A DNA stretch of 64,000 bases, taken from contig CM037870.1 of the NCBI GenBank assembly GCA_021292105.1, positions 14,045,234 to 14,109,233 of the forward strand, given 5' to 3'. Source of the stretch: Anadara kagoshimensis. Its lineage: Eukaryota; Mollusca; Bivalvia; Arcoida; Arcidae. The position numbers and the translations under genes were made by a program. Below, piece by piece: positions 1 through 64,000 of the stretch (its first letter is position 1; every line of letters begins with the position of its first letter). The notes below the pieces were generated by a model. That model did not search any database, had not been told where the DNA came from, and saw only the letters and a list, made by a program, of their open reading frames with translations.

Positions 1-106
1 CCCTTTCTGTTCCTTTCTTCGCATGGTCCGCATGATGGTGGTCTGCAAACATAATTATGGCAGGTCCATCCTGGGGTGGAGCAATCGGTTTGATCATAAC
101 ATTCAA
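1..106 (-). CDS. Cys-rich exon of the partial secreted-protein gene (truncated by window edge)
   Basis: The acceptor is a T-rich stretch ending in AG at 107-108 (minus strand). Entering in phase 1, the exon is open to the window edge and reads ECYDQTDCSTPGWTC, then HNYVC, then a Pro/Cys-rich stretch with CGPC. C-x5-C-x6-C-x4-C matches the modules of the exon at 17749-18240. The other two frames give no such pattern. Confidence 0.7.
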   Translation of the reverse strand, partial: MNVMIKPIAPPQDGPAIIMFADHHHADHAKKGTER

Positions 107-896
107 CTATGAGAAAATAAATAAACTTTAAATGTTAAATAAAATGACAAAATATTTATTATGAAGAACATGGCCGTGAACCGATGTGATATTTAATCAA
201 ATTTTGATAGTATAAATAAAGTGATTTTGAACAAAGCATAGGAGAAATACAAAGAATTTATCTATTTTATCAAAGTTTTAAACTACTTTGATTCAAGCTT
301 TTGATAGTAAAAACAATGTGACTTTAATCAATGTATCAGAAAATTGTTGACTGAATAGTCTATTCGATCAAACAATTGAAGGATTTTGGTCCAAGTTTTT
401 AAGTATCAACTTTAATGAAATTTTACAGAGAAAAATTAATGGAGTTCACTTTGATAAACAATGTTGATAATTTCAACAGTGACTTTTGTCAAATTATAAG
501 AAAAATATTGGTATAATTGAAAATAATGGACTAAAACTTGTATCTTAATTTACTTTTGCGTTTTTACTATATAAAACTAACTTTGATAAAAGTTTTTGAT
601 ATTGTTTACCTATCTTAGGACATGATTATCTATTTTTATGCATAAATTAGTATTCACACATGGAATCAACAAATTCCAACAAATGCAAATTTGTACAAAA
701 ATATAAAACCGCAGACAAGAAATTTATGACGAGGCAACATATGTAGAATTTATAATAAGGAATCAACACAAAGAAACATATATAAAGTACAAAATTCAAC
801 AGCAAAAAATGAATTTTTTATATAAACCTCGAATTATGAAAAGAAAAAAAAATTACGTAAATAGCATTCAGAAATCAGAATAAGTAAGCAGAGCAC

Positions 897-969
<73 letters not shown>

Positions 970-3900
970 GCAAATGTCAACGACAGAAAAAATAAAATGA
1001 TGAAATGTATTTAAAACTTAAGTAATAAATGTAATGAAAGGTTAGGTAAACAGAATTCAGAATTAGCAAGCATAGCATGAGAGCAAATAGAAAATATAAA
1101 CTGAGTCGTCGGCAGAAAAAAAACATAAAAAAAAGATGATATATCGCTTAAACCGGACTTTTTCAGGTTATACCGTGTTACTTATTACATCTAAGATATC
1201 TTTTTGCTGTAAATTTTGAGTAAAATGACATTAATGGATAAGGATTTATATTAAAAAGGATACTTTGTATCGGTTCATTACCACAGATATGTGTTGTTCT
1301 TTTTGATTTATTGTCGATGTGAGTGAGATACATCATGGGCGATTTTACGCTTTATAGAATTTAAATATATATATAAATTGCTAAAACTGTCACACCTACC
1401 TTCGAATACATTATTGGCGTCTGAAATAAAAACGAAGACAGTAAGTGAGTGAGTAATAGTGTTTAACGTCCCAGTCAAGAATATTTCACTTATATCGAGA
1501 CGTCGCCAGCTATAGGTGAAGGTGCAGAAATTTTGCTTGTGCGTTGCGCTGATGGCATTATACAGAAGAGTTCTTTAGCGTGCCAAGCCCACCGTGACAC
1601 GGGACCTTGTTTATTTTAAGTTCCCATCTGAAAGAACCGTGACTTTCATTTTCGAAATGCCAAGTGCTTGGCGAAAGAACAGTCACTACCCACTTTCAAG
1701 TCTTGGGTCAGATCCGGCCGGGGATCGAACCCACGGCCTCCCACTTACGAAGCGAGCACTCTACCAACTGAGCTACCGCAGTAAAATAAGAGAGATAGTA
1801 ATGTAAAAACAACAATAATACAATGGATATAATGTAAAACGTAAAATAAAACAAACTATCAATGCATTACCACAGAAACATACAATGATGTATAATCAAA
1901 AATCAAAAACACTCAATAATTAACTGCAATAAAACTATTACTTTATTTTGTAGACTGTTTCACAATCCATGTAAAAAAATCATGTAATAAAAGTTATAAT
2001 ACAAAATTGTACACTAATCTAATGAAATATCATTAGGACTCCTTAGGTTACTGGCGTCATTGTATTGTTATACAATGGAATGACGTCACATTTTTGGAGC
2101 GTGATGGTTTTACATTGTCTAAATTTAGAAAGTTTTTCCTAATGGAGAATATTATTCCTTTCGTAACAAAAATGCACTTTGCAATTATTTTTGATAAGTA
2201 TAATATCTCTGTTTTCAAAATTACCCTGGGCATATTTGACATCCCATAGTTCCATGTTTATTTGATTCCCAATTTTGGTAAACGCGTGGTTGTTGTAGCT
2301 ATGTAACAGAAGGTGCTTAAGTGCTTATCCTTCCGGAGCACCCAGTCTCATTTTTGTGGTTGAACTTCACGTGTTGTACTCAATTTGCCTTTCAGAGATT
2401 TTACTTTACTTTGGAATTGTGGTTTTGACATCTATTGGGATGTTTGTTCTTGATTATACAAAAATATGAATTCGTTAATGTTATTCAAAAGTACTCTAGA
2501 CGTATTTTACGCCCCACAGTTCTATTAAGATTATTAAGAGCTGTTTTCAGAAAAAAAATATACTCACGTGGAATCCTTGCTGTAAAGAAGGAAAAAAACA
2601 CATTAATTTGTTATGCACCAAATATCACCAGTTTTTCTGATTTTTTTTTAAATATGGAGTTAACATCTTACAAGTCAGCAAGTCAGCAACGTCAATGTCT
2701 TTGTTTATCTAATTATATCTGACTAAATTACTTGGTGTTTTATTAAACCTTGTACTTAAAAATCAAGGGTATCGAAGGTAAACATTTTTGAATGTATTTA
2801 TGGCCTATTGTGTACGAGGAAAAAATAAAAGTTAATGTTTGAACATGTTTTCAACGGTTTTCCTTCCATATTAAGACTCAAAGCTTTCTCACTCGAGGAT
2901 GGGGTCTCATTGGCCGAGAATTCCAAAGTGCTTACTTTCAGACCACAGCGGCTTTCAACGACTAGGTTCGAATTGTCCTCGGTACAGATCAAAGTGAAAA
3001 ACAGTTTGTCAGCACGCTTGACGAAGGTCGGTCGATTCCTCCGAGCAATTTCGTTTTTTCTCAACATTGATGTACAGCTAACCGCTTAGATATATGTGAA
3101 TGAGACTTGGATGTAAAATCCAATTACTCCAACTTACACCTAGATTTGCCTCAGTCGATACAGAACCTTAACGGCGAAAATTAATGTGATAAGTGACTAG
3201 ACGCTATAAAACTCAACCAATCTTAAGCCTTAAATGAGAAATTGTAAAAACACTATTACCTCTCTTGAAAAAATGATATGGCAAATAATAATAAAAATAT
3301 CATTAAATTTTGTAATTGATTTTATTTTTTAACCCTGCATAAATCATTTGAATTATAATTCTAAATATTGGAGTAAGATTATTCTCTATTCTCACTATCA
3401 TATTACGAGTATTCTTTTTGGCCTCAAATTTGCTTGCTTTTTACAAGACCTTAATACAGACATTTACACAGAATGTTTATCATACATCACACATTGTATT
3501 ACACTTATACATTTCATCGTTTATCTATCTAAACGATGCACTCGTCATGCATCTGAACTTATTTCAAACATACCGTAAATGTTTATTATCGGAAAATGAT
3601 GACAATCTGTTTAAAAGCACTAAAGTTGTAATTGACACTATATATAGTTACAAAAAAAACTAACCACGCAATTACGTCACATCAACATTTACTTTTTTAA
3701 ATGACCCATATTTGAACTTTAAAATTTGAGACAAATCATAAAATATATGCAGCAATATATAGAATATTGAAATAAAAAAAAACAGCCAATTGTAGTAAAA
3801 AATGAACCAAATTTCAACAAGTACACAATAGAAATAAGAAAATCCATTGATGGAAATATTCATATTAACAATTATTATTGTATTAAAAAATGTTAATGTT

Positions 3901-4563
3901 TTCAAGGGTAACTAATGTTTTACACCAAAATAAATCTCGATAATAGAACAAAGTGCTAGGAGAGGAGATTTAACTGCTTTTTATTTTTTTATTGCGACTG
4001 CTGCTGTTATTATTGTTTCTACTGCCGATTTTAATCATACTCTATCTGTTCAACATTGTCTATAGTCTCTTTCAGTTAGTTCCGAGACTTTTATCTGATG
4101 ATTTCGGTAAGATACTTTAAGATAAAAACCACTTTCTTTATCAAAGGAAACCATGTTACTTGATTTACATTTCATTTCTAGACACTAGTAATTAATATTT
4201 GTACCTGGTCTGTTAGGTCATGTCTGGTTTTTGAGAGTTAGATCGTTTGAAATATTTCAATAACAAAATTTTAAGATGTATAATGGACCATTTCTAACCT
4301 TGATTTTAACTTCTTCGGTTTGATTGTAATTTACTATTGACATGTATCTTTTTACTATGATTTCGTCAAAGCAAATTACATTTGCAAAACAAACAAACAG
4401 ACCTATTGGTTGCGAATAAAGAAGAATTGTGGACGAATATTTTACAAATATAAATTAAATTCACAAGCATTTAAAACAAAAAACTGTCTTGCTTACCTGT
4501 AACCTCGCTTTGGCACAACAAATATAGAATGACACACGTTAACGGTAAGCTTAAAATGACCAT
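1..4563 (-). CDS. 5' part of a secreted Cys-rich micro-exon gene (partial, runs off window start)
   Basis: Gene model assembled by eye from four exons: 4497-4563, 2568-2579, 1400-1420 and 1-106, read on the minus strand. All three introns are GT-AG and phase 1. The joined frame is open: a hydrophobic signal peptide (start MVILSLPLTCVILYLLCQSE), two very short linker exons, then a cysteine-rich domain with the spacing C-x5-C-x6-C-x4-C. The same spacing occurs in the larger gene at 13690-23957 on the same strand about 9 kb away, so the two are probably tandem paralogs. The gene continues beyond base 1, so its length, 3' end and any further microexons are unknown. I do not recognise a named family; a secreted extracellular protein is the safe call. 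More microexons may be hidden in the 2-kb introns. Confidence 0.68.
107..1399. other. Intron of the partial Cys-rich gene, AT-rich
   Basis: No gene is seen here. The stretch is strongly AT-rich with many short near-repeats based on TTTGATNAAA-like words in 200-600, and an (AT)n microsatellite at about 897-965. It lies between two exons of the minus-strand gene. Confidence 0.5.
897..965. repeat. (AT)n microsatellite
   Basis: An uninterrupted run of about 34 AT dinucleotides inside an intron. Likely length-polymorphic. Confidence 0.95.
1400..1420 (-). CDS. 21-nt microexon of the partial Cys-rich gene
   Basis: The acceptor TTTTTATTTCAG and donor GTAGGT bracket exactly 21 nt on the minus strand. 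In phase 1 it encodes ANNVFE plus split codons. It is symmetric, so inclusion or skipping keeps frame. No CT tract follows its donor, unlike the microexons of the 13.7-24 kb gene. Confidence 0.6.
1446..1785 (-). mobile_element. tRNA-derived SINE, near full length (family S1)
   Basis: On the minus strand it begins with a tRNA-like head: A box around TAGCTCAGTTGGTAGAG and B box GGTTCGATCCC. A conserved body follows (CAAGACTTGAAAGTGGGTAG, then CGTGACTTTCATT reversed) and a 3' end with GACGTCTCGATATAAGTG and GACGTTAAACAC. At least ten other copies lie in the window. It resembles V-SINE-type elements described as widespread in molluscs (RUDI-like), but the family name is my recollection. It sits in an intron of the partial Cys-rich gene. 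Confidence 0.85.
2180..2452 (+). mobile_element. Retroelement 3' fragment (family R1)
   Basis: A 5'-truncated copy of the window's commonest repeat. Family R1 in full carries the C-terminal part of a reverse-transcriptase ORF (a block reading FYGRHHNIVDKYDVSVS in good copies), then a 3' tail with CCGGAGCACCCGGCCTCACT, CACGTGTTTAACCTAA, GATTGTGATTTGGACAT and a final GTATGTTTGTTTTT. This copy begins at GATAAGTATAATATCTCTG and keeps the whole tail. It lies within an intron, antisense to the gene. Confidence 0.75.
2568..2579 (-). CDS. 12-nt microexon of the partial Cys-rich gene
   Basis: A very strong acceptor (TTTTCCTTCTTTACAG) and a consensus donor (GTGAGT) enclose just CAAGGATTCCAC on the minus strand. 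In phase 1 it adds RIP plus split codons and keeps the frame with both neighbours. Such a small exon could be a chance pairing, but the splice-site quality and phase agreement argue for it. Confidence 0.5.
2580..4496. other. Long intron of the partial Cys-rich gene
   Basis: No convincing exon is seen except the microexon at its 3' end. Sequence is AT-rich and mostly unique. The overlapping small ORFs at 2798-3089 on both strands have no recognisable domain and I treat them as chance. Confidence 0.4.
4497..4563 (-). CDS. Signal-peptide exon of the partial Cys-rich gene
   Basis: On the minus strand ATGG in good context (CAACCATGG) opens 22 codons and one base before donor GTAAGC. The peptide is hydrophobic and reads as a cleavable secretion signal, with a likely cut near CQSEV. 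Phase 1 exit matches the signal exon of the gene at 23900-23957. No clear TATA box was found upstream; TTTAAATA near 4640 is a weak candidate. Confidence 0.68.
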
Positions 4564-5837
4564 GGTTGATGGAAATAATGTGCAACAAGATGGACCCTCT
4601 AAACAGAAATGCCGACGATTATTGAGCAAAATTTGTATTTAAAGCAAACAAAATAAATTAATATGCATTATGCATAAATTGTAATGTTTTGAAGGATACA
4701 TTGGAAAGTTGATATTTGAAATCAACCTCAAACATCTGATCAAAATCAAGGTTTCTGCTATTTTTTGCTAAATTAATATTTTGTTTTGCTCCAATGATAA
4801 TTGATTAATTGTTAATTAGTTTTAAATTCATTTTTAATTTTTTAAATTCAAATAAAGTAATTCTGTCTGCACACTTGTACCTTTTGACGTGAGGTGAAAT
4901 ATACTCGTACAGATAACCTGACCGCCACAAGGAACTTGATTAAGAAAATAAAAATAATACTTTTTAAAATTCATTGAACAAAAGACGTTAATATTAATAT
5001 TGAATTATTAATAGTTTCTTTATGACACTTTTCCTTATTTTTCTTCTTTTTTTAAATCAACTTGACATTGCATTTCCGCAATATTGATTTTAAATAATAT
5101 ATGAATGTTAAAAAGGTTTAAAATTCGAGGTATAATTGGCAGAATGTTTGTTTATTTTATTTATTTATTTTTAGAAAAAAATATAATATAACAAGGAACT
5201 GGCAGTAATTTTGTCAAACTCCTTATTGAATTGAAAGGTTGTTGAACGTATATACCATTGAGACAAAAACATTAAAAGGTTAAACATTCGAAGTAAAATT
5301 GACAAGCTGCTTGTTTGTGTTTGTTTTTCTTTTCGTGTTAGAAGAAAAATATATATTAATTTTATGTAACAAGGAAATGATAGTATATTTAGCAAACGTC
5401 TTATTGTCGTATTACATTAAAAGGTTCTTAAAGCCTGTGACGGACCAGAGAGACAGAACCAAAACCATATATTTTACAAAACAAAAAATTGCAATGTTTT
5501 GACAAAACTACCATCAAATTAATAGGTTTTAAATATTTATGGAACATGACAGAACTAAAACCTAATACATAAAAATCACCGGTTTCATTGACAATGCCAC
5601 TATGTAATTTTCAGTATTTATTTTTGAAGCATGTTTTTGCGACGAGAAGGAAAGCTTCGAGACCGATTCTAATTATGGTTACTGTTTCTTTCACAATACT
5701 GCTGAAATGAAAAAAGGCTATGATGTGTCTAGTCACTTTCCATTGAATGCACCGTTTATCATATATTTCATAGAGCTCAACAACATATAAATCTTAATAT
5801 TTAATTCGGTTTTTAAAAACTTTATCAAATTTTATTA

Positions 5838-5863
5838 ATTAATTAATTTATTAATTAATTAAT

Positions 5864-5910
<47 letters not shown>
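5838..5910. repeat. (ATTA)/(TTTA)n microsatellite
   Basis: An AATT/ATTA-rich start passes into perfect TTTA repeats. It abuts the first copy of the 5913-6184 tandem duplication; a short TTTA run also precedes the second copy, so the microsatellite is part of the duplicated unit. Confidence 0.9.
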
Positions 5911-5912
<2 letters not shown>

Positions 5913-6255
5913 AACAACATAATTTTTACGTTGTAGTATATTATTCTTTTTATTATATTAATATGTATTTATGTTACTAAGTACATTTTTCTTTGCTGTT
6001 TTTGTCTTTGTTTTTTCTTCAAAGAACATAAAATCTTAAATTCATTTATTTATTTATTTTTAGACAACATAATTTTTACGTTGCAGCATATTATTCGTTT
6101 TATTATATTATTATGTACCTATGTTCCTAAGTACATTTTTCTTTGCTGTTTTTGTCTTTTTTTATCTTGAAAGAAAATAAAATATTTATGTACTTTTTGG
6201 TAGAGGTCTTTGAGTTTAGTGCAATGGCGATACTTTTTGGCAAACAAAAACAGCT

Positions 6256-6281
6256 ATAATTATTATTATTATTATTATCAT

Positions 6282-6345
<64 letters not shown>

Positions 6346-6346
6346 G
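6256..6346. repeat. (ATT)n(AAT)n(ATT)n compound microsatellite
   Basis: ATT repeats, then AAT repeats, then ATT repeats. The AAT and ATT blocks are self-complementary and could fold into a hairpin. The Asn/Tyr homopolymer reading frames here are artefacts of the repeat. Confidence 0.9.
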
Positions 6347-7039
6347 TTATTATTTTTATTGTTGCTGTTCCTGTTGCATCTTCGACGCCAATTGACTATA
6401 TACATTATTCTATTTGTCAAATTTCAAAAGTCGGTTATTGGTTAAAAATAGAAGTAACTGAGAAGCGAATGTTAGAAGTCAATGTCTGTCAGTCTGTCTG
6501 ACTGCATGTTGTATTTGGAATGACTACAAGTTTTGTTGTGGTTTGTTTCGATGTCTAATAGGACGTATTTTGTTTTTTATATTTTCTATCAATTAACACT
6601 CTGAGATATGTTGTGTCTGTTTCAATTACAAAATTAATAAAGTATAATTCTTAATTTTTCTGAATATTTACTGTACATATGATCATAAACAATGCAATTT
6701 TTATTAAAATTACTGTTAAATATAAAACTACATCAACATCAAAATGACGAATAGCTTTTATTGTGGTTAATATGGCGATAACAAAATTTTGACATTTGAG
6801 ACATATGAAAATTCCATGAAAAAAACTTGAATGATGGATGTAGCCAATTGACCTCAAGCTTTGTCTTAAAAGGATGTTAGTATGCTACACATTGGCGATC
6901 AATCAACTATATACCGTAACCAAATTACCTTTTCTGAATTATGATTAGAATTTGCTACAAAAAAACCGGACGATTAATCTACCAAGTACAAGGAAACAAA
7001 ATAAAAGTAATTTTAGTAAATTTGAAACGAATGGCTTTG

Positions 7040-7370
7040 GAGTTAAGTTGAGTTTATTAATTCTGTTTAACTTCACATTAAGTCAAGGATATTCCATTTA
7101 GATCAAGACGTCGCCAGCGATAGGCGAACGTGCAGAACTTTTTCCTGTGCGTTGCGTTGATGGCATTTTATATCAGGGTTCTTTATCGTGCCACGCTTAC
7201 CGTGACACTGGACCTCGTTTATTTTAAGTTACCATCCGAATGAACCGTGACCTTCATTTCATAACGCCGGGTGGCAAAAGCACAGTCACTACCTGCTTCC
7301 AAGTGTTAGGACTAAGAACTCACGACCTCCAACTTATGAAGCGAGCACTCTTCCAACTGAACTTTTGCAT
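7040..7370 (-). mobile_element. S1 SINE, diverged
   Basis: Matches the S1 body through GACGTCGCCAGCGATAGGCG, GTGCGTTGCGTTGATGGCATT and the GAACCGTGACCTTCATTTC block. The tRNA-like head at its right end is decayed, with CTCTTCCAACTGAACTTTTGC in place of the A box. Confidence 0.75.
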
Positions 7371-7667
7371 TGGTCACCAGGAAACAAAATAAAGTAATTT
7401 TAGTAATACCTCTATGTGACTAAGTGTTCTAGGTTTGAAACGAGCACTTACGAATCTGTTGAACTGAGAGCGTAGTGTAAGAAAGTTTGATATTTCGGTT
7501 GGCGAAGGTCGCTGTTTTTCTGGACATTCAACAGACTGCCTCCATATAAATAAAATAATATTCACTCCTTCAAACTTCCTGAAGAAAAAACCAGATCATG
7601 TTCAAATCGCAATTTCAAGGCAAAGTAAAACCTTTAAAAGAGGCAATTTAAGCTATATACGATACTT

Positions 7668-8152
7668 ATACAAGGGAAGTTAGGTTGCTCCGGAAGGATA
7701 AGCACCTCCGCTTTAGATAGTTACATCTGCCACACACGGAACAAAAATTAAGAATGAAAGGAATATGGAACAATGGGACGTCAAATATATCGAGGGCAAT
7801 TTTATGATACAAAGGATGATTCTTATCACCAATGATGATAGGTATTAAATATTTGGGAGTCATGATTTGGCATGGTGTGAAATATCAATGTTGCAACGAA
7901 TAGTTTTAAAGCAATTTGCTTTCTTGTAATAAGTTCCTATAGTGGGATCACACTTTACCATAGCGTATCAATTGTAAAACAAATGTACAATAAGCATGAG
8001 AAGCAAGAATATTGCTGCATAGAAAATTAATAATAAAAAATTTAAGTCAATTTGTTTGTTATATTGATTCAGTTATCTTTTGTGGTTGTCATAATTAGAG
8101 TATAAGTCTTATTATGAACAGAACTTTAAGACACAGTTGTCCTAGCAAGCTT
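7668..8152 (-). mobile_element. R1 retroelement fragment, reverse-transcriptase C-terminus plus tail
   Basis: Read on the minus strand it starts at a degenerate SYLDLY-like block (about 8110-8150), passes the conserved TTCTATGCAGCAATAT region and the FYGRHH-like block, then TTTGACGTCCCATTGTTCC and the tail to about 7668. It is head to head with the plus-strand copy that starts at about 8155. The RT frame is broken by stops and indels. Confidence 0.7.
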
Positions 8153-8154
8153 CA

Positions 8155-8650
8155 ACTAAAACTTATACCTCAATTACGATACCCACGAAAGGCTACATTA
8201 GAAATTGAATAAAAAACGTGATCACTTCAATTTTCAATTGTGAACTTCTCTTTTCTATGCAGCAATATACTTGTTTCTCCTAGAAACTTTATACAACGAA
8301 GCAAGCTGCTTAGAAATAAATTGTTGACCCAGGGATATTGTAAGCCTAGTCTTATCTGTACCCTCATAACGTTTTATGGCCGTCATCACGTATTGTTGAT
8401 GGGTATTTGATGTCATTGTGTCAAGGATGTATTTGACGTCCAATAGTTCCATTTCCTTTCACTCAATTTTGATTTCACACGTGGCGGGTGTAGATAGCTA
8501 AACAGGAGGTGCTTACCCTTCCGGAGCACTCGGCCTTACTTCCCTTTGTGGAAGTTCGTGTGTTTAACCTAATTTGTCAGTTTCATGGTTTTTATTGTGC
8601 TTCTAAATTGTGATTTGGACATTAATTAGTATGCTTGTTTTTTATGTTAT
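8155..8650 (+). mobile_element. R1 retroelement fragment, inverted partner of 7668-8152
   Basis: Starts with the same part of the RT ORF (SYLDLY-like, then a decayed RDHFNFQL region), followed by CTATGCAGCAATATAC, an RT C-terminal block with GGCCGTCATCACG, and the full tail with CCGGAGCACTCGG and TTTGGACATTAATTAGTATG. Only a few bases separate it from its inverted neighbour. Confidence 0.7.
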
Positions 8651-8887
8651 CTTTTATTTCAAATTTATAGAATATATGACAGCCATACAGTCTCAAGATT
8701 TAGGATTTTTAAGAAATGGATATACTGAATGGTTTGATAATAGTCAAAAAATTAACTTATGTAAACTGAGGAGGACTAAAACTTAAATATGCATATCCCA
8801 ACGCCAACCATTATCCTTTCTTAAATGATAAAATACTCACAAAAAAGTGATTACCTATGTATGAGGAAGATTCAATAAGTGCTCAGC

Positions 8888-9545
8888 TGATCCAATTTCC
8901 GATTGTCTGCCATGGTCATGATTTGCGTGCATTGTTTCAATACATATCTCATATCTGGATATGAGTTTCCCGATGTGTGTGGGTCTTCTGCACCATCGTA
9001 TGCGTAAGTTAAATTCTTGGTAGGAGAATTAAAACGCCGTAGAATGTCTGGATAAACTTTGTGTGGCGAACGTAATGTTTATCAATGACAAAGAAATGTT
9101 TATCAAAGTTCGGGATCTGGTATACTCTTATAGGCAAACTCAGACGAATGAAATACCGCAGGCTTAGGCATTCAACATGGTAGCGTTTTAACAATCTTAC
9201 ATGATATTTTAGTCAGTTGGTACCCAAATCTCTTAGCGATGAGCAAATGGCAACAAGAGCATCAGTATGCACGGCTTGTTGAAGCGTTTAGGTTCAGAAG
9301 ATCATGATTTGTTGCGTCTAATGACTGTAGATGAGACTCGGATTCTTTATTATGAGCCAAAACCTAAGCTTAAACTCGTCAGTTGGCAGAACTTGGGTCA
9401 ACGTGGTCAAAGAAGTTCAAGCCGATTCCTTCTGCTGACAAGATGATGCCCATAAGAGTTTGGGACGCAAAAGATATTTTTATGTTATTGTGTTGGTGAA
9501 TCACACTATACGTCAATTACATCGAAAAAGAAACCGGAAATCAAT
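8888..9545 (+). pseudogene. Decayed mariner-type transposase
   Basis: Around 9320 the frame reads MTVDETRILYYEPKPKLK, matching the mariner DDE-family block T-x-DET-W-x-x-Y-x-P; about 70 codons on, SADKMMPIRVWDAKD corresponds to the SAGKVM-x-x-x-FWDAKG block. The first two catalytic Asp motifs are therefore traceable, but the reading frame shifts between them and stops interrupt it, so it cannot make active enzyme. The upstream start is set by TTTCCGATTGTC, shared with the remnant at 52880. No terminal repeats were found by eye. Confidence 0.65.
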
Positions 9546-9559
9546 TAGGTTGTTTACTT

Positions 9560-9945
9560 ATTGACTCGCATTTGTAAAACGTTTGTTAAGTTTTTTATAC
9601 GCCATGGTAAAACGTGTTCCGACTACCTGCTTTATACAACAAAACAAACTGCCTACAAATACATTTGTAACAAAAAATATTGCATGCCTAGGCTTCTTAA
9701 GACCATTCTTGGCCGTTATCATAATATTATTGATAAGTATGACGTCACTGTATGCAAAATAACTCTGGTTACATATGGCATTTCATAGATCCATGTTCCT
9801 CTAATTCAAAATGCCGATTTTTTTAGTTGTTTAACTTTAAATATCATCCGGCTTAAGTTCCCTGGTGAAAGTTCACGTGGTTACCATAATTTTCCAGTTT
9901 CACAGTTTTTACTTTTCATTCCGATAGTGATTTGGACATCTGCCA
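9560..9945 (+). mobile_element. R1 retroelement fragment
   Basis: The frame from about 9600 to 9780 is open and contains LLKTILGRYHNIIDKYDVTV, the C-terminal RT block of the family. It is followed by the tail with CCTGGTGAAAGTTCACGTGG and GTGATTTGGACATCTGCC. Confidence 0.75.
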
Positions 9946-10810
9946 CCTGTGGTTAATAATTTAGAATAAAAGCAACATGGAATTAAGGAAGTCAATTAGA
10001 TCTAGGGTCATTTCGATAAAAAAGATATCATATTTATCAATCTTATTTTGTCATAAAACGTTTAAGGGCCTGGATAATCAGGAGGTGCTCATTATTGATT
10101 CTAGTTTTTTTGTCAAGCACCCTACGGACTACAAACAACTTACGCCGATTATAAAGAAATGTGAGGGTATTTTTATAGAATACGTATTTGTATCCGTTGT
10201 GTTTAGTAATTATCCAACAAACAATCTCTTTACCAATAAACACAAACTGTGCTTGCCGATTCTTTAGGGGAAGTTGTGAAATCTGGAGAAAACACCGTCA
10301 CTAAATGATTCGACTCCGACCACATATGGATTTATATTTCTTAATCATCAAACGTTTAAAAACTATGTAAATGTATATTCTAGTTAGCTTGTAATAACAA
10401 AAGCAACTGATTGTTCTGCTTCATATTTCAACATTTACCTCAATTATGACATCCATCGAATCCAACATTTGCAGTTGTGTGACAATTGTGATGACATACG
10501 TTTTTCTATTGTCAACTTTCCTTTTAAATGCAGCAATACACTAGCTCATCATCCTTATGGTGTATTTTTTTAGATAAAAAGATATGATAGGGTTTGTTCT
10601 TACAACTGGAACTTCATAAAACAAGGCGAGGCAAACTGCTTACAAATAAATTGTGGATGCAAAGACATTGCAAGCCTAAGACCTCTAAAACGTTTTATAG
10701 CCGTCATAATAATAGTGTAAATAAATATGAAGATTTATCTAACATAAGACTAGTTTTTCTGTCTGTATTTGATGAAATACAAGTTTTATTGAACACGCGT
10801 GATACAGAAT

Positions 10811-10838
10811 CTTGTATCACCACACTGTGGTGATACAA
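10811..10838. repeat. Perfect 13-bp-arm palindrome
   Basis: TTGTATCACCACA and its reverse complement flank a single C. It would form a stable stem. It lies just left of the hairpin element interrupting the R1 copy. Confidence 0.85.
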
Positions 10839-11046
10839 CATTGGCGGTAAAGTACACGTGCACTTCTAATAGAAACGTCACCGGGGAATCTCCGATTTGC
10901 CAAATGTAAACAATGACGTCATTACTACAAAACATGTGATAACATAGTTCAGTGGTTTTCTGTGGTAAAATGTATTTTTTTCACATAAATTATTGTTTTT
11001 TTTATTATTTTGATGACCTGATAGGAAATGTTAGATAAGAATACCA

Positions 11047-11213
11047 TATACACAGTGTATATGTACAACCCTTCGTATCAGGTCTCGTCTTTTTTTCGTA
11101 GCTATATCACTATCGTCGCGCAAGCGCTACTTGTAGTGATACGACTACGAAAAAAAGACTCGACCTGATACTGAGGGTTGTACATACACACAGTGTATAT
11201 AATATGTATGTAT
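11047..11213. mobile_element. Hairpin (foldback) element of about 165 bp
   Basis: Arms of about 70 bp are near-perfect inverted repeats. Both ends, read inwards, run CAC-A/T-GTGTATGTAC-like, then CAACCCT, ATCAGGTC, a run of T and CGTAGC/TC. The loop is GC-rich (GTCGCGCAAGCGCTAC). It resembles a MITE without coding capacity, inserted in an R1 copy. A TATA-like target duplication is possible but cannot be told apart from AT-rich flanks. Confidence 0.75.
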
Positions 11214-11430
11214 CTGTATCCAAAATAATCTTCGGTATTTTGACGTCCCATAATTCCATGTTCCTTTAAGCTTCAATTTTGAATACACAGATGGTGGTTT
11301 TAACTAGCCAAACAGGATATGCTTCCGCTACCAGAGTACCCTGACCTACCTACCAAGAAAAGTGTACTTGTATATATTAGTTTGATATTTTTCAAATTAT
11401 AATTGCTTTTTATTGTGTCGGTATGTATAT

Positions 11431-12094
11431 ACTCTACATAGTTGTAGTGTTATCTTTGATAAACTAGTATTTGACTCACTGTATTTTAGCAGTTGTCATG
11501 GAAATCAAAAAAACTTAAATTCAGGTTTGTATTTCGCAGTTACTTGAGCCTACAGTAGTCGCAATTGAAAACCCCCATTCACAAATATCATGAGGTATTC
11601 GATTAGAAAGGAACATGTTGTCTCTGTGGGAATCTTAGGCATGTAAGTGTTGTCCTTGGTGACAAATTAAGTCATATGTAAACGGAATTGCCTGGTTTGT
11701 AAAATTCCCATAGTGTCTAGCTGTGTGCAAAGATAGTTGCGACTGCAGACGGCAATTTCCTGTTATGACAAGTGACAACAATATGTTTCAAATTTATTAG
11801 ATTTGAATAAAATTAGGATGAAACAATTACATAGATAACAGTATGCAAACGACATAAAGAAGTTATACAGGGTCCGTTATGGCATATGAGGTTGAAGTGG
11901 AGTATGGAAGTCACATGACGTAAACCACGCCTTAATCGCAGAATTTTAGAAAGTATGTCTGTTTGACCAGTTTTACAGAGTAAACAAAGGGGCATCAATC
12001 AAGGTCACATATATTAAAGAATCCTTGATATAGATGACATGATAAGGTGCGTATATAATATAATAGGTCTAATATTTCTTTAATTGTATAGATA
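11431..12094. other. No feature recognised
   Basis: Mostly unique AT-rich sequence. The minus-strand ORF at 11813-11998 has no recognisable domain and is probably chance. Confidence 0.4.
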
Positions 12095-13245
12095 AATATG
12101 TCCGGCCTCACTTCCTTGGTGAAAGTTCACGTGTTACAAAGTTTTTACCTTACTTCTAGATTGTGATTTGGACAGGATTAGTAAGTTTATTTACTTTTTA
12201 TATGTAGATTTTGGAAAGTATCGGAAGGTCCAGAATAAAAACGAAACCTTGACAAGCTAAGTGACAAACTTTCACGCATTAGGATATGTCGAAATGGGAT
12301 TCTGATCTGAATGGTTGCTGACTTTGTGATAAAAAAGGGTGGACCTAAAGCCAAAGAAATTCCTTCTTAAGTAAGCAGGCTGCTTACAAATAAATTGTTG
12401 ACCCCGGGATATTGCAAGCCTAAGCTTATCAGGGCCCTCACAAAGTTTACGCGTTTAACCTAACTTGTCGGTTTCAAAGTTTTTACTTTGCTTTTGGATT
12501 GTGATTCGAACATGGATGAGTAGACTGCAAGTTCAACTACAATTAGTTTGTATTAAGGTTGTGGAATGAACAATATATTATCTATCAACATATAAAGAAC
12601 ACGTATATTGTTCGATTTATTTATTTGCTGAAAAAATATTACATGTACATAATATAGTTATATAAGTAATAAGAAAATTTGAAACACACGTCTCTTCGTT
12701 TCTTCGTTATCCTGAAATAATAATAATAATAATAATAACACTAGTAATATTTAAAATAAAAACAATTGTTGATAAGTATGATGTCTCTGTATCCAGAATT
12801 ATCCTGAACATATTTAAAGTCCCATATTTCCATGTTCATTTCATTTCCAATTTTGATTTCACAACTGGCGGCTTGTAGCTAGAGTAGGTTGGCTACTTTT
12901 CCGGCGCACTCGGTCTCATTTCCCCTTATTGAAGTTCACGTATTTAATATAATTTGCCAATTTTCAGAGTTAATACTTTTCTTTGGGATTGCAAATGTGA
13001 CATTTTTGTTGTTGAATAATATCTCTTAAGCAGGCTAAATACTGAAGGTTTTACAAAACTCCACATGTTTAATATGATCTGCAAATTTCAAACATTTAAA
13101 TTTCCTTTTGGGGTTTTGATTTGGACGTTGATTGGTATGTTGTCTTCCCTTGGGAAGCTCATGTGTTGAAATAAATATGCCATTTTGCAAAATGTTTGCT
13201 ATTGGAATTTTGATTTTAACATTGGTATGTTTGCGTTGATTTATT
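12095..13245 (+). mobile_element. Cluster of R1 3'-end fragments in the same orientation
   Basis: At least five partial copies: about 12095-12190 (tail only), 12370-12530 (RT C-terminus joined to tail by an internal deletion), 12766-13000 (GATAAGTATGATGTCTCTG to tail), and two short tail ends at 13045-13140 and 13148-13245. Repeated use of the extreme 3' end fits 5'-truncated retroelement insertion or tandem arrays. Confidence 0.65.
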
Positions 13246-13319
13246 ATTATCAATATTGAACTATACATCCAACTACACTCTATAGATTTACATACTTAAT
13301 TTTATTTTCTATTTATACC

Positions 13320-13595
13320 ACTGTAGTAGCTCAGTGGGTAAAGTTTTCGTAAGTTGAAAGTTGTGGATTCGATTCCCGGCAGGATCTGTCTCAAGACTTC
13401 AAAGTGGGTAGTGACTGTTCTTTCACCATGCGCTCGTCATTACGAATCAGATGGGGACTTAAACGAAGTTTCGTGTCACAGTAGGCGTGGCACGATAAAG
13501 AATACCCTGCTGTATAATGCCCTCAGCGCAACACGCATGGACAAATTCTGCACCTTCGCCTAAAACCGGCGACGTCTCTATATAATTGAAAAAGT
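13320..13595 (+). mobile_element. S1 SINE
   Basis: Starts with a tRNA-like head (CTGTAGTAGCTCAGTGGGTA, B box GGATTCGATTCCC), keeps the body and ends at GGCGACGTCTCTATATAATTG without the usual GTTAAAC end. It lies just downstream of the last exon of the micro-exon gene, in opposite orientation. Confidence 0.85.
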
Positions 13596-13689
13596 CTTTT
13601 CTACGACATAAAACTCCATTACGCAAGCTAATTTTCTATTGAAAAACTTTTACTTACACAGGTCTGTCATATAGGATATTATAAGCAGT

Positions 13690-13721
13690 TTAGCATCGTC
13701 CGTCGTAACAATCTTTTGGAC
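13690..13721 (-). CDS. Last coding exon, tail GPKDCYDGRC and stop
   Basis: The acceptor CTTTTACAG precedes GTCCAAAAG. In phase 1 the exon reads GPKDCYDGRC then TAA. GPKD also opens the exon at 20394, which supports the frame. A consensus donor (GTGTAAGTAAAAG) follows in the 3' UTR at about 13657, so a 3'-UTR intron or an alternative ending in another frame is possible. Confidence 0.75.
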
Positions 13722-13831
13722 CTGTAAAAGATAATACAGGTATATAAGTGTGCATTATACAATAATTCCTCTTATAACGTATACCGAAAGCGACAAAGGA
13801 AGAACAAATGTTGTTCTTAATCACCGCTCAC

Positions 13832-13879
<48 letters not shown>

Positions 13880-14360
13880 GATAAGTACCATAAATCATAT
13901 TTACACGAGAAAGAGAGAGAGGGGGACGGGAAGAGAAATAGAGAGAGAGAATGTGAGCACCATAAATAATATTTGAACAAAATACAGAGAGAGGGGGAAA
14001 AGAAATGAAGAGAGAAGGAGAGAGAGTTTGTTTGACTTTCAAACCAAAGTATATTCGACGGAATTCATTTGTGGAAACATAGTTCTAATCAAGTTGATGA
14101 AGCGTTTATGATAAATGATGTTTCGAAAATGACGCTATAATTCACATTAAAACTTGAGAGTGAAAAAGAGAGAAAGAGAGAATACTCACCGGGTTTATAA
14201 TTGGGTCCAGGTTCTAAAATAGAAAATTTAAACACATTTATTAATACTAGTAGCAAAACACAATAAAGATGTATTGAAAAACAAGATTACATCGTTTGTT
14301 TACGTAAACAAGCATCGCGTTTCAGCAATATATGTTTCTTATATTTTAATATTCGCGCGC

Positions 14361-14434
<74 letters not shown>

Positions 14435-14680
14435 CTTACGATATGGTGGTGGATAATCTCCTGGTCCTATTTTGCAAAAAATATATATATATATACACAT
14501 TAGTAGTTCATTGTGATACATGTATACGAAAAATATATTTATTTTTAGTTAAAATTTTTACGTTACAAAATGCACATGAATAGTTGATGATTTTTTGCTT
14601 TAAAAGATTCCAAAATCGCACCTTTCATTTATCTTCTTACCTTTTCAGATTTTTTAAAATTTGGGTTGTTTTAAAACAAT

Positions 14681-14715
<35 letters not shown>

Positions 14716-15200
14716 TTAATGAGTACCATAAATCATATTTAAACGAGAAAGAGAGAGAGAGAGAGAGGGAAGGAAAGAGAAATAGAGAGAGAGAATGTGA
14801 GCACCATAAATAATATTTGAACAAAATACAGAGAGGGGGGAAAAGAAATAAAGAGAGAAGAAGAGTTTGTTTGAGTTTCAAACCAAAGTATATTCGACGG
14901 AATTCATTTGTGGAAACATAGTTCTAATCAAGTTGATGAAGCGTTTATGATAAATGATGTTTCGAAAATGACACTATAATTCACATTAAAACTTGAGAGT
15001 GAAAAAGAGAGAAAGAGAGAACACTCACCGGGTTTATAATTGGGTCCAGGTTCTAAAATAGAAAATTTAAACACATTTATTAATACTAGTAGCAAAACAC
15101 AATAAAGATGTATGAAAAAACAAGATTACATCGTTTGTTTACATAAACAAGCATCGCGTTTCAGCAATATATGTTTCTAATATTTTAATATTCGCGCGCT

Positions 15201-15265
<65 letters not shown>

Positions 15266-15494
15266 CTTACGATATGGTGGTGGATAATCTCCTGGTCCTA
15301 TTTTGCAAAAAAAAATATGTATACAAATTAGTAGCTCATTGTGATATACGAAAATATATATTTATTTTTAGTTAAAATTTTTACGTTACAAAATGCACAT
15401 GAATAGTTGATGATGCTTTGCTTTAAAAGATCCCAAAACCGCACCTTTCATTTATCTTGTTACCTTTTCAGATTTTTAAAAAATTTGAGTTGTT

Positions 15495-15526
<32 letters not shown>

Positions 15527-16212
15527 CTCACCTTGATAGCTATCTTTTGCTGTAACAAAAAACATATATAGTCATTAATAGAGCATTAAACATTATACAG
15601 TACAGACCTGTCAAAAATTTAACAACAAGTTAAAGCATTGGCTCATATATATCGTAGCAGTTGCTATCTACCATCGATACAGGTTTGAGAGCACCGGGTA
15701 TCTAGAACTTGACTCTTTGCGTTAGTTCAATGTTAAACATTTGAAAGGTCTGTATATATAAACAAAAGAATGAGTTATAAAGGCGAATGTAAAAAACAGT
15801 GGTGCTTTTTTTTCACTTTTTAAAAACCCACTTTACGCAAAATTTAATATATTTCTACATAGATTTTGCAACATACAAAGAAAGAATGAAGATAAAAAAG
15901 AAAGAATCTCTCGAATTAGATTTTATATATGAATGATCAAAATAATATTAAATGCAGAATATCATGAAAATATATACAGCGATTCCGTTTTGCTTTCAGG
16001 GTTTTGCAACATGTTGTCGTGACCGCATTAATAGGTATATATCGGTTTGTTTGTTGAATATTGTCTTTGAGAGGGGTCTCTCGGGTTATATGCCTTACTA
16101 GGAAACGTTCGTACACCACGGCCTCTATTTTACAAATGTTATCATATCGTAAATTTATATGGTAATGAAACTTTTTAGCATACAATTGTTATGTTTTGTT
16201 TCTTAAATGCTG

Positions 16213-16269
<57 letters not shown>

Positions 16270-17075
16270 TAATACTCACGTGGTGGTGGTGGTGGCGGTG
16301 GTGGTTCTGTAAAAAATACAATTTTATATGTTAGAAAATAATCTCATATAAACTACAAATAAAAAACAAACATACTGATACATGTCCTAATTACATATCC
16401 GAATCACAATCTAGAAGCAAAATTAAAATTTTGCAACTGACAAATTAGGTTAGACACATGATCTCCCGCCGGGTGCTCCGGAAGGGTAAGCGCCTCCTGT
16501 TTAGCTAGCTACACCCGCCTGAATAATCTGGAAGATTTGTTTCGTCAAAAAAAAATGGCGCAAAATAAATAAACGTTACTGGATATCACGTGGTACAGCT
16601 GACGCATCCCATTTGTTCAAAATAAGCTCGTTTTACGGGAAAGCGTGAACCAATATGATTCCCAATTCAATGGAAATAATTGATCAACACCAAGGTTATA
16701 GGGTATCACGTGGTACAGCCGAGAACCTCATTTGTAAAAAAAGCTACTTTGTCATAATGTGGTGGAATTAGAAGAAAAGATTTCAATGATAAAAAAATTA
16801 TAACTAAAACCGAAAACGTTAATAGACAAATTTGAATTTAAGATTAATATACTTACTGATTTCGCATTGTTTTTTCGCGTTTCTGAAATAACCAAAATTG
16901 CATACGCATGCTCCTTCTATACAATGTTCGTTGGGGGTCTGACATTTATCTGTAAATTAGAGTTAAAACAAGAATAAATATCAAGATTATATATGTACAT
17001 GGCGCGTCACATACAGTCTTCACAATGGCCAACAGGCCACACGTAGACGCTAGACTCCAACAATAATTAAGTTTG

Positions 17076-17165
<90 letters not shown>

Positions 17166-20100
17166 ATTGAACGATTGATTAATTTATTGATTGATTGATC
17201 GATTGATTGATTGATTGATTATGTATTGGGGTTTAACGTCCCTGTCAAGCATATTTCACTTATATCAAGACGTCACCAGCTTTGGGTGAAGTGGAAGAAA
17301 TAAATTTTACCTTTGTAGTTGCGCACAGGGCAATATGCAAGGAGGGTTTATATCGTGCCACGCCTGATGTCACACGGGACATCGGTTTTAAGGTCCCCAA
17401 TAACTTTCAATTTTAAATGCCGAGTGTCTGGTGAAATAACAGTTACTACCGATTTTCACGTCTTGGTCAGGCCAGGCGGGGGCTCGAATCCACGACCTTC
17501 CACATAAGGAGCGAGCATTCTACTAACTGACCTACCGTAGTGGTCTTTTAAAAATATAATGGATGAATTAAACACAAACATTACTATTCCATGTCCAAAC
17601 CACAATCTTCCCCAAAAAGCAAAGTAAAAACTTTGAAAACTGTCTGAAAATTATTTGAAACGCATGAACATTAATACTTAATTATGAAACATGAAAGCAT
17701 TTAAGCACATGAATTCTAGCCTGCATGCGTGTATACATAGTTACTTACACATGCACTCTAAAGAGTTGGACTTTGGATCTCTGAAAAAGCATGGTGCACA
17801 GTCTGCAAGGCATCTTCCGCGGTAACAGTTATCTTGCTTCAAACAGTCGGCATTCTTATTACATTCCACTCGAACACAAAATGTATCTTCACAAATACGA
17901 CCTCTTCCGCATTGTTGGTCAAATTTGCATCTTGGTTTGTTAACGCATCTGTTTCGGTCACACCTATTTCCACTACCGCAGTCCTGGTCTCTCCAGCATT
18001 GCTCAAAGGTGCAGAAACTATTTACGCAAATGTAGCCTTTACCGCATTGCTTATCGCTGTGGCATTTTCGCTTTCTGTTTACGCATCTCCCTCGGTTACA
18101 TGCTAGTCTTGGGTCATTGCAGTCTTTATGCTTTCTACACTGAACTGGGACACACCAAAAGTTTAGACAAAGGAGTCCGGGCTTGCAGTTACTATCTTTT
18201 TCACATCTGTCTACTTTGTGATAAACAATTTTCCTGTCATCTGGAAATGCAAATAATGGAAATTAATGGAATATTCAGCAGAGTCATGTCGAATCAGTTT
18301 AACACAGACCGAACAAAAAGGAGTCGGAGATCGGCTACCGAGTAACCGATGTATAGATAGCTACGGTACAAACCTGACGAAAGTTTAACAAAAGGTTAAT
18401 GAAAATAAATCGAAGCTGAGTGTCCGAGGTATGGATAATCAGTGGCTAAAAAGCTGTCGAGATTTCGACAGCATCTTCCGAAGATTATTCGAGATATCGC
18501 TAACGAGGAGCTAAGATGAGCAGTTCATTCCGTATCAAGTCGTTAGCTTAGTGTTAAACTTTCGACGGGTCTGCACTGTAGTGGCAGAAAAGCTGCAGAG
18601 ATTTAGATAGCAACTTTCGAAAAGCCGACGAAAGGGGCCGAAGATGCCTTTCCAAATTGTTAGCTTTGTGAAATCTGTTGAGAAGGGCCGAGGATGCCTG
18701 CTCAAATTGTTAGCTTTATAAAATCTGTTGAGAGGCGCCGAGGATGCCTGCCCAAATTGTTAGCTTTGTGAAATCTGTCGAGAGTGGCCGAGGATGCCTG
18801 CCCAAATTGTTAGCTTTGTAAAATCTGTTGAAAGGAGCCGAGGATGCCTGCCCAAATTGTTAGCTTTGTGAAATCTGTTGAAAGGGGCCAAGGATGCCTG
18901 TGCAAATTGTTAGCTTTGTGAAATCTGTTGAGAGGGGCCGAGGATGCCTGTCCAATTTGTTAGCTTTGTGAAATTTGTTGAGAGGGGCCGAGGATGCCTG
19001 TCCAAATTGTTAGCTTTGTGAAATCTGTTGAAAGGGGCCGAGGGTACCTGTACAAATTGTTAGCTTTTTTGAAATCTGTTGAGAGGGGCCGAGGATGCCT
19101 GTCCAAATTGTTAGCTTTGTGAAATCTGTTGAAAGGGGTCGAGGATGCCTGCCCAAATTGTTAGCTTTATGAAATCTGTCGAGAGGGGCCGAGGATGCAT
19201 GCCCAAATTGTTAGCTTTGTGAAATCTGTCGAGAGGGGCCGAGGATGCCTGTCCAAATTGTTAGTCTTGTGAAATCTGTTATGAGGGGCCGAGGATACCT
19301 GCCCAAATTGTTAGCTTTGTGAAATCTGTTGATGGGGCCAAGGATGCCTGCCCAAATTGATAGCTTTGTGAAATCTGTTGGGAGGGACCGAGGTTGCCTG
19401 TCCAAATTGATAGCTTTGAGAAATTTTTCGAGAGGGGCCGAGGATGCCTGTCCAAATTGTTAGCTTTGTAAAATCTGTTGAGAGGGACCGAGGATGCCTG
19501 CCCAAATTGATAGCTTTGTAAAATCTGTTGAGAGGGGCCGAGGATGCCTGCCCAAATTGTTAGCTTTGTAAAATCTGTCGAGAGGGGCCGAGGATGCCTG
19601 TCCAAATTGATAGCTTTGTGAAATCTGTCGAGAGGGGCCGGGGATGCCTGTCCAAATTGTTAGCTTTGTGTTAAAATACCGACAGGCTTGAAACAGAACA
19701 CAGGGATTTGTATTTATAAAAATGTATTTAGAAAAAGTAAAAGCAATTAAGCAATGAATATTCTAAAAAAACCGATTGAATTGAGAATTCAAAGCATACT
19801 GAATAATGCACGTTAGCGCGTTATAATTAGGTTGCTTTGCATGACAATGATGGATATAGCACAATTAACGTCATTTCTAGACAATTCAAAAGTTGTTCAG
19901 ATTTTATGAAAATCTAATTTTGTTTTTTTTTTTAAATCCTAAAAAAGCTTTTAAAATAACGTCATGTATGACACGTTTTTCCAATCGCTGGAAAAGCCAA
20001 TTAATGACGTCACGCGTATATGCATCTGACGCCACTTTAGCAATAGTAACTATACTGTGAACTCAAGAGTTTAATACAATAAAACATCACCAATGTAAAT

Positions 20101-20259
20101 ATACATTATGAAAGAGCGTCTCGTTTATACTTTCTGCAATATATATATATAATGTCTGTTTGCAAAAATAATTTTATAATCAGATAAGAAAGTTGATTTT
20201 CTAAAGGTGGCATGAGGGGTTAAAGCCTATACTCTTAATTATAATTTGATAAATATTAT

Positions 20260-20303
<44 letters not shown>

Positions 20304-20519
20304 AGGCGAGCGAGAGTTTTACAGTGAACAATTAGGAGAGGGGACAGACTTACAATATCAAAAGAGAGAGAGAGAGAGAGAGAGAGTACTTACAGTTGTC
20401 CTGATAATAACCGTCTTTTGGTCCTCCTACAAAAAACGTATATGTCAATAAGTCATGGATATTCCCAAAACAACACAAACCATGTACTAACTTGCAGGTT
20501 TTACTGAGAGAGAGAGATT

Positions 20520-20550
<31 letters not shown>

Positions 20551-20808
20551 TTATCCACCATTATCAAAGAGTACATTAATTATTTATCCTTTCACCAACC
20601 ATGTAAGAACATAAAACAGAGTATATATGAGGACATATATATAATGCCGTGCCCTAAACCCGACACCCCCCCCCCCTAATTCACGGTGCATATGTGTTTC
20701 TAATGGTGAAGGGTTAAGTCACATGTGGATATTTTACAACACATCAAATTCACATATAATCCCCGCATTATTAGATAATGACTACTTTATATATTTATAT
20801 TGTGGCAT

Positions 20809-20862
<54 letters not shown>

Positions 20863-21678
20863 CTTATAATACTTACCAGATGGGTAGTCTACATTATTAT
20901 AATTGTCTGGGTAATTTGCTACATAAAACAGAAATAAAAATTATTATAATAAGGAAACAATTTTTAGTGTGTAGTCGTCAAATCATTCAAAGATTATTGT
21001 TAGTTTCAATGTTCAATGAAACAATTTTTTCAGCAATTCACAATGAGAACAAGTTTAACTAGAAAAACTGTGAGCCACAAGCTCACAAAAAATACCCCCG
21101 CTCCCCCCACATAAAAAATCCACTGGATCGGATTTTTAAATAAGAGATGCACATCTACATTATATCACAAAGATTGTGTGAAAGTTTCATGAAAATCCAT
21201 TGAAGGGTTTAGGAGGAGTTGCGGATACGAGATAGATACCCTAAAGTGTAACAGAAGGACGGAAGGACGGACGGACACACGGACGGAAACCCCTATCACT
21301 ATATACCCCCACTTTTTAAGCGGGGGGGGGGGTATAATTATCTCTAAAGATTGATTTTAAACAAAATCCGTACTTGAGCGGACTTGGGGCGGCTTTATTG
21401 TGCTAGCTCATAGAGTTAGGGTACCGCAGACAAGGATAGCTCTCTCCAGTCAGATTACCTTGGTACTGGATGAATAAGTCGAAATTCTGTCCTCTTGTTA
21501 CTTAAACAGGATTGTGAGAATTTACACTTTGCTTGTTGATATGTCTATAACTCAGTTACCAAGACCAGACTTGCAAAATTATCAAACTATATACAAAAAC
21601 GTTTAAAATATACAATTTATTGTTTAATTTCCAATTATCATGTCTAAAAGTGTGTGTGTGTGTGGTGTGTGTGTGTGT

Positions 21679-21727
<49 letters not shown>

Positions 21728-22589
21728 GTGGTGGCTTAGTGGGTCTTTCTGCAAAAGAAAACAGAATTGCGCGTTATTAAACATAATTATATGTAAATCT
21801 GTGTCGTATTTTCAATAATAATATATAAGAAACGAAAGCAATTCATTTGCCATATTACAATTTGGAAATTTTATTCAGAAAATTAACAAAAAATAATCAA
21901 ATGACAAATTTCCATCATGTGTAAAAAACAGTATAACAGCGTGAGAGAGTCGCAACAAAATCATAATTCGATAACGCTACGCTCGTTTCTGGTTTTGTTT
22001 CATAACGAATACCCAATACGGACCCGTCGTAAGTTTAACACTAAGCTAGGATATGACTGCAAAATCGAAAGCTCATCTCGGCCCTCGTTTTCTTAGATCT
22101 CAACAACTACTGTCTATATCTCACGACAGCGTTTTGGCCACTATAGATAGTTCCCATGTGATGTCACACTTTTAACTTTACAGGTAAAGTAGCGGCCATT
22201 TTAGAAATGAGTCTTAATAATTCTTTCTAAAATAGGGTGTATAAAATTTATTTTAACATCGTTGTTACGGAGACAAAAATCTTATAAAATATACCAAATC
22301 AAAGTAAAAACATTGGCTATTTCATAAATTTAAAAACTTTATTAATATCCCAATTACTTTTTGAAAACAATAATTTAAAAACGAACATAGACAGATAAAT
22401 GATAGAGATTGCCTACAAAAATGGTGACCGCTCTACTGAAAAATCCGTCTGCTAGAGGTCCATGGGAACTATCTATATATCTCCGTCATTTTTAACTGAA
22501 CTCCGGATCCTTTGACACCGTCTTTTCCTTAGCTCAATGTGCAACTTTGATTTCAATAGATCTGTACTGTACATGTAATTTACATTTAA

Positions 22590-22623
<34 letters not shown>

Positions 22624-22660
22624 TCTATTTGTACTGTACATGTAAATTAACTTTTAAAAT

Positions 22661-22691
<31 letters not shown>

Positions 22692-22747
22692 TTTGTACTG
22701 TACATGTAAATTAACTTTTAAAATTTATTTATTATTTATTTATTAAT

Positions 22748-22790
<43 letters not shown>

Positions 22791-23957
22791 TTTGTACTGT
22801 ACATGTAATTAACTTTTAAAATGTATTATTTATTTATTATTTATTATTATTTTTTGTACTGTACACGTAAATTAACTTTTAAAATTTATTTATTTATTTA
22901 TTTATTTATTTATTTGTACTGTACATGTAAATTAACTTTTAAAATTTATTTATTTATTAATTTATTTATTAATTTTTGTTTCATTATTATGTTTAAATAG
23001 TGTCGTTATTTTAGAAAAAATAAAATCGACAAACGCTTACAAAACAATTACATAAAAAACTTATATTCAATTGTTATACATTCGAAAAATAAGTAAATAT
23101 ATCTGGACCCAGTTGTTCGAAGCTTGATTAGTTTAATCAATGATTAGCAGAAATTTAAAACATGAATAAAATCAAATATCATTATTGAATCAATTGTTTT
23201 ATAACAATTGTCCTTAGTTTGATGGAATATTTATTCATTTACAACATTTCAACATAAAGTTCACAATATATCTGAAATTATACAAAATTCAAATTTTGAA
23301 TAATCAATTGATTAAACTAATCATGCTTCGAACAACTGACCCTGGACATTACAAATATAAACGTTTGATGGCTAAATAAATATATTCAGGTTTTAAGAGA
23401 CTAACTACGTATATGAAATATTATTTCAACACTACCAAATGTGATATAGCGGGAGGGTGCTGTAAAATTCACTCTACATTTTCCCTTTGTAGAAAATGCA
23501 GAAAATGCAATAGTCTAAAATACTGTCAAATAAATTGACTGCTGATTGAAATGACACGCACAAAGTAAAGTAGCATTACCAGTATCATTATTTCAGGGTT
23601 TTTCGTGAAAATATAACACCAAGCTCCAGTTTAAAATTTAAATAATTCCTTAACTAAGATTTCCTCTTAATTTAAATCTGGCAAATGCAAACGCTAAGTA
23701 GTTTTGTTAGTTTTCAAAATAAAAATGTATTCATTTTTAGGTGTTTATGATTTAAATACATCTATATTTTAATTTTGTTGAACTATTTTTGTATTATTAT
23801 AAATTTTGTCAAAAGTTGACAGATTTCAGTTTAGGAATAATTATGAAACTTGGACCAGAAGCAAAAATTTCAATAAGAAAGTAAGTATGCAGTCATTACC
23901 TTTAGACGCTTCAGCGAGAACAAGGCATACGCCAAGAAGAGCTAGAATCCGCCACAT
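13690..23957 (-). CDS. Secreted Cys-rich, Pro/Gly/Tyr-rich protein encoded by a 13-exon micro-exon gene
   Basis: Exons by position, 5' to 3' on the minus strand: 23900-23957, 21728-21748, 20877-20918, 20394-20426, 17749-18240, 16857-16949, 16280-16306, 15532-15549, 15271-15297, 15029-15052, 14440-14466, 14190-14213, 13690-13721. All 12 introns are GT-AG and phase 1. Internal exons are 21, 42, 33, 492, 93, 27, 18, 27, 24, 27 and 24 nt, all divisible by three; total 918 nt gives 305 aa. Protein order: signal peptide (1-19); a short Pro/Tyr/Asn/Gly region (about 20-51); six C-x5-C-x5/6-C-x4-C modules and a CxxC turn (about 52-215); an EB/EGF-like module (about 216-246); a polyproline step; GPGDYPPPY and QPGPNYKP twice each; and a GPKDCYDGRC tail. 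It is presumably extracellular. Tyr/Pro/Gly repeats recall matrix or adhesive proteins, and symmetric microexons recall the micro-exon genes of schistosomes; neither fixes a function. Homology is not claimed. Confidence 0.85.
14190..14213 (-). CDS. 24-nt microexon QPGPNYKP (second copy)
   Basis: Acceptor CTATTTTAG, donor GTGAGT followed by TATTCTCTCTTTCTCTC. Symmetric phase 1. Identical to the exon at 15029-15052. Confidence 0.8.
14440..14466 (-). CDS. 27-nt microexon GPGDYPPPY (second copy)
   Basis: Acceptor ends GCAAAATAG, with only a modest pyrimidine run. Donor GTAAGT is followed within two bases by a long (CT)n tract and then (AC)n. Symmetric phase 1. Confidence 0.78.
15029..15052 (-). 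CDS. 24-nt microexon QPGPNYKP (first copy)
   Basis: Acceptor CTATTTTAG, donor GTGAGT followed by GTTCTCTCTTTCTCTC. Symmetric phase 1. Confidence 0.8.
15271..15297 (-). CDS. 27-nt microexon GPGDYPPPY (first copy)
   Basis: Donor GTAAGT runs straight into CTCTCTTTCTCTCTC. Acceptor ends GCAAAATAG behind a run of T. Symmetric phase 1. Confidence 0.78.
15532..15549 (-). CDS. 18-nt microexon PKDSYQ
   Basis: Acceptor TTTTTTGTTACAG and donor GTGAGT, which runs directly into a (CT)n tract of about 15 units. Symmetric phase 1. It is the shortest exon of this gene. Confidence 0.75.
15597..15757. mobile_element. MITE-like inverted-repeat element (family G)
   Basis: Both ends read inwards as a variant of TACAGACCTGTCGAAAGTTT followed by AACACT. 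Many other G copies or ends are in the window: 18366-18590, 22019-22573, 25787 onward, 36888-37445, 39968-40140, 47550-47735 and 61619-61730. No coding sequence. It lies in an intron of the micro-exon gene. Confidence 0.65.
16216..16267. repeat. (GA)n tract, (CT)n in the transcript
   Basis: About 25 GA dinucleotides, 13 bases inside the intron from the donor of the polyproline exon. One of a set of such tracts that follow the microexon donors of this gene. Confidence 0.95.
16280..16306 (-). CDS. 27-nt microexon encoding eight prolines
   Basis: Acceptor TATTTTTTACAG, donor GTGAGT. In phase 1 it gives Lys (split codon) and eight Pro codons (seven CCA, one CCG), then a split Pro codon. It forms a stiff spacer between the Cys-rich half and the Gly/Tyr repeats. 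Confidence 0.78.
16370..16520 (-). mobile_element. R1 retroelement tail fragment
   Basis: Minus-strand tail with CCGGAGCACCCGG (here GTGCTCCGGAAGGG reversed), CTAACCTAATTTGTC and GATTGTGATTCGGA. Sense orientation within an intron of the micro-exon gene. Confidence 0.75.
16857..16949 (-). CDS. EB/EGF-like exon (93 nt)
   Basis: Acceptor CTCTAATTTACAG, donor GTAAGT. It encodes YKCQTPNEHCIEGACVCNFG followed by YFRNAKKQCEI. The pattern C-x6-C-x5-C-x1-C-x4-GY-F then C is typical of EB or EGF-like modules, which form small disulfide-bonded extracellular domains. No CT tract follows its donor, unlike the microexons. Confidence 0.82.
17072..17220. repeat. (GATT)n microsatellite, tail of adjoining SINE
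   Basis: About 37 near-perfect GATT units with occasional GGTT variants. It directly adjoins the 3' end of the S1 SINE at 17221-17542 and looks like an expanded SINE tail. Confidence 0.92.
17221..17542 (-). mobile_element. S1 SINE, GATT-tailed subfamily
   Basis: Minus strand, tRNA-like head at the right end (CTAACTGACCTACCGTAGTGG reversed). The body carries subfamily markers TTTTACCTTTG and GGCAATATGCAAGGAGGGTT, shared with the copies at 55655 and 61728. Confidence 0.82.
17574..17672 (-). mobile_element. R1 retroelement extreme 3' end
   Basis: Short minus-strand tail piece with CAAAGTTTTTACTTTGC, GATTGTGGTTTGGACATGG and TAGTAATG. It lies 80 bases beyond the donor of the large Cys-rich exon. 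Confidence 0.6.
17749..18240 (-). CDS. Large Cys-rich exon with six C-x5-C-x5/6-C-x4-C modules
   Basis: 492 nt, phase 1 to phase 1, no stop. Acceptor CATTTCCAG, donor GTAAGT. The modules are CEKDSNCKPGLLCLNFWC, CRKHKDCNDPRLACNRGRC, CHSDKQCGKGYICVNSFC, CWRDQDCGSGNRCDRNRC, CKFDQQCGRGRICEDTFC and CNKNADCLKQDNCYRGRC, followed by a different CAPC/CMC ending. All six cysteine repeats sit in one exon, so this array grew by internal duplication rather than exon shuffling. Basic residues dominate the loops. The opposite strand has shorter chance ORFs. Confidence 0.88.
18366..18590. mobile_element. Family G inverted-repeat element
   Basis: Left end ACAAACCTGACGAAAGTTTAAC and right end GTTAAACTTTCGACGGGTCTG are inverted copies. 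Internal words CCGAGGTATGG and CGAGATATCGC recur in other G copies. Confidence 0.65.
18629..19671. repeat. 50-bp minisatellite, about 21 units
   Basis: The unit is GGCCGAGGATGCCTGNCCAA, ATTGTTAGCTTTGTGAAATC, TGTYGAGAGG. Unit divergence is a few percent. The word TTGTTAGCTTTGTG with CTGTCGAGAG resembles the family-G end CGTTAGCTTAGTGTTAAACTTTCGAC, and a G-like end (TTAAAATACCGACAGGCTTG) closes the array, so it probably arose from a G element. It lies in intron 4 of the micro-exon gene. On the minus strand units lack stops, so chance ORFs of up to 108 aa appear. Confidence 0.92.
19672..20393. other. Rest of intron 4
   Basis: AT-rich sequence and two GA tracts (about 20261-20300 and 20362-20386). 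The second abuts the donor of the exon at 20394. A GTAAGT near 20350 on the minus strand has no acceptor upstream and is not called an exon. Confidence 0.5.
20394..20426 (-). CDS. 33-nt exon GGPKDGYYQDN
   Basis: Acceptor ACGTTTTTTGTAG, donor GTAAGT followed at once by ACTCTCTCTCTCTC. Symmetric phase 1. Its PKD motif recurs in the exons at 15532 and 13690. Confidence 0.8.
20808..20862. repeat. (GA)n tract
   Basis: About 27 GA units, ten bases into the intron after the donor of the exon at 20877. The plus-strand Arg-Glu ORF through it is a repeat artefact. Confidence 0.95.
20877..20918 (-). CDS. 42-nt exon, Asn/Tyr/Pro-rich
   Basis: Acceptor CTGTTTTATGTAG, donor GTAAGT. Encodes PNYPDNYNNVDYPS with split codons at both ends. 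A second in-frame acceptor (ACCCAG) lies 12 nt in, so a shorter 30-nt form is possible. Confidence 0.78.
21060..21330 (+). repeat. Interspersed repeat, family T
   Basis: Begins CTAGAAAAACTGTGAGCCAC, contains AAAGTTTCATGAAAATCCAT and a GGAC/GGAAGGACG run, and ends with a C-run/G-run pair (CCCCCACTTTTTAAGCGGGG) that can form a short stem. Two other copies: 41015-41290 (minus) and 46022-46290 (plus). No coding sequence recognised. Confidence 0.8.
21365..21470 (-). mobile_element. Fragment of SINE family S2
   Basis: Shares GCTAGCTCATAGAGTTAGGG, TACCGCAGACAAG and the cluster CTCCAGTCAGATTA with the fuller copy at 36925-37285. Confidence 0.6.
21728..21748 (-). CDS. 21-nt microexon ERPTKPP
   Basis: Acceptor CTGTTTTCTTTTGCAG, donor GTAAGT running straight into (CT)n and then (AC)n. 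Symmetric phase 1. It joins the signal exon to the Asn/Tyr exon. Confidence 0.8.
22019..22573. mobile_element. Family G element with inserted sequence
   Basis: Left end ACCCGTCGTAAGTTTAACAC and right end near GTGCAACTTTGATTTCAATAGATCTGTACTG match G ends. The middle holds about 350 bases that do not match other copies, flanked by ATAGATAGTTCCCATG and its inverse CATGGGAACTATCTATA, which suggests a second, nested inverted-repeat insertion (about 22142-22476). Confidence 0.55.
22574..22978. repeat. Composite tandem array of TTTA runs and a 34-bp spacer
   Basis: Six repeats of a spacer containing TGTACTGTACATGTAAATTA then ACTTTTAAAATTTA alternate with TTTA runs of variable length. The spacer core TGTACTGTACATG is nearly palindromic. 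It lies in intron 1 of the micro-exon gene. Confidence 0.9.
23104..23347. mobile_element. MITE-like element with about 40-bp terminal inverted repeats
   Basis: Ends read inwards CCAG(GG)TCAGTTGTTCGAAGC and ATGATTAGTTTAATCAA. AT-rich interior with no ORF. Partial copies: 33800-33866, 37480-37560, 40180-40250 and 61425-61445. Confidence 0.75.
23900..23957 (-). CDS. Signal-peptide exon of the micro-exon gene
   Basis: ATG at 23957 opens MWRILALLGVCLVLAEASK and exits in phase 1 at donor GTAATG. It is a textbook signal peptide: one basic residue, a hydrophobic core and a likely cut near AEA-SK. The TATA box lies 50 bases upstream of the ATG, giving a short 5' UTR. Confidence 0.87.
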
Positions 23958-24006
23958 ATTGTTGTGAAAGTTATCGAAAGTATACCTTAAACTAAATTGC
24001 CTTGGC

Positions 24007-24014
24007 TATTTATA
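24007..24014 (-). promoter_or_regulatory. TATA box of the micro-exon gene
   Basis: TATAAATA on the minus strand. Transcription would start about 30 bases on, near 23983, leaving roughly 25 nt of 5' UTR before the ATG at 23957. Confidence 0.65.
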
Positions 24015-24469
24015 TGATCTATAATTTTGTTACCATGGCAACGTTGATGTTAAGCCATAAAAGAAAGGTAAATATGCAAATTAGTTAGATAAGGAAATCA
24101 CTTGTTTAACAAAGCAAAAAATGTTTGTCATGTAACACTTGAACTGAGAAGGCGTATGCATTCAAGCACACTAACCCACAATTCGACACACACAGTTTCC
24201 GTTAAAAGTTTAAATAAAAACTTTTAATATAATAAATTATTATATTACGAAAAAAAATATAAAAGTAAATAATATCAAAAAAACATTATGACGTAAAATT
24301 TATTTATTGTTTAGAAAAAAATGAAAATAATAAATTTCTTGTTGAATTTTCAAAAATTTCATTCTTCCGTTTTTAGTACAGATATTGCATCATATTTCAG
24401 TAGACGTTTGAGCTGGCACGTTCTAAAAGTGCATGAAAGTGGGACAATGCAATCAAGAATTTCCTCGAT
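24015..24469. other. Upstream region of the micro-exon gene
   Basis: AT-rich with no repeat family recognised. It presumably holds the upstream promoter, but I see no site I can name. Confidence 0.4.
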
Positions 24470-25460
24470 TATATCGAGTTGGTCAGTTCAAGGATAATAG
24501 AGGAAACCGGAGTGCCCGAAAAATTCCTTTGACAAGCGAACTTCCAAACATTCTTACATTAAAACATAAATTGTAGCTCGGAGCACCCGGTCTCACTTCC
24601 TTGGTTCACGTGTCTAACCTGACTTATCCAAAATTTTTACTTTATTTCTGGATTGTGATTCGGACATGGATTAGTATGTTCATTTTAATTATATCTTGGC
24701 AGTCAATTCGATTATAATGGGGGAACCGGAGTGCCCGGAAAAAATTCTTTAACAAGCGAACTTACAAACTTTCTAACATTAAAACATAGATCGTAAGTGT
24801 AGTAAAATTGGCTATTGGTGTTTTACACCTAGTCAAAACATTCTCACTTATATGGAGGCAGTCATTAAGAATAATGGAGAAAACAGGAATGCCCGGCGGA
24901 CACCTTCGGCAAGCAAACTCACAAACATTCTCATATTCTCACGATAGAACGTAGGTCGTAAGTGGACTATTGGTGTTTTACGCCCCAGTCAACACACTCT
25001 CGCTTATATAGAGGCAGTCAATTAAGGATAATTAAGAAACCTGGAGTGCCCGAAGAATGCCTTTGGCAAGCTAACTTACAAACTTTCTCAAATTAGAACA
25101 TAGGTAAATGTAGAAGAGTTGGCCATTTGTGTTTTTACGCCCCAGTTAAGACATTCTCGTTTATATGGAGGCATGCAGTCATTAAAAATAATGGAGGAAA
25201 TCGGAGTTCCCGAAGAATACCTTCGGCAAGAGAACTTATAAACTTGATCACATTTCAACTAATAGAAAAAAAGGTATATCTAGTTTGTGCAATAAGGTGG
25301 GGTAATGGTTTTTAACGCCACAGTCAAGATTCTCTCACATATCAAGGTAGTCAGTTTGTTGAGAAAACCGAAGTTCCGGATAATACATCTGACCTTTCGC
25401 GTGCACACTGACAATATTTCTCCCACTATATCAAGAATCTGTCCTTAGTGAAATTCAAAC
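24470..25460. repeat. Tandem array of about 155-bp units
   Basis: Six diverged units, each with GGAGGAAACCGGAGTGCCCG, then CCTTTGGCAAGCGAACTTAC and GTTTTACGCCCCAGTCAA. Unit starts lie near 24490, 24700, 24870, 25020, 25180 and 25345. A short R1 tail (about 24578-24690) interrupts the first. The same block appears within the SINE-like copy at 42250-42550, its likely source. Confidence 0.75.
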
Positions 25461-25786
25461 TTTGGCTGTGACTGTGATAAGCACGCACTTTAGGTCATGA
25501 TCAGTCACAGAGGCCCTAATTTTCTGGTTTGAATTTTTTCTAAAGTTATGTGAGGGTTAAATTGTTAAAATAACAAATTAAGTTAAAATATAGTTTAAGA
25601 GGACATACTTATTTGCACTAAGTTGAATTTGAGCACAGCATTATGAGATGAAAGTAAACCTTTGTAACTGAATTACTCGATCAACTTTTCTTCACATATA
25701 AAAAAAACCAAATTTGATAGATCATATTTCAAGCAACAATAAAAAACATATGAATTTTAACAAAGATTAATTAAACTAAATATACA

Positions 25787-26030
25787 CAGTACGGGGTTGT
25801 CGAAAGTTTAACACTGAAATAACGATAAACTACGATGGCCGATAACAGCCATGCCACACTACAATATTTTTACTTTTGCGTGTCATTGATGTACACATGC
25901 ATTTTGACAGTCTACAGTTAAATTTTACTGTAGACTGTCATAATGTACGTAAGTGTACATCAATGGCGCGCTACAGTGAAGTTACTGTAGACTGTCCTGG
26001 CTGATATCGGTCACCGTAAAAAGGAGTAGA
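25787..26030. mobile_element. Family G end with internal hairpin
   Basis: Left end TACGGGGTTGTCGAAAGTTT then AACACTGAAATAACG. It carries an 80-base hairpin at about 25886-25966 whose arms include TTGATGTACAC and GACAGTCTACAGT with their inverses; a third ACTGTAGACTGTC copy follows at about 25984. Confidence 0.6.
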
Positions 26031-26559
26031 AACTTGGCCTCAGATGGCCGAAATGTGGATTGCTAATGTAAGAAAGCTGCAGCGATATAGATAGCAGCTA
26101 GCATAAAACTGTCAAAACAAGGCACCATAAGTGATACCCCTCCCCTCGCAATGGAGTATTGTGTAAAACCTGTATTTTGGAGCGGATGATATGATTTTTT
26201 CACCAAATTTTTTAAATGCGGATGAAAGCATAAAATTCATACACAAACATTTGTCAAAGAACACATTTATAAAATCATATTTGAACATTCCGTTGTTTGT
26301 CATTTTCAAGATGGCCACCGAAAAACAAATATGGAGACATATTTGCATTGCATGGGTAAATTATATTTTATAGTGTGGGTTAAAAAAACATGAACTAAAG
26401 TTAGAGTGATAACTCTGAAATATTTCACTAAAATAGACAAAGGGCTATAACTCAAAGGGGCTCCCTAGTTACAAAACGCGAACTTGTCCAAGACATTACC
26501 ATGGGAAATCCTTGTGTCAAGTTTTATTAAATTCTGTTGAGAAATAAAGTTGTTAGAGC

Positions 26560-26886
26560 GTAGGTGCATACAGCCCAACCCGCCTTAAAGTTCACCTCTA
26601 TATAGGACCACCTGCTTATAAAGGCCAGTAAAATTGTATCCCACATGCTCTTTTATTCATGTTAAACCTCTATATAAGGACCACCTGCCCATCAAGGCCA
26701 CTGTATATAACTTGTTCTCTCTGGTGGTCTTTATAGACAAATTTGTTTGTAGTAGCTATCGAAAAGATGTCGAAATACAGTAAACCAGGAGGCGAGTTGA
26801 GGGATCGATTCTGCTTTTATTCGTAAGCTTAATGTTAAACTTTCAACAGGCCTGTACTTTATGTTTAGCTAGTGACCGGAAAGCTG

Positions 26887-26944
<58 letters not shown>

Positions 26945-27045
26945 AACTACCGAAAAGCTACCAACATATAGCTAACGAGAGGTCGAGAAGAGCTGGTGAT
27001 TCGGCACTTTAGCCGAGAGTTAAACTTTTGACAGGCCTGTATTGA
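26560..27045. repeat. Mixed repeat region with GA tract and family G ends
   Basis: Holds two copies of CCTCTATATA(A)GGACCACCTG (26588, 26666), a G end near 26824-26866 (GTTAAACTTTCAACAGGCCTG), a (GA)n run at 26889-26942, and another G end at 27010-27043. No gene is seen. Confidence 0.6.
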
Positions 27046-27349
27046 ATGTAATTTGTAAACAAGTCGGTAACTTATTAGCATATTATTAAACTTTATGGTT
27101 CTCCTTAATACGCAAAAACAAGTGTTGATAATCCATTTTAATTGACAGCATACCTGTTTGATAAAACCCACATATCGTAATAAGATGATTTGTCAATACG
27201 ATGTGCACATCATTTTCTTAGTAACAAAGTATTTGTTAAATAAATTTTAAAAAGTATATATCCTTGTTCAAGTTAATTTCAACTTTGTTAAAAATGTAAA
27301 CCACCCACTATTTAAAATTACAATGTTGATCATAGGTTTTAAATAAAAC

Positions 27350-27676
27350 TTAGAAACTCCGCAAGTGGGAGGACATGGGTTCGAACCCCGACCTGGTCTG
27401 ACCCCAAGACTTGGAAGTGGGTAGTGACTGTTCTTTCGCCAAGCATCCGGTATTACGAAATAAAATTCACAGTTCTATTGGATGGGAACTAAAACTATAA
27501 ACGAGGTTCTGTGTCACAATAGTTGTGGCACGATACAGAACCCTAGAGTAATCCCATCAACGCAACACACACGCAAGATTCCTGCACCTTCGACTATAGC
27601 TGGCGAGGTCTCGATATAAGTAAAACATCCCTGACTTGGACGTTAAACACCGGTAACCACTACCCAACTCAACTCA
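27350..27676 (+). mobile_element. S1 SINE lacking the first part of its tRNA head
   Basis: Starts near CCGCAAGTGGGAGGACATGG with B box GGTTCGAACCCC, has the whole body and ends at GACGTTAAACACCGGTAACC. The A box is absent or replaced. Confidence 0.85.
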
Positions 27677-27904
27677 CTTTCAAATTGACAAAGTTGATCA
27701 TGAGTTTAAAAAAAAACTAAGAAACATATTTTTAGAAATTGATAAAAAACGCAGACTTCGTCAAAATTTTGATACATGCTTGATTGGTCAGATGGCTATG
27801 AAAACACTTAAAACCTTACTTATTTCTGAGTTTTATTTAAGATGTTCATTTAAACAATTGTTATTACTTTAAATATTTTTTTCTCGATTGGTCAAACTTG
27901 AAAA

Positions 27905-29717
27905 TTTCACTCAGGGTTTAAAAATCTTTGAAAATTACGCACATATGGGTTAGATATAAAACTCCTAATTTACCGTTGTTACGAAAAAATATAGCTGAAT
28001 CAGATAGAATTATTGGAGTGAAATAAAACGTTACACGCCTGCGGTTAGCGATTTGACAGACTTTCTCACATTAGCGTCTGTCACAAGTGGGATTCGAACT
28101 TGATGGTGATAGACAACGTAATCCGCAAGAGCACGCTTTAGACCACTCGGTCAACGAGGTCCCATGAACCGGAGAGACAAATGGCCTGAATTGCTATCTA
28201 CAGAGAGTTAAAAAAATTACCATATCACCCTGCAAAGGACTTGTTGACCTCTAACTATATACATATATACTCTGTAACGGTCGACAAAACAGTAAGGTTT
28301 AGTTAAAAAGCACAGTAGCCCTGTCTAAAAAACGAATCCATGCGTGCTGAAACGAAAGTGCATCTAAGCTCCCCATGTATATTTTGACAGTTTTACGGCA
28401 GCTGTTATCTATCTACGTGTATATATAGGCAGCTTTTATCAACAAGCTGTCAATATCTCGAACACTCGACAGTCAATCTTCGACTTCTTTCTGTTGTTTC
28501 GTTATGGTCTGTCACGCAAGTACTTATTCCTTTGAAAAAAATGAAAGAAAGCCTTTTATCATTACGTGCCCGTAATCCTGACGATGTATGACCTCAACTA
28601 GACAATCGATTAACCTTCATTTATTGCTAATTATATTTTTATTGTTTTATTTAACCATTGAACTGTCTAAAAACTGCGTTTATAATGCAATAGTTTCCAT
28701 TGCCGTCCAAAGCAAACTGAAAACGCGCAATGCATGACAATAACGACACTTCTAGACAGTACTGTACAACAATGGTTATATTTACATTTCGAATTTCATT
28801 TAAAAAAATTGAAATCTCACTGCAATTTAAAACACTGTTTCACTCAGGGTTTAAAAATCTTCGAAAATTATACTCAGTTGGCCTGGATATGAAACATTTA
28901 ACTTGTCATTTCCAAAGTTTTTTACTTTGCTTCTGTATTGTGGTTCGGACATGGATTATTAAGTGAAGTATAGAGTTTCACGCCTGTGTTGATCGATTTG
29001 ACAGACTTTCTCACATTGGGGCCTTAACAAGTGGAGTTCGAACCTAGATGGTTTATAGACAATGTGATCCGTAAATACGCGGTTTAGAACACTCATGAAC
29101 CAGAGAGGCAAATGGTCTGTTGACCTATATACATGTTACGGTCGACAAAACAGTAAAGTTTAATGAAAAAGCACAGTGCGTAGAGTCCTGTAAAATAAAT
29201 AAATAAAGAAAGAAAGAAAACGAATTCATAGTGCCGAAACGGAAGTGCATATAGGCTCCCCTTTAGCTACATATTGTACATCTCGACAGTTTTACGACAA
29301 CTGTTATCTATCTACATGTATCTATAGGCAGCTTTAATCAACAAGCTCTCAATATCTCGAAAACTCGACAACTTATCTTCGACCAATTTTCGTTGTTTCG
29401 TCAGGTATGTAACGTAAGTACTAATTCCTTTGAAAAATAGGAACAAAGCTTGTTCCATACGTGCCCGTAATTCAAAAGATGTATGACCTCAACTAGACAA
29501 TCGATTAACCTTCATTTATTTCTAATTATATTTTTATTGTTTTATATAACCATTGAACTGTCTCAAAATTGCGTTTATAATGCAATGGTGTCCATTGCCG
29601 TCCAAAGCAAACTGAAAACGCGCAACGCATGACAATTAATAAAGACACTTCTAGACATTTACATTTCGAATTTCATTTAAAAAATTGAAATCTCACTGCA
29701 ATTTAAAACACTGTTGT
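27905..29717. repeat. Tandem duplication, period about 930 bp
   Basis: The unit from TTCACTCAGGGTTTAAAAATC (27910) recurs at 28842. Shared landmarks are GATTTGACAGACTTTCTCAC (28055, 28996), GTATGACCTCAACTAGACAA (28588, 29481) and GACACTTCTAGACA (28745, 29645). Each unit contains a degenerate tRNA-like stretch (GTGGGATTCGAAC, GACCACTCGG) on the minus strand. The second unit also carries an R1 tail end at about 28895-28968. Confidence 0.8.
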
Positions 29718-29864
29718 ATACGATAACTATGACTCAATCTCAGAAAAGAGTTTTATAGAACAAAGTCAATACAACTTTAAATATTTAACATAAAACTATA
29801 TTGTAAGGTTGTATTCAGAAAAAAATTAAGACAAGTATTCTTTATTTTATTGTATGCTCAAAAA

Positions 29865-30138
29865 GTTTTATGGCCGTCATCAAATTATTGTTGATTAATA
29901 TTATGTGTCTGTATCATATATTTGACGTCCCATACATGTGTAGTTCTGTTTTTTTTCGTTCTGATTACACACATGGCGGCTGCATCTTGCTAAACAGAAG
30001 TTAATACACATACACGGTACACATACCCTCACTTCCCCGAAAGTTCACGTGTTTAACTTGATTTGCCATTTTTAATTTGCTTTGGGAATATGTTTTGGAC
30101 ATGTGGATTGGTATGTTTGTTTTGAACCGTTTAAAGTA
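29865..30138 (+). mobile_element. R1 retroelement 3' fragment
   Basis: Starts with the FYGRHH block (GTTTTATGGCCGTCATCA), passes TTTGACGTCCCATACATG and ends at ATTGGTATGTTTGTTTTG. Confidence 0.78.
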
Positions 30139-30825
30139 CAGTCTTATAGGATGTTTAATCACTTGTGGTGAAAGTCACTTTGTGTTGTCATATTGTAGAC
30201 TTTATCTTGGTTGAATATATAGATGCGCATAAACATCCCTAATTCAAGCGAAAATGATAAAGCTGTAGTCGACATTTTGAAGCATGTGCAGCTAATATAA
30301 CTCAATTTATTTTTATATATCAAACATCTTGAACGAGGTGTAAAAAACCTTTCTCAACTCCACTTTAACAAATTGCAAATAAAGCAGTTAAATGCAAACA
30401 GAATATTAAACTTTATTGTTAAAACAAACTTGAGGGTTAACAAATGCAATACACGCTATTAATAATCTAGTGGGAAGTCCAAAGTTTCTTTAATAAAACG
30501 TTTTATCTAAGTTTTGGAAGGACGTGGCATTGAAACTATTACTTATGAAAACACATACATGTTTGGAAGTATACTATTAGTATTTTTCTCGCAAGTGTCG
30601 TTTTCCCATTTTTAACCTTATTCCCACATTTTCTTTAAAAAACACAATTTCTCTTTCAGATGAGTCTAAAATATAAAAAAAACGTAAAAATCGGCCCTGT
30701 TCAAATGATAATCCAAAATCATTACTGTAATAAAAATAATTAAATCGAAAAATACCAAACATGAGAACATACACCAGAAACGAAGGCCTGTATAAATTTA
30801 TCGGGGGGGGGGGGGGGGGGGAGAT
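30139..30825. other. No feature recognised; G run at its end
   Basis: AT-rich unique sequence with a run of about 18 G at 30803-30820. The minus-strand ORF at 30577-30774 has no recognisable domain. Confidence 0.4.
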
Positions 30826-31300
30826 AAATCAAAATTGAGACTGAAGGAGCATGAGACTATGGGACGCGAACTATATCCAGGACAATTTTGGATACCGAGA
30901 CATTACTCATATCAACAACATTTTCATGATAAGCCTAACGCTTTTTGAAGACCGTGATAAGTTTGGGCTTGCAATATCGCTCAGAGTCAACAATTTATTT
31001 TTAGATCATTGTATTAAGTTCTCGTAGAGGGTACAAGCTTTACCAAAGTGTTTTAATATGGAACACAGACGCTATCAAAAACAAACATACTAATTCATGT
31101 CCGAATCACAATCCAGAAGCAAAGTAAAAATTTTGAAACTGACAAGTTAGGTTAGACACGTGAACTTTCACCAGGGAAGTGAGGCAAGGTGCTCTGGAAG
31201 GGTAAGCATCTGCTGTTTAGCTAGCTACACCCGCCACGTGTGTAATCAACTTGAGTGAAAGGAACATTTAACTACGAAACGTCAAATATTGATTGAATTA
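30826..31300 (-). mobile_element. Two R1 fragments in tandem
   Basis: The right piece (31076-31300) has the complete tail, with CACGTGGCGGGTGTAGCTAG and CTAACCTAACTTGTCAG on the minus strand. The left piece (30826-31055) covers the RT C-terminus up to TCTCAATTTTGATT. They share orientation and are joined by about 20 bases. Confidence 0.7.
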
Positions 31301-31769
31301 AGAGAGTTTATCCACGTTTGTTGTTCGTTTTGAACATATTAATGATAATGACGTTTATGCAAAGAATTCAAAAATACTTTTTCGATGTTTTTAGAACAAT
31401 ATTAATTTGAAGTTAAAGTTTTGTTATAAATGGTAAGTAAGATACTTTTAAATGTGAATGAATTTTGTAAATCCAATTTTTGTAGACCTCCCATGTTTAC
31501 TCCATATTCTGCATAAGATTTTTTTGATAGAACTTAAAGTTACTTTACTCAAAGATTAATTGCTCTAAGTACATTTTACACAGATTTATAAAATCATAAT
31601 TAATATTGCGGAATTCAGAAACAAATTTCAAGTGTTTCATATTTGAGTTAAATTTAAAACGAGACAGAATATCAAAGAACATATTGTTTTTAAGCGAATC
31701 ATAATGTAATATATAGGACGCATTGAATCAAATCCAACACATTCCACCAAACAACAATGTGAAATTAAC

Positions 31770-32420
31770 CGCACGAAAAAGACCAATGGCGTCAGCTAAA
31801 GCAAGTGAACAAAGAAAAAAGTCTACAAATTAGCTAAACAAAATTAATGCACATTCCAAAACAATTTTAGCTGATTAAAACCCTTTGATATATATATATG
31901 ACTGTATATTATCAATCATTTATAATATATTATTAAAGAAGTTAAAACTCATTTCTTTTTGTTCGAAAAAACTATTTCTAGCCGTCATCACAGTAGTGTT
32001 GATAAGTTTGATGTCTCTGTTTCCAGAATGGACCTGGCTATATTTGACGTCCCATAATTCTATGTTCCTTGAAATCACTCAATTTTGATTACATACGTGG
32101 CGGGTGTAGCTAGCTAGGAAGAGTGTATCCTTCTGAAACACCCAGAATAATGAATTTAACAATTATAATGATCTTGATGTACTGTAAAATTAGGTACCCA
32201 CAGCAAGTTGTTTGAGAGTATCACAAGATTCTATAACTGGAACAGACCAATCATTGCCTAGAGAAAGCAGGAGGTCAACAAAATGGCGTTACAAAATTAA
32301 TGCATGTACCAAAACAATTCCAGCTAATTAAATTGTTTTGATGTATGTATATTAGCAATCATTTTATATCATCAAAGCAGTTGAAATTTCTCTTTCTTAG
32401 TAAAAAAAACAGAACAATCT
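31770..32420. repeat. Tandem duplication holding an R1 fragment
   Basis: AACAAAATTAATGCACATTC, AAAACAATTTTAGCTGATTA near 31845-31875 recur in altered form at about 32300-32330. An R1 fragment (31972-32143, plus) lies between the copies. Confidence 0.6.
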
Positions 32421-32469
32421 GTTTTAATTTCAAAATTCTTTTAACCAAGAAAAACAACAAAATTTGTTA

Positions 32470-33425
32470 ATCCCCATCTTATAATCAAAATTGAATTTTT
32501 GAAACTGACAAATCAGATTAAACACGTGAACTTCCACCAGAGAAGTTATGCTAGGTGCTAGAAAGGGTAAGCACCTCCTGTTTATCTAACTATGGCCGCC
32601 ACGTGTGTAATCAAAATTGAGTAAAAGGAACATGAAGTTACGTTGTGTCAGTTACATGTATATCCAGGGCAATCCCAGACAGAGACATCATACTTATCAA
32701 CAAATACTGTGTTGACGGCCATACATTTTTTTAGAGCCTTGAAAAGCAAATTGCAATTGGGTCAACAAGTTATTTATTAGCAGCTTGAGTCGTTCTATAA
32801 AGTTCCTGTAGTGAAAATAAGCTCCATCATAGCTTATTATATAGTGACACAAACACGTCATAAGCAGGAATAAACAGGTATATTGCTGCATAGAAAAAGA
32901 AAGTTGACAATAGAAAATTTGATGCCATCCCGTTTGTCATACAGTTTCAAATTTAGCCTTTAGTGGGCGTCATAACTGGCGTATAAGTCTAAATATGAAG
33001 CAGAACTTGAAGAAATAATCGCATCTTTTTTTATTTTAAGCTCTCTAGGATAAATGGCATTTATATAGTCTCCAAATAAATGTTTGTTAAGATACAGAAC
33101 GTCGTCTGTATATCTATATATCGGTATGTGGAGTTGGATCATTTGGCAACAGTCTTCTTTCCTGATTTAACAAGGTTCTGTATGAATTGCACTTCATAAG
33201 AATAAGAAACAAGTCAGCAAGCAATGTCGCACAGGTTGTGTGCATTGGTAAACCAATTGTTTACTTGAAATTTCCAAACACACCAAATATGTTGTCTATC
33301 AAAACTCCAACACCATGTTGATGGTATCGTCAGTGTAAAATTTTTGTTTGGAATTCGTAAGATGCTTGACAAAGTAACCAAAATAACCAGGACCTTTGTT
33401 CACCACTAAATATTTTATCTTGGCT
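32470..33425 (-). pseudogene. Longest R1 copy: broken reverse-transcriptase ORF plus 3' tail
   Basis: On the minus strand the frame pieces read GPGYFGYFVKHLTNS, FLIDNIFGVFGNF, TIGLPMHTTCATLLADLFL, then YRYTDDVLYLNK (the RT catalytic Y-x-DD box, here YTDD), FGDYINAIYPRELKIK, SASYLDLY, IVNFLF, and finally the FYGRHH-type block and tail. This order is that of an RT palm/thumb region. Frameshifts and stops break it, and no N-terminal part or endonuclease is seen. The element is probably Penelope-like judging by the RT style and by head-to-head truncated copies elsewhere; I cannot fix the clade from memory. Confidence 0.78.
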
Positions 33426-34484
33426 CACCGTTTCCGTAAAAGAATGACAAGTTAATTATTGTAAAGTAACCAACACGTACAACTATTTAATTGTGTTCTT
33501 TATCTATTAATATCCATACTATCTGTCTAACAAGAACTCATACAAATTTTTGACTTAGGGTCTGAAAACTTGTTTTAAGAATGCCCAAAACATGGGTAAA
33601 ATGTATGGAAAGTTTCATAGATGGAAATTTTCACTATTGGAGTATATTTTTATGACTCTAGCAACAATGTAATACATTCTTCTTATAATGATGTATATTT
33701 TCTTCATAAACCTTTGTTTTATAGTCATATTACATATATTTAAAAAACCAGGTACTGACAAAATTTTAGATTCATCAGAAAAATGTTCAACGCATTTGTT
33801 GCCCAAAGCTTGATTAGTTTCAGTGATTAACAATCAAATTCACAAATTTGAATCTTGAATCAAACGAAAGCCTTTAACTTTTGTTCCTTAAAAGAACATA
33901 CGCAGAAATCGAGGCCCGATCTGAAGGGTTATCTGCCCTTACATTAAAAGTCGCCTTATACTGACCATCTTTATATATACGGATACAGGTGTGATATACT
34001 TTACAGTTATAAAGATGGTAGTTTTGTTCAGTCGAGCGTGACCTGTGAGATAATTCCAATTTGGGAGAGCAATAAGTGATTTTAGATCAACAAAAATCCA
34101 ATCGGGGTTTTATATATCTCTGGCTAAACGCCAGTAATCAGTATTTAGACACTAATGACTTGAATGCATCTCGTAATAAAATGATGGAAAAAAAATTAAC
34201 ATGTGTACCAGCTAATTGAAAATTTGCACAAAATCGTAATTTTATAAATGTTTCAAGTATTTGTTTTAAATGCGTTTTGTCAGTGTCTTATATGCTTACT
34301 CTACGTTTAAATAAAAATTAAATCAGCGTTTTTAAATATTCTATTCTAGCTATATTAATGTTTTTACATAAATTCTAAATAAATAAATAAATAATTTTTC
34401 TCAGCATCAACAATGCAATCTAGCAGAACTTTAAATAAGAAATAAATCTTCGTTTTATTAAAACATTTCATTTTAGCTTTATTA

Positions 34485-34493
34485 TATACTTCA

Positions 34494-34528
<35 letters not shown>

Positions 34529-34700
34529 ATACTATGATTTTTCTTATGTTTTTTTTCATAACTAGATGATTTGATATTCATCTTAAAAAACCCGACAAAT
34601 CCAATGAGCTGAATAGTTAATTGCAATATTTTATTTTATTTTATTTTATTTTATTATTTTATTTTATTATTTTATTTTATTTTATTTTATTTTATTTTAT
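34485..34700. repeat. (AAAT)n and (TTTTA)n microsatellites
   Basis: AAAT runs at about 34495-34531 and ATTTT/TTTTA runs at about 34627-34700. No gene is seen in the surrounding 33870-36320 interval, which also has a short duplication (GTGGAATGGATTTTTTT at 35860 and 36064). Confidence 0.85.
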
Positions 34701-36924
34701 TCATCGACCTGAACTGTGAAACGAATGCAATATAAACCTGGCACTGGTAAGAACAAGGCCATGTGTAGCAATTTGGAGAGAGAGAGAGAGAGAGAGAATT
34801 ATCACTCTCAAGTCACAAATATTGTTTAATAAATATGATCACTATACAATAATATTACTTTTTATTTTAACAATCAGGACATGATCGGGACATGGTCGAA
34901 ATGCAATATAATATTCTAAAAGTTCATGAGAACTTAAAACAAATTCTGAACATAATGTTCCTATTGAACAGTAGGGACTCATGCGTGACGGTTTACCTAC
35001 TTGTTTCAATAATCAATTAATTTCCCAATTAACTAAAAATCGAACCTAACCCATCACTTTACCTAGATTATGTTATTTGTGTCATGGTAGGCACTTAACA
35101 TCACAGATTTATTTATTTTAGAGGTAGTAACTGCGTGGTGTTATTTTATTTTTATTATTATTATTATAAAATGTGATGTATTTGAATGATAATTTTATCA
35201 CGAACCATTAGAAAATCTAATAAATATTAGTTATAAATTTAGTTTTCGTCATTCTGTTTTGTTTATTTGAGTATAACCAAATCCGTTCAATAGACAATTA
35301 TTTAAATGTAATTGTTAATTTGAACTAAGTCATCTTCAATGTTGTTTCCTTCAATTTTAGTGTATCAAGTCAAAATGGCTGGGAATAATCATATTGTATT
35401 TCATTTAGGTTTAAATGTTTTATTGCATTGATTACTTTTGAAACTTTAAGAAAATAGATAGTATTATTATTATTATATTATTATTATTAGTTAAATGAAT
35501 AAGGAATATAATAAGTAAAAATGTGCATATTTTTTCCTTTTTAAATAGATTTCTGAACTCTTGTTATTTTAAAGTCTGATACTCTATTAGTTAAATAAAT
35601 AAGAATTATGATAAAATGGAAAATGAAAATGTGCACATTTCAATACTTCCTTTTTTTAAACTTGATTTAATTTTTTAATAATATTTTAAATAGAAATGGG
35701 CACAATGTTGTATTAGATCCAGTAGGGTAGTGTGTTTGACCATGATAGTCTATACATATCCATAGTACATGTATATATACATAGTCTATCCTATTGGCCC
35801 TGATCCACTGTCTGAAATATTGATACAAATATTGTACCACCTAAATTTCAAATTAAAAGTGGAATGGATTTTTTTAAAGGTACCACAAAAATTTTTATAA
35901 CTGAATTTTCATCACGATGTGAATTTTATCATGAAAACCAGACATTTTCACTTTTCTATATCTTTAATAAGAAAAACCCTGTTTTTAAAAACAGTGCTGT
36001 GCAGTTTCTAATGAGTTTCATAGGGAAATTAAGTAAAATGTCACCTTATTTTAAATCAAAAAGTGGAATGGATTTTTTTCAAGATATTTTAATCATTTTT
36101 ATATTTGAATATTCGTGACAGCATGTATTTTTCACTGAGAACCAGACATTTTCAGAAAATAATATTGTTATTGGTGAAATTTAAATTTGAAAATCGGGTA
36201 TATCTAGTTCCCATTGTAACTTAACGGGCTGGCGATGACACAGGTGACTTAATACAGGTGATGAGACCATCGTCTTAACGCATCAATGGTTTACGGTCGG
36301 ACCTCGATTTCTGTACATGCTTGATTGCACACTACTTTGAAAGTGCACTTTAGCAACCAATCAAAACCAATATAGATTTCCAAAGGTTAATTGGTAGAAC
36401 GATATTACATAAGAAAATAAAATTCCCAATGCAGACATCACTCCATCGACAATTCTTCCGCCTTCAAAATTCATAAATTAAAAAAAAATTTATCGTAATT
36501 AACTACGTGTGAAAGTTTATAGATAAATTAATTAATGAAAAAATACAAGTTCCGTTTTTTACCTATATTGTTTTGGTGACATTTAAATCCTCAGCCATAA
36601 TGACGTCTTTCCTAGTATAAAATATTATTTTGCATATATTAAAGTAAACTGTTTTTTGCTTCCTTTTTATCCTATTTTTTATTTTTCTGAATATTAAATA
36701 ACATCATTATGCTTTGTTTATCAATTAAGAGGAAGACGGAACTAACATTAAACAATTAATTAAGAATTGAAGAATTTTATTTTAATTGAAAACATAAAAA
36801 TATCAATAGATGATTCATAAAAGGATGAATAATTGCGAAATAGTATGTTTGTGGATGATGGGGCATATATATATATAGTGTATGCATAACTGTTAAAGGT
36901 TTAACACTAAGCTTAAGATATGGT

Positions 36925-37285
36925 TGGTTGGTTGAATGTTGCTTAACGTCGCATCAGCAGCAATTTTACAGCTATTTACGACGAGAACTGTTTTAATAAT
37001 CTCTGAACAATTTCGTGTATGCATGTGAAGTGCGAGTGTGTTGTATGGTCTGCTTTCTACCAGCGCGCACCGAGGGCGACTTTATGGTGCTAGCTAACCG
37101 AGTCAGTACGCCGCAGACAAGCGTGCTACTCTCCCAGTCACATTATACTGACACCGGGTGAACCAATAAAAGCAAACGGCAGGTATAATTCACTTTCCCA
37201 CATGTGTTCTGAGCGAGACTCGAACTTACAACGTGTTTAAAGACTGATGTCTTATCCATTAGGCCACCGCGGCCTCCTCTTACGG
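36925..37285 (-). mobile_element. SINE family S2, near full length
   Basis: On the minus strand it starts GAGGCCGCGGTGGCCTAATG with a tRNA-like B box (AGTTCGAGTCTCGC-like) and ends with GCGACGTTAAGCAACATTCAACCAACC. The same structure is on the plus strand at 52525-52880. It is inserted in a family-G element (36888-37445). Confidence 0.8.
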
Positions 37286-37578
37286 AATGGTGCCAGATTG
37301 CCAGTTCATCTCGACCCTTCGTTAGGTTTATCTCGACAGATTTCCGCATCTTTTATCTATCTTCAGACCTCCTGGCACCAGCTATCCATGTCTCGGTCAC
37401 TTAATAGAAGTTTTTAGTGTTGCACGTTTGACAGTTCTGTGCTGTATCTCTTGTCGTATAGAGCTCCATTTACATCAGTTGTTCAAAGCTTGATTAGTTT
37501 AATCATTAGATAACTAACACAACTTTGAATCATGGACACATTTAAAATTTTTAAATAAAAGCAATCCTACTTTAATTC

Positions 37579-37770
37579 TAAATTTTGATTACACACGTAG
37601 TGGGTGTAGCTAGTTACGAGTATGCAGAAGACGCTTACCCTTCCGAAGCACTTGGCATTGCCTCCCTGGTAGCAATTCACATTTTTTTCTTATTTTCCCA
37701 GTTTTAAAAGTTTTTACTTTCCTTTGAGATTGTGATTTGGACATAAATCGGTGTGTTTGTTTTTGGTGAT
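37579..37770 (+). mobile_element. R1 tail fragment
   Basis: From TTTTGATTACACACGTAGTG to GTGTGTTTGTTTTTG, including CTTACCCTTCCGAAGCAC. Confidence 0.75.
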
Positions 37771-38499
37771 TACTCTTGTTCCAGAATCCTTTAGTATGTA
37801 TTTGTAATTCTGTTAACGTATATATTAAAATTAAGTGTTAAAACTAAATTTCATTACATAACGTTCTATTAAAAGCTTTGGCAAAGGGATACAAAAACTG
37901 GTATTTTTTGTTGTAATATACATCAACCTTAATAGTTTATTTTCCATTTTTCAGAAACTCATACGATATTGCAATTTTGTTTGCAAAAGTATGGTACGTC
38001 AATTGATCTGCTAATTCTAGGATAGTTAAATGCTATCCTAAAGTTACCATAACTCTAGACATCTCTAGGTTTTGTGAGTCGGATATAGACCTGTGTTATC
38101 CCATAAATACTTGAATAAATAAACCCAATTCCTCCTAAGATAGAAAATAGTATTTCATTGAAAGCTCACGTTTTAATGAATTAAAAACTCCATATCCCAA
38201 TTTTGCACCAGCTATTGGGAGTTATAACATTTTGCAATCCCATTGAAAACTAATAACCAATCAGAATTGTCCTTACTTCGTGATGCATTGTCAACACTGA
38301 AGCAAATGTGTTGAAAATACATGTAGTAAAATCAAACATGAGTACTGTTACTGTGGAATTTGGATATTTGAAAACAATTCAAGTCATAACAAATAATGTC
38401 ATAAGCTTTTATATAATCTATCACCATATTAACATAAATTTTCTTAATTTACTTCCCATAAAAGTCTTATTTGATTAAACAAAATTATATTTTTGATTA

Positions 38500-38624
38500 A
38501 TCAAAAACAAACATACTAATCCATGTCCGAATCACAAACCAGAAGCAAAGTAAAAACTTTGGAACTGACAAGTTAGGTTAGACACGTGAACTTCCACCAG
38601 GGAAGTGAGGCCGGGTGCTCCGGA
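38500..38624 (-). mobile_element. R1 tail fragment, well preserved
   Basis: Minus-strand tail from CCGGAGCACCCGGCCTCACT to GTATGTTTGTTTTTGATT. It is close to the family consensus, so a young copy. Confidence 0.8.
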
Positions 38625-40459
38625 ATAACATATATCAAACTACTGGTATTGTAATTTTCTTAGTGTTTGCAGCTATTTCTAACTTGTTGCCATGAAATCT
38701 CGAAATAAATGTTTTTGAGTAACATTTATCATTATAAACAGTACGCGTACATATACGTTTTTCCCTAAAGCATTTTAAGGATACCTGAAATGATACTTTT
38801 ATTGTTATTTTTAAGTGACAATAAAATCTCAAAATTAATATTTTTGAGAAGAATACATTATTCTCAACAGTACATGTAGCTTTTTTCTCTAAAGCATTTT
38901 TCAGATACCTAAAGTTATGTTAAAAGTGTTTATGCTCAACACGTATTGAAAATAAAGGAATACTATATCACAAGACAATAAAGAATATAATAGAACGCAC
39001 AATTCATCAATAGTTTTATGTGAATACATTTAAAGCACTTAATCATCCAAGTTATATATATAAATAAAAAAGTTCAAAAGTTCGATAAATTAAGAATGTT
39101 ACATAGTATAAACGTGGTTAACTGAGGAACTGAGAATTTGTATTAAGACAATACCCAAAACATGGAAAAGGGGATAAAAAGTTTGAAAATTGTCGATATT
39201 GAGTAAATTTTCAAGATTCTAGCATGCGATAAAATGGTGCACTATTTTACAGAGTTTTCTTTATAAACCGTTCTTTTATTTTCATATCCTTTCAAAAACA
39301 TGGTAATGAAAAAGTTTTGGATTCATCCGAAAAAATATGTAAAACATTTGTGTTGTTCAATATTTGAATTTATTTAGTGATTAAGACGAGTTTGAATCTA
39401 GAATCATGAATAAAAAAAAACACTTTTACTATTTTCCTTAAAAAAACTTTATGGCACACTACTTTAACGTGCAAAATCGCACACAATCAAAACCAACATA
39501 GATTGTCAAAGGTCAAATGGTAGAACGGTATTACATAATAAAATAAAATCCCCTATGCAGATATCACTCCTTAGACATTTTATTTTTTCCGTCTTTAAAA
39601 TTCATAAATTAACAGGTTTTTATTGTAATTAATTTACGTGTGAAAGTTTATAGATAAACTCGTCAATTAATTTTTTAGATATTAAAAGTGACCTTTAAAT
39701 CCGCAGCCATAATGACGTCTCTTCTAGTATAAAATAGTATTTTCTATTAAAGTAGATTGGTTTTTCTTTCCTTTTTATGCAGATTTCATTTTTTCTTAAT
39801 ATTTTATAGCATCGTTATGCATTTGTTTGTTATTTACGAGGAAGACGGAACTAACATTTAACAACTAATTCAAAATTTACAAATTTTATTTTAATTGAAA
39901 TCATAAAAAAACATAAATAGATGATTCATAAAAGGGTGAATAATTAGGCATTAGGCATATATATCATGTACAGTACAGGACTGTCGAAAGTGAAACACCG
40001 GGCGTGAGAAATGGTGCCAAATTGGCATCTTATCTCAGATCCTCTGTGGGTTCATCTCAACAGATTTTTTGCATATGTTGTTTATAGCCAGATCTGGCGC
40101 TCAAAAGCTCCATGTTACGCTTTTGACAAGTATGTGCTATTTGTGGCGCCGTATAGAGAGAGGTCCATCGACAACAGGACCAGTTGTTCAAAGCTTGATT
40201 AGGTTAATCAAGGATTAAAACAAATTTTATTCGTGAATAAAATTCATTATAACACATCTTTCCTTTCATTCTCGACTGAGATATACTCCCTTATGCAAAG
40301 TGTTTCCTCGGCCATATTCGGAAAAGTATATTTTGGTCCTTTGGGTACTTTTTTAAACCCTTGAAGAAATAGTTTCAAAATTTTGGTCCAAACACTACTG
40401 ATGGAGGATTTATTCTAAATCGGTCGTCTAGTGCTGCAAAATAATCTAATTTGCAATTT

Positions 40460-40613
40460 ATGTGTGTAAACGCTTAGCTAAATAGGAGTTGCTTACCCTT
40501 CGTGAGCACCCAGTCTCACTTCTATGGTAAAATTCACGTGTTTAACATTATTGGTCAGTTTTCAAAGTTTTTATCTTCCTTTGAAATCATGATTGATTAG
40601 TTTGTTTTTGTGG
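40460..40613 (+). mobile_element. R1 tail fragment (duplicate of 37579-37770)
   Basis: Holds CTTACCCTTCGTGAGCACCC and the tail to TTAGTTTGTTTTTG. It lies at the equivalent place in the second unit of the large tandem duplication. Confidence 0.7.
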
Positions 40614-41014
40614 ATTACTCTTGTTCCAAAATCATTTATGTGTATGTATTGGTAACTGTGTGTATCTGTATTGAAAATAGTGTTCGAACTAAAATCTTTA
40701 TACATGTATAACGTTCTATTAAAGGCTTTAAAAGTAATGGTATCTCAAAATTGGTATTTTCAGTAACATGCATCAACCTTAATAGTTCCCAAAACATTTT
40801 TCAAAAAACCTTAAATACGATTTTGCAATTTTGTTTGCATAAATATGGCACACCAATTGATGGAGATTTAACAAATCCTGGGATAGCTCAGCTATATCTA
40901 AACCACTAATGCATTTTTCAGACACCTACAGTTTTAGTGAATTATTATTTAATTAAACTTCTTAATAACAAATGGAAGGCTAACATGTAGGCTATAAAAT
41001 TACATTACTATTTT

Positions 41015-41290
41015 AATACCCCAGCTTAAAAAGTTGGGGATATATAGTGATAGGAGTGTCCGTCCATGTGTCCGTCCGTCCTTCCGTTACACCTTAGAGT
41101 ACCTATCTCTTCTCCGCAAAACCTCCTAAACCTTTCAATGGATTTTCATGAAACTTCCACACAATCTTTGTGATATAATGTAGATGTGCACCTTCTATTT
41201 AAAAAATTGATCCGATGGATTTTTTTTATGTGGGAGGAGCAGGGGGGTGTATTTTTTTGAGCTTGTGGCTCACGGTTTTTCTAGTTTTAA
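41015..41290 (-). repeat. Family T repeat
   Basis: Reverse-complement copy of 21060-21330, with GTCCGTCCGTCCTTCCGTTA and ending GGCTCACGGTTTTTCTAG. Confidence 0.82.
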
Positions 41291-41339
41291 TGTACATTGT
41301 AGACAAAAAACCCAATATTAATATTTTGACTACCATATA

Positions 41340-41352
41340 TATAGATATATAT

Positions 41353-41416
<64 letters not shown>

Positions 41417-41422
41417 ATATAT
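41340..41422. repeat. (AT)n microsatellite
   Basis: Nearly pure AT repeat with a few slips. Confidence 0.9.
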
Positions 41423-42249
41423 CAACCTAAACAGTACATGTAGCTTTTACTCTCAAGCATATTTCAGAAACCTAAAGTTATGTGTAAAGTGTTTATGCCC
41501 AACACGTATTAAAAACAAAGGGATCATACATCACAAGACAATAAAGAATATAATAGAACGCATAATTCATCAATAGTTTTATGTGAATAAAGTCTTTAAT
41601 CATCCTTTATAGATAGATAAAAAAGTTCGAAAGTCCGATAAATTAAAAAAAATGTCAAAAAAATGTATCGACAAACTGTTTTAGTTTATTATATTTGTAC
41701 ACATAATGCATCGCTACAATTATTAAGAGACAATATTTTTTTAATTATTTAAAAATTATAATCGTTATTTCTGTATTGCCTTTTTTAAAATTATGTGTGT
41801 TCAAAGATTTAAATATGCGTTGATTATTAGGGCGTTAAAGGATATGTTTGGTTGCTATGGCTGATTGACAGGTGCACTACTGTGAATGTACTTAATTTCA
41901 CAGGAACAAAATTTCGCGGGGTTGTTTCTCGACCTTTTCGTGGGGATTAATATTCGCGGATCCGGATTTAAGATACGGACTTTTCAGTGTATGACAGATG
42001 TTTCTGTCGTCAGACAATATCGCTGTTATAGTAAGCTATGTACTATAATATATTATTTTACGTGTGGTACAAGTTTTCGAGGGAATTTTTTTTCATGGCA
42101 AAATCAGCAAAGATTTTTACAACGCGAATAAAACTTACACTTGCAGTTTTTGCAGCTTCTTTTGTTTATTTTCAGAACTTATAAAGTTAAAAAAAAAAAC
42201 AATTGTCATTTTGCAGTATATGTCTCTTAAAAATTTGAATGACAACAGT

Positions 42250-42550
42250 AGAGTTAACGTTAACGTCTCAGTCAAGATCTCCTTCACTTATATCGAGGCG
42301 TCCAATTCATGGATGGTGGAGGAAACCGGAGTGACAGAAGAATTTTTTTTACTACATATAAGATGTCCTTCCTACATACAGCGGAACTTTTTACTGCATA
42401 TAACATAATTACTACATATTGGTGTTCGAGAGCTCCCGACCTTCGGCAAAACTTTTTTCAAAGTAGGAACTGACATGAGTGGGATTCGAACTTCGACGTT
42501 GTGATTCGTATGGAGAGACTTTAAAACACTTGGCCGCCTAGGCTCCTAGG
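42250..42550 (-). mobile_element. SINE-like repeat, family S3
   Basis: Has the S1-like end (AACGTCTCAGTCAAGATCTC, TTATATCGAGGCGTCC), a body with GGAGGAAACCGGAGTG, and at the right a tRNA-like head on the minus strand (GTGGGATTCGAACTTCGACG). It shares the body with the array at 24470-25460 and the tRNA-like part with the units at 27905-29717. Confidence 0.6.
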
Positions 42551-42589
42551 TACCAAAACAATGATACTTCATTTATGAAACTTATGAAG

Positions 42590-42697
42590 GAGTAGGTGCT
42601 TACCCTTCCGGAGCACCCGGCCTCACTTCCCTGGTGGAAGTTCACGTGTCTAACCTAACTTGTCAGTTCCATGGATTAGTATGTTTGTTTTTGATAG
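42590..42697 (+). mobile_element. R1 tail fragment with small deletion
   Basis: CTTACCCTTCCGGAGCACCC, CCTGGTGGAAGTTCACGTGT, then directly CCATGGATTAGTATGTTTGT; the usual AAAGTTTTTACTTTG block is missing. Confidence 0.78.
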
Positions 42698-42699
42698 CA

Positions 42700-44365
42700 A
42701 TGTTAAGCGTGACCCAACTATGAATAATTCTTTAACTGAAACTTTGTTTATGTATTTATTTATCTTTTTCCTAGAAATAAATATTTTTTATGATTACGTA
42801 AACTTGTGATTGATGAATACAAAATAAATTACCTTTAGCCTGCCTGTAAACTGTGTTAATGTGTATTTTATCCGATATATCATAAAAAATAAAGTAAATA
42901 AACATTCATGATGTGCGTTTTCCTTCACAAGAAACACGAGAGAAGCCTACCGTATCGTGGTAAACAAAATCGGATTGCCCAAAAATTCTCAACCTCATGA
43001 TGTATTTTTCTGCATGTTATCCCGGATTTTGCCGTGTACAAACAGAAATGGATTACATTCAGTTATTTGTCTTAAAAATGTGTTACTGAAAATATTTTAT
43101 TTTTTCCTAATAAAATATATTTATAATCAACCGGCCTAATATACACTTTAAGTTTCCATATAATGTATAATTTGCTATAATCCAGCTTTACTGAGAAAAA
43201 ATTCACAATTTCTGAAATGATGGAAAATCAATAAAGTCTATTTACTCCGCCTTTTTTCCATGTAAGGCCTAATGATAGTTCATGACCTTTTTCATCATAT
43301 AACCTGTTTATTATGCAAGGAAGACTAATCAACCATGTGCTCTGTACTGTATTAGGGCCAAACCAAATCAAGTTATGTTTGATGTTATTTTACAATAATG
43401 CATTCTAAAGGAATTTCCGTTGTGATTCAGATGGGAAAATGCTTATATGAGCAAGTAGAGGGAAGTTAGATATGTATCTGGAATGCTCAGAAATATACAG
43501 AGATGTATTATGTACATCTCAAACCTAACACTACCTTGACCTTGACACTACCTTTTTACTCATAGCTTAATTGAGAAATGGATTAAAAACAATTAGTGAT
43601 ATGCTTATGTTCTTGTAAACAGTTAAAAATAAATATATGTAAATTGCATTCACTTCAAATGCAAGTCATTTTGCAATTTACTTGACAATTGTTGGATCTA
43701 TGTTACTCTCTCCATACACATGTGTTTATTTTCCTTTGGCCTCATTTTGGTGTCATCAATCTGTTGTCCAGGCTATAAGTCAATCAAACGTGACACCTTT
43801 GAATGAAACTCATAGTAAAAAGGGTTGGGTTTGTCATAAGAGGTGGAGTCAAAAACTTAAATTTTTTCAGCTTAAACATTTTTGACAAAAAATTTCACTA
43901 TGCAGAGGCAAAGTCCAAAGCGATGGAAAGCTCAAACCATTATGATAAATTATTAGGCCGAGTCTTGTTATATGCACAGCCAAATTTGTGTTTCTCATCT
44001 TCATCTGGTTTTTGGGTAGATGTTGATTATTGAAAATGTATTGTTTATGAAAGTTTTGTATTCAAAAGTTACAACTGCCAGGATGTGAAATTTAATGTTT
44101 TGTCCTGTTTGTTTATTTGATTTCGACAAAAATCATTTTAAGAAAGAAAGAAACCGTTCGTAATGCCGAAGAATGTCGTCGAAAATGTTTTAAAGTACGG
44201 CTCTGGTTACGTTTGTGCAAAATTTGGAGGTTCTGCCTTCAAAGTTACAAGTTGCGATTTTACCAAAAACGGTACACGATTCCGAAAAAAAAATCATATC
44301 GAAAATCTTCGAAAATATTGGCTATACCAATTGATTTAACATAAATTTAGAGATCATATCTTAAT
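42700..44365. other. No feature recognised
   Basis: Low-repeat sequence. Overlapping plus-strand ORFs at 43682-43885 and 43803-44033 have no domain I know and no clear splice context. It could hold an unrecognised exon. Confidence 0.4.
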
Positions 44366-44369
44366 TATA

Positions 44370-44760
44370 CCACTACGGTAGATCATTTAGTAAAGTGCTC
44401 GCTTCGTATGTGGGACCACTGCGGTAGCTCAGTTGGTAGAGTACTCGCTCCGTAAGTGGAAGGTCGTGGGTTCGATCCCCGGCCGGGTCTGACCCAAGAC
44501 TTGAAAGTGGGTAGTTACTGTTCTTTCGCCAAGCACTCGGCATTACGAAATGAAAGTCACGGTTCTTTCGGATGGGAACTTTAAATAATGCCATCAGCGC
44601 CACGCACAGGCAAAATTTCTGCACCTTCGCCTATAGCTGGCGACGTCTCGATATAAGTGAAATATTCTTGACTGGGACGTTAAACACCATCACTCAACTC
44701 AACTCGTAAGTGGGAGATCGTCGGACCAAGTTCTGACCAAGCACTCTGTATTTAGATATC
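44370..44760 (+). mobile_element. S1 SINE inserted in the head of another S1 SINE
   Basis: An outer head (CCACTACGGTAGATCATTTA, GTAAAGTGCTCGCTTCGTAT) stops at 44413. A complete inner S1 with perfect-looking A and B boxes runs 44414-44705 with a short internal deletion. The outer copy then resumes at CGTAAGTGGGAGATCGTCGG. The words CGTATGTGGGA and CGTAAGTGGGAGA flanking the inner copy look like its target duplication. Confidence 0.78.
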
Positions 44761-44861
44761 CTTTGTGTCCTTTTGAAGGTAAACTTATATATAGCCCGTG
44801 ATTATGAACAATGCCTATATCGCTACATTTTTCTTATGCGCACACACCACTTGTACTGCAG

Positions 44862-45182
44862 TAGCTAAGTTCGTATAGTTCTCGCTCCGTAAGTGGGAAT
44901 TCGTGGGTTCGAACCCCGATCGGGTCTGAATCATGGCTTGAGAGTAGGTAGTAACTGTTCTTTCGCCAAGCTCTCGGCATTTCGAAATGAAAGTCACGGT
45001 TCTTTCGGAAGAGAACTTTAAATAAAAAAAATCCCGTGTCACGTTAGGCGTGGCACGACAAATAACCCTGTTGTACAATGCCATCAGCGAAACGCACAGG
45101 CAAAATCTCTGCACCTTCGCCTAAAGCTGTCGACGCCTCGATATAAGTGAAATATTCTTGACAGGGACGTTAAACGCTTAAC
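44862..45182 (+). mobile_element. S1 SINE, full length
   Basis: Head CTGCAGTAGCTAAGTTCGTA, B box GGTTCGAACCCC, whole body, end GACGTTAAACGC. Confidence 0.88.
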
Positions 45183-45404
45183 ACTTATGCGTGCACGAAT
45201 GTATATATGTATGTAATGAATAATAACACGTATATGTTGTTTATCTTGGGATAATGTCGCACGGTTTTTAAGCTATCAGGTCTTAAATTCGAAAATGGGC
45301 TATAAGGATTCATTTCAAATTTTATTTCAGGTTTTGGTACTTTTGGCCATTTGAAATTTGTTATTTTAGGACAAACGATAAAACAATCTCATTTTTGGAC
45401 CTTA

Positions 45405-45785
45405 TTTGCTTTGGTCGAAAATATGGAGTGGAAATAGTCTCATCCAGCCATCGTATAAGATATTCCATAACCTATGGCTTATCTGAAAAATTATAAGAAT
45501 TGAATCTGATTTCAAATCTTATTTCAGTTTTTTTTTTTTTTTTTTTTTTTGTAGTTTTTGTTATTTTAGGGTAAACGATAAGAAAATCTCCGGAATATGG
45601 TCTCGTTTGAGCTGTGTATCGTATTCTTACTTTAATTAAAATTATTTGCTTTGGTCGAAAATATGGAGTGGAAATGGTCTAGCACATGCGATTGTGTCTC
45701 TATGCACTCATCCAGCCATCGTATAAGATATTCCATAGCTTAAAGCTTATCTGAAAATTTATGGGAAGTGAATCTGATTTCCATT
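45405..45785. repeat. Tandem duplication of about 240 bp period
   Basis: TTGCTTTGGTCGAAAATATG and CATCCAGCCATCGTATAAGA occur in each of two units. A T-run of about 25 lies between. Confidence 0.8.
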
Positions 45786-45823
45786 TGGATCTTTGAAAAA
45801 TATCTGGAATGAATGCACTGTAA

Positions 45824-45902
45824 CAACTCCTAATGAAGTCTGACGCCTAATGAAGTCCGGACTTTATTAGGCGTCGGACTTCATAAGGAGTTGTTACAAT
45901 GC
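45824..45902. mobile_element. Hairpin element of about 80 bp
   Basis: TTGTAACAACTCC, GAAGTC and GACGCCTAAT on the left face their inverses on the right around CCGG, making a nearly perfect stem. It looks like a minimal foldback element. Confidence 0.75.
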
Positions 45903-46021
45903 ACTCTTTTCACGACTTTCACAGCGTATCTCCTTTTCCAAAATAATGCATTAGTACTTGGTATTAAACCCACTAAACAATACCATAAAAATTAACAACC
46001 GAAATGAAAATAAAATACAAA

Positions 46022-46290
46022 CTAGAAAAACTGTGAGCCACAAGCTTACAAAAAATAACCCCCGCTTCCCCCACATAAAAAAAATCCATCGGATCAAGTT
46101 TTTAAATAGGGGTTGCACATCTACATTATATCACAAAGATTGTGTGAAAGTTTCATGAAAATTCATTGAAGGGTTTAGGAGGAGTTGCGGATAAGAGATA
46201 GGTACCCTAAGGTGTAACGGAAGGACGGGCGGACACACGGACGGACACCCCTATCACTATATACCAACCACTTTTTAAGCGGAGGGTATA
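46022..46290 (+). repeat. Family T repeat
   Basis: Copy of 21060-21330, starting CTAGAAAAACTGTGAGCCAC and ending TTTTTAAGCGGAGGGTATAA. Confidence 0.82.
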
Positions 46291-46454
46291 AACATAGATG
46301 TAACTGGAGTTGGTACCTGGGCGATCATCGTTGGATGAATGTTGTTTTATGTTGCATCAACAACTGCACAGGTGTTTGGAACTAGATGATGTATTCTTAA
46401 TAATCAAAAATGATATTCTAAACAAAACGTTTCTGAGGTGCAAGTATTTCTAAT

Positions 46455-46457
<3 letters not shown>

Positions 46458-46504
<47 letters not shown>

Positions 46505-46512
46505 TGTTTGTG

Positions 46513-46546
<34 letters not shown>
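46458..46546. repeat. (GA)n(GT)n compound microsatellite
   Basis: About 22 GA units followed by GT repeats. No exon-like sequence sits beside it, in contrast to the GA tracts of the micro-exon gene. Confidence 0.92.
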
Positions 46547-46550
<4 letters not shown>

Positions 46551-46763
46551 TTAATGCAAAATAACCTCACCCAATGCCAAATACAATATGTGGAAAGGGC
46601 GACAACTGTAATAAATCTTACTGTTTAGTCCCATGATTTTTGGAATCCTGGTTGACTTACTCTATCTTGCGTGGAATTGATCTGTTTTCACACTTATGTA
46701 CCATTTCAGATGAGATCATATTTTATTTATCTAAAATATTGTATAATTACTTTTTAATACCTC

Positions 46764-46850
46764 TGTCATATACCATTTTTTGAATTTAATCATAAAATAC
46801 ATTCAAAAATGGTGTATGACAAATTCAAAAAATGGTATATGACAATTCTA
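46764..46850. repeat. Small inverted/direct repeat
   Basis: TGTCATATACCATTTTTTGAATTT on the left faces AAATTCAAAAAATGGTATATGACA on the right, with a third partial copy (TTCAAAAATGGTGTATGACA) between. Confidence 0.8.
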
Positions 46851-47033
46851 CTCAACATCAATCGTAAGGCAGGACCTTAGACCACTATGAATTTTATATA
46901 CTTATGCTTATTGAGAAGATTTATAAGAAATGTACTGGTCATGAACACGTACAAGAATGAAATTGGTGTTTGTAACGAAACCGAAAAAGTTTTCAACTAT
47001 TATAATGATAATTATACAGAATCAATATTAAGC

Positions 47034-47036
<3 letters not shown>

Positions 47037-47074
<38 letters not shown>

Positions 47075-47145
47075 TTTAATTAAGATCCGCGTGACAACCA
47101 CGTGCCTACACGGATGGTGTTCACACACACACACACACACACACT
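47037..47145. repeat. (GT)n and (CA)n tracts in inverted arrangement
   Basis: About 18 GT units, a 50-base unique spacer, then about 10 CA units. The two could pair. Confidence 0.9.
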
Positions 47146-47549
47146 TCGAACGTAAAATTGACCTTGTTTTTATATGATCATGATATCACGTGAATTTGAA
47201 AATAATATAAAGTCTACGGAAGATGCACATAATGTGTATGTGCATTAAGTTTCCTTCCGCAAGGTCAAAATTCATCTCCCCGTAGTTTTTTGCAAATACT
47301 TACAGAGTGGTTTGATCAGGGTGCGATCAAGCGACAGGAATATTTACCTTGGTCTAGCATTGCCAAAGTAGTTGTAAGAACGGAGATATCTCGAACTCGT
47401 GTTAATATTTTAAATTTCCAGAAGCTAGTCATCTTAGTTTGAGCTTTCTCTACAAATTCACCGGTGTTGAATTCTATTAAAACTCATCACGATTATTTTT
47501 TTCTAATTGGCAAAGCCAATCGATGCTTTATATATTTTTTCAAATCACT

Positions 47550-47735
47550 GTACAGAGTTTTCAGAAGTTTTACACTTGCCGAATAGGTCGGTAGCTCATT
47601 GGCTATATCTTGGCTGTTGCTATCTATCTCCTGGTAGATTTTTGCCACTAGCTATATACATATCTCGTTAACACGACAGTCGAGCTTTGACTCCTTTTAA
47701 TAAGCACAGTGTTAAACGTTTGACAGGCGTAGGCC
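47550..47735. mobile_element. Family G inverted-repeat element
   Basis: Left end near GTACAGAGTTTTCAGAAGTT, right end GTGTTAAACGTTTGACAGGC. Interior has GGCTGTTGCTATCTATCTCC as in other G copies. Confidence 0.6.
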
Positions 47736-48257
47736 TTGTAACGCCGCATAAAAGCGCTGACAAGTCTATGCTGGGAATTACAACACATAAAGAGGTCGGC
47801 CACGTTTATGCGGCGGCGTTCAACGCATAAAGATTGTGTTGTTAATATGCGGCACAAGGGTGCCTTTTCGACGCATAACGAGTAATACGGCAACACCACT
47901 ATGCAGCGTTACAAGGTCTGTATAGTACTTTAAACATTGTGTTATTCGGTTTCTTTGATAAAATGCTACTTTTTGCAATTGATAAAAAATCATTAGTCTA
48001 TAATTATTGCAAATTATCACGTACGGAATTTTAATTTGAAATTAACAAACATAAAGGAAATATGAAAATTCAGTTTTAATTTTAATTGAATTTCGATTAA
48101 TGCATGGACAGAAGACATCAACTTAAATACATAGTACAGACCAGTTGGAAAATTAACACTGAGATAATGAAAAGGAGTTGAAACTTCAATTTCGGTACTT
48201 GATAACATCCGCAAGCAGATATCACATCAATGTAAAAGCTATATGTATGTGTGTCAG

Positions 48258-49503
48258 TGTGGAGTCTCGGTTTATTCCTGTTAGTCCAACATCTATTGTT
48301 CTGATATAAGAAATCTGAAAATTTCATGTTGGACTATCAGGAATGTGTGGGGCAGGGAGAACAATAGGTAATTTCATCAGCTTGGGCTATAGTCTGTTTC
48401 AATACAAATAACTCATACATCATATATTTCACTCTAATAGCAAATAACAAAAGTAAAACATTTTTTATCAAATATTTATCGAATTTTCAAACACATGCAC
48501 ATGATAATATGGAAATTACAAAAAATATCAAAAGCACTAAAAAATAATAATGAACCATATGAATTTATATATTCATGTATGAAAAATATATCGGAATACA
48601 GAAAATGTATTTTGTATCAATATTGATTAATAATTTCACTAATTTTTTTATATCAATTAAGAGATACGTTTTTTTTAAAAAAGAAAAAAACTTGTAAAAT
48701 CAGATATAATAAGTAGCAACTGTTTTGAAAATATTATATTCCTACTTGCACTATTAAATGTAAAATGCACATTGCAATATGAAATAAAACGTCAAAAAAG
48801 AAAGATATAATTGATACAAGATTAATATAATCATCCCATGTTCACAGAGACAATCAGTTTGTTTTAATTGTTTAAACTTATTGAAAAAATTACAGATATT
48901 AAATAAATTATATATATTAGAAAAATTATAAATTTTAAACATATCATAATTTATAAATGATATAAAATTTTAAAATATTGGGTTAAATTTGAAATAAATT
49001 GTGTAAATTTTAGAAAAATTGTGAATTTTCTTAGGAAATTAGATAAATTATAAATTTAAATATATTATAATTTATAAAATGTATAAAATTTTAAAATGTT
49101 GTGTACATTTTAATTAAATTGTGTAAATTTTAATTAAATTGTGTAAATTTTAATTAAATTGTGTAAATTTTAAATAAATTGCGTAAATTTTTTATTAAAT
49201 TGTGTACATTTATTAAATTTAAAATAAATTGCGTAAATTTAAAATAAATTGTGAATTTTTGTAGGCAATTATTTAATTGAAAATCACTTGAAAATAGTGA
49301 ACATATATAACTAAATTTTAAATAAATTATAGTCGGTAAATTTTGCAGAAAATAGAGGTACAAAAAATAAAGCTGGTAAAATTCTGAAATAAAGTATAAT
49401 TCCCTAAATAAACATGGATCTTAAATGTATATCTAAGCAAGGTTGGACTATCAGGAATTATGAAATATCAAATGTTGGACTAACAGGAATACACCGGAGT
49501 CTC
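48258..49503. mobile_element. Non-autonomous TIR element of about 1.25 kb
   Basis: Ends GGAGTCTCGGTTTATTCCTG and (inverse of the right end) GGAGACTCCGGTGTATTCCTG, both followed by TTAGTCCAACAT. A second inverted pair (TTGGACTATCAGGAAT at about 48333 and again at 49443, direct) lies just inside. The interior is very AT-rich, with tandem TTGTGTAAATTTTAATTAAA units at 48990-49260, and has no coding sequence. Confidence 0.7.
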
Positions 49504-50319
49504 CGGTGCGCAGTAAAAACTACTAAACAAACAAGTATATTATACACTGTACACGGGTTACTGGTTGCTTATGGTGCTCCATCCAGTGGCTGCCATCTTG
49601 AACCTTTCTAGATCTGATGCAGCTACAACCCCTTTCGGCAATTCGTCACCACAATGTTAAATAGATCTATCTTTTTGTCAAAAATGAGTTATATATATAT
49701 CATTGGAATCGGCAAACCCCGAACCTTTACTGAAACACATCTTATCTTTACCTCTATCTCCAACTGTATTCAAACAAACCGCTGTCAAAAGATGATCTAT
49801 CTCTAAAGTATACATGCAATAATTCTTATACTGTTCTATGTCCTTAACTAATCAAATCGAACAATTCAGGTCAATTAATGGTTTCAGTAAATTGTTGCTC
49901 TTGGGAAAATTACATATTATACCAGTTTTAATTTTACAGCACTAGACGGCCGTTTCGGAATACAATTCTTCATCAGTAGTGCTTGGACAAAAATTATTTT
50001 GAAGATGTTGAAAAGCTAGCCAAAGCACCAAAATATATTTTACCAAATTAAGCTAAGGAAATACTTTGCATGAGGGAGTATACCTTAGTTTTTGAGAAAT
50101 TTCAAATTTTAACTTGCAGGAAATTTAGACAATTATAGTGAAAAATGAGTGCCAGTATATTATTGATGGATGTAGAAAACAACATAAACTTCCTCTGGTG
50201 GTTGTTCCTAGTTGTCTGGATCAAAGCAGGTACCGGATGGTGTATTACTTGAACAGCAATCAGGTGGTGAAATACTTTATACAGCAGCCAGATGGCTATG
50301 ATATGGATATGGAAAACTT

Positions 50320-50620
50320 GTGACCGAAAAGCTCCCGTAATATATAGATACACGTAACAGGTATCAAGATATTGGGCCAATCTGAGCCGCCGATTTGGTA
50401 CTAATTCGTTAACTTAGTGTCAAACTTTTGTCATGCCCGAGCTGTATTTCATAGATTATGGCACCAACGGTTACAAGTATTCAACACAAAAGCTGTCAGA
50501 AGATATTGGACCAATCTGAGCTGCCTATTTGGTACTATCTAATTAACTTAGTGTCAAACTTTTGTCAGGCCTGTTCTGTATTTCATAGATTATGACACCA
50601 GCATTATCCAACACATAAAT
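50320..50620. repeat. Tandem duplication of about 150 bp
   Basis: CAATCTGAGCYGCC, TTTGGTACTA, TTAACTTAGTGTCAAACTTT and GTATTTCATAGATTATG recur in two adjacent units. The inner word matches the family-G end. Confidence 0.75.
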
Positions 50621-50760
50621 CATCTTTCTTTGTTGGTGGTTTTTGCTTCTCGTCTAGATACTAATTATTACTCTCGATATTAAACACCTGCAAGTTAGCT
50701 TCAGGCTTTTATTGGCGCGTTCTGCTGATCAAACCAGGATATGAATTATATATATACTTA

Positions 50761-50927
50761 AGTGAGTTGAGTAATGGTGTTTATCGTCCCAGTCAAGAAT
50801 TTTTCACTTATACCGAGACGTCGACAGCTATAGACGCAGGTGCAGAAATTCTGTATGTGCGTTGCGCTGATGGCGTTATACAGCAGGTTTTTTTTTTATC
50901 GTCCCAAGACTACGCACATGTATATTG
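50761..50927 (-). mobile_element. 3' half of an S1 SINE split by a 4.2-kb insertion
   Basis: Minus-strand S1 body end (GAGTAATGGTGTTTATCGTC, GACGTCGACAGCTATAGACG, GTGCGTTGCGCTGATGGCGT). Its other half, with the tRNA head, is at 55108-55296. Confidence 0.78.
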
Positions 50928-51589
50928 CACTTTGGTACAGCGTACACGGGATATTAAAGCATAAAGTGAGCAAAACAGCCAGTGTAAACAACACCAACGG
51001 GAGTCGAAAGCCGATTTTTGACTTATCTGTTCATTTTTACATGTGATTGTGTATTGGGGCATCAATCGGACACATAAACGTTTCTATTGAAATAGTTAAC
51101 TGCATCTGATACACTGTTTAAACTCTGAAACAAATTGTTAAAGCGCAAGTGCTCACCTGTGATTTTGCCGTTGCCGGGAGTTTCTGCTCAATATTTCAAT
51201 TTTCACTTCTTAATTAAAAATTCTGAAGCGTACAATTCCTCTAGGATGTTAAGAACTACATGTCGACCAAATTTCAGCTCAATGTATCGCGAAATAAAGG
51301 AGCAGGAGACGTTAAAAAATCGACGCGGTGTACTGGGAATTGATTCTCATCATCGTTTAAGTGTACTGGGAATTGCAAAATTACGGTTACCGGGAATCGT
51401 GTATAACACTATTTTCAAGTCCCAATTTTTAAAGAAATTGGAGATTGCGAATGTATGATACAGTTTGTATGTTTCATAAAAATATTAACACTTAAGGATA
51501 TCCAAATTAATATGGTATCCACACTAGGAAAATATGACCTTCAAATTTAAAAGTACAAATGTGGGTTGTGGGATTTAAACGCAACAGAA

Positions 51590-52165
51590 AGGTCCTTGTT
51601 CTAGAAGGTCTGTCATTGATGCAACCCCAGAAAAGGTCAATAACGTTTATGATATTGTTACGACTGACAAGCGAGTTACAGAATAGTATGTAGTAGCCAG
51701 TTGGCATTTCACAGGAAATACATGTATTACATTTAATTCTGACAGAAAATCTTGCAATGAGAAATGCTTTCAGTTGGGTACCAACTTACCAAGGCCTCTG
51801 ACAATTGGTCAGAAGCACATCAAGTGCACTTTGTTGTGTGCTTTTTTCAGCGATTAGTTACTTAGTACTATGGATGAAACGTGGGTTCATCATTTAACCC
51901 CAGTGGCCAAAGTTTACACTTGATCACCCTGAAAAAAGACGAATACTGTTACATCAGCTGGAGAGGGTATGACCTCGGCTTCCAGTGATGCTGATCATAA
52001 TCTGGTGGTAGGTTATCTCCAAAAGGTACAAACAATCAATGACACATACTATTCATCACTTATGATGCAGTTACGGAAAATTATTAAATTCAAGAAATGG
52101 GGAAAGCTCAGTAAAGATGTGCTGTTCCATTAAAAGTAGCCTATTTAAATCAGACAAATCTTATC
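51590..52165 (+). pseudogene. Decayed mariner-type transposase (copy A)
   Basis: Frames read ATPEKVNNVYDIVTTDKRVT (DNA-binding region), ILTENLAMRNAFSWVPTY, STMDETWVHHLTP (first catalytic Asp block), SAGEGMTSASSDADHN (second Asp block, Trp lost) and YLQKVQTINDTYYSSL, in the right order for a mariner transposase, with frameshifts and stops. It differs in sequence from the other two remnants. Confidence 0.75.
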
Positions 52166-52524
52166 TAAATGATAGTGAAACTGCAGCCAGTTGGTGTTTG
52201 GTATATGTGTAATACCTTATTTTTATTATTATTAGAACTTGTTCTTGTCTATATAATGATTAAAATTGCCGATTCAAGGTAAAATATATCGCGTTTTAAA
52301 CAGCATCACTTATGAGTGGCCGGAATTGTGCACCGTTGTCAGTATGTAGGTTGCATTTGTATAGAACATACTGGCTTCAATACACAAGCTGTTCTTATTT
52401 AGAGGTGGTCTTTACGTTAATGTCGCTCAAAAAACAATATAGCATTATAAAAACATTTATGTAGAATGTGCAGAGTTTTTATATCTCATTTTACGAGAGA
52501 CCATCCTATCCCATTTTCGATTGA

Positions 52525-52880
52525 GAGGCTGCGGTGGCCTAATGAATAAGACACCAGTCTACAAATCCAGGGTCTCTCACCGCTGTGTGTTCGAGTCCCA
52601 CGCAGACCAAATGTGGGAAAGTGATTTTTCCTTGTCGTTCGCCTTTACTGGTTTACCTGGTATCAGTATAATGTGCATGGGTAGTGGTACGCTTGTCTGC
52701 GGCATACTGACTCTGTGAGCTAGCACGTTAAAGTCGTCCTGAGTGGGCCCTAGTACAAAGCAGCCCATAAAACACACTCGCACTTCACATGCATACACGA
52801 ACTTGTTCATAGATTAATAAAATTAATAATTATCGTCGCGAATAGCTGGAAAATTGCTGATGCGACGTTTACCAACCAAC
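52525..52880 (+). mobile_element. SINE family S2
   Basis: Starts GAGGCTGCGGTGGCCTAATG, B box GTTCGAGTCCCAC, body with CGGCATACTGACTCTGTGAG, and ends GATGCGACGTTTACCAACCA. Confidence 0.82.
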
Positions 52881-53990
52881 CCATTTCCGATTGTCCGACA
52901 CGGTCATTATTTTTGTGCCTTGTTTCAATAATGTATTATACCCGGATACAAAATTACACGCGTATCGAGGTGTCAGTATAGTTTTAGGCACTTTTTTGCA
53001 GAGCGTAACGGAATACATATTTTTGAGTTGCACATCCGATATTAAGGAATTAAAAAATGTATATAATATTTTACCAAGTGCATTATTTCTGAAATGCTAT
53101 GGTTATTTGCGTAGTAATATGATAAACTAACAGGCCTAAAATAGCAGTGTCTAAAAACTGGAAATTTTGAATACATGTAGATGAAATTTGAGCTTTCATC
53201 GCGGATTTGCAGAAAATTGAATCGGTCGACATTAGAATTTTTTTTATAATATTCAATAAAACTATATTTGCTTTCTGGACAAATGAATTTAAAAAAAATC
53301 TATCGAGCGGATTTTTGGCAACCAAAGCATCAGTATACGGCGCCTTGTTGAAGCGTTTATGTCAAAAGATTCTAAAGACTGTATACAAGAATATGAGCCA
53401 GACAATAAAGCACAGAGTCGTCAGTGGATGAGGCCTGGATCCCCTAGGTCAAAGAAGGTTAAGAAGCATTAGTATACTGGCAAGGTGATGACCACAATAT
53501 TTTGGGACGCAAAAGGTGTTATTACGTGTGACTTTTAACCAAAGAGAAGTACAATGATAACTGGAGTGTACTACATGCAAACTTGCTAGTACAATGATAA
53601 CTGGAGTGTACTACATACAAACTTGCTAGTACAATGATAACTGGAGTGAACTACATGCAAACTTGCTAGACCACCCGAGAACTGATATTCGTAAAACCGC
53701 CGCAACAGGACAACGCAAGAGTACACAGTTGCAAAGTTACAATGAAGGCTGTGGGGCGAAATACCACATTCTGCCTAGCTCGTAGCTACTTCTTTTCCCA
53801 AAATTGAAAAATGATACGTCATTTCAGGTCTGATCAAGAAGTCGTGAAGACGGTTGAGGAGTGTGTCAATGGAAATGACCCTGTCTTTTTCAGTTCTGGG
53901 GTGATGGACAAGTGGAGGGCACTGAGTTACATTAAAAAGAAGAGGTGGATCTAATCTGGAAAAAAGGTTATGCTGGTTTCTTATTGATTC
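52880..53990 (+). pseudogene. Decayed mariner-type transposase (copy B)
   Basis: Reads YEYEPDNKAQSRQWMRPGSP, TGKVMTTIFWDAKGVIT (second Asp block), a tripled TMITGVYYMQT block, QDNARVHSCKV (region near the third Asp) and VVKTVEECVNGNDPVFFSSG near the C-terminus. Stops and shifts interrupt it. The start shares TTTCCGATTGTC with the copy at 8888, so those two are one family. Confidence 0.75.
53548..53667 (+). repeat. 40-bp unit tandemly tripled within the mariner remnant
   Basis: AGTACAATGATAACTGGAGT plus GTACTACATGCAAACTTGCT occurs three times with two base changes. It corresponds to the TI-x-G-x-YY-ANL part of mariner, so the tripling arose inside the dead gene. Confidence 0.92.
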
Positions 53991-55107
53991 GCCGTCGTAA
54001 ATAAAAATTCAAAATAAACACATGACCAAAAAAAAAAAAAAAATGAAAAATGGGTTATATTGTTGAAACTTTTTATTTATAAATCAGTTTCAAGACGTTT
54101 ACTCTCGTCACATTTGTGGATCTGTTTTACATCAGATACCTCCTTCCGACGACTGTCTCATCTGGACCTTTGATATAAATAAGTCATATTTTAGCTGGTC
54201 GATTCGATCTAATGACATAAGTTATAAAATATTTTAAAAGATTTCTCAAATTGTAACCTTCATTTTCCTGCTCAGTTCCAAACTACTAAGTTTTTCCCTT
54301 TACTTTCACTAGTTGCATTTGCTATGACACTGTCAAGCTTTAATCATTTAAAAACGGATTATATTTTGACATTACACATGGCCTTTGTAATGGTTTAGTA
54401 AACACTTAGATCTCTCTCAATCTACATATATCGGGGAAATATGTGTTTAAGACGTGGACTATGTATGTTTCATCCTCATCTCGTCTATAATGCATGATTA
54501 ATAATTACAGATGTTGAAGATTTTCACTAGATAATTAATTGTTTTGTTTGTCATTGAAAAAGAAGTATAAATTTCTATATAAATTCATTAAAACATGAAA
54601 ATCGCTCAGTTGGAAAGATATTTGACCTCTCAATTCCCAGTACACCTATTTGCTCCTTAATTGCCAATACCCAGTACACGTTTTTGCAATTCCCAGTACA
54701 CCGCATGTTATCCTCCAACGTCTCCTGCTCCTTTATATCTTAATACATTGAGCTGAAATTTGGTCGACATGTAGTTCTTAACATCCTAGAGGAATTGTAC
54801 TCTTCAGAATTTTTAATTAAGAAGTGAAAATTGAAATATTGAACAGAAACTCCCGGCGACGGCAAAATCACAGGTGAGCACCTGCGCTTTATCAATTTGT
54901 TTCAAAGTTTAAACAGTGTATCAGATGCAGTTAACTATTTCAATAGAATCATTTATGTGTCCGAGTGATGCCCCAATACACCATCACATTTTAAAATGAA
55001 CAGATAAGTCAAAAATCGGCTTTCGACTCACGCTGGTGTTGTTTACACTGGCCGTTTTTCTCACTTTATGCTTTAATATCCCGTGTACGCTGTACCACAG
55101 TGTATTG

Positions 55108-55296
55108 TGACAGAGGACATCGTTTATTTTAAGCTCACACCCGAATGAATCATGAATTGCATTTCATAGTGCCGAGTGTTTGGCGAAAGAACAGTCACTA
55201 CTCACATTAAAGTCTTGAGTCAGACCCCGTCGGGGTTCGAACCCATGACCTCCCACTTAAGGAGAGAGCACTCGAACAACTGAGCTACCGCAGTAG
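55108..55296 (-). mobile_element. tRNA-head half of the split S1 SINE
   Basis: Minus-strand S1 with head CTGCGGTAGCTCAGTTGTTC and B box GGTTCGAACCCC, joined in register with 50761-50927 once the 4.2-kb insertion is removed. Confidence 0.78.
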
Positions 55297-55561
55297 TTAA
55301 ACCACGACACTGACGGCTTAACAATGTGTATTATGCATATTTCTACGCTGTATTTATGCGAACGCGTGTTTTATTGAAGGTGCTAGCCCGTCGAGATAGC
55401 ATTTCCTTAGGTCCCTAAACTCCTGTTCCACTGTCCTGACACCGTGTAATTTAGCAAGAATGTAAAACGAAGTAACTTACTTGAGACTACTAAAAGGTAC
55501 AATATACCACGACAGAATTCAAACCCAAGACACTTTCAGCTTGCAGTCCGATGAATTATTC

Positions 55562-55562
55562 G

Positions 55563-55654
<92 letters not shown>

Positions 55655-55655
55655 A
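55562..55655. repeat. (GATT)n microsatellite, SINE tail
   Basis: About 23 GATT units adjoining the S1 copy at 55655. Confidence 0.93.
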
Positions 55656-55848
55656 AGTGATTGATTTGGGTTTTACGTCCAAGTCAAGAATGTTTCATTC
55701 ATATCGAGACGTCACCAGCTATATGTTAAGTGGCAAACATTTTACCTTTGCAGTGCACTTAGGCAATGTGCAGGGAGAGTTATTTAATGTGTCGCGTCTG
55801 CTGTGACACCGGGACATCAATTTTTAAGGTTTCCAATTCCATCCATTA
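55655..55848 (-). mobile_element. S1 SINE, GATT-tailed subfamily, 5' truncated
   Basis: Holds GGGTTTTACGTCCAAGTCAA, GACGTCACCAGCTATATG and the subfamily marker TTTTACCTTTGCAGTGC. The tRNA-like head is missing. Confidence 0.78.
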
Positions 55849-55936
55849 AATACATTCTTAAAACCAATAGTATATCGAATATAAATGCAAATAAATACAA
55901 ATAACTCTCTTATAGTAAATAATGATCCTAAGTCAA

Positions 55937-55979
<43 letters not shown>

Positions 55980-57134
55980 CGAATGAATTTTGAAGTTCAG
56001 TTTCCATTCTCTGAGTCCCAAAGTACTTTTAAAGTGTCTAGAGTTATTTCCCCTGATAGATTATGCCGGTTCTTCAATTCATTGTCATTAATAACCGGTA
56101 CCCAAGTTGGCTAAGCTGGTTGGAACTAGTTACCACCAAATTTCTTATTGTCTATTCTTATTTTCATTCACAAAAAACCCATATCATTTTTCATGTTGAA
56201 ATGCTATTGAAATTATTCAACTCGAACACTTGAACAAAGATTTAACACAATCGAGTTATTAGTGTTTAGTAATCACAATCATTCCTTAAGTAAGATTTCC
56301 CTTTACTAAAAACAGCCAAAGTTTAAATTTGAATATTTTTTAAAAAGATTACTCTAATAATAAAAACCCTATATTTCATTGTTACTTAACCCCATATACA
56401 TGTATCTTAGAAGCTAGCCATTTCTATTTATTATAATAATTTATATATTTATTTATTTATTTATCTAATTTTATTTATTTATTTATTTATTTATTTATTT
56501 TATTTATTTATTTATTATTTATTTATTTATTGTAAAATAAAAAAATAAGGAACGTACTTTAATGTTTTGTAATAATTCGCCTCATGAGGGAAGGCACAGC
56601 TATGGCGGACAAATCATTCCGTGGTAGTCGGATATTATGATTTATGTATTGTCATTAAAATAAAATGAAACAGACATTTCTAGAGAGATTATAATAGAAA
56701 TAACTAGTAATGTACTTTTTTCAACTTTATAATAAGAAAAATTGTCAAGCTTAAAAAATTAAATAATAATGTACATTATAAATTACCATTTAATGATCTT
56801 CGTATGATAGTTCTGTCTGATTAGATGAAAAATTTCAATCAATCTAAGGATTGATTATAAGATTTAACCATTTTTCACATTGTGAAAATCTCAGCTCGAG
56901 GTAATTAATAAAAGCTGGAATTGTGTACGTGTTTCAAGTATTGGGTTCTTTTAAAATGCAGAGAAATGACAGAATTTTCGCTGATTTTACAATTTAATAA
57001 AACACAGTAATACAATTTTTATTGATTTATTAATCTATTAATTTATTTATTAACTTATTTTTTTTATTTTTACATTTCCCATCATATTTTTACATTAAAC
57101 AGTTATACAATTTTTATTTATTATTTATTTATTT

Positions 57135-57165
<31 letters not shown>

Positions 57166-57170
57166 TGCAT
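55937..57170. other. Gene-free interval with TTTA/AAAT runs
   Basis: AAAT run at 55937-55978; TTTA runs at 56443-56530 and 57115-57165. A MITE-like fragment (TTCCTTAAGTAAGATTTCCCTTTACT) lies near 56285. No gene is seen. Confidence 0.6.
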
Positions 57171-57770
57171 TTCCATCATATTTCCTTATAAGTTATGTAT
57201 AACAGGGATGAAGATTAGCAGGGACCCAGTAGCTCATAGCTACAAAAATCAGCCTGTGTCCTTAACGTTTACACATTTTAGCTATTTATTACTATTACAA
57301 CTTCAAGGACTGATTTTGAATGCATTATTTTAATAAAAATTCCAAATCAGCACATGGCATAACATTTTAGCTATTAATTACTGTTACAACTTCTAGCTAG
57401 GACCTTAACTCAAAACAGTAAAGCTTTATCCCTGTATAATTTGCCTATATTTAGCGAAATTTAGCAAAACCTGTGATAGCGCTAAATAGCGGCAGATGCG
57501 ACTTACAATTATAAAAATCTGAAATTTAAACCGATGTTCTTCATTAAAAATAAATTTATACAGTTCGAATCTCCTAAGTATGTCCCTCATCCAACGCATC
57601 AAATAAAATGAAAGTTCAGCATTAAAAACTGTCATTTTTGAAATATTGCCCAATATTGAAGTGGTTTATTTTAGAAATTATGTCAAGATCAGCTACAAGA
57701 AAGAGTTATCTCCCTTCCGTCGCTAAACGAGGAAGTGACATTTGTGTTGTGCAATGCATTACATAGTAAC

Positions 57771-57778
57771 TATAAATA
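57771..57778 (+). promoter_or_regulatory. Possible TATA box of the BIR gene
   Basis: TATAAATA lies 34 bases before the ATG at 57805. A start site about 30 bases on would fall only a few bases before that ATG, so either the 5' UTR is extremely short or the ATG at 59456 is the real start. Confidence 0.4.
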
Positions 57779-57804
57779 CACATTCACCTTATATAGTGAA
57801 AATT

Positions 57805-60655
57805 ATGGACAGGAAGATCAAACTATATGCAAGTAGAATTTTGGGTGAGTAACATGGAATTTCATCTCGGAAACTTTAATTTTTAAATATTTTGTTTCTT
57901 TCTAGTCACACAATATCCAAACATAGCCGTATATACTGTTTATATACATGTACATTTATATGACCTTTTTAAATTTCAAAATATTAATCCGTCATTGAAC
58001 ATAAATGACAGAGCCATTCAGTAATGTCTGGCGTTTTACTTCCGTTATCTAGGTACTGACAGACATAAAACTTCCTCTTCTTTGTTTTATTGGGGTTCGA
58101 TCCGTCTTTTTCATTGAAGATAAATAGCAGAGTCATTCAGTAATGTCCGGCGTTGTACTTTCGTTATCTAGTTACTGGCAGACATGTTATTCCCTCCCCC
58201 TTCTTTGATTTATTGGGGTTCGATTCCATTTCCTAGTTCATACAGTTGTATAGTTCCCTGAAGAACATATGACCAGACTAGTCTGTGTTGGATTTAGTGT
58301 TGATATGAATAACCTATCATATAGCCAAGCAACTTTGACCTATCTGCTTGACCTTTCATTAAGAATATTTATATCGGACGAAATCCACCCAATACATTGG
58401 TAGTGTAGGATTCGCAATTTATCAACGAACGGCGTTAGTTTTAGTGTATCTCCTTCTGTAGACGAAATAAGGACGTGTATATATATGCACTCGCCCACAA
58501 TAAATATTGTATACAAGGTCAAAAGAACAGGTCATTTTTTTCCATACTAAGAATCATATGATCAGGGCGCCATATTGACCACTCACTTTCGATTTACAAT
58601 GTACGCATCATAAATGAGACCACATTTCGTCGGAAGAAGAAATTTTTGTCCTAGAATAAGGTACATGTATTTTAAATACCTCACTTAAAACATCCAAATT
58701 CTAATAAATCCTTAAAGTCGCTTTTTAAATCTGAGATTTTATAATAATGTACAATTTCCAGTACGGTGTTTCCCCAAGTTAATGCGTAATTTTATATTAC
58801 TATCCACTGCGGTAGCTCAGTTGTTAGAGTGTTAGCTCCGTAAGTGGGGGTGGTGGGTTCGAACCCAGACCTGGTATGACCCAAGACCTGAAAGCACTCG
58901 GCATTACGAAATGAAAGTCACAGTTCTTTCGGATGGGGACTAAAAATAAACGTGGTACCGTGTGTCACGGTAGGCGTGGAGCGATAAAGATCCCTGATGT
59001 ATAATGCTAAAAGCAAAAATTCTGTACTTTCGCCTTTAGTTGCCGGCGACTCGATATAAGTAAAATATTCCTGTCTGGGGCGTTAAACACAATTACTCAA
59101 ATCAACTCCCCAAGTAAATGAGTAATTTTATAAGTCTCTTGATAACGAATAAACTTCATCAAAATGCATGCTACTGATACGTAAATACAATGTATTTTAT
59201 CGGTGGTGGTGGTGGTGGTGGTGGTGGGGGGGGGGGGGTAAATAATAGAGTGTTTCGTGCACAGAAATAAATTGGAATAGGGAGGGGGGGGGGCTTCCAG
59301 CCCTGGAATGCAACACTTTAGACTACCCATAATCACATCATACTTACTTTTCATAGTAGTTTAATTTTGTATGTATGAGTGTGTGAATGGTGTACTAATA
59401 ATTTTTGTAAAATATGTTAAAAATGAAATTTTTATTTTTTTTCTTAGAAATAAAAATGAAGAAAGAACACTATTTTTGTTGGTTTGGACGGTTCGGGAAT
59501 GTAACAGAATTTCTAACACATTTATCGACGGAAAGAAAGTACAACAATATCATGTTTTCAAGTTTGGGGTCATATTTAGCAGACATGTATAATAGAATAG
59601 TCCCTATTAACGGATTAAAAACTATGGAAAGTCGAAAATCAAAATCACAATTAAGTTGTGTTGTCAAGGAAAACAAAACCTTCAAGCATAAACGGAAGCA
59701 AATGAAAGCCATGGTGATACAGTTTCAGAACAAACTCATGCGAGCAATTCTGAAATCTGAACTTGAACTTCTGACTTCAAAATATTTGCCATATTATTTT
59801 AGTCAGATGGGTGAGGAGTATTACTTTGATATGGTTCTGGAAGAGTGCGGTTTCGAGTATGACGATGGCGAGGACAGAGTGTATATCGAATGGAATGATT
59901 TTAGAACGTGCGTTGAAAACGAACACTCCATAGATATAATGTTTCTAGAATACACAGATTTCCTGTTCAATAAAGCGTCTGGACTGACACTGACTTTTGA
60001 AGAAGACCAAGATGAAAGGGAGTTCATGGCAGACGACAGCCCGAGTCTAAAAAGATTTGGTGATTTATGCAGAATTATTTTAAAAAGACCAACTCAGGGG
60101 TATCATCTGATCTGCCGTGTCCATGGTGACAAACTAATGATTCCTCTACTGCGGACAGCCTTTATGGATAGTGTTGCAGTCTACGGGTTGTCCCTTTCGG
60201 TAGAAAAACAAAGCTTTAGTAATCTCGAATCTCGCTTCAAAACATTTAAAGATTATTTGACTTCATTTGATGCAAGTGACGAAGACACGTATATGAAATA
60301 CGCTGAAGCTGGGTTTCTTATGACCACAAGCTCAGAATTAGGGATGTGTTTCAAATGCGGAGGTCTTGTGATAATAGACGGAAAAGTGGACCCATGGTAC
60401 AAACATGCGAGCTGGCATCCTCGGTGTCGATATTTGAGGGAGCAGAAAGGTACAGAATTCATTAACGATGTACGGGCAGAGCTAAGAAGGACAATCGAGA
60501 GGTCAGATTCTTATGTACTGGAATTTAGAATTGATAAATTGATTAATAACGAAGTAGACGACTCGGATAGCGACGACAATTACGACGACGACGACGAATC
60601 TGACGTAGATTCCGCTTTAGAGAGTGGTATGGAAAGTGATTATTTTTCTGACTAA
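57805..60655 (+). CDS. BIR-domain (IAP-like) protein, two exons
   Basis: Exon 2 (59448-60655) is open after acceptor TTTTTTTTCTTAG. A fitting exon 1 is 57805-57844 (ATG, 13 codons, donor GTGAGT), joined in phase 1 without a stop, giving about 415 aa; starting instead at the ATG at 59456 gives 399. Residues about 275-352 form a BIR zinc domain: AEAGFL, then Cys314-x2-Cys317-x15-His333-x6-Cys340 with DPW before the His and W-x-PRC-x-YL after it. The usual spacing is x16, so one residue is missing. The first 270 residues match nothing I know. The C-terminus is an Asp/Glu/Ser-rich tail (about 385-415). There is no RING or CARD, so E3 ligase activity is not expected. BIR proteins are greatly expanded in bivalves and often bind caspases; binding here is inference. 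Confidence 0.82.
57995..58228. repeat. Tandem duplication of about 117 bp in intron 1 of the BIR gene
   Basis: CATTCAGTAATGTCYGGCGTT, CGTTATCTAGNTACTG and TTTATTGGGGTTCGAT appear in each of two units. Confidence 0.85.
58805..59107 (+). mobile_element. S1 SINE in intron 1 of the BIR gene
   Basis: Head CACTGCGGTAGCTCAGTTGT, B box GGTTCGAACCC, full body with a small deletion, end GCGTTAAACACAATTACTC. Same orientation as the gene. Confidence 0.88.
59203..59293 (+). repeat. (GGT)n and G-run tract
   Basis: About eight GGT repeats into a run of about 12 G, then a second G run at 59282-59291. Four or more G blocks could form a G-quadruplex in DNA or pre-mRNA, about 150 bases before the acceptor of exon 2. 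Confidence 0.8.
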
Positions 60656-60822
60656 GGCTATATAACACACACAGAGAGAGAGAGAAAGAGAGAACATACG
60701 TATATGAACATTTTAATGTGTACAGCTACGTCGAACAAAATCGTTTTCAAAAGATAGCCTTTGAATCGTTCGCTCTTACCATATTGCAATACAAATGAAA
60801 GAGAGAGAGAGAGAGATTTGTA

Positions 60823-60857
<35 letters not shown>

Positions 60858-61618
60858 TGATTAAATGTGAAATGTTAGGTTCAGTAACAGTTTACAGCTC
60901 TGCAAACTTGAATGTTTAATGTTCATATTTATGAGCACAATGCATTATATATTTTTAACTTCATGTTAACCACATCCGGTGGTGTTGAGAGAATAACAGT
61001 GAATAAGGTTCGCCGCTGTACCACCTGATTTCCAAGGAATGTCAAATGATATGTTTTCATTTCCAATGGAAACAATTTTTGCCTGCGTACAAATATTAAG
61101 GGATGTCACGTTGTACAGTGACAAATCCCATTGAATTGGATGGAAAAGGAATTGCAGTTCACTTATTGCAATGACAAAATTATTACTCGCATTTACAAAT
61201 TACCATGTTATCGTCAAGTTCCCTTTAAAAAATGAATAAATACCTTATCGAATAGTCCACAGTTATTGAAATGTTTGTGAATATTATGTGCAAAATTTAT
61301 GTGTGTACATTTCATATATCATTTTATTGCATCCAAATGAATTCCATCATTAAATACATTTCGTTTACAATGATATACTGTTATATACCAATTTTTGAAA
61401 ATTTCTATCATCGATTTTACACTAATCAAGCTTTGAACAAATGAGTCTCAAGGATTTAAAGTTCAGTTTAAAACATTTTTATCTAGTTACGATTTAATTT
61501 ATACATGTAATAATTGACAGTATTATTAAACGCAGATTTCACAAACTTACAGATGATTTAAAAATTTTTTTTTAAATAATTGTATTTAACTTATTAACGC
61601 TAATCTTACGAATTTTGC
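60656..61618 (+). other. 3' flank of the BIR gene
   Basis: Contains short GA tracts (60671-60694, 60799-60816), a T run of about 30 (60826-60856) and a possible polyadenylation signal AATAAA at 61235. No further coding sequence is seen. Confidence 0.5.
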
Positions 61619-61730
61619 AGTACAGACCTGTCGAAAGTTTAAACACTGAGCTAACATTAATTAGGTTGTCGAAGCTTGGCTGCCGAATACCTGACTTACT
61701 ATTAGCTAGTGACCAAAAAGCTGCAGATAT
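61619..61730. mobile_element. Family G end
   Basis: TACAGACCTGTCGAAAGTTT then AAACACTGAGCTAACATTAA. Only the left end is found; the S1 SINE follows at once, so the element is probably interrupted or truncated. Confidence 0.6.
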
Positions 61731-62078
61731 TGATTGATTGGTTGATTTATGGATGGATTAAATAAAGTTTTAATTCCCAGTCAAGATTATATCACTTATA
61801 TGGAGACGTCACTTGCTATGAATTTGAAAAATGTTTTACCTTTGTCGCGTGCTCAGGGCTATGTGCAGGGAGGGTTCTTCAACATGCCACACCTGCAATA
61901 ATACTGAGCATAGTTTTTTTAAGGTCTCTTTTGAAGGACCCCGTGTCTTTCATTTCTAAATGCCGAGTGTTCGGCGAAAGAACAATCGCTGTCTGTTTTC
62001 AAGTCGTTGCCAGACACGACCTGGATTCGAACCCACGACCTCCCACATACAGAGCTACCAATTGAGCTACTGTAGTTT
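61728..62078 (-). mobile_element. S1 SINE, GATT-tailed subfamily
   Basis: Short GATT tail (GATTGATTGGTTGATT), body with GGAGACGTCACTTGCTATG and TTTTACCTTTGTCGCGTGC, head at the right (CTACCAATTGAGCTACTGTAG reversed). Confidence 0.82.
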
Positions 62079-62600
62079 TAGTGCAAAGCAGCTACTTATA
62101 CTGAAACGTTATAGAGATTTTGAAAGAGAGACAAAAATAATTTGCCGATTCAGCATTAATTCGTTAGCAATTGGTAAACTTTGTGTAATGTGCCTCGTTC
62201 AAGTGAGCCCACAGAGCATTGTTTTATAATACTAGAAGAATACAGGCTCTTCTTTCAAGAAAATAGTGTATTGAAATTTTAAACAAAACATAAAACAATG
62301 GTACTGTCAATGTTTTTCGAAGTCAATGGTTGTGGGTTCGAACCTCACTCGGGGTATTTTCTGGAATTATTACCATCTCCTGCCTCTACTAGAGCTGTGT
62401 ATAAAACCATTACTGGAATATTTTTTACGGATGAGACTCAAAACTGAGGTCCCATGTCTCGGTACATGCTAAAGACACCTCTACAGAAATAGAATAGGGC
62501 ATCTGTGACCGCTACAGAGGACGCTTACAACTAAAAGCGTTTGAAACAGCTGACTGAGCAAAGGTAAAACACAAAACATCTTTAAAATAAATAACATATA
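62079..62600. other. No feature recognised
   Basis: Contains GTGGGTTCGAACCTCACTCG near 62331, a tRNA-like B box that may mark another SINE head, but no clear body follows. Confidence 0.4.
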
Positions 62601-62776
62601 CATGCGAAAGCTTGTTCGTGCCACTTTGTAATCTGATTTTTTTTTCTCAAATCGTACGTACGAATTAAAAAATCGTACATACGAATTTAAAAATCGTACC
62701 TACGAATTTAAAAATCGTACCTACGATTTGAGAAAAAAAAATAGATTACAAAGTGGCACGAACAAGCTTTCGTATG
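62601..62776. mobile_element. Hairpin element of 176 bp with internal tandem units
   Basis: Arms of about 65 bp: CATGCGAAAGCTTGTTCGTG, CCACTTTGTAATCTGATTTT, CTCAAATCGTAC and their inverses. Between them the word AAATCGTACNTACGAATTTA repeats four times, each itself nearly palindromic. Confidence 0.82.
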
Positions 62777-63018
62777 TACAGTTGCATGTCCCATTGTGAA
62801 AAAAAAAAACAAAAATGATTGTGCATAATTATATGATAATATATAGTGCGGTGTTGATCCCTAACTTAACCTAGAAGAAATAGGTTTTGGTGGCAAGTTA
62901 TAATAAAGTTTGTGCACAATATCAAATTGTTATACAAGGTTAAGATGCATTGTTTTTCCTTCATGCGTGATCGGAGACAAGATATAGATGTACATGTAAG
63001 TATGGCTTGTAGTATCAG

Positions 63019-63534
63019 GCTCCGGTTTCACAATCATTCCCTTTTAGCTTAGATTTTCCTTAACTTAAATCTTGCAAAATTTCAAATCTTTATAATTTTG
63101 TTAATTTTCATGATATCCGTGATTTTAAGGTGTCATTCTGAAGATAACTTCTAGATTTAAGTTTTGACAAAAACATTCAACAGTAGTTCCAAACAGAGAT
63201 TAGAAATATTTGCTAAATTTAAGTTAAAGAAAAAAACTTATCTAAGGAATGATGGTGAAACCGGGGCCAGGTCCCGGTTTCACCATCAATCCTTAGCTAA
63301 GATTTTCCTTAACTTAAATCATGCAAAATTTCAAATTTTTATAATTTTGTTAATTTTCAAGAATTTCAGGAATTTAAGATGTTAGTTTTAAGATCATCTC
63401 AAGCTTAAAACATTTGCATTTGGTTTTGACAAAAATATTCATCAATAGTTCCAAAAAGAGAATACCAAACTTTGCTAAATTTAAGTTAAGGAAAATCTTA
63501 TCTAAGGAATGATTGTAAAACCGGGGCCAGGACC
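63019..63534. mobile_element. Two palindromic MITE-like units in tandem
   Basis: Units 63019-63272 and 63273-63534. Each begins CCGGTTTCACNATCAATCCTT and CTTAGATTTTCCTTAACTTAAAT and ends with the inverse (ATTTAAGTTAAGGAAAATCT, GGAATGATGGTGAAACCGGG). They meet directly at GGGGCCAGGTCCCGG. Confidence 0.82.
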
Positions 63535-63604
63535 AGTACTAGTGCTCTTATTTAGGGTAGGGATGGGGAGGGTATAATGCGAGTAATTCGAGGTTGTGTG
63601 TTTG

Positions 63605-63770
63605 TTTTTTTATTTTATTTTACTTTATTTTACTTTATTTTACTTTATTTTATTTCATTTTATTTTATTTATTTCATTTCATTTCACTTTATTTTATTTT
63701 ATTTTATTTTATTTTATTTTATTTTATTTTATTTATTTTATTTTATTTTATTTATTTATTTATTTATTTG
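63605..63770. repeat. (TTTTA)n microsatellite
   Basis: Mostly perfect ATTTT/TTTTA pentamers ending in TTTA tetramers. The overlapping Phe/Tyr/Leu-rich ORFs are artefacts of this repeat. Confidence 0.92.
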
Positions 63771-64000
63771 AAAATCGAACTATTGTTTTGTCAAAGGAGA
63801 GGCTCCAAAAAATTTAATCGTCCTGTTATCTGTGCTTATACGTTGGACACAGACACAATTGGTAAGTGTATACGGCCTTAAATAATGTCTAGATAAGAGA
63901 AGAGGTTCTTTTTTTTAAATAAAATTAAAATGAATTAAATACAAAATTATTTTATTAAAAATACCATCATGCACAAAGCAATTCATTTTCTAGCATTTTA
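63771..64000. other. No feature recognised
   Basis: AT-rich sequence to the window end. A possible donor-like GGTAAGTG at 63860 follows a short open stretch (about 63772-63860), too little to call an exon. Confidence 0.3.

Follow-up and report, generated by a model that had tools for sequence, protein, structure and literature searches.

A phase-1 micro-exon gene in Anadara kagoshimensis with a pyrimidine tract behind each micro-exon

The 64,000-nt stretch of Anadara kagoshimensis DNA analysed here (the window) holds a minus-strand gene with nine micro-exons, and in this gene pyrimidine tracts are associated with the micro-exons. The locus is a real coding gene whose core is under constraint. 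Our preferred reading, to which we give a probability of roughly 55%, is that it encodes a secreted disulfide-rich core with micro-exon arms, and that the donor-side tracts aid the recognition of these very short exons.

Gene model, core and second copy

Rebuilding the model from the sequence reproduced exactly the structure given in a preliminary description: from 23957 to 13690, 13 exons join to 918 nt (305 amino acids and a stop), with GT-AG borders at all 12 junctions and all 12 introns in phase 1. The coding lengths of the exons are 58+21+42+33+492+93+27+18+27+24+27+24+32 = 918 nt, and the spliced frame stays open throughout, from the ATG at 23957 to the TAA at 13690 (Table 1). The length of each of the 11 internal exons is divisible by 3, and nine of them are micro-exons of 18–42 nt (9 of the 13 exons when exons 1 and 13 are taken at their coding lengths); the ten pieces under 45 nt counted previously are these nine together with the 32 coding nt of exon 13. 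The N-terminus, MWRILALLGVCLVLAEA, resembles a typical signal peptide as judged by eye, and the product is predicted to be secreted. Altogether, the earlier proposal of a real micro-exon gene, coding for a Cys-rich, Pro/Gly/Tyr-rich protein whose N-terminus looks like a signal peptide, is supported. First exons similar to exon 1 are present at C12:18890971 and C12:18858151.

Table 1. Positions of exons, tracts and duplicated blocks in the window
Feature	Position	Strand	Description
Exon 1	23900..23957	-	58 nt coding; start codon and signal-peptide-like MWRILALLGVCLVLAEASK; identical at C14:15407035-15407092
Micro-exon 2	21728..21748	-	21 nt; then GTAAGT(CT)n; identical, with CT tract, at C14:15405077-15405097
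Micro-exon 3	20877..20918	-	42 nt; CT tract downstream; gene model and mechanical scan
Micro-exon 4	20394..20426	-	33 nt (GPKDGYYQDN); CT tract downstream; gene model and mechanical scan
Exon 5	17749..18240	-	492 nt; Cys-rich core, DUF7107 repeats; DUF7107 E 7.7e-11
Exon 6	16857..16949	-	93 nt; second Cys-rich segment, EGF-like by eye
Micro-exon 7	16280..16306	-	27 nt; Pro run; CT tract downstream
Micro-exon 8	15532..15549	-	18 nt; CT tract downstream
Micro-exon 9	15271..15297	-	27 nt (GPGDYPPPY); CT tract downstream
Micro-exon 10	15029..15052	-	24 nt (QPGPNYKP); interrupted pyrimidine tract downstream
Micro-exon 11	14440..14466	-	27 nt; same sequence as exon 9; CT tract downstream
Micro-exon 12	14190..14213	-	24 nt; same sequence as exon 10; interrupted pyrimidine tract downstream
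Exon 13	13690..13721	-	last coding part, 32 nt (GPKDCYDGRC, stop TAA)
(CT)n tract behind exon 2 donor	21695..21722	-	
(CT)n tract behind exon 3 donor	20811..20860	-	
(CT)n tract behind exon 4 donor	20364..20385	-	
(CT)n tract behind exon 7 donor	16217..16266	-	
(CT)n tract behind exon 8 donor	15501..15526	-	
(CT)n tract behind exon 9 donor	15222..15257	-	
(CT)n tract behind exon 11 donor	14393..14432	-	
Tandem block copy 1	13843..14706		exons 11-12; 92.3% identical to 14681-15526
Tandem block copy 2	14681..15526		exons 9-10

We also ran a mechanical scan for exons with a 3n length of 9–60 nt, open in phase 1, using generic splice scores. Because the cut-offs were chosen with the scores of the nine micro-exons in view, to lie just under the lowest of them, its outcome is descriptive: exactly these nine were returned inside the gene, 14 candidates on the rest of the minus strand and 15 on the whole plus strand. 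Dinucleotide shuffles of the gene gave 1.35 ± 1.10 candidates at the same cut-offs (maximum 5 in 200).

Exons 5 and 6, which are of ordinary size, make up 64% of the coding sequence and are strongly constrained, so that the gene consists of a fixed core with small-exon arms. DUF7107 (Pfam PF23416) matched the open frame at 17741-18262 with 42.6 bits, above the curated cut-off of 24.6, and residues 1–246 of the spliced protein with 30.9 bits. In the same kind of profile search the Dickkopf N-terminal domain stayed below its curated cut-off of 25 (22.8 and 17.7 bits). Six marginal PDB sequence matches of the core, each to an LDL-receptor-family chain (best E 0.0017), were not taken as homology. 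Four matches to exon 5 were found, a small family. Exon 5 differs from its second copy by 6 synonymous and 0 nonsynonymous changes, and the paralogue on C12 is about 70% identical, with a dN/dS of 0.13 at a dS of 1.47, which is close to saturation.

The second copy lies on C14 in two pieces, with exons 5-13 at C14:12998672-13003086 and exons 1-2 at C14:15405077-15407092; window positions 1-19837 align with C14:12985785-13003844 and 21310-33700 with C14:15404592-15415000. Its splice sites are preserved where shown, and exons 3-4 were not found in 70 kb of sequence surrounding the two pieces. This two-piece arrangement on the same contig looks like an uncollapsed second haplotype. Between gene and copy there are 10 differences in the 764 nt of exons 5-13 and 208 in 3199 intron positions; when intron 12, which is probably misaligned, is left out, the introns differ at 124 of 2789 positions and the exon-intron contrast has p = 1.4e-5. 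For exons 7-13 alone (3 of 179 nt differing), the contrast is significant with intron 12 (p = 0.006) and is lost without it (p = 0.085), so that conservation of the small exons by themselves is only suggestive. In the C12 paralogue, a 30-nt candidate exon with a CT tract at C12:18867287, at the place matching micro-exon 7, was the only one seen, and micro-exons 8-12 and the last exon were not recognised.

Pyrimidine tracts and their genome-wide link to donors

A (CT)n or interrupted pyrimidine tract begins at most 9 nt from the donor hexamer in 9 of 9 micro-exons and in 0 of the 3 other donor-bearing exons. Pyrimidine content at +7 to +40 is at least 82% behind all nine micro-exons and behind none of the three other donors (0.47–0.68; p = 0.005), and this level is reached in 6 of 225 intron-interior windows (p = 1e-12 against the nine). 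Twelve of the 16 (GA/CT)8+ tracts in the window fall within the 16% of it that the gene occupies. The tracts are kept at 7 of the 7 micro-exons located in the second copy and at the sole candidate micro-exon on C12. Further tracts in the gene, at 13837, 14691, 14751, 20270 and 20520, adjoin no recognised exon. The preliminary description did not mention the tracts. Exons 9-10 were duplicated as a block into exons 11-12, and the tandem block has its edges within or next to (GA/CT)n tracts.

In the whole genome, GTAAGT(CT)9 occurs at 181 sites and HTAAGT(CT)9 at 105, a ratio of 1.72 against 0.20 predicted from base share and 44:148 for all such hexamers in the window. GTGAGT(CT)9 was not enriched in the genome (27 sites versus 26 for a reversed control). 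We then sampled the first 40 listed of the 181 GTAAGT(CT)9 sites and took 20 controls from the first 23 listed of the 105 HTAAGT sites; the match at C4:17981906, which shares sequence with a sampled GTAAGT region, was passed over, one cluster of three was counted once, and one control (L099) was dropped for a first match away from its expected position, leaving 19. A plausible upstream exon was present at 23 of the 40 sites and at 3 of the 19 controls, although likely duplicate pairs (L060/061, L068/069, L070/071 and L083/084; L106/107 among the controls) make the independent sites fewer. G stands at -1 in only 16 of the 40. A genome-wide tie of CT tracts to micro-exons in particular found no support in this sample, with candidate exons of at most 60 nt at 8 of 40 sites versus 2 of 19 controls. 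Around all 27 GTGAGT(CT)9 matches (about 1.5 kb on each side), clustered donor+CT sites that fit exons were found in no gene other than this one and its copy; one match (L029) showed three donor+CT sites and no exon call. An array at C7:38122790-38125586 was considered as a further micro-exon gene and rejected, since it repeats an exon end with its donor and CT tract 20 times in tandem, mostly without a scoring 3' splice site.

Proposed recognition of the micro-exons and alternative explanations

We propose that the disulfide-rich core (exons 5-6) would bear two flexible Pro/Gly/Tyr-rich arms built from the nine symmetric micro-exons; these arms may have a matrix or adhesive role. The micro-exons are very short for ordinary exon definition, each being paired with a donor-side tract, mostly (CT)n, on which a CU-binding factor (PTB-like or TIA-like) might assist U1 in donor choice. 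With recognition aided in this way, the micro-exons would normally be recognised and could be tuned by tissue. The arms would grow or shrink in steps of 6–14 residues through exon-block duplication at repeat tracts, and optional skipping of micro-exons may also alter their length. Binding of RBFOX and PTBP1 in flanking introns probably controls whether micro-exons are included in the human brain (PMC4317164), and PTBP proteins bind CU-rich sites, PTBP1 also promoting some exons in a position-dependent manner (PMC10551640). Because PTBP1 mostly represses micro-exons, with its signal upstream, in PMC4317164, the sign of the tract effect in this gene is uncertain.

An unlikely but not negligible alternative is constitutive inclusion of the micro-exons, with the CT tracts as neutral microsatellites that grow where the final T of the donor precedes CT, serving only as recombination points. 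The GA tracts at the edges of the tandem exon block are consistent with this, as are the C7 array, in which a tract was amplified without use in splicing, and the genome-wide donor-tract link, which is not confined to small exons. Neutral growth, however, explains neither the split of tracts between micro-exons (9/9) and other exons (0/3), nor why (CT)9 follows GTAAGT more often than HTAAGT, nor the retained pyrimidine richness of the interrupted tracts behind exons 10 and 12.

It is rather improbable that the gene acts as a combinatorial generator, which would produce a great many secreted variants by skipping different combinations of micro-exons. As the preliminary description had claimed, any subset of micro-exons can be skipped without loss of frame: 512 of 512 include/skip combinations stay in frame, and the computed number of distinct proteins is 384. 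Phase-1 symmetry is common among extracellular proteins. Frame-keeping is likewise a general trait of micro-exons, holding for over 80% of the C. elegans micro-exons examined in PMC7706725, and since both properties are widespread, symmetry alone is no evidence of combinatorial use. Isoforms do arise by exon skipping in schistosome micro-exon genes (MEGs) and in SmVAL6 (PMC4015677), but the nine micro-exons all have splice-site scores above zero (generic matrix), most of them fair to strong, and thus bear no mark of weak optional exons. A broader idea, which we regard as speculative and doubtful, is a lineage-wide intronic code in which donor-side (CU)n would define exons that are too small for exon definition, freeing modules of 6–14 residues for duplication and mixing into up to 384 secreted variants, with tract recombination supplying the modules.

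That the locus is decaying or artefactual (a chance exon chain, a pseudogene or an assembly artefact) is scarcely credible: the split second copy with its missing exons 3-4 could hint at this, but the frame is intact, the exon 5 differences are 6/6 synonymous, dN/dS is low, splice sites are kept in the copy, and the duplication bears on the second copy and not on the gene model.

The tract at every micro-exon makes it testable how the spliceosome finds exons of 18–27 nt, and whether a donor-side simple repeat can replace exon definition; the 181 exact GTAAGT(CT)9 sites in the genome are material for a statistical test.

Relation to known micro-exon genes

Tropoelastin-type matrix genes encode their low-complexity extracellular segments in small, symmetric exons of phase 1 and resemble the Anadara gene in this exon structure; the Anadara core is Cys-rich. 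Vertebrate micro-exons are not known to come in runs that form one low-complexity arm. Those regulated by RBFOX and PTBP1 are likewise very short and depend for inclusion on intronic binding sites, but the PTBP1 signal is upstream and mostly repressive (PMC4317164), whereas the tract of the Anadara gene is downstream. Aphid bicycle genes, whose products are putative secreted effectors, likewise have many micro-exons and nearly all of their internal exons in one phase (PMC9168663). Their exons are, however, in phase 2, whereas the Anadara introns are all in phase 1; bicycle genes also have about 17 exons on average and form a fast-evolving family (PMC9168663), in contrast to a small family with a strongly conserved core.

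Fluke and tapeworm MEGs share with the Anadara gene runs of symmetric 3n exons with longer introns between them (PMC7653826, PMC10526429, PMC4015677); they begin with a signal peptide, which the Anadara start resembles by eye. The structural rule of PMC7653826 asks for at least 7 exons and at least 4 micro-exons in a row, and the Anadara gene has 13 and a run of six (exons 7-12). The likeness to schistosome MEGs drawn in the preliminary description holds in this respect and fails in two others: micro-exons account for 243 of 915 nt (27%) of the coding length, against most of it (up to 75%) in S. mansoni MEGs (PMC4015677), and there is a fixed, large, constrained Cys-rich core, unlike in fluke and tapeworm MEGs. 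A CT tract at each micro-exon is not mentioned in the parts of the MEG accounts examined. Among the matches listed for mollusc, oyster and bivalve micro-exon literature (titles and the start of abstracts, with subscription papers mostly outside its scope), no mollusc micro-exon gene is described; many of the matches concern schistosomes and other helminths, and the remainder are off-topic. The preliminary description's view of an independent case is weakened in that the aphid bicycle genes already place micro-exon genes outside flatworms (PMC9168663).

The nearest architecture is that of SmVAL6 of Schistosoma mansoni, in which ordinary exons for a conserved secreted domain are followed by a series of small exons (PMC4015677). 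The core domains differ, that of the Anadara gene having DUF7107-type Cys-rich repeats, and three micro-exons precede the core in Anadara, unlike in SmVAL6. Alternative use of the small exons is documented for SmVAL6 (PMC4015677) and hypothetical for the Anadara gene. If transcribed as predicted, it would be a micro-exon gene separate from those of flukes, tapeworms and aphids, its SmVAL6-like architecture being built around an unrelated core.

Gene model and encoded protein

Between 23957 and 13690 on the window's minus strand, 13 exons with GT-AG borders form a single 918-nt frame of 305 amino acids and a stop (table; exons numbered in transcript order). All 12 introns are in phase 1, and the length of each of the 11 internal exons is divisible by 3. 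Skipping or including the nine micro-exons (exons 2–4 and 7–12) in every combination preserved the frame in 512 of 512 cases and yielded 384 proteins, as computed from the sequence. The preliminary description had claimed both this structure and the tolerance of any exon subset, and the rebuilt gene model bears them out; the gene and what had been observed in it are confirmed. Judged by eye, the N-terminus of the protein resembles a signal peptide; a profile search matched the Cys-rich core to Pfam DUF7107 (42.6 bits, over the 24.6-bit cut-off), while a Dickkopf_N match to the core remained under the cut-off. The arms on both sides of the core, inspected by eye, are abundant in Pro, Gly, Tyr, and Asp/Asn, in agreement with the Cys-rich, Pro/Gly/Tyr-rich protein described.

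Features of the gene, its relatives on contig C12, and other elements (window positions unless a contig is named)
Feature	Position	Strand	Length	Remark
Exons 2, 3, 4		-	21, 42, 33 nt	micro-exons, 5' of core
Exons 5, 6		-	492, 93 nt	code for Cys-rich core
Exons 7–12		-	27, 18, 27, 24, 27, 24 nt	six micro-exons, 3' of core
Exon 13		-	coding part 32 nt	final exon
C12 paralogue, first exon	C12:18890971			
C12 paralogue, core exon	C12:18868610-18869134			
C12 paralogue, exon 6	C12:18867868			
C12 paralogue, candidate micro-exon	C12:18867287		30 nt	72-nt GA/CT tract behind
Second C12 copy, partial	C12:18858151			position of first exon
Intronless long open frame	59411-60655	+	414 aa between stops	BIR (inhibitor of apoptosis) domain, E 5.9e-8
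Inverted segment matching exon 9/11 exactly	20546-20560	+	15 nt	GGAGATTATCCACCA; beside GA tract (by eye)
Minisatellite in intron 4	18633-19670			50-bp unit, 21 copies
Dispersed repeat	1444-1782, 13302-13625, 17223-17544		~300 bp	seen several times in examined parts of C14 and C12
tRNA-Thr call	1711-1781			inside repeat stretch 1444-1782
Exon-end array	C7:38122790-38125586			20 tandem copies of exon 3' end + GTAAGT + (CT)n, in region C7:38120501-38126500 (L053)
GTAAGT(CT)9 sites	C10:19410639, 19437602, 19460130, 19482664, 19506069			five, same strand, ~22–27 kb spacing

Pyrimidine tracts at donor sites

The preliminary description was right about the structure of the gene and missed the pyrimidine tract behind each micro-exon, and this coupling of every micro-exon to a tract at its donor is the chief interest of the locus. 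A tract follows 9 of 9 micro-exons, starting 0–9 nt past the GTRAGT hexamer; within the first 60 nt it is a pure CT run of 24–47 nt at seven of them and interrupted at exons 10 and 12. The pyrimidine share from +7 to +40 was 0.82–1.00 at all nine, which are not fully independent because exons 9/11 and 10/12 are duplicates, compared with 0.47–0.68 at exons 1, 5, and 6; only 6 of 225 intron-interior windows reached 0.8. We scanned for open phase-1 candidates of 9–60 nt, divisible by 3, using a generic splice matrix and cut-offs chosen just under the weakest micro-exon after the nine scores had been seen. Inside the gene this returned exactly the nine micro-exons, with 14 candidates on the remainder of the minus strand and 15 on the plus strand, and dinucleotide shuffles of the gene (n = 200) gave 1.35 ± 1.10 (maximum 5). 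A CT run of at least 10 within 45 nt accompanied 7/9 candidates in the gene versus 0/29 elsewhere. The window has 16 (GA/CT)8+ tracts, of which 12 fall inside the gene and read CT on the transcribed strand; orientation by itself says little, because the four outside share it.

Genome-wide, GTAAGT(CT)9 occurred 181 times and its reversed pattern 48 times, compared with 105 and 139 when the first base was A, C, or T (HTAAGT(CT)9), although some of these sites are tandem or duplicate copies and thus not fully independent. The ratio 181:105 contrasts with 0.20 predicted by base share and 44:148 for all such hexamers, both backgrounds being the window's. GTGAGT(CT)9 was not enriched (27 versus 26 for its reversed control). 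Among the first 40 listed GTAAGT(CT)9 sites, 16 had G at -1, and 23 had an open exon with a scoring 3' splice site within 300 nt (3 of 19 controls); this exon was at most 60 nt in 8 (2 of 19 controls). Therefore, CT tracts often adjoin likely donors, without particular preference for micro-exons. The array on C7, with copies spaced 131–163 bp apart and mostly devoid of a scoring 3' splice site, is an amplified exon-end minisatellite, and the five sites on C10 are perhaps a tandem gene array.

PMC4317164 describes very short exons as difficult to define and reliant on intronic sites, and human brain micro-exons as likely regulated by RBFOX and by PTBP1, the latter mainly upstream and repressive. 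CU-rich sites are PTBP targets, and PTBP1 can also promote some exons depending on its binding position (PMC10551640). In this gene, the CU tract downstream of a micro-exon would attract a CU-binding factor, which in turn would stabilise U1 binding at the donor. TIA-1 and PTB show position effects, activating from the downstream side, which fits this proposed role. The tracts also seem to be break points for exon-block duplication, because the edges of 13843-14706 (exons 11–12) and 14681-15526 (exons 9–10), 92.3% identical, coincide with GA tracts. The ~300-bp dispersed repeat may be a tRNA-derived SINE, since a tRNA-Thr call sits in one of its stretches.

Copies of the gene

A second copy aligns in two gapped pieces of about 81–97% identity: window 1-19837 with C14:12985785-13003844, and 21310-33700 with C14:15404592-15415000, the end of the stretch compared. 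The pieces flank the window on the same contig, and the split falls in the stretch with exons 3–4, which were not found in 70 kb around the two pieces. Because of this flanking arrangement and of four duplicate-looking pairs 0.3–1.5 Mb apart in the unrelated 40-site sample, we infer that the copy is the other haplotype of the locus, left uncollapsed, and not a true duplicate of the gene. The tract is kept at 7 of 7 micro-exons located there. Exons 1 and 2 match exactly, exon 6 has one difference, and exon 5 has six, all synonymous; exons 7–13 differ at 3/179 nt and introns at 208/3199 positions. The last intron (20% different) is probably misaligned; omitting it left 124/2789 intron differences (p = 0.085 against exons 7–13, 1.4e-5 against exons 5–13 jointly). 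Constraint may be weaker on the arms than on the core, since 2 of 3 differences in exons 7–13 change an amino acid versus 0 of 7 in exons 5–6 (codons read by eye; p = 0.07).

As a protein query, the core exon matched four places in the whole genome. Between the gene and its C12 paralogue the core is 70% identical (dN/dS 0.13, dS 1.47), and no micro-exons beyond the 30-nt candidate were recognised in the latter.

Comparison with known micro-exon systems

The published rule for a micro-exon gene, as given in PMC7653826, is at least 7 exons, at least half of them micro-exons (<70 nt, divisible by 3), in runs of at least 4. The gene has this structure, so the label originally given to it holds, with micro-exons making up 27% rather than the majority of the coding length. 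No mollusc case appeared among the papers that our literature searches listed. A schistosome-like combinatorial function of this gene is possible and unproven. The closest architecture is that of SmVAL6, which according to PMC4015677 has ordinary exons and then a tail of small, alternatively used exons. Aphid bicycle genes, as portrayed in PMC9168663, are likewise micro-exon-rich, encode putative effectors, and keep to a single phase, but theirs is phase 2 and that of the gene studied here is phase 1.
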